From a virus: DNA of 55,098 bases. Location of the stretch: IMG/VR virus record IMGVR_UViG_3300013119_000328, positions 1 through 55,098 of that record; one strand, given 5' to 3'. Of this stretch, positions 1 through 55,098 are shown piece by piece (the first letter of the stretch is position 1; every line of letters begins with the position of its first letter). The notes under the pieces were generated by a model, which saw only the letters and a list, made by a program, of their open reading frames with translations, searched no databases and was not told the DNA's origin. A program made the position numbers and the translations under genes.

Positions 1-79
1 CGTATGCTCGCTTTGGCATCTTGGCTGCCTCGTGGACTTTCTGTACTCGTACTTGGATTGGGTCGTAGTCGGCTTTCAT
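1..79 (-). CDS. Partial CDS at left edge, unknown
   Basis: An open frame starts at ATG 79-77 and runs off the left edge; 26 codons are visible (MKADYDPIQVRVQKVHEAAK...). The start overlaps the stop of the methyltransferase gene in an ATGA arrangement, so it is probably translationally coupled to it and belongs to the same operon. Too little is visible to assign a family. Confidence 0.6.
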   Translation of the reverse strand, partial: MKADYDPIQVRVQKVHEAAKMPKRAY

Positions 80-852
80 ACCTTCTGCTCCTCTGCCGCT
101 TGGGTGTTTGCTAACAGGCTCTCAAGCCTTTTTAGAGATTTGCTTACATACTCCTCGTCGAAATCGCACCCCCTGAACAAACGTCCAGACTTAGCAGCAG
201 CGATCATAGTGCTTCCAGACCCCGAAAAGCAATCAAGAACCACTCCCCCTTCGTCCGTATGAGCCCGGATGATCCTCTCAATGAGAGCGATGGGCTTCTG
301 TGTTGGGTGCCACCCAGCATACTCCTTACTTGTGGTGTGATTGTTTTTAGACCATACATCGGTTGGGATCTTCCCTAAAGGATTATTGCTTGCGCCTGTT
401 CTAACATTCTTCTTCATCTTGTAGGGCACACGAATGTCGTCGGCGTTGAATGGGAAAGTCTTCCCCTTGGAATACATCAAGAGGTCCTCGTGCTTACGAG
501 GGAACTTCTTCTTGGTCCTGCCACCCCAATCATACGCCCAGATGATCCAGTTTTGATAGTGGGACCCATCGATGTTATTGAGGACATCTAGTTTGTATCG
601 TAGGAACGTGTCGTGCTTAGTTGTCCCCCACACATAGAAGCAGCTTTCCGGCTTCATAACTCGAAAGCACTCTCTGGTCCACGCCTGACACCAGTCAAGG
701 TATTCTTGCTCATTTTTCCACTGATTGTCCCACCCATTCTTTACGATCTCAAAGTATGGTGGATCCACACACACGAGATCAACGGACTCATCTGGGATCG
801 TCTTCAGATATTCCAGGCAACCCATTGTCTTCAGGTCGATATTCATTTCCAT
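76..852 (-). CDS. DNA methyltransferase, beta class (N6-adenine or N4-cytosine)
   Basis: Predicted to methylate an exocyclic amino group of adenine or cytosine in DNA using S-adenosylmethionine. With the start at 852 (258 aa) the catalytic motif DPPY is at residues 30-33, HPTQKP at about 182-187 and the SAM-binding FSGSGST at about 209-215. Catalytic motif first and SAM motif last is the beta-class order. I chose ATG 852 because AAGGAG lies 8 nt upstream; a longer frame from 873 lacks that spacing, and ATG 846 is a second possibility. The start lies inside the end of the neighbouring PD-(D/E)XK nuclease gene. The pair may be a restriction-modification unit, or the enzyme may simply protect phage DNA. 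The recognition sequence cannot be read from the sequence. Confidence 0.9.
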   Translation of the reverse strand: MEMNIDLKTMGCLEYLKTIPDESVDLVCVDPPYFEIVKNGWDNQWKNEQEYLDWCQAWTRECFRVMKPESCFYVWGTTKHDTFLRYKLDVLNNIDGSHYQNWIIWAYDWGGRTKKKFPRKHEDLLMYSKGKTFPFNADDIRVPYKMKKNVRTGASNNPLGKIPTDVWSKNNHTTSKEYAGWHPTQKPIALIERIIRAHTDEGGVVLDCFSGSGSTMIAAAKSGRLFRGCDFDEEYVSKSLKRLESLLANTQAAEEQKV

Positions 853-1385
853 GTACTCATCTCCTTGAACCAAGTTGGCACCTCATTTCGTATCCAATAC
901 AAATCCTGTTTCCCACTCTTACCTCCGTGTTGGCGATATCGGTCTTGCCCTGCAAGGTTATCTAGGATATCTTGTTTCCCGGCCCACCACATTTGAAGGG
1001 AGTCTGGGTTGATTCCCACGAAGACGACTCGGTCGTAGTCTTGGAGCGTGCGGATTTGCTGCCAGGTGAATTGGTTATCCACACCACCCCAAGCCAAGCT
1101 CGTCTTCACTTCGATCTTCATACCTCCGGAGGTGGCACAGATGTCATAACCCTTGCCCGTCCCAGGCATCCTGGTGGGTCGGTTTGTCTTCTTGTGACGG
1201 AGAATAGATTCCCCACAACATTCCTCTAGTACGTCGGCAACTAATCGTTCCCCCCTCACCCCCTTGGCTACTGGGCTGGGGATGTTATAAAACCTTTCGA
1301 ACTTCGACCCACGCCATGCTGCTTCCGCCAGACTGGGCGGTTCGTTGTATGCACTGGTGTTCAAGGCTACCTCTGTCAGATCCAT
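843..1385 (-). CDS. PD-(D/E)XK nuclease-like protein, candidate restriction endonuclease
   Basis: A 180-aa protein with a plausible PD-(D/E)XK core: an N-terminal Glu helix (GERLVADVLEE, residues 45-55), Asp81 in GYDICA, then the hairpin KIEVKTS with Glu92 and Lys94. This arrangement is typical of restriction enzymes and related nucleases. A strong ribosome site (AAGGAGG) precedes ATG 1385. The gene overlaps the start of the methyltransferase by 10 nt, so the two are co-translated. I do not recognise a specific restriction family, and the specificity is unknown. It could instead be a host-DNA-degrading or recombination nuclease; the link with the methyltransferase is inferred from order and motif. 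Confidence 0.6.
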   Translation of the reverse strand: MDLTEVALNTSAYNEPPSLAEAAWRGSKFERFYNIPSPVAKGVRGERLVADVLEECCGESILRHKKTNRPTRMPGTGKGYDICATSGGMKIEVKTSLAWGGVDNQFTWQQIRTLQDYDRVVFVGINPDSLQMWWAGKQDILDNLAGQDRYRQHGGKSGKQDLYWIRNEVPTWFKEMSTWK

Positions 1386-1503
1386 TTGTCCTCCTTCTCC
1401 TTCATAGTACTACTAATGCTCCTTTGTATATCTTTTTTGTTTGGTGCCCGAAATTCACTAGGCAGTAGTCGCCCCGGATTTCATATGCTCTCCTTCTATC
1501 CTT

Positions 1504-1531
1504 ATCTTATCATAGGGAGGTATTTTGTCAA
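1504..1531 (-). promoter_or_regulatory. Sigma70-type promoter for the methyltransferase/nuclease operon
   Basis: On the minus strand TTGACA (1531-1526), a 16-nt spacer and TAAGAT (1509-1504). It lies in the 181-nt gap before the nuclease gene. A CCGGCAACAAAAAC copy of the dispersed upstream motif lies about 30 nt before the -35 box, right after the stop of the DnaE C-half. A second copy, CGGGCACCAAAC, lies in the leader near 1441-1451. Confidence 0.6.
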
Positions 1532-1566
1532 GGGTTTGTTTTGGTTTATTTGTTTTTGTTGCCGGA

Positions 1567-2556
1567 TTATGATAGTCTGCGCAAATTCTTTCTCAACGAA
1601 CGAGTGCTAAAGCCCCACTTCGGATCATAGTCAAGACTGGCGATATATACTTTATTTAGGGTGATCTTGTCGTCGTCCTTGATACCCCAGCACTTAATCT
1701 GCGCATCATACGAATTACTATCACACGTTTTCAAAATCCAGAACGGTTTACCATTCTTGGTTTTGCGGACAACTACTTCTCGGGGGACGAACCAGACAAG
1801 CTTTAGATCGGGATCATACTCACTTACAGGGGGACAACCCTTCTCTAAGAGCGATTGCTGGAGTTCTACGGACATAATCTCGTGTAGAGGGAAAATGCCC
1901 GTTAGAGAGGCGAAATTCTCTAGGCGCTCCTCTGGGGAGAAATCCCCCTCGGGAGCATAAAGTTCGATGTTCTCTAATAGGTTCTTCTCCTTACGAGGGC
2001 GATCTACGGCGACCGAAGACCAGAAGTGCTTCATCCCAGTGAAATGGGCGTCCATCAACTCGTCAAGGGCTTGCGACCGGACAAGGATGTCTAGGGCTTT
2101 CTTGTTGAGCTTGGAGTAGATAACCGACTCGCTGAATAGGAACTCCTCGATCGTGTCGAAAGGGCGGTTCATTAGGATCTGCTCGACCGCTTTGTCGCCC
2201 AAACCCTTGATCCCCGTAAGGGGCTGGATGAGCGTCTTGCCGTCTTCGCTGATCTCCCAGACCAACCCAGAATGGTTGACGGAGGGCGAGGTAATCTCAT
2301 AACCAAAGGACTTGGCGGTGGCGATGGCGGACATCTTCTTGGCTTCTGGCTCGGTGTCGAGGAACGAAGCGATCCACTCGGGCTCGTAGTTGTGGAGGAG
2401 CCAAGCGCATTGGAAGGAGATGGCCCCGTAGGCGACCGAGTGAGAATTGCTCGTTAAAACCCCGTTTGCCAAATAGAATTGATGATCTTTGTGTCCTACC
2501 TCCAAATCATAGGTTGGGATCTCACCCACCTCCTCGACTAACTTAATTTTCGCCAT
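1567..2556 (-). CDS. dnaE: DNA polymerase III alpha, C-terminal half with C-intein
   Basis: The C-terminal part of the family C replicative DNA polymerase. Residues 1-37 are a C-intein ending in LTSN; the host-protein part begins with SHSVAYGAISF, the conserved SHSxAY of DnaE. It goes on with a helix-hairpin-helix (GIKGLGDKAVEQI), a DNA-binding element, and a C-terminal OB-fold-like region. After trans-splicing to the product of the gene at 2678-5560 the mature enzyme would be about 1140 aa, close to bacterial DnaE (about 1160). Start ATG 2556. The gene has its own promoter at 2597-2625, so the halves can be made at different levels. The stop is followed directly by a copy of the dispersed CGGCAACAAAA motif. 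Confidence 0.95.
   Translation of the reverse strand: MAKIKLVEEVGEIPTYDLEVGHKDHQFYLANGVLTSNSHSVAYGAISFQCAWLLHNYEPEWIASFLDTEPEAKKMSAIATAKSFGYEITSPSVNHSGLVWEISEDGKTLIQPLTGIKGLGDKAVEQILMNRPFDTIEEFLFSESVIYSKLNKKALDILVRSQALDELMDAHFTGMKHFWSSVAVDRPRKEKNLLENIELYAPEGDFSPEERLENFASLTGIFPLHEIMSVELQQSLLEKGCPPVSEYDPDLKLVWFVPREVVVRKTKNGKPFWILKTCDSNSYDAQIKCWGIKDDDKITLNKVYIASLDYDPKWGFSTRSLRKNLRRLS
2446..2556 (-). other. Split DnaE intein, C-terminal piece (37 aa)
   Basis: MAKIKLVEEVGEIPTYDLEV... followed by HQFYLANGVLTSN matches intein blocks F and G. The terminal Asn would cyclise, and the first extein residue is Ser, the +1 nucleophile. The residue before the terminal Asn is Ser instead of the usual His, as in cyanobacterial DnaE inteins. 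Length and position match natural split inteins cut at the usual endonuclease site. Confidence 0.93.
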
Positions 2557-2671
2557 CTTCGTAAACCTTTCCTATTTTGTGGATGCCGACAACCCTATTA
2601 TCCACCAAAAGCCTGATTTTGTCAAGTGCCTCTTTCTTTACTCTTCCCGTACTACTCGCACTTCTTTCCAT
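2543..2671 (-). other. Short open frame between the split dnaE halves, possible remnant
   Basis: After the TAG stop of the N-half the same frame stays open for 46 codons and reaches a TAA inside the C-half gene. From ATG 2671 it would encode 42 aa (contains KKEALDKIRLLVDNRV). It overlaps the C-half start by 14 nt. No family is recognised. By analogy with the nrdJ and uvsX gaps it may be the last remnant of an inserted endonuclease gene, but here the evidence is only position and arrangement. The promoter of the C-half lies inside it. Confidence 0.35.
2597..2625 (-). promoter_or_regulatory. Promoter driving the DnaE C-half
   Basis: TTGACA (2625-2620), 17-nt spacer, GATAAT (2602-2597) on the minus strand. 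It lies between the two halves of the split polymerase gene. A degenerate upstream element (CGGGAAGAGTAAAGAAA) sits about 20 nt before the -35 box. Confidence 0.65.
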
Positions 2672-2677
2672 GGCGTG

Positions 2678-5560
2678 CTATACCACCTGCTGTCTTTGTT
2701 TCTTTTCCGCACTCACAACGATATCCAGATTCTCCTCTAAGACTCTCTGAATAGGAAGCATTCTTCCGCACTCTGTTCTGAACTTGTGATCCATAGTACA
2801 CTCTATGCTTCTCCCATCGTCAAGCGTGAAACGGAACACCTTCTTCGTTCCGTTGTTGTGGTTCTTCAACACAGGTACCAAAAGGTCGGCTCCCGTATTT
2901 TCGTCCCGAGATCTCACCAGGTCGCCCTCTGATACCTCACAGATGGGCAGGTCAGCAATCACTTCCCCACCACTACTATAAACAGTCACGAGTTCAGAAA
3001 AAGACAAACATTGATTGAAAGAGTAGCCCGAGAAGTAAATCATCTTTTGCCACAAGTCATCAAGTTGCGCCTGCTTGAACCCCTTCGCTAGTCCGCCCTT
3101 GTCGAACTTTCCTCGCAGAGCCTCCTTGACCTCTTGGGTCTTGCCTGTGCCCTTCTTCGTGAGAACCTTGCGGAGCATGTTGCCCTCGTCAAGTGTTAGT
3201 CCCTCGCCGATCTTGTGGGCTAGCATCGCTAACTGCTCTTGGAAAACCAACAACCCATAGGTGTCCCCAAGGACCTCCTTGATGATCGGGTGATCGTAGG
3301 TGACCTGCTTCGGGTTCTCCTTGTTGGCGACATAGAGTTTATGGACGTTTGCTGATAAAGGTCCGGGTCGGTAGATCGCTGTGATGGCGGCGAAGTCCTC
3401 AAGGGAGGTTGGTCGTGCCTCTTGGCAGAACTTCTGGGCTCCTCCGTTTGTCATCTGGAAGATGCCAGCCCACTTGCCTCTGTGGAAGATGCTCTTCCAG
3501 ACCTCTTCGTCGTTAAAATCTAGTACATCGGGGTGGAGGTTCTTGTTGTAGAAATCTCTTACTTGCCCGAATGATGGGTCGGGAATGTTGTGGTGGCGCT
3601 TTAGGATGTGGCGGATGGCTCCGCTGATCATGCGGAGAGTGGAGAGACCAAGGAGATCGAACTTGATGAAGCCGAGTGGTTCCAAGTGGCGAACGTTTTG
3701 ACCCTCTGCCCACGGGGCTTGGATTGTCCCGCCAGAGTTGATCAAGGGCATATGGCGGTCAAGGTTCTCCGTGACCAGCACACCTCCGGCGTGGCGGCTG
3801 GTGCTCCGGATGTTGCCGAAAAGGACATCAACGTGGGTGGCGATTTGTGGGTGCTTCTCGAAGAACGCTTGAAGCGACTCGCTGTACTCCTTCACCTCGC
3901 TGAACGTAGGGACATAGACGCCAGCCGTGATGCCGTGGGCTTTCTTGGCTTTTGGGGTCGCCTCGCCCATCATAGCGCCTGTGACCTTGTTGACCTCCAT
4001 AAACGGGACATCATAGAACTTGCCAAGGTCCTTGAGGAGCGATCGGAGTTGGAGCGTGTTGAAGTTACTGATGGGGACAACCGTTGTCTCACCCCAGTCG
4101 TCTTGGAGGGCTCGGACGAGATCCATTCTCGATTCGTAATCGCTATCGATGTCCGGGTACCCTGATCCGCCCTTCGTCAGGAACCTCTCGAACTGAAGGT
4201 TGTACTTGATTGGGTCAATCTGGGTGATGTTGAGGACATAGGCAAGGAGGGAGCCCCCCGCTGATCCTCGTCCGAGACCCACGAGCATCATGTCTTGGGC
4301 TTTGTCGTTGATGGCTTTCATCGTCAGGAAGTATTGAGAGAACCCTCGGGTGTCGATGATGTCGATCTCGTATTTGAGGCGCTCGACATACTCCTTGTCG
4401 GTGTGGAGTTCTTTCTCTTTTAGCCCGCTGATGGCTAGCTCCGTGAGGGCTTGGGTGGCTGTTTTGCCCTCGGGGATCACGAACTCTGGAAGGCGAACGG
4501 TGGCGTCTGGTAAAAAGTCCTCAATGCGATCATAGGCGATGTCATGAGTGCGAGTGATAGACGCCAAAACAAAGTCGTCGTCATACTCTACTTTGGACCG
4601 GGATGAGTACTTCTTGTAACTCTCCCACATTTGGTCGCCGTTCTTTGGGTAGAGTTCGTAGCCGATGTCCTCTACTGACTCCGGGAGAAGGTTGGCGTCC
4701 TCGCCCCACGCAGGGGCTTTGCCCGCCCAGCCGATGCGCTTATACATCTCTCGGTCTTTCCAGAGTTCAGGGCGAGGATAGTGGCTATCTGCCGTGCTGA
4801 TGACTTGGATGCCGAGTTCGATGCAGACTTGGATCACATAGTTGTTGAGTTCGTGTTGTTCCGGTACATCGTTCCACTGGACCTCCCCATAGAAGCGGTC
4901 GCCGAAGATGTCTTTGAAGCGGGTGGCGGTGGCTCGCATTGCCTCAAGGACGTGGTCGGGCGATTTATCCTTGTTACGCCACATGTCATTAGCTAAGACC
5001 CCGGAAAGGCAGGCACTTGAGACAATCAACCCCTCGTTGTACTCCTCAAGCATCTCGAAGTCCATACGAGGGTAGCGATAGAAGTTTTCGGGGCGATAAC
5101 TATCGCTTACTAACTGAAAAAGGTTGTTGAGCCCAACCTGATTCTGGGCGACGATGACGAGATGAGAGCGGTTGTTCAAGGGGTTAAACTTTCGTCTTCC
5201 CTTGTCCTCCTCCTCGACGACCATCTTGAACTCCTCCTTCTTTTGCTTCTTGGAGTTCGCCTGATGCTCGTCTCGCATCACTCGCCACTTCTTGTGGCTC
5301 GGGATGAAGTAGGTTTCACAGCCATAGATGGCTTTAAACTCTTTGCCGCCTTTCCTCATCTTTTTGAGGTGCTCTACTTGGTACGAGAGCCCGTTCATGT
5401 GTCCATGGTCGGTCATCGCTAATGCTCGCATTCCATTCTCGTGGGCAAACTCCATATGTTCTTTCGGCATTCCGAGTCCGTCAAAAGGAGACATCCCGCT
5501 GTGTGCGTGAAGTCCTACGAAGGGGATCGTGGAAGTGATGCGATCGGGCTTGGTCTGCAT
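2678..5560 (-). CDS. dnaE: DNA polymerase III alpha, N-terminal half with N-intein
   Basis: The larger part of a family C DNA polymerase. With the start at ATG 5560 (960 aa) it has an N-terminal PHP domain (HAHSGMSPF near residue 18, MTDHGHMNG near 50) and the polymerase core GLGRGSAGGS (about 428-437) and PDIDSD (469-474), the catalytic aspartates. The extein ends GYSFNQ at residue 850; residues 851-960 are an N-intein starting CLSFSE. I prefer ATG 5560 over an upstream in-frame ATG (5617) because AAGGAAGG lies just before it and the promoter at 5597-5625 lies inside the longer version. T4-type phages normally use a family B polymerase, so this is an unusual replisome. Confidence 0.96.
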   Translation of the reverse strand: MQTKPDRITSTIPFVGLHAHSGMSPFDGLGMPKEHMEFAHENGMRALAMTDHGHMNGLSYQVEHLKKMRKGGKEFKAIYGCETYFIPSHKKWRVMRDEHQANSKKQKKEEFKMVVEEEDKGRRKFNPLNNRSHLVIVAQNQVGLNNLFQLVSDSYRPENFYRYPRMDFEMLEEYNEGLIVSSACLSGVLANDMWRNKDKSPDHVLEAMRATATRFKDIFGDRFYGEVQWNDVPEQHELNNYVIQVCIELGIQVISTADSHYPRPELWKDREMYKRIGWAGKAPAWGEDANLLPESVEDIGYELYPKNGDQMWESYKKYSSRSKVEYDDDFVLASITRTHDIAYDRIEDFLPDATVRLPEFVIPEGKTATQALTELAISGLKEKELHTDKEYVERLKYEIDIIDTRGFSQYFLTMKAINDKAQDMMLVGLGRGSAGGSLLAYVLNITQIDPIKYNLQFERFLTKGGSGYPDIDSDYESRMDLVRALQDDWGETTVVPISNFNTLQLRSLLKDLGKFYDVPFMEVNKVTGAMMGEATPKAKKAHGITAGVYVPTFSEVKEYSESLQAFFEKHPQIATHVDVLFGNIRSTSRHAGGVLVTENLDRHMPLINSGGTIQAPWAEGQNVRHLEPLGFIKFDLLGLSTLRMISGAIRHILKRHHNIPDPSFGQVRDFYNKNLHPDVLDFNDEEVWKSIFHRGKWAGIFQMTNGGAQKFCQEARPTSLEDFAAITAIYRPGPLSANVHKLYVANKENPKQVTYDHPIIKEVLGDTYGLLVFQEQLAMLAHKIGEGLTLDEGNMLRKVLTKKGTGKTQEVKEALRGKFDKGGLAKGFKQAQLDDLWQKMIYFSGYSFNQCLSFSELVTVYSSGGEVIADLPICEVSEGDLVRSRDENTGADLLVPVLKNHNNGTKKVFRFTLDDGRSIECTMDHKFRTECGRMLPIQRVLEENLDIVVSAEKKQRQQVV
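2681..3010 (-). other. Split DnaE intein, N-terminal piece (110 aa)
   Basis: Begins with Cys (CLSFSELVTVYSS), the splicing nucleophile, and contains block B as IECTMDHKF (TxxH). It ends at a stop codon with no endonuclease domain. Insertion is between FNQ and SHS of the conserved FNKSHS motif. The familiar cyanobacterial DnaE split intein sits four residues earlier (before CFNKSHS). Confidence 0.93.
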
Positions 5561-5596
5561 AGGCGACCTTCCTTTGTTGTTCTCTAACTGTTCTTT

Positions 5597-5625
5597 ATTG
5601 TAAGCGAAGACCGCCATAAAGTCAA
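5597..5625 (-). promoter_or_regulatory. Promoter for the DnaE N-half
   Basis: TTGACT (5625-5620), 17-nt spacer, TACAAT (5602-5597) on the minus strand, about 37 nt before the chosen dnaE start. A copy of the dispersed motif (CGGGCAGAAAGAAAAAG) lies about 30 nt upstream, at the end of the preceding coding region. Confidence 0.65.
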
Positions 5626-5626
5626 C

Positions 5627-6004
5627 CTATTCTTCGGGCTTTTCTTCTTTTTCTTTCTGCCCGTAAACCATCTGCTCTCCGTCTTCGAAGGTGATGGTGG
5701 TTATGTTGGTTGGGTGGGGACCGATGTGGGTGCTGATGAAGTCGCCCATCGACTCAAAGATGGCTATGGAGCCCTTGGGCGGAGGGAGGAGCCAGTGAAG
5801 GACAACGGCTCCCGTCGCATAGAGTACACCTTCGATGATGACGCCCGTCCCGCTGACTCCTGACTCATCATTTTGGCGATGGACGGTGAAAGTGCGGATG
5901 CCTCGGGGGGCTGTGCGTGCTGGTGGCTTAGGGCGAAGATCCTCTGCCTCAGCAACCGCTTCCTCTGAGGTTTCGAATGCCCCTCTGTTTCCTTCATCGA
6001 CCAT
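5627..6004 (-). CDS. Conserved phage protein of unknown function
   Basis: A 125-aa protein. The middle (FTVHRQNDESGVSGTG, then VIIEGVLYATGAVVLHW and HIGPHPTNITTITF) matches a small family seen in many tailed phages whose hallmark is a D-xSGVSGTG stretch followed by a short beta-rich region; its function is unknown to me. The C-terminus is charged (GQKEKEEKPEE). ATG 6004 is preceded by GGGGAG, and the gene follows the co-chaperonin gene by 3 nt. Confidence 0.75.
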   Translation of the reverse strand: MVDEGNRGAFETSEEAVAEAEDLRPKPPARTAPRGIRTFTVHRQNDESGVSGTGVIIEGVLYATGAVVLHWLLPPPKGSIAIFESMGDFISTHIGPHPTNITTITFEDGEQMVYGQKEKEEKPEE

Positions 6005-6007
6005 AAA

Positions 6008-6310
6008 CTAACTCCCCGTAATGATGCACATTACATAGTTCGCTGGGACCATAATGATCTCTTCGTTGCCTATGACGACCTTTTCGATCATATGGGTGAG
6101 AATGATGATCTCGTGCCCGACCTCTAAACCCGCTGGGCTCTCAACATCTTGGGCGATCGCAGTGACCACCGCTCGTGTATACTCGCTCGGAGGCTTGGCG
6201 TCCTCTGGCAAAATGAATGATCGGGTTTCCACTTCCTTGGCGGTCTCTTCGACTACCTCGATCAATAGTCTCTTGTTTGCTGGGTTGATTTTCACTTCAA
6301 CTTCTCCCAT
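6008..6310 (-). CDS. GroES/gp31-like co-chaperonin
   Basis: A 100-aa protein resembling the 10-kDa chaperonin cap. It starts with NPANKRLLIEVVEE, contains a probable mobile loop with SFILPEDAKPPSEYTRAVV, and ends VIGNEEIIMVPANYVMCII. T4 gp31 replaces host GroES so that GroEL can fold the major capsid protein; the same role is inferred here. ATG 6310 fits the family N-terminus and overlaps the end of the preceding gene by 19 nt, suggesting coupled translation. A longer frame from 6460 would add 50 unrelated residues. Confidence 0.82.
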   Translation of the reverse strand: MGEVEVKINPANKRLLIEVVEETAKEVETRSFILPEDAKPPSEYTRAVVTAIAQDVESPAGLEVGHEIIILTHMIEKVVIGNEEIIMVPANYVMCIITGS

Positions 6311-6507
6311 TGTAGTTGTGCTGTTCTGAATGTCTTTTCGGTCATAATCGACCACTCTCTCTCGTTGCAGTGTTTGCAGTATGCCTCTACTGCTACATCT
6401 CGTCCAAATCGCCTTGTTTGTGATGTGGGCACCCAAGCGTGCTTGTCTGCGCTTGGGCATTCGCTCTCGTTGTATTTGTCTGGCATAAAATGATTGAAGT
6501 TAGACAT
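6292..6507 (-). CDS. Small zinc-binding-like protein, unknown
   Basis: A 71-aa protein with one CxxC pair in AYCKHCNEREWS and an upstream DKHAWVP stretch, resembling half of a zinc ribbon. A ribosome site (AAGGGG) precedes ATG 6507. It is the first gene after the promoter at 6530-6558 and is followed by the co-chaperonin gene. No family is recognised. Confidence 0.7.
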   Translation of the reverse strand: MSNFNHFMPDKYNESECPSADKHAWVPTSQTRRFGRDVAVEAYCKHCNEREWSIMTEKTFRTAQLQWEKLK

Positions 6508-6529
6508 GTATTTCCCCTTCCGTCTTTCT

Positions 6530-6558
6530 ATTCTACTCTACTATTCTCGTTTTGTAAA
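6530..6558 (-). promoter_or_regulatory. Promoter for the zinc protein and co-chaperonin genes
   Basis: TTTACA (6558-6553), 17-nt spacer, TAGAAT (6535-6530) on the minus strand. The motif CCGGCAACAAAAGAAAAG precedes the -35 box by about 5 nt. It overlaps the last codons of the preceding reading frame. Confidence 0.65.
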
Positions 6559-6729
6559 GGTCTTTTCTTTTGTTGCCGGGTAATGGGTGATGGTGATTGA
6601 GCCGTCTTCGTATTCTGTGGCGAGCATCCGTTGGCCGGTGGTGAATAGGGCTGTCCAATAGGTGGCTGATGCTATCCTTGGTTGGATGTTTGCTTCTCTG
6701 CGGAACCACTCATGCCTCTTCGCCCCCAA
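6541..6729 (-). CDS. Small protein, probable downstream part of a frameshifted gene
   Basis: The frame encodes 62 aa ending RMLATEYEDGSITITHYPATKEK... It looks genuinely coding, but its only early start is TTG 6729, with no ribosome site. It continues in the -1 frame from the 49-aa frame at 6672-6821, and the switch falls at a run of five G (TTGGGGGCG). Joined, the two would give one protein of about 93 aa. Either a one-base error or mutation, or programmed slippage, would explain it. Confidence 0.5.
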   Translation of the reverse strand: MGAKRHEWFRREANIQPRIASATYWTALFTTGQRMLATEYEDGSITITHYPATKEKTFTKRE

Positions 6730-6821
6730 GCGATTGAAAGTGGCTTGCCGACGAGGACATCACCTTGGGGACTGAGATAGAACTCATAGGTCTGTGCGGG
6801 TTGGCGTAATAGTTCGCTCAT
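6672..6821 (-). CDS. Small protein, probable upstream part of a frameshifted gene
   Basis: A 49-aa frame starting MSELLRQPAQTYEFYLSPQG. ATG 6821 overlaps the stop of the preceding gene as ATGA, a good sign of a real start. Past residue 33 (IAWG) the composition becomes less protein-like (RRGMSGSAEKQTSN), while the -1 frame stays good. I read it as the front of a gene continued in 6541-6729. Function unknown. Confidence 0.55.
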   Translation of the reverse strand: MSELLRQPAQTYEFYLSPQGDVLVGKPLSIAWGRRGMSGSAEKQTSNQG

Positions 6822-8092
6822 CTTCCTGCTTCTAAGGTGGCTCGCTCTTCTTCTGATACTCGCTCTAATTCTAGCGGCTGGAAGACCACAACTGCGTCAA
6901 AATAACGACCCTTGACAAACATCCCTAGGTTGTAGGACTTGATCTTCTCGTAGAGTTTCTGAAGTCCGCCAGAAGGACCCTTGATGGAGAATCCGTCGAC
7001 TGGGTCGCGGAACTGATCCTTGAGGTCGTCAGGATCCACAAGCGGATCGTAGATCTCATCGAGAGGGACCGAAACGCGATAGAGAGAATAGCCCGCACGG
7101 AAGAGGTGCTCCCTTTGGGTCGGATCCACATAGAAGAAGGTTCGTGGGGTCGTGACGCTCTCCATCTCTCGCCGAGAGTGCGTCTGTGACTTAAACTTGG
7201 GGTCTGTGGTGAATCGCTCGCCGAGTGACTCGTCGGCGTAGTGATAAAGAGTGATCTGGTTGCCTTGGGCGTAATCCTTGAGATAGTGGCGAGCTTCTGA
7301 TAAAATGGCGACCATCTCACGGAGTTCACGGAATTTAGTGCGACCGACGTTTAGGTGGTGCCAGTGACTCTTCGGAGGGACGCTGTCGTATAGGGCTGCC
7401 CTGGAATGCTCGCGAATCTCGGAAAGTAGCCCATTTACAGATGGGTTACATAGCTCATTTAGCCCCGCAAGATGATCCCCTTGGGCGAAGTCCTTCACTT
7501 GTGCTTCTTCTAGCTCATAGCCGTCATCAAAGAAAGGAATAAGGAACTTGCGACCAGCAGACTGACGCTCCTGAGAGTAGTTGGGACTCTCTGGGTCAAC
7601 TTCGTCGCCGAACAAAACTGCTGTGCGCTTGTTCGTCGTCTCTCCGCTGAATCTCGCTAAGGTGTCGTCTGTTGCTGGTGAGGTCTCCTTGATGTGCTCA
7701 ATGTACTCGAACTCATAGCTGTTGTCGGACTGCTTGGTTCCCCACACGACTGACTCCTGACGGAACATGCCAGCAAAACGAATCAACTCATCTCGGGAAA
7801 TGTTCGGGACCATGAAAGATCGCTCAAGGTCGCCGAAGCGACCACGAATACGAATAGGACCATAGCCACGAGAGCGCAGACCCGCCATCAACTGCTTGTT
7901 GCTGGCTACATTCTCCTTCTTGGGGAGTTCGGCGGCATACTCGCCACCCTCCGGCTTTGGGTTCCAGGCGGTGATGAAGCCGACCGAACTCACAGAGCCC
8001 ACGTTCCCCTGAAGGATGTTCTTGATCCTGTTGAAACCCGATTCGGTCAACCGGAACTCTCGCCACTTCTGAAATGTGTCTTTGATCGTCAT
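6818..8092 (-). CDS. Two-domain protein: DUF3293-like plus phage domain of unknown function
   Basis: A 424-aa protein. Residues 35-130 (GFITAWNPKP, then NKQLMAGLRSRGYG, then FAGMFRQESVVWG) look like a DUF3293 domain. The second half has ITLYHYADESLGERF, an MESVTTPRTFFYVDP segment and YSLYRVSVPLDEIYDP, a pattern I associate with phage virion-linked hypothetical proteins; I cannot give it a function. The start at ATG 8092 is preceded by GGGAG. A CTATTTAG late-type signal lies 37 nt upstream, hinting at late expression. Confidence 0.75.
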   Translation of the reverse strand: MTIKDTFQKWREFRLTESGFNRIKNILQGNVGSVSSVGFITAWNPKPEGGEYAAELPKKENVASNKQLMAGLRSRGYGPIRIRGRFGDLERSFMVPNISRDELIRFAGMFRQESVVWGTKQSDNSYEFEYIEHIKETSPATDDTLARFSGETTNKRTAVLFGDEVDPESPNYSQERQSAGRKFLIPFFDDGYELEEAQVKDFAQGDHLAGLNELCNPSVNGLLSEIREHSRAALYDSVPPKSHWHHLNVGRTKFRELREMVAILSEARHYLKDYAQGNQITLYHYADESLGERFTTDPKFKSQTHSRREMESVTTPRTFFYVDPTQREHLFRAGYSLYRVSVPLDEIYDPLVDPDDLKDQFRDPVDGFSIKGPSGGLQKLYEKIKSYNLGMFVKGRYFDAVVVFQPLELERVSEEERATLEAGR

Positions 8093-8128
8093 CGCTATAC
8101 TTCTCCCTTTGTCGTCAAGATGTCTCCC

Positions 8129-8136
8129 CTAAATAG
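8129..8136 (-). promoter_or_regulatory. Candidate late-promoter element CTATTTAG
   Basis: CTATTTAG on the minus strand, 37 nt before the gene starting at 8092. The same octamer precedes the sheath, neck and scaffold genes. An element GGCGGTTT, similar to the AGTCGTTT seen before sheath and scaffold, lies 14 nt further upstream. Confidence 0.4.
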
Positions 8137-8138
8137 GA

Positions 8139-8405
8139 TCATCTTGCAACAAACCGCCCCAAGTATGCAACCTTCTCCAACCTCTTGATTTCGATCGGAT
8201 GGAGTTCGTTGGCTCGATAGGTGTGCTTTTTGTAGTCCTTCTTGGTCATATCCTCTCTGTGGGCTACTCTGCTCTCATAAACTCCATCATCAAACCAAGT
8301 CACTTTGAACTCTGCCCACCCATCGATGATCTCCTTCGAGGTGATCCTTCCGAATCGTAAAAGTCCATTGTAAGAATTCCAAACGCTACTTCCGATGTCT
8401 AACAC
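8139..8405 (-). CDS. Small protein, unknown
   Basis: An 88-aa protein (LDIGSSVWNSYNGLLRFGR..., then EFKVTWFDDGVYESRV) with the look of a short beta-barrel domain in which a G-R-I strand is followed by VTWFDDG. I chose GTG 8405 because AAAGGAG lies 8 nt upstream. A longer frame from ATG 8492 would include the promoter at 8431-8458 and a copy of the dispersed motif. Function unknown. Confidence 0.6.
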   Translation of the reverse strand: MLDIGSSVWNSYNGLLRFGRITSKEIIDGWAEFKVTWFDDGVYESRVAHREDMTKKDYKKHTYRANELHPIEIKRLEKVAYLGRFVAR

Positions 8406-8430
8406 ATTCTCTTCTCCTTTTCGTAACATC

Positions 8431-8458
8431 ATTATCTCACAAATTTGGCTTTTGTTAA
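8431..8458 (-). promoter_or_regulatory. Promoter for the gene at 8139-8405
   Basis: TTAACA (8458-8453), 16-nt spacer, GATAAT (8436-8431) on the minus strand, 26 nt before the GTG start. TCGGGCAACAAGAAAAAG precedes the -35 box directly. Confidence 0.65.
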
Positions 8459-8461
8459 GTC

Positions 8462-8480
8462 TTTTTCTTGTTGCCCGATT
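8462..8480 (-). repeat. Copy of dispersed motif CGGGCAACAAAAAGAAA
   Basis: One of the clearest copies of a short motif (consensus about TCGGGCAACAAaAagAAA on the minus strand) found some 35-40 times, always in this orientation. Good copies also lie near 1442, 1561, 5657, 6575, 11374, 14118, 15408, 17091, 17786, 18712, 19546, 20341, 22175, 23012, 26450, 28874, 29488, 30042, 33968, 35057, 36524, 40154, 40190, 41858, 42808, 44185, 44924, 46182, 47985, 49547, 50882, 52336, 53858, 54472 and 54710. Many fall at gene ends or just upstream of promoters; others are inside coding sequence. Confidence 0.6.
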
Positions 8481-9162
8481 AAGTGATCTCACAACCGCCT
8501 GCTCCGCACGCTAGTGCTTCGGCTTGGACTGTGTTGTCTTCCATTTCGACGATGGCTTTGATGTCTACGCTGGTTAGGGTCTCCATCAAGGTGTCGTAGG
8601 TCTCCTTAGAGCAGTCGGTAAAGGGAGCCTGTTGGTAGGTGCCGCCGTCGAAGGGGAGGAGGGATAGACCTGTGTAGAACTCTCGGTTCTTCCACATCCA
8701 CTCTGCGAGGTCTTCCCACTCATTCTCACGCACACTTACGGTTGCTGAGACGTTGTTCTTGTTGGAACCCTTAGTGTGGCCTGGGAAGACCCAATCTTTG
8801 CTGACTTTCTTCACTCTCTCAAGGAAGCGGTAGGCGGATTCGCCTCGGGTGATGGCTCCCCCTGGGGCTCTCTGGGGGACCGAGATGACCGCCGTGTCAT
8901 GGGGGCGGAAATATTCATCTTCCACTAACTCAGGGTGGTAGGCGGCGAGATGCTGGTAGATCGCTTCGTTCTTGCCGACACGAATGCGACGGATGTAGTA
9001 CGGGGCGTGCCAAGCGTGGATGCCGGACGAGGTTCCCATAACGAGACTGGTCGTGTTGTGTACCACACAACCATTCCCCAGTTGATATGTGTGTGTTCCG
9101 TCAACTTCGAGATCGAGGGTCATTTGTTTCGCCTCACTCTTCTTGATGCTCTTAATTCTCAT
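8479..9162 (-). CDS. nrdJ: Class II ribonucleotide reductase, C-terminal part with C-intein
   Basis: The last 191 residues of an adenosylcobalamin-dependent ribonucleotide reductase, preceded by a 36-aa C-intein. The extein starts TTSLVMGTSSGIHAWHAPYY, the conserved block that follows VKPSG in this family. It ends with a redox Cys pair (ACGAGGCEIT) that in the family passes electrons from thioredoxin to the active site. ATG 9162 has AAAGGAG upstream. The partner is the gene at 9300-11339. The stop codon is followed at once by the CGGGCAACAAG motif. Confidence 0.94.
   Translation of the reverse strand: MRIKSIKKSEAKQMTLDLEVDGTHTYQLGNGCVVHNTTSLVMGTSSGIHAWHAPYYIRRIRVGKNEAIYQHLAAYHPELVEDEYFRPHDTAVISVPQRAPGGAITRGESAYRFLERVKKVSKDWVFPGHTKGSNKNNVSATVSVRENEWEDLAEWMWKNREFYTGLSLLPFDGGTYQQAPFTDCSKETYDTLMETLTSVDIKAIVEMEDNTVQAEALACGAGGCEIT
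9055..9162 (-). other. Split NrdJ intein, C-terminal piece (36 aa)
   Basis: Starts MRIKSIKKSEAKQM and ends THTYQLGNGCVVHN, matching blocks F (LDLEVDGTHTYQL) and G (VVHN). The terminal His-Asn is canonical, and the +1 extein residue is Thr. Confidence 0.93.
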
Positions 9163-9307
9163 TTTCGATTCTCCTTTTTAATTCCAATAACACTTTCTGC
9201 TTGTCCTCTTTGTAGTCTGCCTCTGGCACCCTTATCACTGTGTATCCTCTTTCCAACCAGAGAATATCCTTTTTGGCGAGCCAAAAGATAATCCTCTGCC
9301 TAATAAC
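9152..9307 (-). pseudogene. Remnant of an endonuclease gene between nrdJ halves
   Basis: A 51-codon open frame without a usual start codon overlaps the last codons of the N-half and runs to TAA 9154-9152 inside the C-half gene. It encodes KKDILWLERGYTVIRVPEAD and then YKEDKQKVLLELKRRIENEN. The GYxVIRVxEAD pattern followed by a charged helix resembles the C-terminal end of Vsr/EDxHD-type nucleases. I read it as the tail of a deleted homing endonuclease gene. The family match is from memory of the pattern, not a search. Confidence 0.55.
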
Positions 9308-11339
9308 TTAGGATATCATCGTCGAGGTCTAAATCCGCAGCTTTGACCCAGCCCCGATTCGTAGTCAAAAAGCGATGCTCCTTCGTTGCGGAAACAGTCG
9401 TGCCGTCGTCTAGCTCAATCTCATATGTGTCTGCTAACCCATTGACGAACAACTTGGTGATAAGCTCCTTCTCGTTTTTCTCGTTGTAAACGTATATCTT
9501 CTCATTCGCCGGCAAAAACTCTCCCGCCGACCGCTTGATGATAGACTCCGTGTACCCATTGGCATCAAAGATTGTTGATAGCTTGATGTTTCCGAGGTTG
9601 GTGCGAATTTCTGTGTCTGCGGATAGACAACCCGATGGCTTCACCGTAGTTAGGCGAGCGGCTGGGTTGGTGTTTAGCAACTCTGCTACTCGGGCGTTTT
9701 CAGCTTTGGCGACTTCTGCGGCTTTGGCGAGATCGATGTCCTCGCTCAGGACTGCTCCTGAGGCGATGCCCGTCATAGATACACCAACGAGGGCGTCCTT
9801 CTCTGTGTTTCGTTGCCACTTCGCTCGTAGGTAGTGGAAGTCGGTGTAGGATGCTTGAAGTGTGCCGATGAGGGTGGCTGCGGTGACTCTGGCTTCTAAG
9901 TCGGCTTGGTCTTCGATGTCTGAAACGTTGACTTCTACGAGATTGCAGAACTGCATTGAACGCAGGGCTATTTCTCCGCACGGGTTTGTCCCTAGCTCCT
10001 TATCGTTGCTCAGGACGATACCAGGTTCGCCAGCCCTGCTCATTTCGGTTCGCTTGAGAAGATTAAGGAAGAAGTCCTTTTCTATTTTGTGCCGCAAGAC
10101 CACTACTGAGTTGTTAGCACGACCTCGCTGGGGATTCGTCTCCCACCAGTTGCCGGCTTTGGCGGCGAGCATCTCCTCGTCGTCTGCATCAAAAAGGGCA
10201 ATCATAGCAGAGTTGTGAGATACAGACTCCAACCCCGTGGACGGATTCTTTGCCGTAAAGCAATGAACCTCATCAACCTCAATGTCATAAGTCTCCTCTG
10301 AACCGAAGTCTTCTACGTGCAAAATATCAACGAAATCGTACTTCTCTTTTGCAAAAGAATATCGGGTCGGGTCCTTAGAAATGTCGCTGGCGGTGGTCCA
10401 GATAATCTTCTCAGACTTCTTGTCCAACACCAGCCACCGATGGTTGGGTGTCGAAAGGTGATATCCCTCGGCAGTGGTAAGTTTTACGATATCCTGTTCG
10501 CCCTGCTCGAAGTTGTTCTTTACCTCATAATATCTCTCATTGTAATATACCGAGTCTCCTCTCGACATCTCTGATATCTCCTTGTATTGGTCCGGACCAA
10601 CACAGACTAAATAGTTGCTCGGCAGACATCTCCTAATTCCGCCAGCCAAAACTGCATCCGCAATGTGACACATAATATCATGGACCTCGATGGTCGTTAG
10701 TTTGGAACCGACGGGCTTGGACTCAAAAATGCCCTCGATCTTAACAAGGCACTCTCGGAGAGGTTGAGGTCCGGGCGCTTTGCCGCCAGAGGTGACCAAA
10801 AGGGCACCCTTCTCACGGATGTCGCTGTAATCGAATCGGATCTTGGAGCCACCAACATAGTACTGACGGACAAGGGCTTTGACCGAATCTGCCCAACCCT
10901 CGATACTGTCGCCGATGAGGAAACGGCGTGTGCGGTCGCTGTTCGGCTTTACGATCTCGGGCAGTTGTTCGGCGTGGTGGCTCTGGACGCTGTAACCCAC
11001 TCCGCAACCAGACAACAGGAGGAACATCGTCTCGTTGAAGGCTCGATAGTCGTCGATAGCGAGGAAGGCGCAGTTGAATAGGCGAGTTGGATTCACCTCG
11101 ATGGCTTTGCCTGCGAACTGCATCGAACGCATCGATGGGAGAACCTTCTTCGCTGATACGAGTTTGTAGGTGCTATTGATCTCATCTTTGAGTTCGGGGA
11201 ACTTCTTGATATGCATCGCCTTGTTGCGGGTGACCATCTCACCGAAGGTCTCCCTGCGATTCTTCTTGGGGAGATATTTTGCGTACTTCATGTATGTGGT
11301 GATGTCGGACAAAATGTCAACAGATAGATCTTTGCTCAT
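9300..11339 (-). CDS. nrdJ: Class II ribonucleotide reductase, N-terminal part with mini-intein and N-intein
   Basis: Reduces ribonucleotides to deoxyribonucleotides for phage DNA synthesis. The 679-aa precursor has RNR blocks RLFNCAFLAIDDYRAF (residues 87-102), a glycine-rich GCGVGYS, GRANNSV (406-412) and the active-site NPCGE (452-456). A contiguous mini-intein occupies residues 238-376 and an N-intein the last 109 residues. After cis- and trans-splicing the mature enzyme would be about 622 aa, fitting monomeric NrdJ-type enzymes. ATG 11339 follows AAAAAGGAG and lies just after the helicase stop, so it is in one operon with the helicase. Confidence 0.95.
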   Translation of the reverse strand: MSKDLSVDILSDITTYMKYAKYLPKKNRRETFGEMVTRNKAMHIKKFPELKDEINSTYKLVSAKKVLPSMRSMQFAGKAIEVNPTRLFNCAFLAIDDYRAFNETMFLLLSGCGVGYSVQSHHAEQLPEIVKPNSDRTRRFLIGDSIEGWADSVKALVRQYYVGGSKIRFDYSDIREKGALLVTSGGKAPGPQPLRECLVKIEGIFESKPVGSKLTTIEVHDIMCHIADAVLAGGIRRCLPSNYLVCVGPDQYKEISEMSRGDSVYYNERYYEVKNNFEQGEQDIVKLTTAEGYHLSTPNHRWLVLDKKSEKIIWTTASDISKDPTRYSFAKEKYDFVDILHVEDFGSEETYDIEVDEVHCFTAKNPSTGLESVSHNSAMIALFDADDEEMLAAKAGNWWETNPQRGRANNSVVVLRHKIEKDFFLNLLKRTEMSRAGEPGIVLSNDKELGTNPCGEIALRSMQFCNLVEVNVSDIEDQADLEARVTAATLIGTLQASYTDFHYLRAKWQRNTEKDALVGVSMTGIASGAVLSEDIDLAKAAEVAKAENARVAELLNTNPAARLTTVKPSGCLSADTEIRTNLGNIKLSTIFDANGYTESIIKRSAGEFLPANEKIYVYNEKNEKELITKLFVNGLADTYEIELDDGTTVSATKEHRFLTTNRGWVKAADLDLDDDILSY
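9303..9629 (-). other. Split NrdJ intein, N-terminal piece (109 aa)
   Basis: Starts CLSADTEIRT directly after the conserved TTVKPSG of the reductase. Block B is VSATKEHRFL (TxxH). It ends DLDDDILSY and a stop, so no endonuclease domain remains. The partner is the 36-aa piece at 9055-9162. Confidence 0.93.
10212..10628 (-). other. Contiguous mini-intein in NrdJ (139 aa)
   Basis: Inserted between GGIRR and SAMIALF of the reductase. Starts CLPSNYLVCVGPDQY, block B is LSTPNHRWL, block F is ETYDIEVDEVHCFTAKN and it ends ESVSHN followed by Ser. At 139 aa it has no room for an endonuclease domain. This is a second intein in the same protein, at a different site from the split one. Confidence 0.93.
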
Positions 11340-11340
11340 G

Positions 11341-13992
11341 CTATTGGTTCTCCTTTTTGTTGTGTTTTTCTGTTGCCGCAGAGTTGGCGGCGTGGGCGGC
11401 CTGCTCTTTGGCTAGGTTCTCTTTTTGGCGTTTGAGGTCCCTGATGAATTTCTTCTTCTCCCAAGCAGGCAGAGCGTCTAGCTCCTCCTTGGTTTGGGGT
11501 CCGTTGGCTAGGAGATCACTGAGAGAGCGGTGCTCCGGGGCTTTGCTCTTCTTTCTGCGTCTGTTGCCTGGGACTGACTCATCATTATAGGTCTTGTACT
11601 TCTTCTTGAGCCAGTCCTGTTGCTCTTGTTTCGTCTTGGCGACGACAGAGTCAATCCCGCCCGCTTCGCTGTCGGGGTGGTGGACCTCAAGTCTGACTCG
11701 ACTGGTGTCGATCGTCATCGGATAGACGATGCCGTCTGGTCCGTTGCGGTTCTTGGCTACGAACATACGACCCTTATCTTGTGCCTTGTCTTCGACGGTC
11801 CGACTGATGGAGCAGATGAGATCAGCGACGAAGCACTTGTTGAACGCTTCGCTGATGCTCTCCATCGTGATGACTTCGGCGTTTAGCCCGCTGCGATTTG
11901 TTTGAGAACAAGACCAACAGACCGCCTCATATTTCTGCGCAATGCCTCGCATCTCCTCGTAAATATCACCTAGATTGTGTCGCAACTCAGTCTTGTATCC
12001 GCCTTGTTGGCGAGGGCGCAACAAATCCCCATAGTCGATGATGATCATATCGGGTTCAATGCCTCGCTGACGTAGGCGATCTAGGTGGTTCTCGATGGTG
12101 CTCGTGGATGCTGACTTGGTGGGATACTCCTTGACGATGAGTTTGCCCGTGACCCCACGAACCTCTTCTTCGATCTTGTCCTTCATCGAATGGAGGTCTT
12201 GGAGCTGGACCTTCGTAAGGCAACTGTCGTAGCGGTTGCCGACAACCGTATCTGCGAGTTCCAACGTATAGTGGACGACCGTCTTTCCCTCCTTAAGTGC
12301 TTGGGTGCCGAGGTGGACCATGGCCATCGATTTGCCAGAGTTGTGCGTGACCGTAAAGTCGCCCATCAAATATAGATGATCTCCCGTCAACTCAAAACCA
12401 TAATAGTAGTCATCAGGTACCTGCTCGACACTAAACCCTGTGCGAAGAACATTCTTCTTCTGTTGTCGTTCAGAGCACTTCTTGCGCTCAATGCGTACCG
12501 GGATTTTGATACAATCCCCCGAAATAGACACACGATAATACTGTCCCTTGGTTCCGTGTTGGTCCGACTTTGTGCACTCGGTCACATATGCCGCCAAGCC
12601 AAGACTCCGAGAGAGGAATGCCACATCGTCCGCAAGTCCTTGTGATTTGGAAACAAAGTCGTATCCATAACCCTTAGAACAACTTCCGTCGGTGTCGATC
12701 AAACCAGCCAATACTGAGAGGCGATCTGCCTCTGGTGCGACCAAGTATCCCGAAGGCACCCGCTTGTTGTCCGACTTCTGCCCATAGATGCCGATTTCTC
12801 TCAGGAATGTTCCTAGTGGGTTTCTAGGTTGCCCCGGCGAAACAAGGGCAAGGTCTATCGTCGAACCTGTTTGTTTCTGATACTCTCGAATTGTCAGTCC
12901 AAAAATGTCTGCTACCCGACAAACCTCTTCTCTCAAAACCTCATCGTCGCTCGTAAAGCGAATATTATAATTAGAGGTGGATCCGTCTCCCAACATCAGT
13001 CCGACGAAATAAGGGTGGGAGACTTTCGACTGAGAGGCGAATGACTTTACACCTGTTCTGTAAAGTTTGTGAATGTGCCTGAATGTCTTACTTTTGGTAA
13101 GATATTCGTCGACAGTTAGATTCACAACCTTTCCGGCAAAGGAAGTCCCATCGGCAGTCCTCACCAAGGACAAGATGTGGCCACCGTTGACAACGAACGA
13201 CTCACCCTTCACAGGGGTGATTCGGTACATCCTGTCCCGACCCCGAGCCAAGGTCTTTACGGCCCTTGGAAGCGAATCCGGACCCATCAATTCATCTCCT
13301 TTTCGGATATCTTCCACCGCTACTCTTTTTCCATCTGACATCATCACTAGCGTGCCTCGCTCATGGCAACCAGTTGGAGCGACGATGATTCCTAATTCCT
13401 TCTTACCTAGTCCGCCACGAGTAATGTCATCAATCTCGTCCCAGCCAGTAGAGATCGGGTCTCTATCGTGAATCGTGTAGCGATCCTCGAAGTCCTCAAT
13501 GAAGTCATGTCCGTAGTTGTTGTCTAGACCAAGCTTCATCGCCTGCTCAATAACCCCCTGGATCTCCTCGAAGGATGAGGTTTGTAGCAACTCTACCGAC
13601 TTGAGAATGGCGTCCTTGAGTTTCTGCTTCTTGCAAAAGTCAAGGGACTTCTCTCGAACGTACTCGCCGTCCTCGGCGTTGACGTCGCCCGTCTTGATCC
13701 GTGCTAAAAAGTCAATCATCTGCTTCTTGATGATGTCGCTTGCTTCGTCCAGCTCTGAGCGGATGATGGACGACACAATCACCTGCGTCGGGTGGACCTC
13801 ATACTTCTTCTTGTAGTCGAAGATGAGTTCAACGAAGGTGCGGATGTAGCGCAACTCCAAATAGTTGACTTCCAGGACCTCGATCATCTGGTTCGCAAAT
13901 GGGCGGTCTTCTAGGATGTTATATGCTAATTTCTCTTGGAACGCTTTACCGAATTTGGCAAATGTGATCTGTTCGTTCTTCTTCTTGGTCAA
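11341..13992 (-). CDS. DnaB-like replicative helicase with LAGLIDADG intein
   Basis: Unwinds DNA at the phage replication fork (RecA-fold, DnaB/T4 gp41 type). The 883-aa precursor has an N-terminal helical domain (1-170), then STGWDEIDDITRGGLGKKEL and a Walker A loop formed by APTG (205-208) and SGKS only after removal of a 343-aa intein. Walker B is PDMIIIDYGD; later motifs include CWSCSQTNR. The mature protein is about 540 aa with a charged C-terminal tail. The start appears to be TTG 13992, preceded by GGAAG; I see no better ATG. The gene is transcribed from the promoter at 14072-14100 and continues into nrdJ. Confidence 0.93.
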   Translation of the reverse strand: MTKKKNEQITFAKFGKAFQEKLAYNILEDRPFANQMIEVLEVNYLELRYIRTFVELIFDYKKKYEVHPTQVIVSSIIRSELDEASDIIKKQMIDFLARIKTGDVNAEDGEYVREKSLDFCKKQKLKDAILKSVELLQTSSFEEIQGVIEQAMKLGLDNNYGHDFIEDFEDRYTIHDRDPISTGWDEIDDITRGGLGKKELGIIVAPTGCHERGTLVMMSDGKRVAVEDIRKGDELMGPDSLPRAVKTLARGRDRMYRITPVKGESFVVNGGHILSLVRTADGTSFAGKVVNLTVDEYLTKSKTFRHIHKLYRTGVKSFASQSKVSHPYFVGLMLGDGSTSNYNIRFTSDDEVLREEVCRVADIFGLTIREYQKQTGSTIDLALVSPGQPRNPLGTFLREIGIYGQKSDNKRVPSGYLVAPEADRLSVLAGLIDTDGSCSKGYGYDFVSKSQGLADDVAFLSRSLGLAAYVTECTKSDQHGTKGQYYRVSISGDCIKIPVRIERKKCSERQQKKNVLRTGFSVEQVPDDYYYGFELTGDHLYLMGDFTVTHNSGKSMAMVHLGTQALKEGKTVVHYTLELADTVVGNRYDSCLTKVQLQDLHSMKDKIEEEVRGVTGKLIVKEYPTKSASTSTIENHLDRLRQRGIEPDMIIIDYGDLLRPRQQGGYKTELRHNLGDIYEEMRGIAQKYEAVCWSCSQTNRSGLNAEVITMESISEAFNKCFVADLICSISRTVEDKAQDKGRMFVAKNRNGPDGIVYPMTIDTSRVRLEVHHPDSEAGGIDSVVAKTKQEQQDWLKKKYKTYNDESVPGNRRRKKSKAPEHRSLSDLLANGPQTKEELDALPAWEKKKFIRDLKRQKENLAKEQAAHAANSAATEKHNKKENQ
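12340..13368 (-). other. Intein with LAGLIDADG endonuclease in the helicase P-loop (343 aa)
   Basis: Starts CHERGTLVMMSDGKRV and ends DFTVTHN before SGKS, cutting Walker A between Gly and Ser. Block B is FVVNGGHILSL. The two endonuclease helices are recognisable as FVGLMLGDGS (about 121-130) and LAGLIDTDGS (about 220-229), both keeping the catalytic Asp. It is the only full-size intein in the window, so it may still home. Confidence 0.95.
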
Positions 13993-14007
13993 TCGTCTTC
14001 CGTTCTT

Positions 14008-14952
14008 TTATGCGTTCTGGAAATGGCTTAGTAAGTAGTCGAGATTGAGAGAACCGATCCCGTCTCTCATAAGCATAACACGGATTTTGGTTTTGTTCAA
14101 CCCTTTATTTTCTTTTATTGCCCGATAAAGTGCGGTGCTTTCTTCGGGTGAGATTTCTGGGTTGTAGAGCTGCATTATACGGTAATTGTCGGAGATGGTC
14201 TCTTGGTTATCGAGGAGATCTTGGTAGATTTTGACCTTGCCTAGGTTCTCCTTGGCGTGGGCTACTAAATCGCTGACTTGGTAGGAATTGTCCTCCCGTA
14301 AAAAGGGAAAACGCTTGATGGCGGTGGCTAGACCGACACGATGGAGACCAGGGAGGTTGTCGGAAGTGTCGCCAGCCATGGCTCGGGCTAGGGCGTAGTT
14401 CTTTGGGTGGATGCCGTCCTTTTCCAAGATAGTCTTTTTAGAGACGATCTGCTTGGCTACTGGACGAATAATAATTGTTTCATCATCACACAACTGGAAG
14501 AAATCCTTGTCGCTTGATAGGATCACTTTTTGCCAACCTGCGAAGTGTGGATGGCTAGTGGTCCAAGAAATCAGGTCGTCAGCCTCTTGGGTGGGAAGGT
14601 AAAGTTGTGTGAGAGGCATCTCTGCGAGATACTCTATGAGGCGAGAGATTTGCTCATCCTTGTTCGCTAACTCTTGGTTGTCGGAGATCTCAAATGCCCT
14701 ATTGAGGCGTTTGGGGATCTTTCGACCGGTTTTATAGTCCTCGTTGATGAGACGACGGCGGGCTGTTCCACCTGTGCCGTCCCAACACACCACGACCTCG
14801 TCCGGGTTGGTCTCTCGTAAATGTTTTTGCAAGGTCTTCATGAAACCATCTACGCCCCCAAAAGGGGCTCCGTTAGAATTTAGGGTTGGATTTACACACC
14901 ACGACCTAACAAACGCCCCGAGGGCATCTACGACTAATACTCGTTTACTCAT
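14008..14952 (-). CDS. 5'-3' exonuclease / RNase H (FEN family)
   Basis: Removes RNA primers and processes 5' flaps during replication. The 314-aa protein has FEN/PIN-like metal sites: VVDALGAFVRSW near the start, VVVCWDGTGGTARR, EADDLISW, ILSSDKDFFQLC and MAGDTSDNLPGL, then a helix-hairpin-helix (RVGLATAIKRFP). T4 RNase H is the nearest role model. ATG 14952 overlaps the preceding stop by one base (TGATG); a longer frame from 15033 would run inside the deaminase gene. Confidence 0.9.
   Translation of the reverse strand: MSKRVLVVDALGAFVRSWCVNPTLNSNGAPFGGVDGFMKTLQKHLRETNPDEVVVCWDGTGGTARRRLINEDYKTGRKIPKRLNRAFEISDNQELANKDEQISRLIEYLAEMPLTQLYLPTQEADDLISWTTSHPHFAGWQKVILSSDKDFFQLCDDETIIIRPVAKQIVSKKTILEKDGIHPKNYALARAMAGDTSDNLPGLHRVGLATAIKRFPFLREDNSYQVSDLVAHAKENLGKVKIYQDLLDNQETISDNYRIMQLYNPEISPEESTALYRAIKENKGLNKTKIRVMLMRDGIGSLNLDYLLSHFQNA
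14072..14100 (-). promoter_or_regulatory. Promoter for the helicase-nrdJ operon
   Basis: TTGAAC (14100-14095), 17-nt spacer, TATGCT (14077-14072) on the minus strand, inside the end of the exonuclease gene and about 80 nt before the helicase start. TCGGGCAATAAAAGAAAATAAA precedes the -35 box. Confidence 0.5.
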
Positions 14953-15341
14953 CAAAAGTCCATCGTTCCTGTGCCGTGCTCTGTTGTAAAAACCGCTCGG
15001 CGTAATCCGTGTTTGTTGATAATCTCTTGGCATTTAACACAAGGACAACTCATTCCGGGAAGGTCGTTCCTCCCCTTTCTCGCTACATAGATCGTCGCCC
15101 CCTGGAGGCGACTCTTGTCCTTCACTCGCCAAATGGCGTCCATCTCTGCGTGAACTGAACGAGTGAAATCCGCTTCGCTCGACTTGGGGTGGGTCTTGTA
15201 TCTGTTCCTCCCCACGGAGATCACATTTCCGCCCTTCACTATCACCGCTACATGGCGATGGAGGAGGCTCTTGCTATACTCGTTCGTGTCTATCTTCCGC
15301 AGGGCAAATGCTAGGAACTTATTTCGCTTCCTCTTTGTCAT
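14952..15341 (-). CDS. dCMP/cytidine deaminase-like protein
   Basis: A 129-aa zinc-dependent deaminase. The zinc ligands are visible as HAEMDAI (about residue 63) and CPCVKC (about 98-103), with the catalytic Glu in HAE. Phage enzymes of this type convert dCMP to dUMP to feed dTMP synthesis, which fits the neighbouring nucleotide and replication genes; the exact substrate (dCMP or cytidine) is not certain. A helix-rich N-terminus precedes RHVAVIVKGGNVISVGRN. Confidence 0.87.
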   Translation of the reverse strand: MTKRKRNKFLAFALRKIDTNEYSKSLLHRHVAVIVKGGNVISVGRNRYKTHPKSSEADFTRSVHAEMDAIWRVKDKSRLQGATIYVARKGRNDLPGMSCPCVKCQEIINKHGLRRAVFTTEHGTGTMDF

Positions 15342-15361
15342 CTCGCCCTACCTTCTTACCT

Positions 15362-15389
15362 ATTCTACACTCATCTTCCAAAATGTCAA
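15362..15389 (-). promoter_or_regulatory. Promoter for the deaminase-exonuclease operon
   Basis: TTGACA (15389-15384), 16-nt spacer, TAGAAT (15367-15362) on the minus strand, about 20 nt before ATG 15341. It overlaps the stop codon of the UvsX C-half. The CGGGCAGATGAAGAAAAG element precedes it. Confidence 0.7.
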
Positions 15390-16618
15390 GAACTCTTTTC
15401 TTCATCTGCCCGCTGAGTGGTTTGATCGAGAATCTCTAACACTCGCTCTTTGAACTTGTCCTCTGTCAACATTTTGAGCCAACTGCCTGCCTGGAACTTC
15501 TTGGACTTCGTGCCATCAGCATATTCTAACTCCTTCCAAGTCGTCCCATGAATGTACTGAGAGTCCTTAACTGCTTCCAGCCAACTTTCCTCATCTTGAA
15601 TCCCAACCCTGTCGCCGCCCCACAAAATCTTAAACATCGCTTTGCGACCTTGGGTGCCTCCTCGTGATTTCTCGATCTTAGCCGAGACAGATGAACCGAT
15701 GCGCTCGCCCCGGTCATTCTCAACAAAAGATGCTCTTGCTTTGCGTCCCGTCAACCAGATACGAAGAGTGTATGCATAAGTTAGCGCCTTGCCTCCCGGT
15801 GTAAAGTACGGAGTCACAAGCGCCTCTGCTGGGGTCTTGGGGATATTAATGCGTAGTTGGTTGATAATCATTAAGGTGTGTTGCTTTGCGTTGAGTGGGT
15901 TAATCAGCTTTTGGAGTCCGGCACCAATTACTTTGGGTTTACGGAGCATCCCGCCAGCATTGGGGTTGAGTTTTTCGGACTCTAAATCCGATTCACAGGG
16001 AGTAAAGGCTAAACTGTCCCAGATGAATAAGATCTGCTTATCAGTGGAGTCAATAATAGTATCGATAGTATCAAAGACAAACTCACAGGAGGTTGCTGGA
16101 ATGTAAAGGAAGTTTTCCAAATTGACGCCGGAACGCTCTAGAAACTGCGCATCCAGAGCCGACTCTGAGTCAAAATAGACAACATCAATTCCCTTCTTCT
16201 GTGCGTTGACGGCAACCTGCACTGCCATATAACTCTTTCCGGTGTTGTGGTTCAGGATGCCGTTGCCGTAATAACATGCCTCAGGGTGTTTGACTGTGAT
16301 GTCAACAATTTGCTTCGCACCTACCTGGCTGACCTGGCTGACTTCATGGTATTCGCCATCATCACAAAGTAGTCTTGTTGAGCCGACGACGAGTTCGCTA
16401 GTGCGGACCCACCCTTCTGATGCGAAGAACCTATGTTCCGCTGTGACTTCGATCCGGCGCTCATTTGCTAGAACCACCTCGTGTGCCGGCAACAGCCCCT
16501 TGTCGATGTAGTCGACGATCTCCGTGTACTCCCCCGACAAAGTCTTAACCCGTACCTTGTGTCCGGCATTGAGCAACTCTTTGACCTCTGCGATTCTGAT
16601 CTTCTTCTTCATACCCAC
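15386..16618 (-). CDS. uvsX: UvsX/RecA recombinase, C-terminal part with large C-intein
   Basis: Carries most of a RecA-fold strand-exchange protein. Residues 1-125 are intein; the extein begins TGKSYMAVQVAVNA, the end of the Walker A loop. It continues with VVYFDSESALDAQFLER, ILFIWDSLAFTP (Walker B), MIINQLRINI (L2-like) and TPGGKALTYAYTLRIWL. Joined to the 65-residue N-extein it would be about 350 aa, the usual UvsX size. The start is GTG 16618 (AAAGG 8 nt upstream) or ATG 16612. The promoter at 16658-16685 would express this half independently of the N-half. Confidence 0.94.
   Translation of the reverse strand: MGMKKKIRIAEVKELLNAGHKVRVKTLSGEYTEIVDYIDKGLLPAHEVVLANERRIEVTAEHRFFASEGWVRTSELVVGSTRLLCDDGEYHEVSQVSQVGAKQIVDITVKHPEACYYGNGILNHNTGKSYMAVQVAVNAQKKGIDVVYFDSESALDAQFLERSGVNLENFLYIPATSCEFVFDTIDTIIDSTDKQILFIWDSLAFTPCESDLESEKLNPNAGGMLRKPKVIGAGLQKLINPLNAKQHTLMIINQLRINIPKTPAEALVTPYFTPGGKALTYAYTLRIWLTGRKARASFVENDRGERIGSSVSAKIEKSRGGTQGRKAMFKILWGGDRVGIQDEESWLEAVKDSQYIHGTTWKELEYADGTKSKKFQAGSWLKMLTEDKFKERVLEILDQTTQRADEEKSS
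16244..16618 (-). other. Atypically split UvsX intein, large C-terminal piece (125 aa)
   Basis: Contains block B (RRIEVTAEHRFF), which normally belongs to the N-piece, plus F and G (IVDITVKHPEACYYGNG, then ILNHN). The terminal His-Asn is canonical and the +1 residue is Thr. Because block B is on this side, the break lies near the very N-terminus of the intein, unlike the DnaE and NrdJ split inteins. Confidence 0.92.
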
Positions 16619-16824
16619 TTTAACAACCTTTCATATTCTGTGCTGTTCATTGGTTCTATTGTACCTGATTCTATCAACTTGTCAAGTGTTTCTTTGTCAT
16701 ACTTCGGAAAACTAAAATCCTCCTCTGTCACGACTGTGAACTTCAAGCCCCATTGCTCACAAAACGATCGGGCGGCGGCGAACCTTGCTTTGTTTTCTCG
16801 TGTATCAAGTAGGCGGCCTATCAG
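16609..16824 (-). pseudogene. Open frame between uvsX halves, probable endonuclease remnant
   Basis: Directly after the TGA of the N-half the same frame is open for 71 codons, ending at a TGA (16611-16609) that overlaps the C-half ATG. It has no early start codon. It encodes ENKARFAAARSFCEQWGLKF and TVVTEEDFSFPKYD. This resembles the C-terminal part of TnsA-like or other PD-(D/E)XK nucleases (helix, then FxVVTExD). I read it as the tail of a former endonuclease gene that sat inside the broken intein; the identity is an inference. Confidence 0.5.
16658..16685 (-). promoter_or_regulatory. Promoter driving the UvsX C-half
   Basis: TTGACA (16685-16680), 16-nt spacer, TACAAT (16663-16658) on the minus strand, about 40 nt before the GTG start. 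It is one of the best -35/-10 pairs in the window and lies within the remnant frame between the two uvsX halves. Confidence 0.7.
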
Positions 16825-17061
16825 TCAATCCACTTCCACCTCGATAAGGGTGTCGTCTGAAACGCAGGCTTCAAGCCCCGCCACCTCACATATTTTGCCT
16901 ACTGGAATACCAGCTCGTTGCCCCTGTTTGATGATGTTGTCTAACCACCTTGAACCAGTGGGGATCCAATCTGACACCGTTGATGGGTCATTCTCGTCCA
17001 TACGGTAGGCAACTTGGGCTCGCTTGTTCAGCATCTTTTTAAGGTCATCGATGTTGGACAT
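16825..17061 (-). CDS. uvsX: UvsX/RecA recombinase, N-terminal part with 13-residue N-intein
   Basis: Only 78 aa. Residues 1-65 are the UvsX N-terminus (WIPTGSRWLDNIIKQG, then IPVGKICEVAGLEA, the first half of Walker A). Residues 66-78 (CVSDDTLIEVEVD) are the N-intein. The recombinase cannot bind ATP until the two chains are spliced, since the P-loop itself is interrupted (GLEA/TGKS). ATG 17061 is preceded by AAGGAG. The CGGGCAACAAGAAATAAAA motif lies just upstream. Confidence 0.93.
   Translation of the reverse strand: MSNIDDLKKMLNKRAQVAYRMDENDPSTVSDWIPTGSRWLDNIIKQGQRAGIPVGKICEVAGLEACVSDDTLIEVEVD
16828..16866 (-). other. Atypically split UvsX intein, 13-residue N-piece
   Basis: CVSDDTLIEVEVD: Cys1 nucleophile and block A only, then a stop codon. 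Natural inteins broken this close to the N-terminus are known but rare (for example metagenomic examples in UvsX and terminase genes). The partner is the 125-aa piece at 16244-16618. Confidence 0.88.
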
Positions 17062-17108
17062 GTTTATCTCCTTATTGTTTTATTTCTTGTTGCCCGCTAA
17101 TGAGGTTA

Positions 17109-17252
17109 TCAAACGGGCTTTCGTTTGGTCTTGCGACAGCATGAGCAGTGGGAACTGATGCCCTCGCAAGATCGGCAACTAACTGCTCCGCAATTTCCAC
17201 AGCGATAAATGACCTCTCGTGCCTTGCATGATGCGCATTTTCCGTATGCCAT
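17109..17252 (-). CDS. 47-aa Cys-rich zinc-ribbon-like protein
   Basis: MAYGKCASCKAREVIYRCGN followed by CGAVSCRSCEG and HCSCCRKTKRKPV: ten cysteines in 47 residues, mostly as CxxC-type pairs, so probably a zinc-binding protein with a basic tail. ATG 17252 has a strong AAAAGGAG upstream. A longer frame in another phase (17072-17302) covers the same bases but is not credible. It lies between the lipoprotein and uvsX genes. Function unknown. Confidence 0.75.
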   Translation of the reverse strand: MAYGKCASCKAREVIYRCGNCGAVSCRSCEGISSHCSCCRKTKRKPV

Positions 17253-17273
17253 AATTCTTCTCCTTTTGTCTTG

Positions 17274-17762
17274 TTATTTGTTAGTTTCTTTATCGTTAAC
17301 ATAGCGACACTTGAGGATGGCGATGCCTTGTCCCCTCAGCGGCTTGCGGGAATACACACCAATCGTGCCCATCTTGTGGAGAGGTTTGTTGGTGCCGTCA
17401 TTTTTGCAGATGCCCAAATCGTAGAAGATGCGGTTCTTCATGATTTCACAACTCAGACCCCGCGTCTCTTCGTTGCCTTCGCGGGTAATCTTGTCGACAC
17501 CGCACCCCTCAGCACCCACACCCTGCAAGTCGAAGAGGTATGGACCGTCGTTGAGGACGGTGTGGTGCCACTTTTTCGGAACATCTTCCCCTTCCGATTG
17601 GGAGAGCACCCACTCAATACGGCGTCTCTTCTTCGAAGGACCAGCATCAACGGTTAGGGGTACCCCAGCGTCAATACCAGCGTCAATACCAGCGTCAAGT
17701 GCGATTGGTGCTTTCGAAGTGCAACCCGTCAGAAGCGCAAGCGCTAGACCCAACTTCTTCAT
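17274..17762 (-). CDS. Predicted lipoprotein with DAG repeats
   Basis: A 162-aa secreted protein. The N-terminus (MKKLGLALALLTGC) is a lipoprotein signal peptide with lipobox LLTGC, so Cys14 would be lipidated. The mature part begins with a linker DAGIDAGIDAG...VDAG encoded by 12-bp tandem repeats, then a Cys-containing domain. Asp-Ala-Gly linkers of this kind are typical of Myxococcota and related bacteria. In a phage such a protein might act in superinfection exclusion or lysis, but nothing in the sequence decides this. Confidence 0.8.
   Translation of the reverse strand: MKKLGLALALLTGCTSKAPIALDAGIDAGIDAGVPLTVDAGPSKKRRRIEWVLSQSEGEDVPKKWHHTVLNDGPYLFDLQGVGAEGCGVDKITREGNEETRGLSCEIMKNRIFYDLGICKNDGTNKPLHKMGTIGVYSRKPLRGQGIAILKCRYVNDKETNK
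17665..17699 (-). repeat. 12-bp tandem repeat in the lipoprotein gene
   Basis: Nearly three copies of a 12-bp unit (ccagcgtcaata on the plus strand) encode the DAGIDAGIDAG linker. Copy number could vary by slippage without breaking the frame. Confidence 0.8.
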
Positions 17763-17832
17763 GTCTCTTTTCCTCTTGTCTGTTGATGCCCGAAGGCAGG
17801 CAGTTTAGCCACATGCCGAGGTGGTGAAGGAC

Positions 17833-18597
17833 CTATGCGAGCAGGTCGTCAAAGGCGGACTCGATGTCCGTGACCTTCGTGGTCGCTTCGGCACTTGCGC
17901 CTCCGCCTCCGTAGCGAGTGGTGCCGTCAGAAGTGTCTGCGTCGGCTCCGCCACTCAAAGTCTCATCGAGAAGTCTCTGGGCTTGCTCGGTGGTTGTGGG
18001 TGGGAACTGCTCCTCGAAGTTGGGAATGTTCGCGAGGAAGTTCTCAATCTGCTCGGGAGTGCCGAGTGGCGACGACTTGCGGGCAGGGCGAAGTTCCGTA
18101 GTGGGATACATCTGCCCCGCCTTCTTGCCGTAATCCAGTCGAAGGTCAGTACCCGCCTCTGGGTCTGCGATGTCGCCGTAGTCAGGATCGAGGACGATCT
18201 TGAGTAGTGCCTCGTAGGTGGTCTTCGAAAAGCCCCACAAGCGAACACCCTTCTCCTCCTCGCCACGGACGACGACGGGAGCAAATACCCGCATCTTCGG
18301 GAAGAAGTTTCGCGCCATCGCACGGCTCTCCTCGGTGTCCTCGTTCCACAACTTGTTGCCGAAGTCGCCGATGGGATCCTTGAGCCCAAAGGTTCGTGGA
18401 CTGATCAAAGTGGTCTTCTGATCCGCCCCAAGGCGATAGTGGAACTGATAGTCACGGAAGGGGTCTCCGTCTGTTGGTGCTACGATGCGGATCGTTTGGG
18501 ATCCCTCTTGGGGCTTCCAGAAGCCATCTGCTCCGCCACCCTTGGTGGTGAGTTTGTTGTATTTCGCTCGCATTGCGTCTAGGTTAATACCTGCCAT
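17833..18597 (-). CDS. Single-stranded DNA-binding protein, gp32-like
   Basis: A 254-aa protein that would coat ssDNA for replication and UvsX-dependent recombination. It starts with NLDAMRAKYNKL, continues with an OB-fold-like part (IRIVAPTDGDPFRDYQFHY, WGFSKTTYEALLKI) and ends with a flexible Ser/Gly/Thr region and the acidic tip DIESAFDDLLA, the usual partner-binding tail of SSBs. ATG 18597 has AAGGAAGAG upstream. It is the first gene after two promoters and heads the group that includes the uvsX N-half. Confidence 0.87.
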   Translation of the reverse strand: MAGINLDAMRAKYNKLTTKGGGADGFWKPQEGSQTIRIVAPTDGDPFRDYQFHYRLGADQKTTLISPRTFGLKDPIGDFGNKLWNEDTEESRAMARNFFPKMRVFAPVVVRGEEEKGVRLWGFSKTTYEALLKIVLDPDYGDIADPEAGTDLRLDYGKKAGQMYPTTELRPARKSSPLGTPEQIENFLANIPNFEEQFPPTTTEQAQRLLDETLSGGADADTSDGTTRYGGGGASAEATTKVTDIESAFDDLLA

Positions 18598-18661
18598 TTT
18601 CTCTTCCTTTTCTCGGGGTTCATCCCCATTTTGCCGTTATGGCGTGTTATTGTGTATCCTT

Positions 18662-18690
18662 ATGATACGCTAAAAATCTCACTTTGTAAA
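18662..18690 (-). promoter_or_regulatory. Promoter for the ssDNA-binding protein gene
   Basis: TTTACA (18690-18685), 17-nt spacer, TATCAT (18667-18662) on the minus strand. TCGGCAACAAAAAAGAAATA lies upstream of the -35 box. Confidence 0.6.
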
Positions 18691-18762
18691 GGGCTTTATT
18701 TCTTTTTTGTTGCCGACAAACCAACTCCTCTCTGCCCTTTGGTCGGCTCTCCATCTACAAGT

Positions 18763-18791
18763 AGTATCTCATGGGACGAGGGTTTCGTCAA
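18763..18791 (-). promoter_or_regulatory. Second, upstream promoter before the ssDNA-binding protein gene
   Basis: TTGACG (18791-18786), 17-nt spacer, GATACT (18768-18763) on the minus strand, in the 236-nt gap between 18598 and 18833. The rest of that gap holds the promoter at 18662-18690 and a motif copy near 18712; I see no gene in it. Confidence 0.45.
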
Positions 18792-18833
18792 GGTTTAATT
18801 TGAGGTATTTTGAGAAAAAAACGGAAGCAGTTG

Positions 18834-19292
18834 TTATTCTTCGGTTTCTTCTTCGGGAAGGGACTCATCGCTGACTTCGAGGATCTTTTCAAGCGCAAGC
18901 TCAACTCGCTTCAACTCGCCACCGAAGGTGAGAAGGGCGCAATTCCTGTGATCTTCCCAATTGAGCTTGAGGTCTCTTCCTGACTTTCCGTTATGCTCAA
19001 GTTCGAGGGCTTTGTTTAGTCCGTTGATCGTGTAGATCGTGCTCGTTTCTTTCTTGCGGTGGACCCGGATGGTGAAATGGACGCTGGCTGGGGTGTCCTT
19101 GGGCGATAAAGCGACAGTGTTGAAGGTGATGACCTTGCGGGTCACATCTTGGGTGTCGTTGAACACAAATATGAACTTGTTGGTTAGTTCGTGTTTCTCA
19201 AGGATATGCTGAACCACTTCGTCTGTTGTCGTACCATCTGCGTCTCTAATTATCGTTGCGAGCAATACACCCCTCTTTCTGTTTTTGGCCAA
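18834..19292 (-). CDS. Protein of unknown function
   Basis: A 152-aa protein, Lys/Arg-rich at the start (AKNRKRGVLLATIIRDADG) and acidic at the end (SDESLPEEETEE). A central beta-rich part has VHFTIRVHRKKETSTIYTIN. I do not recognise a family. The start appears to be TTG 19292, with GGAGGG 8 nt upstream. It sits between the tubulin-like and ssDNA-binding genes. Confidence 0.65.
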   Translation of the reverse strand: MAKNRKRGVLLATIIRDADGTTTDEVVQHILEKHELTNKFIFVFNDTQDVTRKVITFNTVALSPKDTPASVHFTIRVHRKKETSTIYTINGLNKALELEHNGKSGRDLKLNWEDHRNCALLTFGGELKRVELALEKILEVSDESLPEEETEE

Positions 19293-19349
19293 TTCATCAA
19301 CCCTCCGTCCGTTCGTCTTTCCTATTTAGTCGGTGAGAGATGCTTTTCA

Positions 19350-20165
19350 TCAGCGGTTCTGTGAAAAGTCCGTATAGATGCGGACAAAGGATTGATTTTC
19401 TGAACCCTCTATTTGATAAACTGCGTAGGCACACCTTGTTCCATCGTCGACCTCTTCCTTTACCTTTGACTTGATCTTCCCCAAAAGACTCGTGTCTTTC
19501 ATTTCTGCCTCTGGGATCCCATAGTAGAGTTTCTTGTCTTTTGTGCCCGATAGTGGATAAAAGGAGGTTTCGGTGTTGTCCGGGAGGAGGTGACCAAAGG
19601 TGGCTATGCGGACGCCTTCGGGCTTGATGTGCTCTGCTTGCTTTATGGGGCTGATGTGCTCATAGAAATTCGTCATCGTGAAAACAGAGAGGATGGCCTT
19701 TGTGATTCCAGCGTCAACCTCGTCAAGTGCTATGTCGCCAAGAGTGGCTTCGACTGCGGGGCGAGAAACAAGGTAGAGGTGCTCCAATATGCCAGAGAGG
19801 GCTAATCCCTGCAAGGCGCGGAAAAGCAACCCTTCATTCTCTTTGTTTGGAAGGGGTAGCATGTCCAACTCTGGCTCAACATAGAGCACGCTGACTTTTG
19901 CTTTGCAGAGGATTTCCAAAAGAGCAAGAGTTGCTCCCGTGATAGGGCCACCACCCTCGATAACCAAGAGGACTTCTGACTTCTTTGTTATACCCTTAAT
20001 TTTGCGCTTGATTGAAGCTGTGGGGAAATTCTCCTCGTAGGACTCCATCGTAGAGTGGTCGCCAAGCGTCTCCTCGTCAAAAAAGTAGGTCTTGTACTCT
20101 GGTAGCCCGCCGAACCCGTCTATGAGGGGCTTTGTGGCGCTCCCTAATCCAACTATCTTATCCAA
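19350..20165 (-). CDS. Tubulin/FtsZ-like phage protein (putative)
   Basis: A 271-aa protein starting MDKIVGLGSATKPLIDGF, with a glycine-rich loop EGGGPITGATLALLE (about residue 68-82) in the position of the tubulin GGGTGS signature, then VLYVEPELDMLP and LQGLALSGILEHLYLVSRP. Proteins of this type are conserved near replication genes in marine T4-like phages and are sometimes called tubulin-like. The loop departs from the consensus (GGGPITG), so GTP binding is not assured. It overlaps the PolA gene by 8 nt. Confidence 0.55.
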   Translation of the reverse strand: MDKIVGLGSATKPLIDGFGGLPEYKTYFFDEETLGDHSTMESYEENFPTASIKRKIKGITKKSEVLLVIEGGGPITGATLALLEILCKAKVSVLYVEPELDMLPLPNKENEGLLFRALQGLALSGILEHLYLVSRPAVEATLGDIALDEVDAGITKAILSVFTMTNFYEHISPIKQAEHIKPEGVRIATFGHLLPDNTETSFYPLSGTKDKKLYYGIPEAEMKDTSLLGKIKSKVKEEVDDGTRCAYAVYQIEGSENQSFVRIYTDFSQNR

Positions 20166-21366
20166 ATTGCTTTGCCTTCCTCATATCGCCGAAGTTCTTG
20201 CCGATCTCTGTGTTTACCCTGAACTTGCCGAACCTTGTGTTTCCAAATTCCGCAGCAAGTGTAGTAAGTAGTTCCTTGTCCTCTATGTCTAAGTCGATCA
20301 CTACCGAATCGTGGATGATGAATGCTATTTTTGATTTGTGCCCGATAAGCAGTTTTCGTAGTTTGGTCGCTTGTTCGAGGGTCATGTCGGCTGTGGTTGA
20401 CTGGATGAGGTAGTTGAGGGCGAGATGGTCGCTCGCTGGGATGTCTCGGGAGTAGGGAGTGGAGACGCTGTGCCCGTCGTAGTATTTGCGGGTTAGTTTG
20501 GCTTTGTTGTAGCGCTTGCGGAGGATTGATTTGTACTCGTTGAGGGCAGGTGAGTGACTTCCGTAGAGCCAGGCGAAAAAAGTGCGTTTGGCTTCGTCTC
20601 TCGTGATGTCGCTGAAGGTGTGCTTGGCGTTGTAGTCATGTACATCTTCCCCTGGTTGGTCTTCGCCTAATAGAGAAAGGAGGACACGGATTTCGGCGGC
20701 GTTGAAGTCGAACTCAACAAAGAGGTCGTTGGTTGGTTTGACGATTGTCCTGTCTTCCTTTCTCAGGGTGAGTATCGGGAAGGTTTTGGGCTTTGTGGTG
20801 AGGCGACCTGTGATGGTGCCGAATTGGTTGTAGACGACGCTCCTTGATGAGTTTCTCACCTTCCTAATGGTAGATAATGTCTGTGGGTCGGTGGCTGTGA
20901 GGGACGATGTGTCTATGTTGAGAGTATCATCCTTTATTTCTGCTAATAACTTGCGGACCTCGAACAGATTTCGGTAGTTTGGAGGTTTCTTGTGGTTCTC
21001 GATCACATAGTTGGTGATCTCGTTCTTTAAGGCGTTGTAGCGACGAAGAAACCACGGAGGCAGGATGTCGTAAAGACAATTGCTCTTGATGTCTATCTTG
21101 CTGATTTTTAGTGAACGGACAAAAGCAAGGCGCTGGTGGCGCAGCGCCTCCCACTCCTCTTGGAGAAAGTCGGGACACACCTCGTCAAGGGTTTTACCTT
21201 GGGCGTAAAGATCGGCATAGTCAACCCCCCTGTATCCGTCAAGATAGGACGAATAGGACCATGAACGAGTGAGGTCCTCGGGAAAGTCGTCTAGATCGAA
21301 CACAAGGTCGCCGTCGTAGTAGATGCCTACGCACTCGCCTTTGTCGTCTAGGGTCTGGAATAGCAA
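20158..21366 (-). CDS. Short family A DNA polymerase
   Basis: A 402-aa protein with the three polymerase A motifs: VEFDFNAAEIRVLLSLLG (motif A), RDEAKRTFFAWLYGS (motif B, finger helix) and IIHDSVV (motif C; Ser in place of the usual Glu after HD). No 3'-5' exonuclease domain is present. Short PolA proteins of this sort occur in marine T4-like phages. It coexists here with a full-length family C polymerase, so a repair or accessory role is likely. The start appears to be TTG 21366, downstream of the promoter at 21398-21426. Confidence 0.85.
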   Translation of the reverse strand: MLFQTLDDKGECVGIYYDGDLVFDLDDFPEDLTRSWSYSSYLDGYRGVDYADLYAQGKTLDEVCPDFLQEEWEALRHQRLAFVRSLKISKIDIKSNCLYDILPPWFLRRYNALKNEITNYVIENHKKPPNYRNLFEVRKLLAEIKDDTLNIDTSSLTATDPQTLSTIRKVRNSSRSVVYNQFGTITGRLTTKPKTFPILTLRKEDRTIVKPTNDLFVEFDFNAAEIRVLLSLLGEDQPGEDVHDYNAKHTFSDITRDEAKRTFFAWLYGSHSPALNEYKSILRKRYNKAKLTRKYYDGHSVSTPYSRDIPASDHLALNYLIQSTTADMTLEQATKLRKLLIGHKSKIAFIIHDSVVIDLDIEDKELLTTLAAEFGNTRFGKFRVNTEIGKNFGDMRKAKQFG

Positions 21367-21397
21367 TAAAGGGTGCCTCGGTTATTTCTACCCTACG

Positions 21398-21426
21398 AGA
21401 ATACCACAGGATCGGCTTGGCGTCAA
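21398..21426 (-). promoter_or_regulatory. Promoter for the PolA / tubulin-like genes
   Basis: TTGACG (21426-21421), 17-nt spacer, TATTCT (21403-21398) on the minus strand, about 30 nt before the PolA start. A degenerate CGGTCCCCCAAAATAA lies upstream. Confidence 0.55.
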
Positions 21427-21430
21427 GGGG

Positions 21431-22594
21431 TTATTTTGGGGGACCGATGTACTCTTGTTGGAGATAGTCAAGGGCGGTCTCGTAGTCTGTGGCCAAATAG
21501 GTGTCTAAAATATCACGGAGGGCTGATGAGTGATGTTGGGCGGGGCGGACCTCTCCTCGCTCCAAGAGGCGTAGGTGGTAATAATTCATCAAAGACCATT
21601 TCGGACCATAATTACCAGAAGAGACCTCCGTCCCGAACTCATCGGCGAAGGTAGTCGGTAGTCGCTCATAGGAAACGGGAACTGTGTCGCCTTGGCAATT
21701 CTGTTTGCTCCCGAAAACATATGGATTCGCCTCCTGGAACGCCTGATACATCCCATAGAGATAATGTTTTAGTGAGTTCATATCGAGATGATGAGCGTAG
21801 TCATAAAACACCCCATCATACAGGACATACTCCGGACTATCATAGGTAGCGATATGTTTCCTCATGGCGTCTGAATTTAGGTTCGCCACCAATCTCCAAG
21901 GGGCGTTCTTGTCTATATAAAAGCCCTCTTGGGCGGCGAAGGCGGCGAACACCTCGAAAGTCTCATCGTCGATGTAGGTGTCTGACTTCCCATAGTCCTC
22001 CGAGTGTCCCTCTGGGGGGGCGATCTCTATGACAAGACCCGAAGTGCCGATGGGGGCTAGGTTTGACTCGATGAACCCACAGCGGGTTATTGGAGACTCG
22101 GAAGCAATATGACGGAACAAGGTTGAAGCGACCCCCATAAAACCATTGAACGAATCTGCCTTCCTTTTTCTTCTGCCCGAAAGATACATCTCGGACATGG
22201 GGATATAAAGGTTCTCCTTGATGTGTTTGTCATATATCGCCCCAAGTGAGATATATCCAGTGTGGGCTCTGATTTTGTAAAAAGGGGAACTCGTGGCAAC
22301 TTGCCCCTTATTCTTCAACTCTATCATTCGCTCGACAAGAGAAGACCATGCGTCGGCGACGAAGTTTAGTGCAAAGAGGGTCTGGTCGTCGCTGGCGTAA
22401 CGCAATTGTTTGAGTTTCTCTGATCTCACAACGAGGGGCTTGCCGTATTCTGACACTTTCCCGTAGTTTGGGTATTCCGTCCACAAGTCAATCAAATTAC
22501 CGATGTCCGTGTTGGCGTATGCTCGCTCCTTGTATGCCTTGCGCTGATGGAACAATTCCGCTGTCGGATTGTCATTCGCTCCGTAAAAAGCCAC
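21431..22594 (-). CDS. Conserved phage protein, probably virion-associated
   Basis: A 387-aa protein (FYGANDNPTAELFHQRKAYK at the start) without a domain I can name. It has no signal peptide or membrane segment. It is the last gene of the tail/baseplate block and starts 3 nt after the stop of the large baseplate protein gene, so a structural or assembly role is inferred from position. Similar proteins occur in other marine T4-like phages. Confidence 0.6.
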   Translation of the reverse strand: MAFYGANDNPTAELFHQRKAYKERAYANTDIGNLIDLWTEYPNYGKVSEYGKPLVVRSEKLKQLRYASDDQTLFALNFVADAWSSLVERMIELKNKGQVATSSPFYKIRAHTGYISLGAIYDKHIKENLYIPMSEMYLSGRRKRKADSFNGFMGVASTLFRHIASESPITRCGFIESNLAPIGTSGLVIEIAPPEGHSEDYGKSDTYIDDETFEVFAAFAAQEGFYIDKNAPWRLVANLNSDAMRKHIATYDSPEYVLYDGVFYDYAHHLDMNSLKHYLYGMYQAFQEANPYVFGSKQNCQGDTVPVSYERLPTTFADEFGTEVSSGNYGPKWSLMNYYHLRLLERGEVRPAQHHSSALRDILDTYLATDYETALDYLQQEYIGPPK

Positions 22595-22597
22595 TCT

Positions 22598-25129
22598 CTA
22601 TGCCCCCCTCTTCGCTGATGGTTTGGATTCCCATATGCACTTCAAGTCGGTAGTGAATCCGCTGGGCGAGATGGTGTTGCTCACGGAGGTTACACGATAA
22701 TAACCACCCAACTTGAGGGCGTCTGCCTTCTCCCTCGTCAAGGCAAGGTCGGCGTTGATATAGATGTATTGCCCAGGACGGAACAAGCTATTCCCAACTA
22801 ATTGAAGTTGACAATCTTGTGGCAGGGCTAATGGTCCCATCGGGTCGCCACCCGAGGCGGCAGCAGCTACATTCTGCGAGTGAAGGTGCTGATTCTCCTG
22901 CTGTGAGAAACTGAAACTCAACACCAGTCCCCTATCGGCTCCGAGATAAAGATGATGGGTGCCGTTGGCTATATCCTCCTCTGGCGTCCTTATCTTGGTT
23001 TTTGTTTTCTTTCCCGAATATAGAACGAGGTATTCTGAGATTTGCGAAGAGTTGGTTGCTTCGTCCCATTGGCGGTCCGAAGAGGTTTGGAGGAGTTTGC
23101 TAGATTTCCCCAGCGTGGTGCCCGATTTCACATCCTCCTCTAACGCAAATAGGGTTGTCTCGAACACCGAAGGACCATCGAAGGAACACTGATTAAACGC
23201 TGGCTCCAAAAGGTTGCGGAAGAGGGATTTGATAAAGTGGCGTAAAGGGAAAGTCTTTCTCTGTGGTTTGACGACTTTCTCCAAGAACCACACCTGAAGC
23301 TGGTTCAAGCTGATTGGGATATCTGCCATGCTTACCCTCGTGCCATCCTGGAATGGAACTTCAACATTTCCAAGAACGAGTTTCTGCTTTTCGCTAATTG
23401 TTGCTCCCGACAACACCACATCTAAAAGGTCACCAAAGAGGATATAGTTGATTCGGACTGTCCCACTATCTGGTGCTGAATTGATGGGGTTGAGACTTTC
23501 GGACATCGCCTTCTTGCTCGCTTCGTCTCTCTTGTCTTTGTCTTCGGCGCTCACAACAGACCCGATTGGCCCACTCTCTCCTTTGAGCCAGTTTGTCATC
23601 GCAGGATTGATTGACTGCCTCTTTGCCTTGGAGGCATTCATTCTTCGTCCGGCGACCATCTCCTTCGCACTGAGGATGCCCACTTCATCATCTTCGCCCT
23701 TCGTCTCTCCGATGACGAGTGAGCGATATGCCTCATTAGTCACTGGGAGAGTGTATATCTTCTTTGAGTTGAGAATCGCTGTGAGTATACCAGACTGCTT
23801 CTTCTTGGCATCAGTCTTCCTGATCTTGCCCAGTACAATGTTATAGTTCTTTATTGCCGTTCCCACAGATTTTAGTGAGGTCTTCTGGTCGTTGCCAGCG
23901 CTCGTATTTGCGACCAAGGTATAAAGCAGTTGCTCTTTCTTGAATATCTTGAGGTCCTCGGAGATGCGATGCTCATATATTGGGTAGTGAGAGGTAGGGT
24001 GATTTATGAGGAGAGTCTCGCTATCCCTCAAAACCCCAGGCTCCCTCTTGGTGTTACCAGGTGTATTGCCCCACTTCACCATCTCCCCAAGAGCGGTGTT
24101 TGGTCCTCCATAATCGTCTACGCTCTTACTTGGGAGGTCAGAATAACGGAGCTTTGTTGACTTTGTCCGACTTATACTCTTCGAGGCACCAGCCGCCGGG
24201 AAGACATCGCTGTCTGGACCAGAAAAGGCCGACTCTATGCTGGCAGCGTATAGGATCTTTAGAATTACTTGCCCCTCTTGCCCAAAGGTGATCTCATGTT
24301 TTGTCATCTCCAACATCAGCGTAACCCGTGTATTCTTCACTGCTTGGTAGAACTTACGATCCTTGACCGAGAGTGCTTCGCCAGGAGGCAAGGAAGGTGT
24401 AGCCCAGCCAATGACCGCACGAAGTCTCGTCGCTGACCCTGACTTTGATTGCTTGTTTTTCCGTCTCTTTTGGTTCGAAAGGCTATTAGAATTGTTCTTC
24501 TTTGCAGCCCTGAGGTCGGCTATCTGCTTCTTCAACTCTTTTATTCTCTCTGCTGCTTTTCCTGTCGGATTAGGTGGCGTGGATGTCCCCATTGGCGGAA
24601 CCAAAAGTTCAATATAGGGACCATTCACCAAGTCGGCTATTGCTGCGAAGTGGATAGTAGTCTCTGCTGTGAAACTCATAGCACCAGGATTCTCATTGTC
24701 AAAGGAGAAATTGAAGTCGGTTATGCCAGCACCCGCCCCAACAACTCGATCCTGAAACATCTCGCTCGCAGAGGAGGGGGCTGAACCATTTATTGAGGGC
24801 ACAACACTATATTCACTGAAGTAGATGGGGTGATCGGCGTCGTCACCCGTCTCACGGAACAAGCGAATCTGTGGTACCAGATAGCCCAACTGGGCGGCGG
24901 TGGCAGTCATCATCTCCTCGGCTCCGTTTGATTTTGCTATGAGCCCAATCAATTCATCCGAACGGACTTCATTTGTCGTGAGAATCAAATTCTCTCTGTC
25001 GACCGGGGCTCGCTCTTTGCCTTTGAATTTCGTAATGAGATCCATGTTGGCGATCAAGTAGCACTGTTCGTTAGTTCTGGCTTGATCGGCGGCTTTGGCG
25101 GGATCAGTTATTATTGTGTTTTCCGACAC
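22598..25129 (-). CDS. Large baseplate/tail hub-like structural protein
   Basis: An 843-aa protein. The C-terminal part (FRPGQYIYINADLALTREKA, then GGYYRVTSVSNTISPSGFTT) resembles the end of tail hub proteins in contractile tails. A basic, Asn/Lys-rich stretch lies near residues 205-230. It begins at GTG 25129 after AGGGAAG, next to a gp53-like wedge gene, which supports a baseplate location. The exact T4 counterpart is not clear to me. Confidence 0.65.
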   Translation of the reverse strand: MSENTIITDPAKAADQARTNEQCYLIANMDLITKFKGKERAPVDRENLILTTNEVRSDELIGLIAKSNGAEEMMTATAAQLGYLVPQIRLFRETGDDADHPIYFSEYSVVPSINGSAPSSASEMFQDRVVGAGAGITDFNFSFDNENPGAMSFTAETTIHFAAIADLVNGPYIELLVPPMGTSTPPNPTGKAAERIKELKKQIADLRAAKKNNSNSLSNQKRRKNKQSKSGSATRLRAVIGWATPSLPPGEALSVKDRKFYQAVKNTRVTLMLEMTKHEITFGQEGQVILKILYAASIESAFSGPDSDVFPAAGASKSISRTKSTKLRYSDLPSKSVDDYGGPNTALGEMVKWGNTPGNTKREPGVLRDSETLLINHPTSHYPIYEHRISEDLKIFKKEQLLYTLVANTSAGNDQKTSLKSVGTAIKNYNIVLGKIRKTDAKKKQSGILTAILNSKKIYTLPVTNEAYRSLVIGETKGEDDEVGILSAKEMVAGRRMNASKAKRQSINPAMTNWLKGESGPIGSVVSAEDKDKRDEASKKAMSESLNPINSAPDSGTVRINYILFGDLLDVVLSGATISEKQKLVLGNVEVPFQDGTRVSMADIPISLNQLQVWFLEKVVKPQRKTFPLRHFIKSLFRNLLEPAFNQCSFDGPSVFETTLFALEEDVKSGTTLGKSSKLLQTSSDRQWDEATNSSQISEYLVLYSGKKTKTKIRTPEEDIANGTHHLYLGADRGLVLSFSFSQQENQHLHSQNVAAAASGGDPMGPLALPQDCQLQLVGNSLFRPGQYIYINADLALTREKADALKLGGYYRVTSVSNTISPSGFTTDLKCIWESKPSAKRGA

Positions 25130-25138
25130 GGCTCTTCC

Positions 25139-25483
25139 CTAATAGACTCGATAATATGATAGGAGTTCCTCAATTGGAGACGGGATCAACACCTTGTCTC
25201 CAAACGAATAGTGACTATCAGTAGGTTTCTGATTGAACCAAGCGATGACCCACCACAAGGACGGGTCTCCGTAATGTTCTGCGGCCAGCTTATAAAGTCG
25301 AGAGCCTCGTTTCCAAGTACTAACACTGGTCTCTATCTTGCTTATCTCTTTTGGGGTTGGGTATCGCATTTTTGCAGTACCATACTGACTTATGTGATTC
25401 ACGCCCTTCTCTTGGAAGAACTCCTTCTTATAGCCCTCGTCATCATTTATCATAACTGGGCGGATGTCTAATCGTGATGGCAT
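25139..25483 (-). CDS. Baseplate wedge protein, gp53/LysM-like
   Basis: A 114-aa protein whose second half (WKRGSRLYKLAAEHYGDPSL, WWVIAWFNQKPT, FGDKVLIPSP) fits the LysM-like fold of T4 gp53 and related baseplate wedge proteins. The first half (MPSRLDIRPVMINDDEGYKK) is extended. It would help join wedges around the hub. Neighbours on both sides are tail genes. Confidence 0.75.
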   Translation of the reverse strand: MPSRLDIRPVMINDDEGYKKEFFQEKGVNHISQYGTAKMRYPTPKEISKIETSVSTWKRGSRLYKLAAEHYGDPSLWWVIAWFNQKPTDSHYSFGDKVLIPSPIEELLSYYRVY

Positions 25484-25495
25484 CTGACTTGCTCC

Positions 25496-26320
25496 CTATG
25501 GATTGAACACTGAATCATTGTTTGCTGCTTGGACCTCTGGCGGGACAGATTGCTGAATCGGCGCTGTTGCAGAGCCAGCAGAATGTCCGTAGGGGAACCC
25601 GCTATTCTGGAGATTCCCCCTGAACTCTCCTTTTCCGTCCCAACCTAACTCGTGCTCGTGGAGAGGTGTAAAATCAAGACTCAATGACAGTTCTTTGGGG
25701 GTTATGGTGTCGCCACTGATAAATACGCCTTGGTCCAAGTTTGGATTCGTCGAGAAGCCAGCAGCATAACCAAGGAGCCCACCACCTGTCTTGGCGTTCA
25801 TGATGAGGTTTGCGAACTTCACTCGCAATAGAGGCGCTGATTTGATCGTTGTTGCTCCACCTGCTTTTGAGGCATATGAGGGATATAGGAACTGCTCCAA
25901 AAGGGCAACTTTGGCAAGGTTCCTTTCGGCTTCTGCCTCGCTGAATGCTGGAATCACCCAGGCTGCCGTGATTTTGCGTGTAGTGCCCTGATATGTTGGT
26001 AATGGGTCCATGCGCCCATATGCGGGCTGCTCGTCCCAATTGGATGAGTAACTATCCGAAATCTCTGTCAAAAAGGCTGGGAATGACACCACCTTCCCTG
26101 TTGTGACATGGGTTATCTCTATTGATAGGCGCAGTTGGTCTGACAAGTTATCAACGGCAGAATCAGTCGCCCCGATGGGCAAAGAACTCATATTCGCCGA
26201 GCCTGCACCTTGAAGGGATGAATATCCTCTTGTGGACGCGTTGCTCCCGACATCCCTAGGGGCAGGATTCCCTTGTCCTCCTGTGGACGCTGGGCTTACT
26301 TTTCTTCTGTGGTCTTCCAT
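25496..26320 (-). CDS. Tail/baseplate structural protein, unknown type
   Basis: A 274-aa protein with a low-complexity N-terminus (about 60 residues rich in Ser, Gly, Ala) and a core VVSFPAFLTEISDSYSSNW, then DPLPTYQGTTRKITAAWVIP. The phrase F-x-AFLT-x-x-x-D-x-Y-x-x-x-W is frequent in proteins at the tube-baseplate junction of contractile tails. The gene order (tape measure, this gene, gp53-like, hub) supports that place. It is not assigned to a specific T4 protein. Confidence 0.6.
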   Translation of the reverse strand: MEDHRRKVSPASTGGQGNPAPRDVGSNASTRGYSSLQGAGSANMSSLPIGATDSAVDNLSDQLRLSIEITHVTTGKVVSFPAFLTEISDSYSSNWDEQPAYGRMDPLPTYQGTTRKITAAWVIPAFSEAEAERNLAKVALLEQFLYPSYASKAGGATTIKSAPLLRVKFANLIMNAKTGGGLLGYAAGFSTNPNLDQGVFISGDTITPKELSLSLDFTPLHEHELGWDGKGEFRGNLQNSGFPYGHSAGSATAPIQQSVPPEVQAANNDSVFNP

Positions 26321-26326
26321 CTTCTA

Positions 26327-28516
26327 TTATCCTATGCTGAACGCTGTTGACATCTTCTTGTTGAGTTGGTCGATTATGGCGTTGCCCAACTCCCTCTCAT
26401 TCAATATCAACTTCACTATGGTTGGTGTGTTTGATGCTTCTTTTTGTTGCCCGCTGGTGGCTTTGGCGAGTTCTTGGGTCTTGTCGTTCGGAACGACTTG
26501 TGCGCCTCGGGGGAGATTGACTAGCTCGGGTCCACGCTCACCGACGATGGCTGGACCACCTATGTGGTTGTCTGTGCCGTCTGCGAGCATCGGTATCTTG
26601 GGAATGCCCCACTCTTGTCCGCCAATGAGCGGGACCCAGTCGGGAACCTGAACTGATAAACTGCCCAGAGTTGAGTTGAATATTCCGGCGACTGCGTTAA
26701 GCGGACCCGTGAAAACCGAATAGAGTCCGCTAGCGACCGAAGTGATGGTGTCCCATAGTCCGGTAAACATCCCAGATATCCCTCCGACCACCATGTCCCA
26801 ATGCTTGTACAGAAGAGAACCAGCAGCTATGACCCAACCAATTGGCCCAAGCAAAAATGCCAGACTAACTGCCAAGAGATCGATCATCAGACCGCCCTCC
26901 ATAAATATCGAAACAAGTTCATCCCAATAGTAAATAGCCAAAGCAATGGGGGTGACCATTGCCGCAATGACGGCAATAAGCGGCAAGAAGGGTGCTATCG
27001 CAGCCCAGGCGGCTGTCGCGACCCCCCAAAGCGCACCAGACATAAGCCAGCTGACTGCGGCACCAACCTTTGACGCAGCGATCAGTCCCCACATCCCGCT
27101 AGCGGTGGAGAATAAACCTGCAACCGAAGCCCAAAGCCCTCCGATCAGTATTGGGAACAAGACGACGCCGAGGACGGTTGCCAATGAGTTGATTAGTATT
27201 TCTGACTCTGCGAGTTTAGAGGCGAGCCAACCAAGCGGAGTCAGCAGCACGGTGTTTAAAAAACCTGCCAAAGGGGCAAAGGCTGCGAACACCTGATCCT
27301 TAATCTTGCTTAGTTTCTCGCCAAGACTCTGAGTGCCTTCGATCAAATCATCAAATGACTTTTGGGCGGCGGTACGCTCTTCTTCTGGTCCCATCATTTT
27401 GCCGAGTGTTGAGACATCGATTCCCATTGCCTCTGCTGCTGCCATCTTCTGGAACTTCGACATGTCCTCGAATGCTGTTCCTGTTTCTAACATGTTGGAG
27501 CGGAGCATCTCCATACGTTCCGCCTCGGTGGCGTTCATCATTTCCATTGCGTTGAGGTTAGTTCCCAGTTGGGCGTTCAATTTGCCGACAGAAGATGCAG
27601 CGCCATCGAAAGTATCGAACTTGGCGGTCATCGAGAGGACTTCGTTCGTTTCTAACCCCATCTTCTTGGCAGCAGAGGCGATGTCCATGAAGACCTTCGT
27701 GGCTTGGTTGCCGTATTTGGCGAGATCCTTGCTGGCTGATGCGAAGTCTGCCGCCAACTGTGATGGCGAAGCGCCAATCTCGTTACCGAGAGTAACCAAT
27801 TCTTCCTGAAAGGCGATCGATTGCTCGACTGATTGTCCGAGGGCACCAACGAGCATATCGGTTATTTGGGCACTGGTGCCAGCCTCTATCCCAAATTGAG
27901 CCAATTCCGCTGTGGCACCGACAAGGGCGGACCGGGAGGCTTCTGTCTGGTGGGTGAACCCAACGAAATTTGTGTTCAAGGCACCAATTGATGCGGCAGC
28001 GTCGCCGCCGAAGCGAGCCATCACTTGTGCCGACTCTACTAAACTGGTGTTGAACTTGTTGACTAACCCTGTCTGTTTGGATATCTTTGCCGCTTGGTTG
28101 TGGACCTCCATGAGGCTCTTCTGGAACTGATCTGTTAACGAGTTTAGAGTCTCTTGTGCTTTGACTTGAATCTCTGCGAGCCTATTAATATTAGCCTGTG
28201 CTTTGGCTTCCTCTTTTCTCCTATCTTCCTCCTGTTCCGTTCGCTGGCGGAGGAGGTCCATCTGCTCTCTCGTCACTCCTGCGGTTTGGCGACGAAGTTC
28301 CAACTCAATTTCCATGCTTGCTACTAGTTTGGCATTACCAGCCGCTTCCGCCAGAGCAATCTTCTCTTTGAGGCTCAGTTCATCTTTGAGCAGGTCGAGA
28401 AGCTCCTTCTTCTGTTCTGCATTCTCTGCAATACCAAGCGCAGCAGTCTCAGCCGCTGATGGTCCTGATGGTCCTGATGGTCCTGATGGTCCGCCGCCCG
28501 AGTTGTCGTAACTCAT
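26327..28516 (-). CDS. Tail tape measure protein
   Basis: A 729-aa protein that sets tail length and passes into the cell with DNA. Residues 1-20 are a collagen-like (GPS)n stretch, followed by a long helical region (25-430), several hydrophobic segments (about 435-600, such as IAAMVTPIALAIYYW) and the C-terminal IVGERGPELVNLPRGAQVV typical of tape measure proteins. It lies between the baseplate genes and the gp26-like gene. A copy of the dispersed motif encodes SGQQKE near the C-terminus. Confidence 0.87.
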   Translation of the reverse strand: MSYDNSGGGPSGPSGPSGPSAAETAALGIAENAEQKKELLDLLKDELSLKEKIALAEAAGNAKLVASMEIELELRRQTAGVTREQMDLLRQRTEQEEDRRKEEAKAQANINRLAEIQVKAQETLNSLTDQFQKSLMEVHNQAAKISKQTGLVNKFNTSLVESAQVMARFGGDAAASIGALNTNFVGFTHQTEASRSALVGATAELAQFGIEAGTSAQITDMLVGALGQSVEQSIAFQEELVTLGNEIGASPSQLAADFASASKDLAKYGNQATKVFMDIASAAKKMGLETNEVLSMTAKFDTFDGAASSVGKLNAQLGTNLNAMEMMNATEAERMEMLRSNMLETGTAFEDMSKFQKMAAAEAMGIDVSTLGKMMGPEEERTAAQKSFDDLIEGTQSLGEKLSKIKDQVFAAFAPLAGFLNTVLLTPLGWLASKLAESEILINSLATVLGVVLFPILIGGLWASVAGLFSTASGMWGLIAASKVGAAVSWLMSGALWGVATAAWAAIAPFLPLIAVIAAMVTPIALAIYYWDELVSIFMEGGLMIDLLAVSLAFLLGPIGWVIAAGSLLYKHWDMVVGGISGMFTGLWDTITSVASGLYSVFTGPLNAVAGIFNSTLGSLSVQVPDWVPLIGGQEWGIPKIPMLADGTDNHIGGPAIVGERGPELVNLPRGAQVVPNDKTQELAKATSGQQKEASNTPTIVKLILNERELGNAIIDQLNKKMSTAFSIG
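28460..28494 (-). repeat. 9-bp tandem repeat encoding Gly-Pro-Ser units
   Basis: About four direct copies of a 9-bp unit (tgatggtcc on the plus strand) encode GPSGPSGPSGPS at the N-terminus of the tape measure protein. Slippage would add or remove whole GPS units in frame. Confidence 0.8.
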
Positions 28517-28525
28517 CTGCTAACC

Positions 28526-28858
28526 CTACTTGAGAGGCCAGTTGATGCCAGTCTCTTTCTCAAACTTAGCAATAGAGTGTTTCAGTTGGTGGCGGCGCTT
28601 AAAGACCATAGGATCATCTAGACCATATTTCTTGATGGCATTCATGAATAGCTTCTCTTTGGTGAGAGCATCCGTAAAACGCATTATCTGAATGCGATTG
28701 CCCTGAACTCTCACAGGGACGCTGGTTCCTTTAAACATCTTCTCTAAAAGATACTGCATCCAAGCGGCGAAGACCTTGATCATGTTCTCGTTGATCGCTT
28801 CTCCTCCCAGCGAGTTTAGATCAATGACCATATTTTCAAAGTCTTGTTCCTTTTCCAT
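28526..28858 (-). CDS. Tail assembly protein, unknown
   Basis: A 110-aa protein (MEKEQDFENMVIDLNSLGGE at the start; MVFKRRHQLKHSIAKFEKET near the end). I chose ATG 28858 because GGGGAG and a copy of the dispersed motif lie just upstream; a frame extending to 28921 would place both inside the gene. It lies between the gp26-like genes and the tape measure gene, the usual place of tail assembly chaperones. No family is recognised. Confidence 0.6.
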   Translation of the reverse strand: MEKEQDFENMVIDLNSLGGEAINENMIKVFAAWMQYLLEKMFKGTSVPVRVQGNRIQIMRFTDALTKEKLFMNAIKKYGLDDPMVFKRRHQLKHSIAKFEKETGINWPLK

Positions 28859-28920
28859 CTTTCTTATTGCTCCCCGATAATCATTGTTTAGCCTGTGGGC
28901 TATTGTAAGTAGGTAGGACA

Positions 28921-28948
28921 CAAATAATAAAGGAGGCTTGCGCCCCCT
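28921..28948 (-). terminator. Terminator-like hairpin before the tape measure block
   Basis: On the minus strand GGGGGC, a GCAA loop and GCCTCC form a six-pair stem (one G-T), followed by TTTATTATTTG. It lies 10 nt after the stop of the gene at 28959. The T-tract is interrupted, so it may be a partial terminator. Confidence 0.5.
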
Positions 28949-28958
28949 CTACTAATAA

Positions 28959-29228
28959 CTAGTAACTCCGCTTAGAGCGTGCTTGCGATGCCGCTTTCTT
29001 TTGTTGCTCGTTCTCTTCCTTTATCTGATCCGCAAGTCTCTTCAAGAACCACCTTCTCAACTTGATTGGCAAGTTGTATGCCTCAAAGAAACTCCAGCCT
29101 CCGTAATACTTTAACTGGAAGAACTCGTTATATACTGACTCTGAATACTCAGGCGTCAGGCCATAGAAAGTTGACAGTGAGCGGGACCGCCCGGCCCGCT
29201 TGTTCGAAATCACAATTAGAGCACTCAA
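28959..29228 (-). CDS. gp26-associated tail protein in a shifted frame
   Basis: The frame encodes EYSESVYNEFFQLKYYGGWS and FFEAYNLPIKLRRWFLKRLADQ, which looks strongly coding. It has no good start near the end of the upstream gp26-like gene, which it overlaps by 80 nt in the +1 phase; the first part (residues 1-24) looks non-coding. I suspect it is reached by a ribosomal frameshift from the gp26-like gene or by an unusual start codon, as in the tail assembly chaperone pairs of many phages. Confidence 0.55.
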   Translation of the reverse strand: MSALIVISNKRAGRSRSLSTFYGLTPEYSESVYNEFFQLKYYGGWSFFEAYNLPIKLRRWFLKRLADQIKEENEQQKKAASQARSKRSY

Positions 29229-29997
29229 AATCAGTCTCCAAAGAGACCGAAGGTGTAATTTGTCCGTGAACCTCGCGGATATAACGAGAATCCATTGCTG
29301 GCATGTTGTCTACAAACGAATTTACGAAGGCGAGATCTGGGTTGCCGTTTACCGACACAATCATCTGCCGCAATTGAGTCGTTAGATTTGAATCGGGCAG
29401 ACGGTGCTGTTTCCGCTTGGCTGTCGTGCGGGCGATAGCTAACTCATCTGCCCCTGTCATCATCCGACACTCTACTGTGGCTTTTGTTGCCGGGACGGCG
29501 AACTTATAGGTGTTGCTCGCTGTGAACTCAACTCCCTCTATTTCTTCTGACTCATGAGTGGTGGTAACCGCTTCGATGGAGAATGTGCCGTCTTCTACTG
29601 ACTCACACCGAGGACAGGTGACTTGGGTGGCATACTCGTCGCCATAGCCCGTGACTCGGGCGGCGATGAGGATGGCACTCTTGTCTCCCGTTAGGAGGTC
29701 TTTTGCCTTGATGGACTTGTTGAGGATTACGCTTTCCACCAGTCGGTCAAGTACGAGACCCTTCTTGATGAGCGATTTGGAGGTTAGGATGTCCTCCTCT
29801 TTTGCTGTCATAAACCTGATCTCGATAGAATCCTCCTCATAGAGAGGATGACCGTCGGGATAGAACTTACCCCGAGATGGCAAGGGGACGAACTCCGTTG
29901 GAGTCGACCAAGACATTGGGGTGCCTGTGGGGGCAATTGCAGAAGGGGACCCCGTCGAAGACGAAGACCCCCCTGTGCGTTCATTGTTTCTGCTCAT
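29149..29997 (-). CDS. gp26-like baseplate hub/tail assembly protein
   Basis: A 282-aa protein with the hallmark SRGKFYPDGHPLYEEDSIEI and MTAKEEDILTSKSLIKKGLV, GDKSAILIAARVTGYGDEY, as in T4 gp26-type proteins. Two CxxC pairs (TCPRC and ECSNC) suggest a bound zinc. The N-terminal 30 residues are Ser/Gly-rich. ATG 29997 is preceded by AAAGG. It ends FLWPDA, where the shifted-frame partner gene takes over. Confidence 0.8.
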   Translation of the reverse strand: MSRNNERTGGSSSSTGSPSAIAPTGTPMSWSTPTEFVPLPSRGKFYPDGHPLYEEDSIEIRFMTAKEEDILTSKSLIKKGLVLDRLVESVILNKSIKAKDLLTGDKSAILIAARVTGYGDEYATQVTCPRCESVEDGTFSIEAVTTTHESEEIEGVEFTASNTYKFAVPATKATVECRMMTGADELAIARTTAKRKQHRLPDSNLTTQLRQMIVSVNGNPDLAFVNSFVDNMPAMDSRYIREVHGQITPSVSLETDFECSNCDFEQAGRAVPLTVNFLWPDA

Positions 29998-30021
29998 TTA
30001 ATAACCTTTCGTTGATACTCT

Positions 30022-30050
30022 ATTGTATCATTGTTTTTGTTGCCCGTTAA
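30022..30050 (-). promoter_or_regulatory. Possible promoter before the gp26-like gene
   Basis: TTAACG (30050-30045), 17-nt spacer, TACAAT (30027-30022) on the minus strand. The spacer contains a perfect CGGGCAACAAAAAC motif copy, so the motif overlaps this promoter instead of preceding it. A small hairpin (GATAC/GTATC) follows. Confidence 0.4.
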
Positions 30051-30061
30051 GGGCGTATTCG

Positions 30062-30607
30062 CTAGTAACCGGCTGCTGGCTGTCCTGACTTTGATAGCTC
30101 GGCCCAATCGTACTTGATTGTAGCTTGGAGTTCCATTAGTCCGTCGTCCTCATAGGAGAGGGTCTGACCGAAATCGACGCTACTGAACCAAGCGTTCTTC
30201 AAGTCCCACACTTCGATCTCTCCGCCGTCGGCGTCGAGCTGGACGATGCGAACTGCGCCGCCGATGGCTGCGATAGCCTTGGCCTTGCTCGTGGTCTGGA
30301 TTGCGTTTGGGCTGTCGGGATAAGAATAGCCCGACTTCATGATGGCGTTTAGAAGGGTGCGAGCCATGTCGGGGGCGACTGGGTCAGCCAAAGTGACGGA
30401 CATCTCTCCCTTCCAAGTCACACGACCGGGGAACTTGAACTCGTGATTCAAGAAGGTGTGCTTACTCTCTGTGATCTCCATAGTGGGCTTGTCAGCCTGT
30501 TTGATGACCCAAACGGGGATCCCGCCGATGTAGAGGAAAAACCTATATTTGCGTTTTGGGTCGGACGCTGCGTCCCCCCAGAAAATACCTTCGCCTGCGT
30601 TTGCCAT
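30062..30607 (-). CDS. gp19: Tail tube protein, gp19-like
   Basis: A 181-aa protein with the sequence style of T4-type tube proteins: KYRFFLYIGGIPVWVIKQAD, then ITESKHTFLNHEFKFPGRVT, and WKGEMSVTLADPVAPDMART, ending with an aromatic DFGQTLSYEDDGLMELQATI segment. It polymerises into the inner tail tube. It lies directly after the sheath gene. A CTATTTAC signal is about 20 nt upstream. Confidence 0.85.
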   Translation of the reverse strand: MANAGEGIFWGDAASDPKRKYRFFLYIGGIPVWVIKQADKPTMEITESKHTFLNHEFKFPGRVTWKGEMSVTLADPVAPDMARTLLNAIMKSGYSYPDSPNAIQTTSKAKAIAAIGGAVRIVQLDADGGEIEVWDLKNAWFSSVDFGQTLSYEDDGLMELQATIKYDWAELSKSGQPAAGY

Positions 30608-30625
30608 TTATTCGTTACTCCTTGT

Positions 30626-30633
30626 GGTAAATA
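30626..30633 (-). promoter_or_regulatory. Candidate late-promoter element CTATTTAC
   Basis: CTATTTAC on the minus strand, 19 nt before the tube gene start and next to its ribosome site (AAGGAG). It differs from the CTATTTAG copies by one base. Confidence 0.3.
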
Positions 30634-30647
30634 GTTTCGTTTAGGGG

Positions 30648-33638
30648 TTAGTCCTCGAAGGATGCCCCTGTGTTTGTGATCGCAAAGTCAATAGCGAAGA
30701 ACTCAACAGAGCGGGTAGGCTTGAGGAGGATCTTTGCGTACATAATGTTACGGTCTTGTAGATCTGGTGTCGTCGTTGACTCGTCCAAAATGAGTTTGAA
30801 GTCCTCAAGTCCGTAGCGTGATTTGACACTGCGGAGGATAGGTTCAGCCTGACCGATGAAGCGGTTCCAGGTAGACTGAGTGTTCTGGTCGAACAACATA
30901 CGACTTGCGATGAAACTGATCTCCTTCTTGAGGTAGATCATTAGGCGGCGCACATTCACTCGATCCAAGGCAGACGGGGTGATTTGTAGTGTCTTCTGTC
31001 CGAAGATTACAATTCCTTCTGCTGGGAACTGGGCGATTGGGTTGATGTTTGCCTCATAAAGAGCGTCACGATCTTCCGATGTTAGGCGACGAGAGGTGTC
31101 TAGGACGGGGATACCAGCGGCACCCTCGCTTAGTCCGCCTCGGGAAAAACCAGCAGGAGCGAACCATGGAGCCTTCACACGATCCGTGTGAGAGTAGGCA
31201 CCGAGGGCTGCGATTGATGGAGGAGCCCAGAGGTTCTGGCTCGTGAACGTATCCTGAATCTTGATCCAGGGGTAGTAGCAAGCACCATAAGAAGTGTTGA
31301 GCCCACGGTCACGCAAAGCGTCGACTGTGGTCTCTATGCTGTTGGCGCTGCGAACTTCAAACGAAGTCTTGGCTTCCGCTGCGGGGATGAGGCTTCCGCT
31401 TGACAAATCGATGATTGCCATGGCATCACCTCGGTTCTCACAAACATCTACCATCTTCTGAGTTGTTGCTGTGTCTGTGACGCCAGGCGCTACGAGCAGG
31501 TTGTACTGAGCGGCCTCTGGGTCACGGACAACATCGATTGCTCGCACTAAAGTGTGCTTGGCGTAGTCAGTCGTCTCGGTGCCGAGAGCAGAGTTGCGGA
31601 AAGGCTCACGCTCAAGGATGTCTAGTCCGTCTGTTCCGCCATGGAGGCAGGTTGTGAACTTGGTGAATCCAGCATTGAGGACGTTCTTCCAACTCTCGTC
31701 TTGGGTAAGAGGGTTGACCGATGCGCCTCCACGAACCTTTGCCGTGGGGAAGTCCTTGCCTGCCGTGAAACTATCGCCGGCGAGGCGGGCACCACGGACA
31801 TATTCCGCTGAGGTGGGCTTGTCCGTCACCGGCTTCACATCATCCAATGTAAAGACATAAGGCGTGACTACCGTGGAAGTGGTGAGATTGGGGTCTGAGG
31901 TGGCTCCGGCTTCCTCGATGCCATAGGCGACAGTCGGATCGTTGACCCCTTGTGCTAGACCGCAGAGCATATCAATGACCGAAGGATTCAGTGAGGCGTC
32001 TGTGTGGCTCTTGCCTAGGTAGGTACCAAAATAAGACTTCTTGGGGGCTGCGCCTACCCAAGATGAGTCAGTGACGAGTGGCACCTCAGGGAATCGGAAC
32101 TCAGGGGCGTGAGCGAGGACGCCATCCAGGATGCGGGCGTCGAGGGCGGCGCTGGAACCCTTCGTCCCGAAAGCGCCAACACCGGAACCGTCGAGCATGG
32201 TTTCGGCAGAGCTGACGAAGTCAGTGGCTGCGGCAACCAAGTTTACGTTGCGATACTTGGGAGCGCCCCAAAACCCGAAGGGTAGGTAGGCTGCATCGGC
32301 AGATCCCGCATCGACATCGGAGTCCATCACCACTCGAACGATGTTCGACTTGTTTGAGTGATTGCCGTAAGCCTTCATTCTCTTCTCAGAGGAGTCGTAC
32401 TTGGAGTAGCGGTCGCCGATCTTGGCCGCAATATAATTGGGGGAAGATGGGTTTAGGTTACACCCAGAGAACCTCTCTAGCGTCTCTGGGCGGGCGTCTG
32501 TGTCCCCAAGGCGTCGAAGGAGGATAGTGAAAGTACCATAAGGATCTGAAGTATTTGTTGACGCCTTGATGTCGACGACGGATATCTTGACTTCACGCTG
32601 AGTCTGTGATCCCCCGTCAAGCGCCTCAATGCGGAATAGTTTCTGCATATCTTCTGGCTTGTATCCGGCGATGTTGCCCGAGATGTCTTGTGAGATAAAC
32701 CAACCTGTGGATGCTTTCTGGGATGCGTAAAGACGATTGGATTGTTCTTCTTGTCCGCCACCCGTAGATTGTAGCGGCATAAGGGCTGCAAGATATTTCT
32801 CGGTAGAGACATTTGGTTCGACTTGTTCTCCACCCAACTGGGAATACATCTGGTTGAAGTCGCCGCCGACTACGTGCTCAAACGACTCGCCCAAGAAGTA
32901 GTTCTCGACCGTGTTATTTATGTCACTGTTGAGGAGCGTTGGGTTTGTGTTTAGAACCTTACGGATGAATTTGTCGCTATTGCGATCGAAGTTGAATTCT
33001 TTGATAGAGTCATCGCCCATCACCAACTTGACATGTCCAGCGGTGGCGCTCTCAACTAAGGTGCAAGATGCTGTGACAGCGACGTCGGTGCCGGCGGCAG
33101 TATTGTACCCTGACACTCGGGCTCGGTTACCCGCCACTCCTGTCTTGTTGTAGATGACGGCAACAAGTGACCCTGTTAGTTGTCCGTTGTTGGCGTCGAT
33201 TGCAGCAGATCCTGAAGGAAATAAGAACAGCCCCTGTGCTCCACCCGTATTATCGTCGGCAGACAAGTTTCCAACCTTCCAACCAGCAGCGCCATCGGTT
33301 CCATCGGCGGCGTCGGGGTGTTGCTCGCCAAGTAGGCGAACCATGGTTACTGTTGGGTTATTCTTCAGCCATGCCTGAGCAGCATAGGCGGCATATGTAG
33401 GAGCGGTGAGGTTTCCGTCACGCCACACATCCTCTCCTTGGGCTCCGGCAACAGGCTCGCCGAATACAGTGACGAACTCAGAGTAGGACTCTACAGTCAC
33501 AGGGCGCATCCCAGGTCCCTTGCGGGTTCTGCCGATGATCATCGGTCCGATGGTGCCAGGCTCTCTTGGTAGTTGCGAGTTGTCGATTTCGTTGACGAAC
33601 ACGCCAGGGGATACAAATTTGAATTTCTTCTCAGACAT
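30648..33638 (-). CDS. gp18: Tail sheath protein, gp18-like
   Basis: A 996-aa contractile sheath protein, longer than T4 gp18 (659 aa). The N-terminus FVSPGVFVNEIDNSQLPREP is the typical sheath start. The C-terminus has GIVIFGQKTLQITPSALDRV, NVRRLMIYLKKEISFIASRM and LFDQNTQSTWNRF, the conserved sheath polymerisation domain. The extra length is in the middle, probably surface domains. It is preceded by a strong ribosome site and a candidate late promoter. Confidence 0.93.
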   Translation of the reverse strand: MSEKKFKFVSPGVFVNEIDNSQLPREPGTIGPMIIGRTRKGPGMRPVTVESYSEFVTVFGEPVAGAQGEDVWRDGNLTAPTYAAYAAQAWLKNNPTVTMVRLLGEQHPDAADGTDGAAGWKVGNLSADDNTGGAQGLFLFPSGSAAIDANNGQLTGSLVAVIYNKTGVAGNRARVSGYNTAAGTDVAVTASCTLVESATAGHVKLVMGDDSIKEFNFDRNSDKFIRKVLNTNPTLLNSDINNTVENYFLGESFEHVVGGDFNQMYSQLGGEQVEPNVSTEKYLAALMPLQSTGGGQEEQSNRLYASQKASTGWFISQDISGNIAGYKPEDMQKLFRIEALDGGSQTQREVKISVVDIKASTNTSDPYGTFTILLRRLGDTDARPETLERFSGCNLNPSSPNYIAAKIGDRYSKYDSSEKRMKAYGNHSNKSNIVRVVMDSDVDAGSADAAYLPFGFWGAPKYRNVNLVAAATDFVSSAETMLDGSGVGAFGTKGSSAALDARILDGVLAHAPEFRFPEVPLVTDSSWVGAAPKKSYFGTYLGKSHTDASLNPSVIDMLCGLAQGVNDPTVAYGIEEAGATSDPNLTTSTVVTPYVFTLDDVKPVTDKPTSAEYVRGARLAGDSFTAGKDFPTAKVRGGASVNPLTQDESWKNVLNAGFTKFTTCLHGGTDGLDILEREPFRNSALGTETTDYAKHTLVRAIDVVRDPEAAQYNLLVAPGVTDTATTQKMVDVCENRGDAMAIIDLSSGSLIPAAEAKTSFEVRSANSIETTVDALRDRGLNTSYGACYYPWIKIQDTFTSQNLWAPPSIAALGAYSHTDRVKAPWFAPAGFSRGGLSEGAAGIPVLDTSRRLTSEDRDALYEANINPIAQFPAEGIVIFGQKTLQITPSALDRVNVRRLMIYLKKEISFIASRMLFDQNTQSTWNRFIGQAEPILRSVKSRYGLEDFKLILDESTTTPDLQDRNIMYAKILLKPTRSVEFFAIDFAITNTGASFED

Positions 33639-33690
33639 TTAGGGTTTCTCCTTGTTTATATAAAGCGTCTCTATGGTCGCCTGCTCTTTA

Positions 33691-33720
33691 CTAAATAGTG
33701 TTGTTTGTGACCAAACGACT
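33691..33720 (-). promoter_or_regulatory. Candidate late promoter for the sheath gene
   Basis: AGTCGTTT (33720-33713), 14 nt, CTATTTAGT (33698-33690) on the minus strand, 53 nt before the sheath start. The same two blocks with the same 14-nt spacing occur before the scaffold gene. Confidence 0.5.
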
Positions 33721-33727
33721 ATTAGTG

Positions 33728-34636
33728 TTAGGGGTTGATTTTATTCTTCTTGCCAACTACCTCAAATACATCGGGGTTGGACGAGGTCTTCTTCTTGATG
33801 TGATAGTCTAGTTCGTCCTGTGTGATTGCTCTTTCTCTTTGGAACTTGACTTCTGCTGCTGTCTCTCTCACTACGATAAATGGTTGTTCTTGGTTTACAT
33901 CATCCCCTATGATATACCCTAAAACCTTGATTGTTAAGGTGGTGTTAAACTTTCTTTCTTCTTGCCCGAGAGAGGCTGCGTTATTGTCTTGGGAGAAAGA
34001 GGGCTGGATGAAGGCTTCGTACTTGTTGCCTTCGTGGCGAATGATGAAGGAGTTTTGGGCTCCGGTTCTCGTCATAAAAGGTGTTGTGAGTTGGTTCATC
34101 TGCTGGAGATACTCTGTTGTGATTGAGATTGTGAACTCTACATCCAAATAGACAGGCTGGGGGATGCTGATTGTTTCGTAGACGATCTTGCTGTTTTCAC
34201 GAGGCCCAGTTTTGAAGGTTTTGTCGCCAGATGGGCGAATGCTGTCTGCGTTTGCTCTGTCTCTTGTTTTCTCCTGTTGGACACGGCGGGCTATAGTGAC
34301 TGAGCCGCCTTTAGCATCGGGGTTAGGGGGCATATTTGCCCAATAGATGCCTCGACTGCCAGGGTCCTTCGTGATGGAGGTTCTCTCGACGGAAATCATC
34401 GGATAAATGAGTGTTGATTGTTTGTCGCGAAGGTTCACACTGCTCTTTATCATGTGTGCCCGCTCTTGGGTTGAGAAAAGTACAGGTACCTTCTTGAAAC
34501 CCTTGTTCGTGTCGCAAAACAAGTTCATCGTCTCATCAACATGTCTGAAAAGAGCGAAATCAATCGTCTCCAGGGTCGATGGGTTTATTGGGAAGTGTGT
34601 CTTCTTCTGTTCGTCTAACTCTGTTCTACGAGGCAT
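33728..34636 (-). CDS. Neck/tail structural protein, conserved in marine T4-like phages
   Basis: A 302-aa protein (FPINPSTLETIDFALFRHVD, VPVLFSTQERAHMIKSSVNL, IYPMISVERTSITKDPGSRG, VYETISIPQPVYLDVEFTIS). This set of phrases recurs in virion proteins of marine T4-like phages next to the sheath gene. The function is not established to me; a tail-completion or sheath-terminator role is possible. It overlaps the next upstream gene by 11 nt. Confidence 0.7.
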   Translation of the reverse strand: MPRRTELDEQKKTHFPINPSTLETIDFALFRHVDETMNLFCDTNKGFKKVPVLFSTQERAHMIKSSVNLRDKQSTLIYPMISVERTSITKDPGSRGIYWANMPPNPDAKGGSVTIARRVQQEKTRDRANADSIRPSGDKTFKTGPRENSKIVYETISIPQPVYLDVEFTISITTEYLQQMNQLTTPFMTRTGAQNSFIIRHEGNKYEAFIQPSFSQDNNAASLGQEERKFNTTLTIKVLGYIIGDDVNQEQPFIVVRETAAEVKFQRERAITQDELDYHIKKKTSSNPDVFEVVGKKNKINP

Positions 34637-35114
34637 CGAATAAACCCTCCCTTGCCTTGCGACATGTTGCTACAACTTCCAGCTTGGAGCCGTCCTGTCC
34701 GAATAGGTACCTCGGCTCTTGGAGTTGCGTTATTTCATAGTATTTGTTGTCGTACTGGACGAAGTCGCCCTCTCTCACCCACAAATCCTGATCCTCTGTG
34801 AGGCGTCTCTTGTGAAAGTGTGCCTCGAAGCTGTCCGTCTTATCTAAACCAAACTTCTCGGATTTGCTCTCGCTTCCGCTGTAGTTGATTAGGACATAGA
34901 CCCTTATTGGGTTTAGGAAGGTCTTCTTTATCGCCTCGCCATAGAGGGCGTGGTAGTTTGTCCTCTTTTGGTCTATCGGGAAGTACAATAGTTGCTGTCC
35001 TATTACCTTCTCTATTATCTCGTCGTTGACCTGTTTTACTAAGTCTTTTTCTTTTTGCCCGACGAAGAGAGGGGCGGGTGGGGACTCGGGTTGGGACCAT
35101 TTGTTATCACTCAT
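34626..35114 (-). CDS. Head-tail connector-like structural protein
   Basis: A 162-aa protein with VIGQQLLYFPIDQKRTNYHA, LYGEAIKKTFLNPIRVYVLI and FHKRRLTEDQDLWVREGDFV, a set found in neck proteins of marine T4-like phages. It probably forms part of the connector between portal and tail. The N-terminal 40 residues are Pro-rich, then Lys-rich. Start ATG 35114. Confidence 0.65.
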   Translation of the reverse strand: MSDNKWSQPESPPAPLFVGQKEKDLVKQVNDEIIEKVIGQQLLYFPIDQKRTNYHALYGEAIKKTFLNPIRVYVLINYSGSESKSEKFGLDKTDSFEAHFHKRRLTEDQDLWVREGDFVQYDNKYYEITQLQEPRYLFGQDGSKLEVVATCRKAREGLFDAS

Positions 35115-35120
35115 TTGCTA

Positions 35121-36365
35121 TTATCCTACGTAAATGCCTTGGGGAACTCGTTTGAGGACGTTCTCCGTAGCGTCTTGTAGGCTCTGATCGCTCTCGGCGA
35201 GCTTGCCGTAGGTCAACTCATCGAACACAGTCTTGAGTTCTTCTCTCAACTTGTCTTGCTCTTCCTTTCCCTGCGATATGAGGTCTGAGCCGTTTAGGGT
35301 GATGTCGTTGCCCGGGATCGGAATAGAGGAGAGCTTGGAGCGGACCTGACCGAGCGTCTCTTTGCAAAGAGCAAGCGCAAAGCGTCGGATCCAGTGTTTG
35401 CCTACCGAGTTGATGTTCTCAAAAGGGACATTCGGGAATGGGAGAGAATTGACATTATTGATGCCGTCTGCGCCGTACTTGCGATCTGACTCTTCCTCGT
35501 AGGACTCGTTGGCTACGCGGAAGCGAACCCACATCTTCTCGGCTGAATATGATGATGGGGTTGGGTAAAGGCGAAGGCGGTTGTTGTGAATCTCGTAGGA
35601 ATAGTGCGATGCTCTCACTTTTAGGGAGTTCTCGAATGCGGATGCGTAGAGTTCCTGTTGCCACACAGGTACAGCCTCAAATGTGCTGTTTGCTCCATAT
35701 TGTCCGTAGGTGCCAGCCTTGAAGCCTCGTCCGCTGTTGGTGTGTCCGAAGAAACGCCAGATAGAGGTGTTGGGCTTGAAATATAACTTGTCAATCAATA
35801 TCTTGTTGTTGCCGACCAAAGAGGAAAAGGCGTCTTGGCCTGCTACGAGGTCTTGGAGGTCATAGTCCTGCTGGTTGTCTACAAGGTCAAACGAAGCAGA
35901 ATAGGTCTTCTCATGGCTGTTTAGCCCTGCTTGGGCGGCGATGGAGGCGGCGACGTGGGATGAATAGAACAAAGTGAAGCGAGGCAACTTGAGGTTCGGT
36001 TTGATGTTTAGGTCGGCACCATCGGAGCGATAGGCGGTCATCTCGCCGTCTTCGTTGAATGAACCAGTTGCGCCACCGAGCATGTCGGAAAGGACGTTCT
36101 TGGCTTGATGGGTATTTAGGAGATATGAGTACTCCAAACAAGACTCTTCGTATGCCTTGTAGACGTTGGCGGACTCGATCTCGATGTCGAGCATGTTCCC
36201 GCCAAGCTTACCATAGACATAGGCGACTTGGTCGGATGCGCCGTTGTTGAAGGCGGCAGTCGTGTAAATGCCATACGCAAGGGCGGCTTGGACTGCCGAA
36301 GCGTCCCCTGTTGCCGGTAGTGCTTTGGCGCTTGTTGTGCTTTTGGGTGATAGATCTGTGGGCAT
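35121..36365 (-). CDS. Neck/virion structural protein
   Basis: A 414-aa protein starting MPTDLSPKSTTSAKALPATG, with a middle part NKILIDKLYFKPNTSIWRFF and SYEIHNNRLRLYPTPSSYSA. It resembles large neck proteins of T4-like phages (gp13/gp14 region) in position and composition, but I cannot give a firm match. A CTATTTAG signal lies 39 nt upstream, so it is expressed late. Confidence 0.6.
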   Translation of the reverse strand: MPTDLSPKSTTSAKALPATGDASAVQAALAYGIYTTAAFNNGASDQVAYVYGKLGGNMLDIEIESANVYKAYEESCLEYSYLLNTHQAKNVLSDMLGGATGSFNEDGEMTAYRSDGADLNIKPNLKLPRFTLFYSSHVAASIAAQAGLNSHEKTYSASFDLVDNQQDYDLQDLVAGQDAFSSLVGNNKILIDKLYFKPNTSIWRFFGHTNSGRGFKAGTYGQYGANSTFEAVPVWQQELYASAFENSLKVRASHYSYEIHNNRLRLYPTPSSYSAEKMWVRFRVANESYEEESDRKYGADGINNVNSLPFPNVPFENINSVGKHWIRRFALALCKETLGQVRSKLSSIPIPGNDITLNGSDLISQGKEEQDKLREELKTVFDELTYGKLAESDQSLQDATENVLKRVPQGIYVG

Positions 36366-36403
36366 CTGTGTTGCTCCTATTGTTAGGCGTAGGTGTAACC
36401 TTA

Positions 36404-36411
36404 CTAAATAG
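36404..36411 (-). promoter_or_regulatory. Candidate late-promoter element CTATTTAG
   Basis: CTATTTAGTAAGG on the minus strand, 39 nt before the neck gene start, in the gap left after the homing endonuclease gene. The extended form CTATTTAGTAA is shared with the sheath-gene copy. Confidence 0.45.
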
Positions 36412-36426
36412 GTTGGGCGAGGATGT

Positions 36427-37920
36427 TTAGTCTATCTCCATCATAAAGATGTTTGAGCCACAGCCGTAAACCTTTCTTACTCCTGCTTCTTCTGCTACTT
36501 GTTTTTCTGTTTTTCCTTTTTGTGCCCGATAATTGAAGCGGTTGTGGCGGACTTTGCCGTCTGTGTACCAATAGTCGAGTTGAGTGGTGCCCTTGTGGGT
36601 GAAACCTGACTTCTCGTAGACTGCGCCCGTGCCGAAGCGAAGATCGGCGTAGGTGAGGATGTTTTGGTAGCTTTGTTCCTTTGCCCACACAAGCGCCCTT
36701 GATAGGAGGCGAGTGAAGCCACCGACGACGATAGTATCGGTCTTTGTGGCGAGGCGGGCGATCTCTATCGCAGCGGCGTCACGATATTTCTTGTGGGCTG
36801 GAGTGCGGAGAGACAAGGCGGTGACGAGGGTGCCTTCATGATATAGCCCAAAGGTGATCTTGGATTTTGTGTTGCCGGAAATGTGATTGGATGCGAAAAA
36901 GTCCCTTGACTGAACTCGGGGGACGATGGCGACTTCACACTTTCTCGCAAATAGACGATTATCGACCTTGTTTGCTCGCTGGCGGATCATCGACTCAACG
37001 ATGGGGCGCTTTTCTGCCCACTCGTCCGAAAAAATGTGGAACAACCTGATGTCGCTTGCTGAACAGGCTTCTGTCTTCTCCTTGTGGTACCCTTTTCCCT
37101 TCCTGTCCTCTGTATGCCAGTAAAGTCCGTTGTACTCTATCGCTAAACGTGACTCGGGGACATAAATGTCCAACTCCCTCGGCCCGATCACCGATCTCGT
37201 GTTGTGCTCCACCTTCTCAAACAAGGTTTCTGTGAAACTTCTCACCTCTCGCTCCTCCAAGGACGCTGGGGTGCAAGTTCGACAAACTGCATGGTTGTGC
37301 AACATAAACCAAGATCGTTTCTCGATAGTTCCACACTCTACACAGCGGGCGTCCATTAGGACATGTTGATTTTCGTAATCTTCATATTTATTGAGTATCT
37401 CATAGCGGGTGACTAACTCGTCTGAACCCTCTGCAAAACGCTCACTCGTCAGTCCCTTATTGCTGTTTCTCCACTCTTCTAGCCCACGAAGAGTTGCCTC
37501 GTGGAGTGAGCGACCATACCAAGGGTTTCCCGCTCCCGTCATTCTCTTGGCGTGGGCGGCGACTGAAGGGGAGTTTTCCTTAGTTAGCCCCTTGCGCCAT
37601 GAGGCGCTTGGTCCTGTGTCGGAGCCAAATCCATAGAGGCGGGCAAATTCAGATTTAGATTGGGCTACATGTTTCTCGCAATATCTTCTAAATGAATAGT
37701 CCCCTCTGACGTATCTTGTGTCCTCGCCACACTCCTTGCAGGGTGGTCTGGTGCCCCCAAAATAGTGCTTTATGAGATATTCATCCATCTTCATTTTGTG
37801 CTTTGCTCCGATGTGCCCCGCGAAGGACGCCTTCGTGGCACACTGCTTGCCGCACTCTCTACAGAGCATTATCTCTTTGTCTGTCGCTTCGGGGCGGTGG
37901 TTCATCCTGTTCTTCTTCAT
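36427..37920 (-). CDS. Vsr/EDxHD-type homing endonuclease with zinc fingers
   Basis: A 497-aa free-standing endonuclease. The N-terminal third carries zinc modules: a C2H2 finger (CRECGKQCATKASFAGHIGA...), CKECGEDTRYV, and CVECGTIEKRSWF with VCRTC. The nuclease core is EEREVRSFTETLF, RELDIYVPESRLAIEYNGLY and WHTE (about residues 228-270), as in I-Bth0305I-like enzymes. A C-terminal domain (about 325-470) with FFASNHISGN, VVGGFTRLLSRAL and YADLRFGTGAVYEKSGF resembles a GNAT-like fold. It has its own promoter and ribosome site and sits between capsid and neck genes. Confidence 0.88.
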   Translation of the reverse strand: MKKNRMNHRPEATDKEIMLCRECGKQCATKASFAGHIGAKHKMKMDEYLIKHYFGGTRPPCKECGEDTRYVRGDYSFRRYCEKHVAQSKSEFARLYGFGSDTGPSASWRKGLTKENSPSVAAHAKRMTGAGNPWYGRSLHEATLRGLEEWRNSNKGLTSERFAEGSDELVTRYEILNKYEDYENQHVLMDARCVECGTIEKRSWFMLHNHAVCRTCTPASLEEREVRSFTETLFEKVEHNTRSVIGPRELDIYVPESRLAIEYNGLYWHTEDRKGKGYHKEKTEACSASDIRLFHIFSDEWAEKRPIVESMIRQRANKVDNRLFARKCEVAIVPRVQSRDFFASNHISGNTKSKITFGLYHEGTLVTALSLRTPAHKKYRDAAAIEIARLATKTDTIVVGGFTRLLSRALVWAKEQSYQNILTYADLRFGTGAVYEKSGFTHKGTTQLDYWYTDGKVRHNRFNYRAQKGKTEKQVAEEAGVRKVYGCGSNIFMMEID

Positions 37921-37936
37921 AACTTCTCCTCCCCCT

Positions 37937-37965
37937 ATTGTATCATTACTACATAGTGTTGTAAA
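37937..37965 (-). promoter_or_regulatory. Promoter for the homing endonuclease gene
   Basis: TTTACA (37965-37960), 17-nt spacer, TACAAT (37942-37937) on the minus strand, just before the GGAGGAG ribosome site and ATG 37920. Upstream CGGGATAAAACC resembles the dispersed motif. It lies directly after the capsid-gene terminator, so the endonuclease is expressed separately from the late genes. Confidence 0.65.
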
Positions 37966-37998
37966 GGGGGTTTTATCCCGTTAGGCGATGTTCTAGGC

Positions 37999-38031
37999 AA
38001 AAAGAAACCCCGCCACTATGGACGGGGTTCC
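37999..38031 (-). terminator. Rho-independent terminator after the major capsid gene
   Basis: On the minus strand AACCCCG(T), a loop, and CGGGGTT form a GC-rich stem followed by TCTTTTT. It lies about 45 nt after the capsid stop codon. Confidence 0.85.
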
Positions 38032-38074
38032 TAAATTGACCTAACCTATCTCTAGGCGGGTATAGCTTGCGCTA

Positions 38075-39799
38075 TTAGCCCATTAGAAGATCGTGTACCA
38101 CTACCAAGCCGTACATGTCGGGGCGAACCATCTCTTTTGCGAACCTGGTTGACACACCCTTGACTGGCTTGAACGTAGCAGGGTCGATGATGGTGGGTGT
38201 CACCTGTAGCGGGACGTAGGGAGCGTAAACATATCCGCTCTCTAGGAAACCACTTCCTCGACGACCGACTAGGACGAGCGAGCGAGGGAAGTAAGGATCG
38301 ACATAAATGTCCATCTTCTTGCTTAGGCTACCAACCTTCTCTGGACCCCAAGAGCCCTTCTCGTCCTCGTTGCCGACCGACGCACGGAATGCAGCGGTGA
38401 ACTCAAGGATAGAAGCAACGTCGGGAGAGCAGACGAGGAAGTTAGCGCCGCCACGGAGGGTCTTGCGGTGCATGACAGCCGAGAGGTCGTTGATTACCTC
38501 AAGGAGAGTCTCGTACCACTCGCTGACCGAACCAGTGAAGTCCAAGGCAGTGCCCTTATTTCCGGTGGTACGATTGAGGTTCGTACCAGGAACACGAGAC
38601 CAGTGATAGGTTCCGCACTTAGCGCCAGCGATGAGGTCACCAAGGATCTCTTGGTCGATCTCAAGTCCAATCATCTCAGAGAGGACGCTGGTTAGCTCGA
38701 CTTCGGCGTCTACGCTGTGGTAGGCGTTGAGGTCCTGAGCAAGCTCAGGGGTCCACTTGGCCTTGAGCTTCTTGGACACTGCTGTCACAGCGACAGAGTC
38801 AACCTTAAGGTCGATTTCTGCAATAGCATTGCCTGGCTCGTGGAGCATCTGATTTGCAACTGGGATGACAGAACCTACTGCTCCGCCGTCTTCGAGGGGG
38901 TCCGCAGAAGCAAAAGTAAGGTTCCGATCGGTGGCGTCGGCGCCGCTGATGTCGAGCGAGTCGCCAATGACCACTAGGTCCAGCTTATTAGCCGCTGGTG
39001 ATGTGGTCAAGCGACGGACAACGTTGCTTCCTGCCAACTTGACAGAAGAGAGAGCGCTTCCATCTACTTTGGCCCAATCGGCAGCAGAGAGTTGTATGCG
39101 CAGAACGGCAACCTTGTGAGATGACGTTGTAGCCAAGTAGTCCAACAAATCAGCGTCAGCACGAATAGCTGTCATCATGGTGTTTCCGGCGGGGGTGTCG
39201 GCGATGACCTCGGTGTGAGCGAGCGCTGCTAGGTGCTGGATGCTCTTGCCGTCGGCGATAGCGCCGGCTGAGGCGACGCGGTCTGTAATAGTTACAGTTG
39301 CGTGTGCAGAGGCATAGCCGCTATCAAGGTTATAGAAGCCCTGTGGACCTTCAGAGGCTTTTGCTTCTGTCTCGTTACCAAAGTCAACTCCACCTTGGAG
39401 TCCCTTGGCGACAACACGACCACCATAGACAGACTCATCTATAGCATTGTGACCGCTAGCGGTGCCACGTTGGAAGTCCATGAAGAACACGAGACCACTT
39501 GGGAGACTCATGGGTTGGACGGAAACGAGTTCCTGAGCGATTAGTCCTCCGAACACGCGGCGAACTAGTGGGAATGCGACGGCTGCGAAGCCCTCGACGT
39601 CACCACCAGCCATTGTAGACTCCTCTTTGAGAAGCTGTGCGGCTTGGTTCTCTAGTAGACGGGCCATACCATCACGAGCGATATCGCTGGCTAGACCTTC
39701 GAGGAGACCTGTAGCCTCCCATTTGCCAACAAGAGCCTTGCTCTCGTTAGCGACCGAGCGAGCTTGGATGCCCTCGGTTAGTTTTCCTATAATAGACAT
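38075..39799 (-). CDS. gp23: Major capsid protein, gp23-like
   Basis: A 574-aa capsid protein. The segment VANESKALVGKWEATGLLEG and the following SDIARDGMARLLENQAAQLL are typical of T4-type gp23. FPLVRRVFGGLIAQELVSVQ (about 77-96) and LVFFMDFQRGTASG start the HK97-fold part. The C-terminus has ARFAKEMVRPDMYGLVVVHD-like residues (TRFAKEMVRPDMYGLVVV). Start ATG 39799; a terminator follows the gene. Confidence 0.93.
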   Translation of the reverse strand: MSIIGKLTEGIQARSVANESKALVGKWEATGLLEGLASDIARDGMARLLENQAAQLLKEESTMAGGDVEGFAAVAFPLVRRVFGGLIAQELVSVQPMSLPSGLVFFMDFQRGTASGHNAIDESVYGGRVVAKGLQGGVDFGNETEAKASEGPQGFYNLDSGYASAHATVTITDRVASAGAIADGKSIQHLAALAHTEVIADTPAGNTMMTAIRADADLLDYLATTSSHKVAVLRIQLSAADWAKVDGSALSSVKLAGSNVVRRLTTSPAANKLDLVVIGDSLDISGADATDRNLTFASADPLEDGGAVGSVIPVANQMLHEPGNAIAEIDLKVDSVAVTAVSKKLKAKWTPELAQDLNAYHSVDAEVELTSVLSEMIGLEIDQEILGDLIAGAKCGTYHWSRVPGTNLNRTTGNKGTALDFTGSVSEWYETLLEVINDLSAVMHRKTLRGGANFLVCSPDVASILEFTAAFRASVGNEDEKGSWGPEKVGSLSKKMDIYVDPYFPRSLVLVGRRGSGFLESGYVYAPYVPLQVTPTIIDPATFKPVKGVSTRFAKEMVRPDMYGLVVVHDLLMG

Positions 39800-39824
39800 A
39801 TTGTCTTTCTCCTATGTTTGTTTG

Positions 39825-40928
39825 TTAAATTCCCGCTAAGTGTGCCCAGCGGCTCTTTTGCGGTGTTGGTATTGTAGATGAAACCTCTTGGCGAGCACGG
39901 AGTCTCGCTGAAGAACTCTTTGTTACGGCTTCGGATAGTGACTTGTTGGCTTTAGCAACTTTCTCGCCGGTGCCCACTGTCCTCTGAAGTGTCTCATAGA
40001 TGGTCTTCGCTTCATCAACGGTTTGTGCGTTCTGGAGATGTTCTGCCATTTGCTTGCGCTGGCGCTCATTTAGGGAGCCGTTCTTCAGGACACGGTTGGT
40101 ATAGAATAGTCGTGCATTCGATAGGTTGATTTCTTGCAACCTCTCTTTTGCCTGCCCGAGCAGTTCTAGTAACTCTTTGTTTTTTGTTGCCGACTCTTTG
40201 AGTTGGGCTTGTAGGTTTGTGTTGAGGGTCTTGGCTTCCTCTAGCTCGGCGGGATCTTGTCCGTCGGCGGCTTGGGGGGCCTCTTCTTCCTCTTCTTCTA
40301 GTTCGATTTCGACCTCTTCGTCGCCCTCTTCCATCTCGGATAGGGCTTCGGCGGCGGCGTTAGGGACGTCGATGGCGAGCATCTCCTTGAAGAGTTGCTC
40401 TAGCTCCCCCTCATTGATCTCGATCTCGTCGTTCTCTAGTTCGTCCTTGTGGTTGATCTTCTCGTTGGTGCGGTTGGCAGCGATTTCGTCCTCGCTGAAC
40501 CCAGGGTCGAGAATCTGCTCTTCATCCTCAAGTTCGGGGATGCCTACTTCGTCGGCAATTGCCTCACGATCCATTACACCTTCTTCGCCGCCCTCTTCTG
40601 CTTCGGCAGCGGCGATGATGGCGTCTAGGTCGATAGTGACCACTTCGTCCTCGGCAGACTCATGACCTGCGGGGATGGCAGACATGACTGCGGCGTCCAT
40701 ACTGGGCTCTTCGGCAGACATCTCGTCTTCCATACCCGTCTCCATGTCCATCTCTCCTTCGAGACCTTCCTCATCATCCATCCCAAGCGGGTCTTCTTCT
40801 AGAAGACGCTGGACTGCCTCCTTTACTTCGGAAGCATAGCGCTCAATGACTTGACTTTCGGCGTTCTTGTTCGCTGCCTCACGGAGCGACTTGGCGTCGA
40901 TTATTGCTTGCTCTAGCATACTGGACAT
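39825..40928 (-). CDS. gp22: Prohead core scaffold protein, gp22-like
   Basis: A 367-aa, very acidic, helical protein that would form the core on which the capsid assembles. Residues 50-220 are rich in Glu and Asp (EIELEEEEEEAPQAADG); a coiled coil follows, with INLSNARLFYTNRVLKNGSL and NERQRKQMAEHLQNAQTVDE, a stretch conserved in gp22 homologues. It lies directly upstream of the capsid gene and would be degraded by the protease encoded at 43586-44176. Confidence 0.85.
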   Translation of the reverse strand: MSSMLEQAIIDAKSLREAANKNAESQVIERYASEVKEAVQRLLEEDPLGMDDEEGLEGEMDMETGMEDEMSAEEPSMDAAVMSAIPAGHESAEDEVVTIDLDAIIAAAEAEEGGEEGVMDREAIADEVGIPELEDEEQILDPGFSEDEIAANRTNEKINHKDELENDEIEINEGELEQLFKEMLAIDVPNAAAEALSEMEEGDEEVEIELEEEEEEAPQAADGQDPAELEEAKTLNTNLQAQLKESATKNKELLELLGQAKERLQEINLSNARLFYTNRVLKNGSLNERQRKQMAEHLQNAQTVDEAKTIYETLQRTVGTGEKVAKANKSLSEAVTKSSSARLRARQEVSSTIPTPQKSRWAHLAGI

Positions 40929-40975
40929 TTATGAGTTCCTCTCGGTTTATTAGTAGATACGCTAGGCGCATTACA

Positions 40976-41005
40976 CTAAATAGTTGTTCTGTTAGCGAAA
41001 CGACT
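40976..41005 (-). promoter_or_regulatory. Candidate late promoter for the scaffold-capsid genes
   Basis: AGTCGTTT (41005-40998), 14 nt, CTATTTAGT (40983-40975) on the minus strand, 47 nt before the scaffold start. It is nearly the same as the block before the sheath gene. Confidence 0.5.
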
Positions 41006-41013
41006 TTTAGTTG

Positions 41014-41400
41014 TTATGCCGTATCTAGACCTGCACCCGTGAGGGCATACATCTGGGAAGGCTCGATGTTCGTTAGTTCGGCTGAGAGGTCGAAGGCGCT
41101 GTCGGCTGCGGTCCCAGTGACAAACACCTCTTTGCACTTCACGTTGAATGTCATCCTTTCATTTGCTTCGAGTGTCACAAAGTGGAGCCCGGCGATGGCG
41201 TTACCCGTGTTGGCAAAATGGACCCTGACAGATGCAGTCTTCGCAGTCACAGTGACGGCACTACTGACATAAGGAAACTCGACCGTAATTGTTGTGCCGT
41301 CACCTATAGCAGAAGACCCAGTCATAAATGGTCGTCCTGAAACCTGGTAGGAACCGACGCTGCCGAGTCCCGCTTTGTAGTGTGAAAATGTATCAGCCAT
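41014..41400 (-). CDS. Small virion protein, conserved in marine T4-like phages
   Basis: A 128-aa beta-rich protein (HYKAGLGSVGSYQVSGRPFM, TITVEFPYVSSAVTVTAKTA, GLHFVTLEANERMTFNVKCK). Its location among head genes suggests a capsid decoration or accessory protein. The N-terminal GLGSVGSYQVSG motif recurs in marine T4-like phages. No enzymatic motif is present. Confidence 0.65.
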   Translation of the reverse strand: MADTFSHYKAGLGSVGSYQVSGRPFMTGSSAIGDGTTITVEFPYVSSAVTVTAKTASVRVHFANTGNAIAGLHFVTLEANERMTFNVKCKEVFVTGTAADSAFDLSAELTNIEPSQMYALTGAGLDTA

Positions 41401-41418
41401 TGCTGCTTCTCCTATTGG

Positions 41419-41709
41419 TTATCGTTTGCGAGGCTTTGGGAGCCCCCTGAAGTTAAGTAGTTCGTTGTTTTTGCGATTTACACGATCAATGACCCTTTGG
41501 CGCTCACGCTTCGCCTCTCGGCGGCGCTCTGATTTACCTCTGAAATACATTCTCTCTCGCACTTCGTCGAGCATCCCAACATTCCTAACCATACGACTAA
41601 ATCGCTTTACCAACAACTCACTGTCGCCGTCCTTGGTGTTGCGCAGCTCGATTATGCCGCTGATTTGTTGCTCGCCCTTTCGAGGTCTGCTGTAATTGTT
41701 GTTGCTCAT
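41419..41709 (-). CDS. rpsU: Ribosomal protein bS21 homologue
   Basis: A 96-aa, very basic protein. The core ELLVKRFSRMVRNVGMLDEV followed by RERMYFRGKSERRREAKRER matches bacterial bS21, which binds the small ribosomal subunit near the platform and helps mRNA initiation. Phage-encoded bS21 is known from pelagiphages and giant phages and may replace the host protein on ribosomes. It sits unexpectedly between two head genes. The N-terminal 25 residues are an extension relative to bacterial bS21. Confidence 0.85.
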   Translation of the reverse strand: MSNNNYSRPRKGEQQISGIIELRNTKDGDSELLVKRFSRMVRNVGMLDEVRERMYFRGKSERRREAKRERQRVIDRVNRKNNELLNFRGLPKPRKR

Positions 41710-41712
41710 TTG

Positions 41713-42096
41713 TTAGCCTTTCTTTAGCCTGTTTGAGATTGTTCCCCAGTTTCCTAAACCGGGCATGTTTGAAATATCGACGCCTGCGTCGCTTGCTCCA
41801 TCATCCAGGGGTGTTGTTCCCTCGAAGAGGTGGGCGTTTGGTAGTTTTGTTTTTGTTGCCGCATTAGCGTAGGGGTCTGGTTGGGATCCCATCATGGCTT
41901 GGCGGAGTTTGGCTCTGACAGCCTCTCTGTCGGATGCCTGCGCCTGTACTGCTGGGGCTTGGGACTCTGCGACGACACGAGTCGTTGCTCCTAAACCTTG
42001 GGCGACCTCGGTGACGATTGAGCGTAGTGCCCCTTCCTCGAAAATGACTTCCTTTACGCACTCCTTGATGAGTGACTTAAGTTCTGATTTCTTCAT
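41713..42096 (-). CDS. Conserved head-region protein, unknown
   Basis: A 127-aa protein starting MKKSELKSLIKECVKEVIFE, an amphipathic helical start seen in many small proteins of T4-like marine phages. The C-terminal half is Gly/Asp-rich (DDGASDAGVDISNMPGLGNW). ATG 42096 overlaps the stop of the homing endonuclease as ATGA. Function unknown. Confidence 0.65.
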   Translation of the reverse strand: MKKSELKSLIKECVKEVIFEEGALRSIVTEVAQGLGATTRVVAESQAPAVQAQASDREAVRAKLRQAMMGSQPDPYANAATKTKLPNAHLFEGTTPLDDGASDAGVDISNMPGLGNWGTISNRLKKG

Positions 42097-43586
42097 CCCG
42101 CCTCTTTCTCTTTGGGTGTGTTCTCTAACTCGTAATAGATGTTGCCACAGTTCCAAATCCTGTCGTAACCGTTCATCAACATGTTCTCTAATTCCGTCTT
42201 TGCGCCATCATAAATAGGCAACAACTTCTTTAAACGGCGCTTCATAAACTTTTGACGACTGTGGACCTGACGATAGTCCTTCGAAACATACTGGTATCCT
42301 ACTGCTGTTTCCCTGACACGAGAGAACCCTAGACGCTCATAAGTGCCGCCGCTAAAGGTTGCCTTGTCACAATAGGAAACCAACTTTCTAGATGTGGACC
42401 CTCGTAAATAGTGGACCAAAAGCCTCCGAGAGCCGCCGACTATCGTACACCCCGCCCTAGAACATAAACGAATCAACTCATCAGTATCTTCCTCAAACCT
42501 AGATGAACCAAAGGACGCCATCATTATCAACTCGCCGCAATACTCTAGTCCATAATGCTTAGATGCTGCCGCGAAACCCTGGAGGTGGTTAGAATCATAA
42601 AACTCTCTCGCTGTCGACGAGTTGGGACGCACCACACTGCACTCTCTGGCGGTCACCCTCTTCTCCACCTTGCCGAGCCTTGAAGCGATGATGTTCTTGA
42701 TGATGGCTTGCTTGTCACGCCAATCATGTTCCCACACATAAAGTACATCTATCCCCAAAGAGTTATAGTACTCTTGTTTCTGTTTGTGGTATTGTTTATC
42801 TTTGTTGCCGGCAAATTCAGAGTGCCAATAAGTTCCATTGAACTCTATCCCTAGGGACTCAGTCGGCAGGTAGATGTCTAGTTCATGCCCCCCGTCTCTA
42901 TGGTGGCGCTCGATCTCGAACCCCAAGGTTACAACATAGTCCGCAAGTTGCTGCTCGCCAAGAGAAGTACCCACGCGAGGTTTGCACCGACGACACTGGA
43001 TACATTCTGCTGCCTCTGATGTCTTGTTCAGAGATCTCTCGAAAGTCTCCTTACACTCCAGACATCTAAACTTGCCTTTCTGCAAGTTTATCGATAAGCT
43101 GTGGTCTGGTGACGAAATCAACTCAAGATTCTCACGTACACACAACGCCCGAAGCCTTGCTCCAAATAGTTTCCTGCTGCGATCAGCACGCAATGATGGA
43201 GAACTCATTGTGTTTTTGGCTCCATACCTCGAAACCATAGTTGCTGATGCTTTCTCTTGTACCTGTTTGTTCCCAAAAGGAGATTTTGAGCCGTATCGCT
43301 CTATGTTTGTTTCAGCAATCTTTTTGAGTACGGCAGGAGAGTGCATCTGGTGACGTACCCCATAGGTTTCTTCGAGTGTATCTCCTTTGCGCCGCTTTAC
43401 ACAACCCTTGTCCGGGCACCTACGACCAAGGTCAATCAGATTCTTCTTGTTGGTCCAAAAGAGTGTGCCACAAGTCACATGCTCTATCTCGAACTTGGTC
43501 CGATTATTTACATACTTAAAATCTGCTGCGAGCACATACTCTTCTGTTTCGTTTGTGAATTGACGGATTTGCTGCTCAGGCGACAT
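42093..43586 (-). CDS. Vsr/EDxHD-type homing endonuclease with repeat and zinc modules
   Basis: A 497-aa free-standing endonuclease of the same family as that at 36427-37920. N-terminal zinc-like motifs (TCGTLFWTNKKNLI with CPDKGC) and two RYG repeats (ETNIERYGSKSPFGNKQ; MVSRYGAKNTMSS) are DNA-binding modules. A second zinc cluster (CLECKETF, CIQCRRC) precedes the core LGEQQLADYVVTLGFE, HELDIYLPTESLGIEFNGTY and WHSE. The C-terminal part (VVRPNSSTAREFYDSNHLQG, IVGGSRRLLVHYL) matches the C-terminal domain of the other enzyme. ATG 43586 overlaps the protease stop (TGATG) and the end overlaps the next start (ATGA), so it is perfectly nested in the operon. Confidence 0.87.
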   Translation of the reverse strand: MSPEQQIRQFTNETEEYVLAADFKYVNNRTKFEIEHVTCGTLFWTNKKNLIDLGRRCPDKGCVKRRKGDTLEETYGVRHQMHSPAVLKKIAETNIERYGSKSPFGNKQVQEKASATMVSRYGAKNTMSSPSLRADRSRKLFGARLRALCVRENLELISSPDHSLSINLQKGKFRCLECKETFERSLNKTSEAAECIQCRRCKPRVGTSLGEQQLADYVVTLGFEIERHHRDGGHELDIYLPTESLGIEFNGTYWHSEFAGNKDKQYHKQKQEYYNSLGIDVLYVWEHDWRDKQAIIKNIIASRLGKVEKRVTARECSVVRPNSSTAREFYDSNHLQGFAAASKHYGLEYCGELIMMASFGSSRFEEDTDELIRLCSRAGCTIVGGSRRLLVHYLRGSTSRKLVSYCDKATFSGGTYERLGFSRVRETAVGYQYVSKDYRQVHSRQKFMKRRLKKLLPIYDGAKTELENMLMNGYDRIWNCGNIYYELENTPKEKEAG

Positions 43587-44176
43587 CAATCCTCCAAAAT
43601 GTCGTTTAGGGCTCGGTTGATTCGATCTGCTTTGGTGAGATTAGTTCTCACTTGGCTCTCGGCGACAAGGTAGGCTCCCGTGGTGCTTGGCTCACTCACC
43701 AAGTCAAAGCATAGTAGTTGGAAGTCATCTTCGACCATGGTTACTCCGTTGGCTTGGCGGGTACTTCCTAGACCACGACTGGATATGCCGAGTTGGACGC
43801 CACCCTGTACGAGGTTCTTGGCGATCTTGCCTGCGGGAGTGTCGAGGATCTTCATCTTGCCCATGACATCGTCGCCGTCCCACCACACTTCGGTTACGAG
43901 ATGGCTGGCGTTCTTGAGTTCCACTACTGAACTATCAGGGTGGTCTAGTTCGCCGATGGCTCGCCCCTCCTTGACTAGTTTCTCGTAGTTCTTCATCTCA
44001 CGCTCTAAAATAGGACGGGGGTAGATGCGACCGTTGCCGTTCTTGGCGTTGGCTGCTTGGATCTTGCCAGCTACGATGAGATGGGTACCCTCCTTGTTTC
44101 CAGCACGCTCTTCCTCCGTGAGGAGGCTGTCGCTGTAATCCAAATTCATAAACTCTTCTAATACATACTTTTTCAT
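43586..44176 (-). CDS. gp21: Prohead core protease, gp21-like
   Basis: A 196-aa serine protease that cleaves scaffold and capsid during head maturation. The catalytic His is in AIGELDHPDSS (about residue 94) and the Ser in GISSRGLGS (about 152), with GNGRIYPRPILEREMKNYEK before them, as in herpesvirus-like phage prohead proteases. It overlaps the homing endonuclease gene by one base. Confidence 0.9.
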   Translation of the reverse strand: MKKYVLEEFMNLDYSDSLLTEEERAGNKEGTHLIVAGKIQAANAKNGNGRIYPRPILEREMKNYEKLVKEGRAIGELDHPDSSVVELKNASHLVTEVWWDGDDVMGKMKILDTPAGKIAKNLVQGGVQLGISSRGLGSTRQANGVTMVEDDFQLLCFDLVSEPSTTGAYLVAESQVRTNLTKADRINRALNDILED

Positions 44177-44198
44177 TTTGTTTCCCGAAAGTAGTTAA

Positions 44199-44534
44199 CT
44201 ACCCTTGCAACAGCGTCTTACTCTTGGGAGCATCCACCGTTTTGTTGTTCTGTGTGTGTTCAATCCTAATTCCCTCGTCGCTTATTAGCATAGAAAGTGC
44301 ATAACTCGTGCCCGCCCCTAGTGCTCCCATCACGAAACAGTTAGCGGGCGAAACGCTGTAAGTAAATAGGTCTGTAAATGGGTTTAGGCACACCAGAAGT
44401 GCGCTTACCCAGAAGCCGACGCAAAGAGGGCAGTGGAAAAAATGGTGTTTGGGGCGAATAGGGTTGAAAATGCGACCATAGACGAGCATGGTGGTCAACC
44501 CATAAGAAGATAGAATAAAGTAGATGAGGTCCAT
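44199..44534 (-). CDS. Small membrane protein, conserved in T4-like marine phages
   Basis: A 111-aa protein with hydrophobic segments at about 1-20, 35-52 and 63-88 and the phrase HHFFHCPLCVGFWVSALLVC. The CPxC...GFW pattern recurs in small membrane proteins next to portal genes of marine T4-like phages. It probably sits in the inner membrane and may aid head assembly there. No known enzyme motif. Confidence 0.65.
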   Translation of the reverse strand: MDLIYFILSSYGLTTMLVYGRIFNPIRPKHHFFHCPLCVGFWVSALLVCLNPFTDLFTYSVSPANCFVMGALGAGTSYALSMLISDEGIRIEHTQNNKTVDAPKSKTLLQG

Positions 44535-45083
44535 CTAATAAACGTAGCCCCCGTAAACCATATTGCCGGTTGCGCGTTGCTTCTCTCGGACATCTTCCTC
44601 GTTCTCTATTTCGCCAAGTTCAGTGGACTCTTCGTCCCCAGGGTTGATAAAGCGATCTTCGGCGTTCTCCTCTATATCGTTTCCGAACTCACCCTCGACA
44701 TGGTACTTGTTGAAATACTTCTCAAGCTCAAGGAGGGCTACCTGTACGGGGCTGACCTCTTCACTCTCGCCTAGTTTCGCCTCATAAACTCCGTAAACGA
44801 AGCCTGCTTCCATCGGTCCGTCTATGAGTCCACGGCTGGACATCTCTGCGTAGAACTCCTTTTGCTTGTGATATACCTCCTCACCAACTCCTTGGTGTGG
44901 GACCATCATTATTTTGTTCTTTGCCGGAGAAATGACAATATCCATCATGTCGTGCTCCTGGATGATGATGTCGCCTGATAGGGACTTGTGAGCCCTGAGG
45001 CGGACTGTGGCTTGCGGAGGGGCAACTTCCTCTATGTCTGCACCACCTGCGGTGCCAGAGTTTATCGTGATCTTAATTGGCAT
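44535..45083 (-). CDS. Conserved head-region protein, unknown
   Basis: A 182-aa protein with a beta-rich N-terminus (MPIKITINSGTAGG, DIIIQEHDMMDIVISPAKNK) and a helical, acidic C-terminus (QVALLELEKYFNKYHVEGEF). Homologues lie between portal and protease genes in marine T4-like phages; function unknown. Its start overlaps the upstream gene by 11 nt. Confidence 0.65.
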   Translation of the reverse strand: MPIKITINSGTAGGADIEEVAPPQATVRLRAHKSLSGDIIIQEHDMMDIVISPAKNKIMMVPHQGVGEEVYHKQKEFYAEMSSRGLIDGPMEAGFVYGVYEAKLGESEEVSPVQVALLELEKYFNKYHVEGEFGNDIEENAEDRFINPGDEESTELGEIENEEDVREKQRATGNMVYGGYVY

Positions 45084-45900
45084 CGGCTTGGTACTCGCTT
45101 GCTAGTTTCTGAAGTTTCATTATCTTCTTGAGGTCTGACTCGTCCAACTCTCTCGTTGCGTACTCATTGATCAAGGCAAGGACATTATTGGTCGCTTGGG
45201 TCATCTCCTCATCCTCTTTCACTTCCGTCATCACAAGTGACTTCTCAACTGCGGACTTGATGCGACTCAACTCCTCGTTGAGGAATACCTTGAGAGCGGT
45301 GCCTCCGTCGGCATCTGCGGTGATGTAGTGAGATAAGAACTCTCTCTGCTCGTCCAGTAGTGATCCGTAGCGACTATTGAAGTTGTTCGCAAATGTCTTG
45401 ACAGTGAAGTCATCAACAGACTCCGCTGTCTCCTGTTTGGCTAGTTCGGTCGAGGTGAGGTCTTCGATTATCACCTGTTCCATCAAAACACGGCTCTTGA
45501 TGGAAGACTGCTGGTTCAACACAGATGCTATTGTTGCTAGGCTCCGATAGTTGGGGACATTGTTCGAGAAAACATAGCTCCCAAAACCCTTGTTGATTTT
45601 GTTGATAAGGTTACTCTGCTCTGCGAATAGGGTGTCCTTATCTATTTCGCCATGAACTCGACGCACCTCAACGATTAGGCGCTGGGCTGTCTCCCTGTCT
45701 AGGGTGCTTGATTCTGCTAGCGTAGAGTAGCATTCTAACTCCCGAGCAAGAGTAGTACCAGAGGCAAAGGACTCTTTGATGAGAGATGCCAGTGCTGCCT
45801 TGCGTTTTGACTTACCTTCTATTGCCGCACGAGTTAACTCACGGATGAGCGCCTCATAGACGAAGGCTGTGTTGCGCTTTTTATTGTGTTTCATCTTCAT
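45073..45900 (-). CDS. Conserved head-region protein, unknown
   Basis: A 275-aa, largely helical, basic-to-acidic protein starting MKMKHNKKRNTAFVYEALIR. It follows the portal gene with a TAATG overlap. The opening KHNKKRNTAFxYEAL is shared with proteins at the same place in other marine T4-like phages. It may be a head assembly or core protein. No domain is recognised. Confidence 0.65.
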   Translation of the reverse strand: MKMKHNKKRNTAFVYEALIRELTRAAIEGKSKRKAALASLIKESFASGTTLARELECYSTLAESSTLDRETAQRLIVEVRRVHGEIDKDTLFAEQSNLINKINKGFGSYVFSNNVPNYRSLATIASVLNQQSSIKSRVLMEQVIIEDLTSTELAKQETAESVDDFTVKTFANNFNSRYGSLLDEQREFLSHYITADADGGTALKVFLNEELSRIKSAVEKSLVMTEVKEDEEMTQATNNVLALINEYATRELDESDLKKIMKLQKLASEYQADAN

Positions 45901-47804
45901 TATTTGCTCCCCATTTGCTCGATCAATTTAGTGATGTCTCGCTTCGTTTCAAAAAGAAGCGCCTCATCCTTATTTAGTCGCTCGGATACGCCAGCGCCCA
46001 AACGAGACAAATCAGCCGCTCCTTTGAAGATGTTCCTCTTGGTACTTGATCCCATCTGCTGACCTGTTTGGGCTGCGTAACTTCGGCGTCTAGGACCCAT
46101 CCCGCTACGCTTGTCGTCTTTTGTTGGGTGGTATACTTTTCCTTTTGAGCCGGGTGTTAGATATCCTCCGTCATCTCTTTTGCCGGGCTCGGAGAGGAGA
46201 GGTCCGTCGTCTTCTACCTCTTCGTCGCCTCCGAGGGCATCACCGCCGAGGTCGTCGCCTCCGAAATCGGCGACGCCGCCAAAGTCATCTCCGCCGCCGA
46301 GGTCGCCCTCTTCGCCTTCGGTTGGCTCGTTGGCGTATTCTGCGACCGCTAATTCTGCTGACTTCTCGATGACTGCGTCGATCTTGGCGTCGCCATATCT
46401 CTCTTCGACTACCTTGGCGATCTCTTGCTCGTCTAGTTTGAAAATGTTCTCGTAAATCCAATGCTTCGAGAAGTAACCGTCGGTGGCGGCACCAGCGATG
46501 TCAAAGCGAGTGCGGAGATGCTCCAATTCCTGCAATTCGGCTATCTTGCTCGGGTTGTTGAGGGTCAGCTTGAAACTCAACAGGTCTGCGTCTCTGAATC
46601 CCAAAGTGTAGAGGTGGACGACGGTCATCTTCTCCAACTCGGCGATGACAACACGCTGGAGGCGCTGGATCGTTCTTGCGAAGCGAATGTCCTTCTGGGC
46701 TAAAGTTGTCTTGTCCTCTATTGTGTCTGATTGGGCTAAATATGCCTTCGGCACCTTGAGCGCCGAAAAGAGCTTGTCTCGGAGATACTCGACATCCTCG
46801 ATGGCGTTCGTGAGTTGTCCGGCGGCGAGAGTCTCAATCTTGGAAGATTGCCCTGCACGAGTGGGGATGTAATAGTCCTCGTCGATACTGAATGAGTTGT
46901 AGCGGAGATCTACTCGTCCCGAATCTGGATCGACAATCTGGTTGCGCTTCATCTGCGTCTTGACTTGCTCGATGTATTGCTCGACGTCGTTTGGTGGGAT
47001 GTTACCTACGTCGATGTAGAAAACTCGGCGCTCGGGGGCTCTTACCACTCGGTATGCCATCATGGCGTCTTCTACAAGAGTTAGTTGTCTCCAAATTCTT
47101 CTTGCCGGCTCCAAGACCGATGTCCCGTAGGGGACGTACTTATCATTGCCAAGGAGGCGGAAGTGGGCTAGTTGCCAGTTCTCGAAGGTGACGCCGTTTG
47201 AGTCTGCGCCGTTCCAGAAGTACTGGACATAGTTGGGATTGGTGGGGTCTTTGCCCTCAACTCGCTCAATCTCACGAGTAGGAAGAGGAATGACATTAGT
47301 GATGCCATGCTCGTCATCGATATCAAGATAAAGGAAGTAATCCCCGAACTTGCACATAGAGCGAGCCCAGCCAAATAGGTTTGCCTCGATATTCAAGACG
47401 TTGAATAACAAGGTGTTGATCACTTGCTTGATTTCTTGATTCTGGCAATCCACCTTGATCATTGGGCTCAATTCCGAGGAGGTTGTGATCTCATCGGCGT
47501 AAATGTCAAGCGCAGAAGCGATCTCGGGCGAATATTCCATCTGATCAAAATCAGAATAACGCTCGCCTCGCTCCATAAGGGCAAACTGGTGATTCTGGAT
47601 CTGCATGAAGGGGTTGTAGTGCTCCTTCTTCTTGAATTCACGACCCGTGTTTGACCTGAATGTATATTTGTCAACTGTTGATGCTCGTGGGGTCTTGATA
47701 GCCGATCGTCTGCGATCAGTTATCGGCCCACTGAACATTCTAGTGAGTCTCCTAAATAACGAAGAGTCACTGTTCCTTGGATTATTGCCGTCGTATGAAG
47801 CCAT
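45900..47804 (-). CDS. gp20: Portal protein, gp20-like
   Basis: A 634-aa protein that forms the dodecameric DNA entry vertex. Typical gp20 phrases: MEYSPEIASALDIYADEITT, TNVIPLPTREIERVEGKDPT, MMAYRVVRAPERRVFYIDVG and EDKTTLAQKDIRFARTIQRL. The C-terminal 130 residues add a Gly/Asp-rich linker (FGGVADFGGDDLGGDALGGD), longer than in T4. It lies directly before the terminase gene in genome order. Confidence 0.92.
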   Translation of the reverse strand: MASYDGNNPRNSDSSLFRRLTRMFSGPITDRRRSAIKTPRASTVDKYTFRSNTGREFKKKEHYNPFMQIQNHQFALMERGERYSDFDQMEYSPEIASALDIYADEITTSSELSPMIKVDCQNQEIKQVINTLLFNVLNIEANLFGWARSMCKFGDYFLYLDIDDEHGITNVIPLPTREIERVEGKDPTNPNYVQYFWNGADSNGVTFENWQLAHFRLLGNDKYVPYGTSVLEPARRIWRQLTLVEDAMMAYRVVRAPERRVFYIDVGNIPPNDVEQYIEQVKTQMKRNQIVDPDSGRVDLRYNSFSIDEDYYIPTRAGQSSKIETLAAGQLTNAIEDVEYLRDKLFSALKVPKAYLAQSDTIEDKTTLAQKDIRFARTIQRLQRVVIAELEKMTVVHLYTLGFRDADLLSFKLTLNNPSKIAELQELEHLRTRFDIAGAATDGYFSKHWIYENIFKLDEQEIAKVVEERYGDAKIDAVIEKSAELAVAEYANEPTEGEEGDLGGGDDFGGVADFGGDDLGGDALGGDEEVEDDGPLLSEPGKRDDGGYLTPGSKGKVYHPTKDDKRSGMGPRRRSYAAQTGQQMGSSTKRNIFKGAADLSRLGAGVSERLNKDEALLFETKRDITKLIEQMGSK

Positions 47805-47810
47805 CTTTTT

Positions 47811-49406
47811 CTATCCCTTGTAGATCCACGAAATGTCGTGGATTCTTCCGTCTGTCCCAATCATCGTTGTTTGGGGTTTGTTTATCCTCTCGTAACCAGT
47901 CATTCCAGCGATCTTTGTGTTCATTCCTCTTGAACTGACTGATATTCCACCTATCATTGCTTTTTTATAGTTTAGTTCTCTTTGGTTTGCCGTAAAAGCA
48001 GTGTCCCTTACCCAGCATCCTATTGCGAGGGCGATGACGAGGTCGTCGTTGTATGATCTCATCGCTTGGGGTCTGCCGTTTTGCCAAATAAAAGTCTTGA
48101 GTTCTTCTGCCGTCCTTTGTGAATTTACTTTAAGTAGTTTGTTTCTGACGAACTCTTCCATTTTGGCGATCACAAGAGGGCGTGTTTTTTGAGACATCGT
48201 GAAACCAGCAACTCCTCCCATCGCCGTAGCGGTTACTTGATCCACATATTCATGGGTACTCTTGATCGAGTAGTAAATGTTATTATACTCTAATTCTTCT
48301 ATTCTGGAAAGGACCCCATAGTCTTTATTATTTTCGACGACCAAAAGGGCGTTGTTATACTCGCTCGCCATCCCAACCAGAATAGGAGCAAACATGTCGG
48401 CGGTGAGTTTCCCCTGATATTCGGCGACCTGCTCCATGGAGGCGACCTTCAAAATATGGACTACGCTATAATCAGAGCCATCCCCTCTTGAAACATCTGC
48501 GACTGCGAGATAATCAGTGCCATCTTGGGGGGGCTCCCAGATCCAATAGTTTCTATCAAACCCGACACGATGGAGGGGCTCAGAAGCGACACTCAACACC
48601 CTCTGTAGGTCACCTCCGTCGATAACTGTGTCGCCAGAGGCATTGAAACTACACTCCAGCTCCTGCGCAACATCTCGGCGAGACATATTCGCTGTCTCCT
48701 CTTCAAACCAAGCATCATCTCGGTCTGGGTGGAGATCCCACATCAATTTCATCGGGTGAAAGTTGTTTTTGCCCTCAACTGCTTCTGTGTAAGTTTTGTG
48801 GAACCAGTTTCCTACGCCATTAGGAGAAGACAAGGCGATACAACTACCACCCGTTGATAGGGTGGAGTAGATACTCGTCCAAATATCGGTCATTTCGGAA
48901 ATGTGGGCAGCCTCGTCGATCACCAATAAAGACAGCGCCTCTGAACGTCCTGCGTCGCCAGAAGTAGATGATGCTTTCACTTGTGAGCCGTTCGACAACT
49001 CAAACGAACCTCGGTTATCAATCGTAATCGTAGCGATTCTCAACCAATTCGGCAAATGCTTGTAAATCGACTTGGCTTTCTTGACGAGATTGGTCGCCAC
49101 AGCCATCTTGGTCGCTATTACAAGGACATTCTTCTCTCTGTGGAACAACATCAACCAACAAATGTATGCCGCCGAGGTAGTTGAGATGCCCAACTGGCGG
49201 GCTTTGAGGATCACCGTGAAGCGGTTCTCCTTTACATCATTGAGAACATCTTCCTGAAACGGGAACAACTCAAACGGGATCAAGCCTCGCTTGGGTTCCG
49301 AAATCTTCGCATAGTTCTTTGTGAAATAGACGGGATCTCGACCACATCGGACCACCTCCTTCATTATCTCCTTTTTGGAGAGTTTCAGGGGCGCTTTTCT
49401 AACCAT
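47811..49406 (-). CDS. terL: Terminase large subunit, gp17-like
   Basis: A 531-aa packaging motor. Residues 64-78 hold an unusual Walker A, VILKARQLGISTTSA, with Ile where T4 has Lys, as in marine T4-like phages. Walker B is SLLVIDEAA (about 151-159), and SGDTVIDGGDL begins the nuclease half. The nuclease metal site includes AVADVSRGDGSDYSVVHI (about 300). ATG 49406 directly follows the preceding stop. Confidence 0.92.
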   Translation of the reverse strand: MVRKAPLKLSKKEIMKEVVRCGRDPVYFTKNYAKISEPKRGLIPFELFPFQEDVLNDVKENRFTVILKARQLGISTTSAAYICWLMLFHREKNVLVIATKMAVATNLVKKAKSIYKHLPNWLRIATITIDNRGSFELSNGSQVKASSTSGDAGRSEALSLLVIDEAAHISEMTDIWTSIYSTLSTGGSCIALSSPNGVGNWFHKTYTEAVEGKNNFHPMKLMWDLHPDRDDAWFEEETANMSRRDVAQELECSFNASGDTVIDGGDLQRVLSVASEPLHRVGFDRNYWIWEPPQDGTDYLAVADVSRGDGSDYSVVHILKVASMEQVAEYQGKLTADMFAPILVGMASEYNNALLVVENNKDYGVLSRIEELEYNNIYYSIKSTHEYVDQVTATAMGGVAGFTMSQKTRPLVIAKMEEFVRNKLLKVNSQRTAEELKTFIWQNGRPQAMRSYNDDLVIALAIGCWVRDTAFTANQRELNYKKAMIGGISVSSRGMNTKIAGMTGYERINKPQTTMIGTDGRIHDISWIYKG

Positions 49407-49961
49407 TTAGCCCTCTGGTGTTTCTGGGTTCTTTGGTGCCTTGTCGTTGTCGGCTTTCTTGTCCGTGCTGAGTTCTAGGAACTTCTTGAAGCTCTTCTCT
49501 GGACCCTCTTCGGATGGTTGTCTAATTGACTCTACTTCTTTTTCTTGCCCGCCGATGGTGTATGCTTTTCGAGCTTCGACCCAAGAGCGGATGCGAGAGG
49601 TTGAGTTTAGAGCAACAGAGGTTTCGCCAGCAGGAGTGAGGGATACTGACTCCTTGCGGATGACCTTGTATTCCTTTTTGAGGTACTTGAGGATGTCGGC
49701 GAACTTGCTCTCGATCTCTTCGTCGAAGCGATGGCGTGGGTGGACCTCCTTGAGGAGGACCTCCGACTGGTAGGTCACGATCATCTGGTTGGCGGCGAAA
49801 CGGACCCTGAAGCCGTCAAGCATCGCTCGCTCATACATGCCACGACCCTCTTCTCTGCGAAGACCGATCTTGAGGGGCTCACCCTTGTCGTCAAGAGCGC
49901 CGTCAAATGCGTTTGCTGCCGCTTGGGCTAGTCCTGAAATTACTTCTGCTATGTTAGACAT
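49407..49961 (-). CDS. Conserved protein next to terminase, unknown
   Basis: A 184-aa protein (EVISGLAQAAANAFDGALDD at the start, GFRVRFAANQMIVTYQSEVL in the middle, a Lys/Glu-rich tail at the end). It is expressed with terminase and could be a packaging cofactor, but it does not look like a known small terminase. Homologues are found beside terL in marine T4-like phages. Confidence 0.65.
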   Translation of the reverse strand: MSNIAEVISGLAQAAANAFDGALDDKGEPLKIGLRREEGRGMYERAMLDGFRVRFAANQMIVTYQSEVLLKEVHPRHRFDEEIESKFADILKYLKKEYKVIRKESVSLTPAGETSVALNSTSRIRSWVEARKAYTIGGQEKEVESIRQPSEEGPEKSFKKFLELSTDKKADNDKAPKNPETPEG

Positions 49962-50372
49962 TTAAATCTTTCTCCGTTTTAATGCTGTCTCGATCCGACC
50001 TTCGTCGGGTCGCCAGCCGTTAGTCCATCTCTCTTCCCTGCCGTCCACGAACTCAACATGGCACTCGTAGCAACAGGCAAACCTATTCATAAATAGGTCG
50101 TCCCTTCCCGAAAAAGAATAAGTTTCACAAACAGGGCACACTCGGGCGGTTTTACGCCCCAAAGCACGCTCGGTGATCATGACGCCCTCGACCTCCACCT
50201 TCTTCATTTCTCCGTCGTTATCTCGTCGGGTTTGGCGCTTCAGTTGAGCCAAATATTCCTTTTCTCGCTCGGGGCTCCACTCCGCACGGAAGTCCTTGAC
50301 GGACTGCTCTCCGTACTCCTCGGCGAACAACTTCTCAAGGTGGGCTATCTGGTCTAAATCTACTTTTGTCAT
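49962..50372 (-). CDS. Zinc-ribbon protein, unknown
   Basis: A 136-aa protein with two Cys pairs, CPVCETYSFSGRDD and CCYECHVEFVDGRE, spaced as a zinc ribbon (about residues 79-107). The N-terminal half is charged and helical. It lies between the lysis-like genes and terL. The fold suggests nucleic-acid or protein binding. Confidence 0.65.
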   Translation of the reverse strand: MTKVDLDQIAHLEKLFAEEYGEQSVKDFRAEWSPEREKEYLAQLKRQTRRDNDGEMKKVEVEGVMITERALGRKTARVCPVCETYSFSGRDDLFMNRFACCYECHVEFVDGREERWTNGWRPDEGRIETALKRRKI

Positions 50373-50373
50373 A

Positions 50374-50760
50374 TTATTGTCCTTGATAAACTGCTTTGGT
50401 TGTGGCGATCACCGCTGCGCCGCCGAGGACGATCCCCGTGACAAAGGCGATTGAGCCACGATTTCGCTCGAACCAGCCACTTCGCTTGCTGATAATGGAT
50501 TTCAGCTCCTTGTTGGCTTCTCTCGTGGAGGCAAGGATACTCATGCAGACCTGTTGATCAACCTCACACTCCTGAAATTTGGCTCTGTCGTCGATCTTGG
50601 CTTTCAGGAGTTTCCGATAGGACTGCTCGCTGACTAGAATGCCTATGTATTTTGAGTTCCCAACCAATACTGATGCTGGTCTGTCGTCGAAATAGGTTAC
50701 TTCGCCTGCTTGGGTTGTTGTCCCTGTTGATAAAATTAGGGCTATTGCTAAAACTTTCAA
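50374..50760 (-). CDS. Exported protein with C-terminal membrane segment
   Basis: A 128-aa protein. MKVLAIALILSTGTTTQAGE is a signal peptide, a charged region follows with two Cys (CEVDQQVCMS), and a C-terminal hydrophobic segment (AFVTGIVLGGAAVIATT) forms a membrane anchor. The start is TTG 50760, overlapping the previous stop (TTGA). With its neighbours it may form a lysis cassette. Confidence 0.6.
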   Translation of the reverse strand: MKVLAIALILSTGTTTQAGEVTYFDDRPASVLVGNSKYIGILVSEQSYRKLLKAKIDDRAKFQECEVDQQVCMSILASTREANKELKSIISKRSGWFERNRGSIAFVTGIVLGGAAVIATTKAVYQGQ

Positions 50761-51071
50761 TCAAGTTCCTTTCTGATACGAATGAGGGCTTCTAATCTCT
50801 CTGTTCGGTCGTCTATCTCTTTGGTCGTTTCTAGTTGTTTGATGTAGACATCTTTTACTGCCTTTATCTTCTCTTTTTGTAGCCGGCTGATGGTCTCGGC
50901 TTCTTTGGTCTTGATTGTGAGGTCGGTGAAGATCTCTTTTATGCGTTTTGTCTCATTTGGAGCGGGCTTTACGAGGCGATAGAGGTAATAGAGGGCAAGG
51001 AATAGGGTAAAGGTGGCGAGGGCGACTTTTAGTCCGTATTCGTTGAGTTTCTGTTTGATTCGGTTTAGCAC
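50757..51071 (-). CDS. Membrane-anchored coiled-coil protein, spanin-like
   Basis: A 104-aa protein with one N-terminal transmembrane segment (KVALATFTLFLALYYLYRLV, residues 15-34) followed by a long charged coiled coil. This is the layout of inner-membrane spanins (Rz-like), which help break the outer membrane at lysis. GTG 51071 follows the holin-like gene directly. The family assignment rests on topology and position only. Confidence 0.55.
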   Translation of the reverse strand: MLNRIKQKLNEYGLKVALATFTLFLALYYLYRLVKPAPNETKRIKEIFTDLTIKTKEAETISRLQKEKIKAVKDVYIKQLETTKEIDDRTERLEALIRIRKELD

Positions 51072-51254
51072 TTACTTACCATGCTTCCATTTGGTAGCAA
51101 TGTCGGCGAATCCCTGAATCCCAACATAGGCGAGTGAGATTGCTACCCACTGGTCGCCGTTGATCTGGTTTAGGTAGAGCATCAAGGTGCTTGTGGACCA
51201 CACCATCAGTTTGCGTGAAGACCACTTTCCTAATACTTTGTCTATTTTAGGCAT
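51072..51254 (-). CDS. Holin-like small membrane protein
   Basis: A 60-aa protein (MPKIDKVLGKWSSRKLMVWS) with two hydrophobic stretches and a basic C-terminus (TKWKHGK). Similar short proteins with SRK...WVAISLAYVGIQGFADIA are annotated as holins in other phages. ATG 51254 has AAGGAG upstream. Holins make the inner-membrane hole that starts lysis. No endolysin is seen nearby. Confidence 0.6.
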   Translation of the reverse strand: MPKIDKVLGKWSSRKLMVWSTSTLMLYLNQINGDQWVAISLAYVGIQGFADIATKWKHGK

Positions 51255-52071
51255 CTCTTTCTCCTTGTGCTGTTGGGTCGTTCCAGTCGATCTCACCCTG
51301 CGAAAGAGCAGAGACAGCGCTGGGAACGTTTGGTTCGTCGATCACGGGCATATCTGGGCGGGCTGGTGCCCACGGGGGAACAGAGAGAGTTAGGGCGGAA
51401 AGGTTGCTGACGATCTTGTCGCCAGCAGACTTGATCGCTTCGTCGCCTTGTTGTCCCGTCCACTCTTCCAAAGCAGATAGAACAACGGCTGACTCTACGG
51501 GGAATTTCCCGTCAATACCTTCCTTGGCGAACTTGGTGAGAGTCTCTCTTACAGATGCTTCCTCAAATTGCTCGAAGCCCCCGCTGGCGGGCTTGCCTTC
51601 GAGTTCGCCGAAGCGCCCGACCGTCATAGCGTTGAGCACCTTCACTAAATCTGCGCCAGGCATATCAACCAAGAAGCCTCCGACAGGCTTAGTGGGATCA
51701 ACCATCGCCGTCGAGATCCATCTGTGATGTCCGTCCATAATGAACTTGTCACTACTGATGAATGCACCAAGGTCGCCACCGAGGGACATCTTTCCTCGGA
51801 TCATAGAGATGACAAAGCCCATGGCTTTCTGAATATTCATAGAGGTCTGCGAGGGCCTGAGTTCAGACACTGGGAATAAAGCCTGCGACTTGACGGCGAC
51901 CTTGTCGTCGCTCTCGTTCCCATCTTCCAATCCCGCCGTTGTGACCTTCTTCGCTTGATCGGCGTCAGTAACCCACTTGGATAACTCCTTTGGGAATTTG
52001 TCGAGATTCCGCTCCTTGAGGATCTTGATGGTTTGCTCGACGATTTGCTTCTTGGTCTTGGTGCTCAGCAT
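51247..52071 (-). CDS. ParB/sulfiredoxin-fold protein
   Basis: A 274-aa protein. FIMDGHHRWISTAMVDPTKP (about residue 111-130) is the ParB/Srx-like catalytic or CTP-binding loop (DGHHR), found in many phage proteins. ATG 52071 is chosen since AAGGA lies upstream and the family begins with a helix here (LSTKTKKQIVEQTIKILKER). A CTATTTAT signal lies about 41 nt before it. Possible roles include nuclease, kinase-like or partition activity; the sequence alone does not decide. Confidence 0.7.
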   Translation of the reverse strand: MLSTKTKKQIVEQTIKILKERNLDKFPKELSKWVTDADQAKKVTTAGLEDGNESDDKVAVKSQALFPVSELRPSQTSMNIQKAMGFVISMIRGKMSLGGDLGAFISSDKFIMDGHHRWISTAMVDPTKPVGGFLVDMPGADLVKVLNAMTVGRFGELEGKPASGGFEQFEEASVRETLTKFAKEGIDGKFPVESAVVLSALEEWTGQQGDEAIKSAGDKIVSNLSALTLSVPPWAPARPDMPVIDEPNVPSAVSALSQGEIDWNDPTAQGERDA

Positions 52072-52111
52072 TAATCTGGGTCCTTGGGTTTGAGTGGTTA
52101 GGTTCACATAA

Positions 52112-52118
52112 TAAATAG
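52112..52118 (-). promoter_or_regulatory. Candidate late-promoter element CTATTTA
   Basis: CTATTTATTATG on the minus strand, about 41 nt before the ParB-fold gene. It is a shorter match to the CTATTTAG signal of virion genes. Confidence 0.3.
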
Positions 52119-52133
52119 TGACTCTACTCCCTT

Positions 52134-52313
52134 TTACTCCTCCACGTCCCAACCCCTCTTGTCGCAGTTGCTGTTTCCTCGCTTGAAGAGGAGTTTTAGG
52201 TCTTCAATGATGACATAACACATCTCGGCGTACTCTGGCTTTCCGTCCCTGACACTCTTCTCAGCCATCTTTTCATATTCTTTGATGATCATGTTGAAGT
52301 CCTTGTATTTCAT
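52134..52313 (-). CDS. 59-aa helical protein, unknown
   Basis: Encodes MKYKDFNMIIKEYEKMAEKS, then GKPEYAEMCYVIIEDLKLLF and KRGNSNCDKRGWDVEE. It looks like a genuine short helical protein. ATG 52313 lies 8 nt after the preceding stop; no strong ribosome site is seen, so it is probably coupled. A frame extending the ParB-fold gene to 52152 overlaps its end but is not credible. Function unknown. Confidence 0.6.
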   Translation of the reverse strand: MKYKDFNMIIKEYEKMAEKSVRDGKPEYAEMCYVIIEDLKLLFKRGNSNCDKRGWDVEE

Positions 52314-52320
52314 TTTGTTG

Positions 52321-52542
52321 TTAGTTTTCTTTTGGTGCCGAGAAAGTTTCGGTGGAGGATACGACGATTAGGTCGGCTTCATGGACATCGTAGTGGCTGG
52401 CAGCCATCTCATCGATGAGGCTGATGTGTTCCTGGACGAGGATTTGCCAGTAGTTGTCCTCTAACTGCTTCACGACGAGACCAGGGGAGCCGTAGCCGTC
52501 GGGACTGAGGAAGGCGAGTTTGACGAGGTCACCGATCTGCAT
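52321..52542 (-). CDS. Small protein, SH3/KOW-like
   Basis: A 73-aa protein (MQIGDLVKLAFLSPDGYGSP, GLVVKQLEDNYWQILVQEH). The beginning resembles short beta-barrel proteins common in T4-like phages, in which IGDLVK...G-VV...W-V repeats. ATG 52542 has GAGG upstream. It ends with a copy of the dispersed motif (encoding TFSAPKEN). Confidence 0.6.
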   Translation of the reverse strand: MQIGDLVKLAFLSPDGYGSPGLVVKQLEDNYWQILVQEHISLIDEMAASHYDVHEADLIVVSSTETFSAPKEN

Positions 52543-52720
52543 CTTCCACCTCGCCGTCAATTGAGATTAGGAGGTCGCCCAAAATGAAACCCATCACACA
52601 CTCGTTTTGATTGAGGTGGTTGGCGAGGGTGTCGTGGTCGTTGGACACAAGATAGGCGATGATGATCTCTTTGAGTTCTTCGGTACTAATACGGATGTTT
52701 TTGAGACTTGTGGCTCTCAT
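52529..52720 (-). CDS. Small helical protein, unknown
   Basis: A 63-aa protein (MRATSLKNIRISTEELKEII, IAYLVSNDHDTLANHLNQNE). ATG 52720 has AGAGAG upstream. The frame extends to 52882 but there overlaps a better gene. Its end overlaps the next gene start by 14 nt. Confidence 0.6.
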   Translation of the reverse strand: MRATSLKNIRISTEELKEIIIAYLVSNDHDTLANHLNQNECVMGFILGDLLISIDGEVEDADR

Positions 52721-52721
52721 C

Positions 52722-53006
52722 TTATCTCTCTTTCTTTGTTGCTGTGATTTTGGTGAGGAGGCGCTGAGAGGTGTTGGTCTCTGATGATTCGTTCCACAGG
52801 ACTTTGGCCTCAGGGATGATGCACGCTCCCCATTTGCCGTCATCATCAACAACATCGACCTCGGCAATGCGAGTTGAGACAACTAACCCTGTTTTGAGGC
52901 CGGATCGCCAACTAAACCACTCTTTGTTCTCGTTGGAGTCGGCGGGGTGTCTCCACTCCACAAGGTCGCCGGGTGATAGGTGGGCGTCGGAGGAGTAATC
53001 ATTCAT
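52722..53006 (-). CDS. Small protein, SH3/KOW-like
   Basis: A 94-aa protein (HLSPGDLVEWRHPADSNENK, GLKTGLVVSTRIAEVDVVDD). The layout P-GDLVEW...G-VV matches the small beta-barrel proteins seen in early regions of T4-like phages. ATG 53006 overlaps the previous stop as ATGAATGA. Function unknown. Confidence 0.62.
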   Translation of the reverse strand: MNDYSSDAHLSPGDLVEWRHPADSNENKEWFSWRSGLKTGLVVSTRIAEVDVVDDDGKWGACIIPEAKVLWNESSETNTSQRLLTKITATKKER

Positions 53007-53790
53007 CTTCTTCGCCTTTGTTCTCCGTCCAGACCCACCCTGTGTCCTTGGTATAGTCGATATTCGGACTGACCCACTCAAAGGTGCCCGTCTCGTAAAA
53101 TTTAGTGATGGGTTTGTGGTTTTCCAAGTCGTTGAGCGCCATCTTCAAACTCTCGATGTCGTTTGGGGTGGCTTCGCACCACGAGTGGGCTTCGCCGTCT
53201 TCGTCTATATAGACCTCCGAGAGTTGATAGATGGGTTCGCCGTTGTCCCCCTCATCTACCTTGATTTGTCCGTAGCGCCAAGCGATGAACATTTCGCCGT
53301 CGTCGCCAAAGATGTCCTTTTTTGGTTCACCACACCCACCACACATGGTGATGCCTGATAAATTGCTGGTTTTGACGACTGAAAGGTTTTCTCTATGTTG
53401 TCCGCATCCGTCGCAGATCCCACTGACGTCGTCGGCACTTCTGCCCCAATCGGCAGCCAGCGCCCGGGCGAAGCTGGGGTCAGGTCCGACCACCTGAGGG
53501 AGCAAGAAATCTGGTTCTGAGTTGTCCCGCTCCGTTTCAAGTTCCTGAGTCTCTCGTCCTCCAGAATGGACGACGATCTCTAACCCCGCTTGATGCTTCA
53601 TAAACATCAAGCCAGGGAAGGCTTCGTAGAATAGGTTTGCGAGGCTTTCCGCTTCGTTTGCTCGTGGGTCGGAATGAGTGGCTGGGTCCTCATGAACCGT
53701 AGAGAGCGGGCCTACCACATCGTCATCGTCGTGATTGTATTGGGTCAGAATCCACCCGTTGTCCAAGCGTCTGATACTTACTTCTGACAT
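52999..53790 (-). CDS. Protein with zinc ribbon, unknown
   Basis: A 263-aa protein. GICDGCGQHRENLSVVKTSN followed by MCGGCGEPKKDIF (residues 123-158) is a zinc ribbon. The rest is acidic and has no recognised domain. ATG 53790 has AGGAG upstream and follows the promoter at 53814-53842. It heads a small operon with the two genes downstream. Confidence 0.65.
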   Translation of the reverse strand: MSEVSIRRLDNGWILTQYNHDDDDVVGPLSTVHEDPATHSDPRANEAESLANLFYEAFPGLMFMKHQAGLEIVVHSGGRETQELETERDNSEPDFLLPQVVGPDPSFARALAADWGRSADDVSGICDGCGQHRENLSVVKTSNLSGITMCGGCGEPKKDIFGDDGEMFIAWRYGQIKVDEGDNGEPIYQLSEVYIDEDGEAHSWCEATPNDIESLKMALNDLENHKPITKFYETGTFEWVSPNIDYTKDTGWVWTENKGEEDE

Positions 53791-53806
53791 TTCTGTCTCC
53801 TATCTT

Positions 53807-54079
53807 CTAACTCACATTACCTTTGAAATGGTTATTTGTCAAGGTTTTTCTTTTGTTGCCGACTCTGTGGGCGTTTGCTGGTCGTGATTTGCCTATGGTT
53901 TCGTGGCAGGGTTGATGATATTGACCGAGCCAGTCGGTGACCTCTTTCTCTGTGTCATCGTAATATTGGAAGTATGTTGGAGTGGTTAGCCCGTCTAACC
54001 CACTTAGCAAATTGATGGAGGCATTTGTTTCTGGTGCGAGGTCGCCCACTCTAAGCTCTTTACGCCACTCGTTGCTCAC
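53807..54079 (-). CDS. Small protein, unknown
   Basis: A 90-aa protein (SNEWRKELRVGDLAPETNAS, then TPTYFQYYDDTEKEVTDWLG). GTG 54079 overlaps the stop of the preceding gene as GTGA, and its end carries the -35 of the next promoter and a copy of the dispersed motif (SAGRKRKTLTNN-like residues VGNKRKTLTN). No family is recognised. Confidence 0.6.
   Translation of the reverse strand: MSNEWRKELRVGDLAPETNASINLLSGLDGLTTPTYFQYYDDTEKEVTDWLGQYHQPCHETIGKSRPANAHRVGNKRKTLTNNHFKGNVS
53814..53842 (-). promoter_or_regulatory. Promoter for the zinc-ribbon gene operon
   Basis: TTGACA (53842-53837), 17-nt spacer, TAATGT (53819-53814) on the minus strand. TCGGCAACAAAAGAAAAACC precedes the -35 box directly. About 24 nt separate it from ATG 53790. 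Confidence 0.65.
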
Positions 54080-54237
54080 TTGCGCTTCCGTTCCGCCAGA
54101 GGCTGGATGCGCTTGAAACTTTCCCAGGTCAATTCTGGGACGACGACAGTAACCGCCTCCCATGCCTCCACACGAGACATAGACGGGTTAGTGTTCTCGA
54201 CGATAATGTTAATGAGTTCCTTGAACTTCGGTTTCAC
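54076..54237 (-). CDS. 53-aa protein, unknown
   Basis: Encodes MKPKFKELINIIVENTNPSM, then SRVEAWEAVTVVVPELTWES and a basic tail FKRIQPLAERKRK. GTG 54237 has AGGAGAGAG upstream. Its stop overlaps the next GTG start. Probably a small early protein; function unknown. Confidence 0.6.
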   Translation of the reverse strand: MKPKFKELINIIVENTNPSMSRVEAWEAVTVVVPELTWESFKRIQPLAERKRK

Positions 54238-54246
54238 GTCTCTCTC

Positions 54247-54402
54247 CTACAGCCAGTTAGAGTTTTCTACAAGATGATCACCAACAACATGCAAGATGGC
54301 TTTGGCATCTTGAGGGTGCTCGCAAATGGCGGCACTCCAAAAGTCAATAGCGATCTTACCTTGGGCATTGAGAATATTTTCAATATGGTCTTGAACCGAC
54401 AT
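54247..54402 (-). CDS. 51-aa protein, unknown
   Basis: Encodes MSVQDHIENILNAQGKIAID, then FWSAAICEHPQDAKAILHVV and GDHLVENSNWL. ATG 54402 has AAGGAG upstream and follows the promoter at 54422-54449; a frame extending to 54501 would cover that promoter. Function unknown. Confidence 0.6.
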   Translation of the reverse strand: MSVQDHIENILNAQGKIAIDFWSAAICEHPQDAKAILHVVGDHLVENSNWL

Positions 54403-54421
54403 CGCTCTCTCCTTACATCTT

Positions 54422-54449
54422 ATAATAGCACGGATAGAGTGTATGTCAA
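54422..54449 (-). promoter_or_regulatory. Promoter for the gene at 54247-54402
   Basis: TTGACA (54449-54444), 16-nt spacer, TATTAT (54427-54422) on the minus strand. GGGCAAAAACAAAAAAGAAA precedes it. The -35 box overlaps the stop of the upstream gene. Confidence 0.7.
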
Positions 54450-54655
54450 GTAAATTTCTTTTTTGTTTTTGCCCTTTGTACAAGTTGTACATCTGCTGCA
54501 CGGATGCGAATCAGTTCACCCTCTGGGCTTACGATCTCTGCCATCTTCATCAATTTATCGTATTTGAAAAGTAATCCTATTTTCCAGTCAGTATATCTCT
54601 TTGGCTCAACATGCCAGGTGCATATTCTATATCTGACAAGATCACCGTCTCTCAT
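54446..54655 (-). CDS. Small protein, unknown
   Basis: A 69-aa basic protein (MRDGDLVRYRICTWHVEPKR, EIVSPEGELIRIRAADVQLV). DGDLVRY...I-S-EGE-IRI-A-DV-LV suggests a small beta-barrel like its neighbours. No ribosome site is seen before ATG 54655, and the -10 box of its promoter is only 11 nt upstream, so the mRNA may be nearly leaderless. Confidence 0.6.
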   Translation of the reverse strand: MRDGDLVRYRICTWHVEPKRYTDWKIGLLFKYDKLMKMAEIVSPEGELIRIRAADVQLVQRAKTKKKFT

Positions 54656-54666
54656 TGACTCACATA

Positions 54667-54695
54667 AGCATAACCATCTTGACGTTCAATGTCAA
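54667..54695 (-). promoter_or_regulatory. Promoter for the gene at 54446-54655
   Basis: TTGACA (54695-54690), 17-nt spacer, TATGCT (54672-54667) on the minus strand. GGCAACAAATAAAAAGACC lies directly upstream. The predicted transcript start is about 5 nt before the ATG. Confidence 0.6.
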
Positions 54696-54703
54696 TGGTC
54701 TTT

Positions 54704-55027
54704 TTATTTGTTGCCTTCAAAATCTTCACCGACTTTCATCTTCTTTATCCTCGCAGTTTTTGCTGCTCTTGATCTTCCGTTGGCTGAGATGTAAACAGTG
54801 TCTTCTTCGATTTCGAAGAACCTATCTCGATAGTCGTCACAAAGTTCAATCACAAATGATTTTCCTGCATTTTCTGGTGCGATTCTGTCTTCCAGCCAAT
54901 CAAGCCGATCGCTGCACTCTTTCCAGCAGTGGTTCGCCGTTGCAAGTTCTTCTTCTAGTTCTTTGATTCTTAGTTCCAAACTATCCTCACTTGGAGATGA
55001 GTGATTACCTTTTGTATCTTTGCTCAT
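54704..55027 (-). CDS. Coiled-coil protein, unknown
   Basis: A 107-aa protein with a coiled coil at about 17-50 (SLELRIKELEEELATANHCW) and a basic C-terminus (ANGRSRAAKTARIKKMKVGE). ATG 55027 has GGAGAAG upstream and overlaps the previous stop as ATGA. Its last codons carry a copy of the dispersed motif. No family is recognised. Confidence 0.62.
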   Translation of the reverse strand: MSKDTKGNHSSPSEDSLELRIKELEEELATANHCWKECSDRLDWLEDRIAPENAGKSFVIELCDDYRDRFFEIEEDTVYISANGRSRAAKTARIKKMKVGEDFEGNK

Positions 55028-55098
55028 TTCTCTTCTCCATCTTCCCCAAATTCTTCTTGATACTCTCTCATCAATTCTGAAGGATCGAAACCCTCAAG
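55024..55098 (-). CDS. Partial CDS at right edge, unknown
   Basis: The last 24 codons of a gene entering from the right edge: LEGFDPSELMREYQEEFGED then GEEK and TGA. It overlaps the next gene start as ATGA, as expected for this compact operon. Too short to assign. Confidence 0.55.
   Translation of the reverse strand, partial: LEGFDPSELMREYQEEFGEDGEEK

What the first reader, a model, noticed from the sequence alone, without database searches (positions are those of the whole stretch)
16244..17061. Recombinase split by an intein with a 13-residue N-piece inside the ATP-binding loop
The N-intein is only CVSDDTLIEVEVD; block B is on the C-piece. Natural inteins broken this near the N-terminus are rare. 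The cut falls inside Walker A (GLEA/TGKS), so neither half can bind ATP. The N-half gene is tiny (78 aa) and the C-half has a strong promoter of its own.
Basis: partly seen in the sequence, partly recalled or inferred. Interest (0 to 1): 0.82.

Follow-up and report, generated by a model that had tools for sequence, protein, structure and literature searches.

The report
Split phage recombinase, 13-residue N-intein
A phage DNA-repair gene is broken into two genes whose protein products should be stitched together by a split intein whose first piece is only 13 residues, shorter than any I found described, and a related group of viruses shows that a mobile DNA-cutting gene once sat in the break and has since decayed here.

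Summary
On the minus strand a 78-aa gene (16825-17061) ends ...EVAGLEA|CVSDDTLIEVEVD* and a separate gene (15386-16612) starts with a 123-aa C-intein ending ...GILNHN|TGKS. Joined, the exteins make a UvsX/RecA with a complete Walker A loop (GLEATGKS). The stop is not an assembly error: eight independent IMG/VR loci have the same break at the same site, with 13- or 14-residue N-inteins. The halves together align without gaps to a fused (cis) relative (49% identity). A model of that relative (pLDDT 92.5) best matches VidaL (PDB 6vgv) and puts the break in the turn between the first two beta-strands. VidaL itself is a UvsX intein at this same site (16-residue N-piece), so the kind is known. This is a well-supported sister clade, with an N-piece 2 residues shorter than the published natural minimum (15). 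VidaL-type loci carry a different (VSR-like) endonuclease. Splicing, cutting and promoter activity are inferred, not shown.

The parts
16825..17061 (-). uvsX N-half gene, 78 aa: 65-aa N-extein ending EVAGLEA, then the 13-aa N-intein; preceded by AAGGAG ribosome-binding site
   Evidence: PHROG UvsX-like E 2.7e-5
16828..16866 (-). N-intein CVSDDTLIEVEVD (block A, Cys1); stop TGA at 16825-16827
   Evidence: aligns to CVTEDTLIEVIIE* and similar in eight other split loci and to the cis inteins L026 and L037
16609..16824 (-). 3' remnant (71 codons plus stop) of a TnsA-like PD-(D/E)xK endonuclease gene; catalytic core and start deleted; stop overlaps the C-half ATG (ATGA)
   Evidence: HMM built from five intact relatives hits only this stretch of the whole window, E 3e-9, model 295-357 of 362; Pfam TnsA_N 1.4e-3; phrog_218 2.2e-4; alignment
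16658..16685 (-). sigma70-like promoter match TTGACA-16-TACAAT inside the remnant, 45 nt upstream of the C-half ATG
   Evidence: (0 of 300 shuffles as good); consensus match only
16244..16612 (-). C-intein, 123 aa, with block B TAEH, block F VDITVKH and terminal HN
   Evidence: Pfam Intein_splicing 5.5e-6, below its cut-off; VidaL 7e-7
15386..16243 (-). uvsX C-extein (TGKS... to stop), rest of the RecA core
   Evidence: Pfam RecA 2.5e-18; phrog_97 2e-32

Best explanation
This is a naturally split, atypically (S1-type) broken class 1 intein in the Walker A loop of a T4-like phage UvsX. The two genes make an N-precursor (65-aa extein plus 13-aa N-intein, about one beta-strand) and a C-precursor (123-aa C-intein plus the rest of UvsX). 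The short N-piece should dock into the C-intein, completing the Hint fold; Cys1 and Thr+1 then carry out trans-splicing and leave GLEA-TGKS, an intact P-loop. The gene is broken here because a free-standing TnsA-like endonuclease gene once lay between the halves, as it still does in relatives, presumably to home into intein-free uvsX alleles. In this phage the endonuclease has been lost by deletion, and only its last ~70 codons remain. They carry the stop/start overlap with the C-half and probably a promoter for it. Shown by sequence: anatomy, site, conservation, homology of spacer and endonuclease, predicted fold of the cis relative. Inferred: splicing, homing, promoter use.
For: Anatomy. Nine split members of one clade with N-inteins of 13 (window, L025, L027, L039, L041, L042) or 14 residues (L022-L024), all at GLE/GWE-X|C. 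Gapless 49% alignment of window N+C with cis L026. Catalytic residues H60, D104, H109, H122 and N123 invariant in the seven sequences aligned, and Cys1 in all N-pieces. Model of L026: pLDDT 92.5, best PDB match VidaL, TM 0.87; the break falls between strands 12-16 and 20-24. C-intein tree: two clades, 100/100. Intact endonuclease between the halves in L023, L024, L025, L027, L041; tails only in the window, L022, L042, L039. Endonuclease: TnsA_N 6e-6, above cut-off, in L023; best fold match TnsA 1t0f, weak E 0.01, probability 1.00.
Against: No splicing experiment. The -1 residue is Ala where most of the clade has Gly or Ser (L039 also has Ala). The window intein sits on a long branch (1.12 changes per column), so some loss of function cannot be ruled out. 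A 13-residue N-piece is below the published natural minimum. The L039 tail is weak (E 9e-4 in a search of that spacer only).
Confidence: 0.9

Rival explanations
1. The stop at 16825-16827 is an assembly or sequencing error and the intein is continuous.
For: Cis relatives exist at the same site (L026, L037).
Against: After the stop the same frame reads into an endonuclease tail, not into intein; the C-half is another ORF 213 nt away. Eight independent contigs have stops at the same place.
Confidence: 0.01
2. The TGA (context TGA-C) is read through, giving an N-precursor with a 72-residue tail.
For: The 71 codons after the stop stay open and in frame; chance of that is about 0.03.
Against: The tail is explained as endonuclease remnant. 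In relatives the frame between N-half and endonuclease varies and the stops are TAA or TGA, so readthrough is not conserved.
Confidence: 0.03
3. The split gene is dead: intein and recombinase are decaying and another recombinase serves the phage.
For: The endonuclease is clearly dead; the window C-intein is on a long branch; the record is a 55-kb fragment, so a second recombinase cannot be excluded.
Against: Both ORFs are intact with all splicing residues, Walker A after joining, and a RecA core scoring 2.5e-18.
Confidence: 0.06
4. The break is bridged by RNA (group I/II intron) or translational bypass, not by protein splicing.
For: T4-like phages are known for both (established knowledge; no tool result here supports it).
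Against: No Rfam match at E up to 1 in 15300-17400; the 136 residues next to the break are a complete Hint domain.
Confidence: 0.01

Closest known systems
VidaL split intein (PDB 6vgv/6vgw; 16-aa N-intein)
   Same: Same host gene (UvsX), same Walker A insertion site, break at the same S1 position, Cys1. I identified its natural locus here: L017 matches the PDB chain 100% over 137 residues.
   Different: Only 29% identity to the window intein. VidaL N-piece is 16 residues, Ser+1, block B CAFNH instead of T/S-x-x-H. The endonuclease between its halves (L016, L017) is VSR-like, with no detectable similarity to the TnsA-like one.
PolB16 OarG split intein (15-aa N-intein; PMC10189870)
   Same: Naturally split at the S1 position after beta-strand 2; described as the shortest N-intein characterised.
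   Different: In a PolB polymerase, cysteine-less (Ser1/Ser+1), 15 residues against 13.
AceL TerL and GOS TerL atypical split inteins
   Same: Natural short N-inteins (15-37 aa range, PMC13014065).
   Different: Break at S2, after the first helix; another host gene.
Fractured genes with split inteins and free-standing endonucleases (Dassa et al. 2009, from memory; paper not held)
   Same: N-half, endonuclease gene, C-half arrangement.
   Different: As I recall, canonical breaks and a VSR-like (EDxHD) endonuclease; here an S1 break and a TnsA-like nuclease.
TnsA / T4 gp4 head-closure / phage endonuclease I nucleases
   Same: The spacer remnant and its intact relatives match these PD-(D/E)xK nucleases.
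   Different: Longer (360-430 aa), N-terminal helical region, NPMYGKSPG (NUMOD3-like) motif, located between intein halves.

Membership tests
Class 1 intein (Hint fold) | Cys1; block B T/S-x-x-H; block F Asp/His; terminal His-Asn followed by Cys/Ser/Thr | tested here: met
   C1, TAEH (57-60), D104, H109, H122-N123, Thr+1
Class 1 intein (Hint fold) | Horseshoe Hint fold | tested here: met
   On the cis relative L026, 49% identical: pLDDT 92.5, best match VidaL TM 0.87; not modelled on the window itself
Class 1 intein (Hint fold) | Splices | not testable with these tools
   Needs the bench
Naturally, atypically split (S1) intein | Halves encoded by separate genes; break right after beta-strand 2, N-intein well under 40 aa | tested here: met
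   Separate ORFs; break in the turn between model strands 12-16 and 20-24; recurs in relatives
VidaL group | UvsX Walker A site | tested here: met
   GESG|C and SHN|SGKS in VidaL loci; GLEA|C and NHN|TGKS here
VidaL group | Falls inside the VidaL sequence clade | tested here: not met
   Separate clade, 100/100 support; 29% identity
Fractured-gene arrangement | Free-standing endonuclease gene between the intein halves | tested here: met
   Intact in five relatives; only a 3' remnant in the window
TnsA-like PD-(D/E)xK nuclease (of the relatives' spacer gene) | PD...ExK motif and TnsA-like fold | tested here: met
   PD 278-279 and E-I-K 288-290 invariant in five sequences; TnsA_N above cut-off in L023; TnsA is best fold match, weak
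Homing endonuclease | Cuts intein-free uvsX alleles | not testable with these tools
   Inferred from position only
UvsX/RecA recombinase | Walker A and RecA core | tested here: met
   GLEATGKS after joining; RecA 2.5e-18, phrog_97 2e-32

The most novel reading that the evidence does not exclude
A clade of working split inteins with the shortest natural N-pieces (13 residues). Two unrelated endonuclease families, TnsA-like and VSR-like, independently settled in the same turn of the same intein. After the endonuclease dies its 3' end is kept because it has become the promoter and coupling element of the orphaned C-half gene (tails kept in all four decayed members; near-perfect promoter matches in two of them).
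Probability: 0.3. Interest if true: 0.68.

Novelty: new variant of a known kind. Interest (0 to 1): 0.58.

Why it matters
A 13-residue natural N-intein would be the shortest known, useful for semi-synthetic protein labelling. The set of loci also shows states of one process at a single site (endonuclease between the halves, decayed tail, fused intein), which makes the origin of atypically split inteins testable: break sites may mark where endonuclease genes settled, not a special property of the intein. That two unrelated nuclease families occupy the same turn supports this.

Tried and rejected
Assembly error at the stop: rejected by eight independent relatives. Readthrough of TGA: not conserved. 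RNA intron: no Rfam match. Single-sequence search with the C-half found one spurious contig only (L002); alignment queries were needed. Bacterial and archaeal genomes: no relatives of the C-half. A promoter conserved in the 3' end of intact endonucleases: mostly not found, so the promoter is a feature of the window and L022, with partial matches elsewhere. The DnaE and RNR spacers of the same phage as further endonuclease tails: open frames that overlap the C-half starts, but no significant match; left open. The distant endonuclease hits (L049-L054) are not next to split genes that I could recognise. The Dassa 2009 and VidaL papers are not held, so a prior report of 13-residue N-inteins cannot be excluded.

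Full report
What is there. The window is an IMG/VR virus record, a T4-like myovirus fragment whose terminase is closest to Flavobacterium phage immuto and Microcystis phage Mel-JY01. On the minus strand, 16825-17061 encodes 78 aa ending EVAGLEA|CVSDDTLIEVEVD*, and 15386-16612 encodes 408 aa that begins with a 123-aa C-intein ending GILNHN|TGKS. Both halves match UvsX-like recombinase. Removing the 13 + 123 intein residues gives GLEATGKS, a standard Walker A. The intein-free relative in Microcystis phage Mel-JY01 reads GLEQSGKS at that place.

Not chance and not an error. Alignment-based scans of viral contigs brought in a set of relatives at exactly this site. N-intein lengths in split members of the window's clade: 13 in L025, L027, L039, L041, L042 and the window; 14 in L022, L023, L024. 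The window's two pieces laid end to end align with the fused intein of L026 over 136 residues with no gap, 67 identical. The catalytic residues are conserved.

Where the break falls. The AlphaFold2 model of the L026 intein (20 aligned sequences, pLDDT 92.5) has strands at 12-16 and 20-24; the last residue of the 13-aa piece corresponds to residue 18, so the break is in the turn between them. The best PDB match of the model is VidaL, TM 0.87, 1.9 A. PMC13014065 describes the same position (S1, right after beta-strand 2) for VidaL and PolB16.

The sister clade is VidaL. Locus L017 carries the VidaL sequence itself (100% over 137 residues of 6vgv) as a UvsX split at the same Walker A site with N-piece CLPKEAVVQIRLTKKG. 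Pseudomonas phage PA5oct has the same arrangement in gp276-gp275-gp274, and Salicola phage SCTP-2 gp204 a fused version. The C-intein tree separates the VidaL group from the window's group with 100/100 support.

The endonuclease. Between the halves of L023, L024, L025, L027 and L041 lies one gene of about 360-430 aa with an NPQTGxxNPMYGKSP motif and an invariant PD...EIKP. Pfam finds TnsA_N or phage endonuclease I in four of the five, PHROGs endonuclease and head-closure in L025, and the fold search puts TnsA first with a weak E-value. An HMM of these five hits the window in one place only, the spacer 16612-16824(-), E 3e-9, model positions 295-357 of 362, just downstream of the catalytic lysine (position 290 of L025). 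So the catalytic core and start are gone. L022 keeps positions 318-362, L042 340-361 and L039 about 335-360. All four lost the 5' part and kept the 3' end that overlaps or abuts the C-half start. L026 and L037/L038 have no endonuclease at this site and a fused intein. VidaL-type loci carry an unrelated-looking, VSR-like nuclease (MTES_1575 weak, phrog_22677); the TnsA-like HMM does not hit them significantly.

Promoter. A TTGACA-16-TACAAT match lies inside the remnant, 45 nt before the C-half ATG. L022 has a perfect TTGACA-17-TATAAT in its own remnant. Of the members with an intact endonuclease only L041 has a partial match that shuffles seldom reach (15-nt spacer, P 0.04). The DnaE C-half of the same phage also has an 11/12 match 41 nt upstream. 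This suggests, but does not show, that orphaned C-halves have their own promoters.

How it most likely works. Inferred from class 1 intein chemistry: the 13-residue strand docks on the C-intein, Cys1 undergoes the N-S shift, the N-extein passes to Thr+1, Asn123 cyclises, and UvsX with a whole P-loop is released. Each half alone lacks part of Walker A, so ATP-dependent recombination should need splicing. The endonuclease, where intact, would cut intein-free uvsX at this conserved loop, and recombination would copy in the intein halves with it. In this phage that mobility is lost.

What is new. The kind (S1 split intein in UvsX, VidaL) is known. New here, as far as the held literature shows, are the 13-residue N-piece (published natural range 15-37, PMC13014065; 'shortest characterized' 15, PMC10189870), a whole clade with it, the TnsA-like endonuclease in the break, and the series intact - tail - fused. 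The original VidaL and fractured-gene papers could not be read, so priority is not certain. No splicing was tested.

Noticed in passing
window 1567-2556 and 2678-5617 (-): DNA polymerase III alpha (DnaE) is split by a canonical split intein (C-intein about 37 aa, ...LTSN|SHSVAYG), with an 11/12 promoter match 41 nt upstream of the C-half.
   Followed up: partly
window 8479-9162 and 9300-11339 (-): Ribonucleotide reductase is split by a canonical split intein (...VVHN|TTSLVMG).
   Followed up: partly
window 2557-2677 and 9163-9299 (-): Spacers of the split DnaE and RNR genes hold open frames that overlap the C-half start codon, as endonuclease tails would; no significant family match.
   Followed up: partly
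window 11341-13992 (-): DnaB-like helicase with a cis intein and a LAGLIDADG endonuclease (Pfam PF05203, PF14528), so this 55-kb record holds four inteins, three of them split.
   Followed up: partly
L026 4800-6834, L039, L041, L042: A second atypically split intein in the same uvsX gene: GDK(W/Y) or GDAS|CVDPxTTKIKIRYK(V/P/I)* (15-aa N-piece), its own DUF559/VSR-like endonuclease, C-intein ending LNHN|TTSGGKA (seen in L026).
   Followed up: partly
L005 (LR756500.1) 1650-4924: PhoH-like P-loop ATPase split at TGKAG|CLYPDEKIKIYKMK... with a 28-aa N-piece and a VSR-like endonuclease: another Walker A loop with an atypical split intein.
   Followed up: partly
L003 (PA5oct NC_071039.1) 1257-4263: PA5oct gp276, gp275 and gp274 are the N-half, endonuclease and C-half of one split UvsX (17-aa N-piece); the record does not annotate them so.
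   Followed up: partly
L023, L025, L027, L041, between N-half stop and endonuclease start: A shared AT-rich element resembling CCTGATATTTATNTTATA in the 20-45 nt spacer; function unknown.
   Followed up: no
window 36427-37920 and 42093-43589 (-): Two large genes with Mom-like and MTES_1575 (VSR-like nuclease) domains, probably further mobile endonuclease-type genes.
   Followed up: partly
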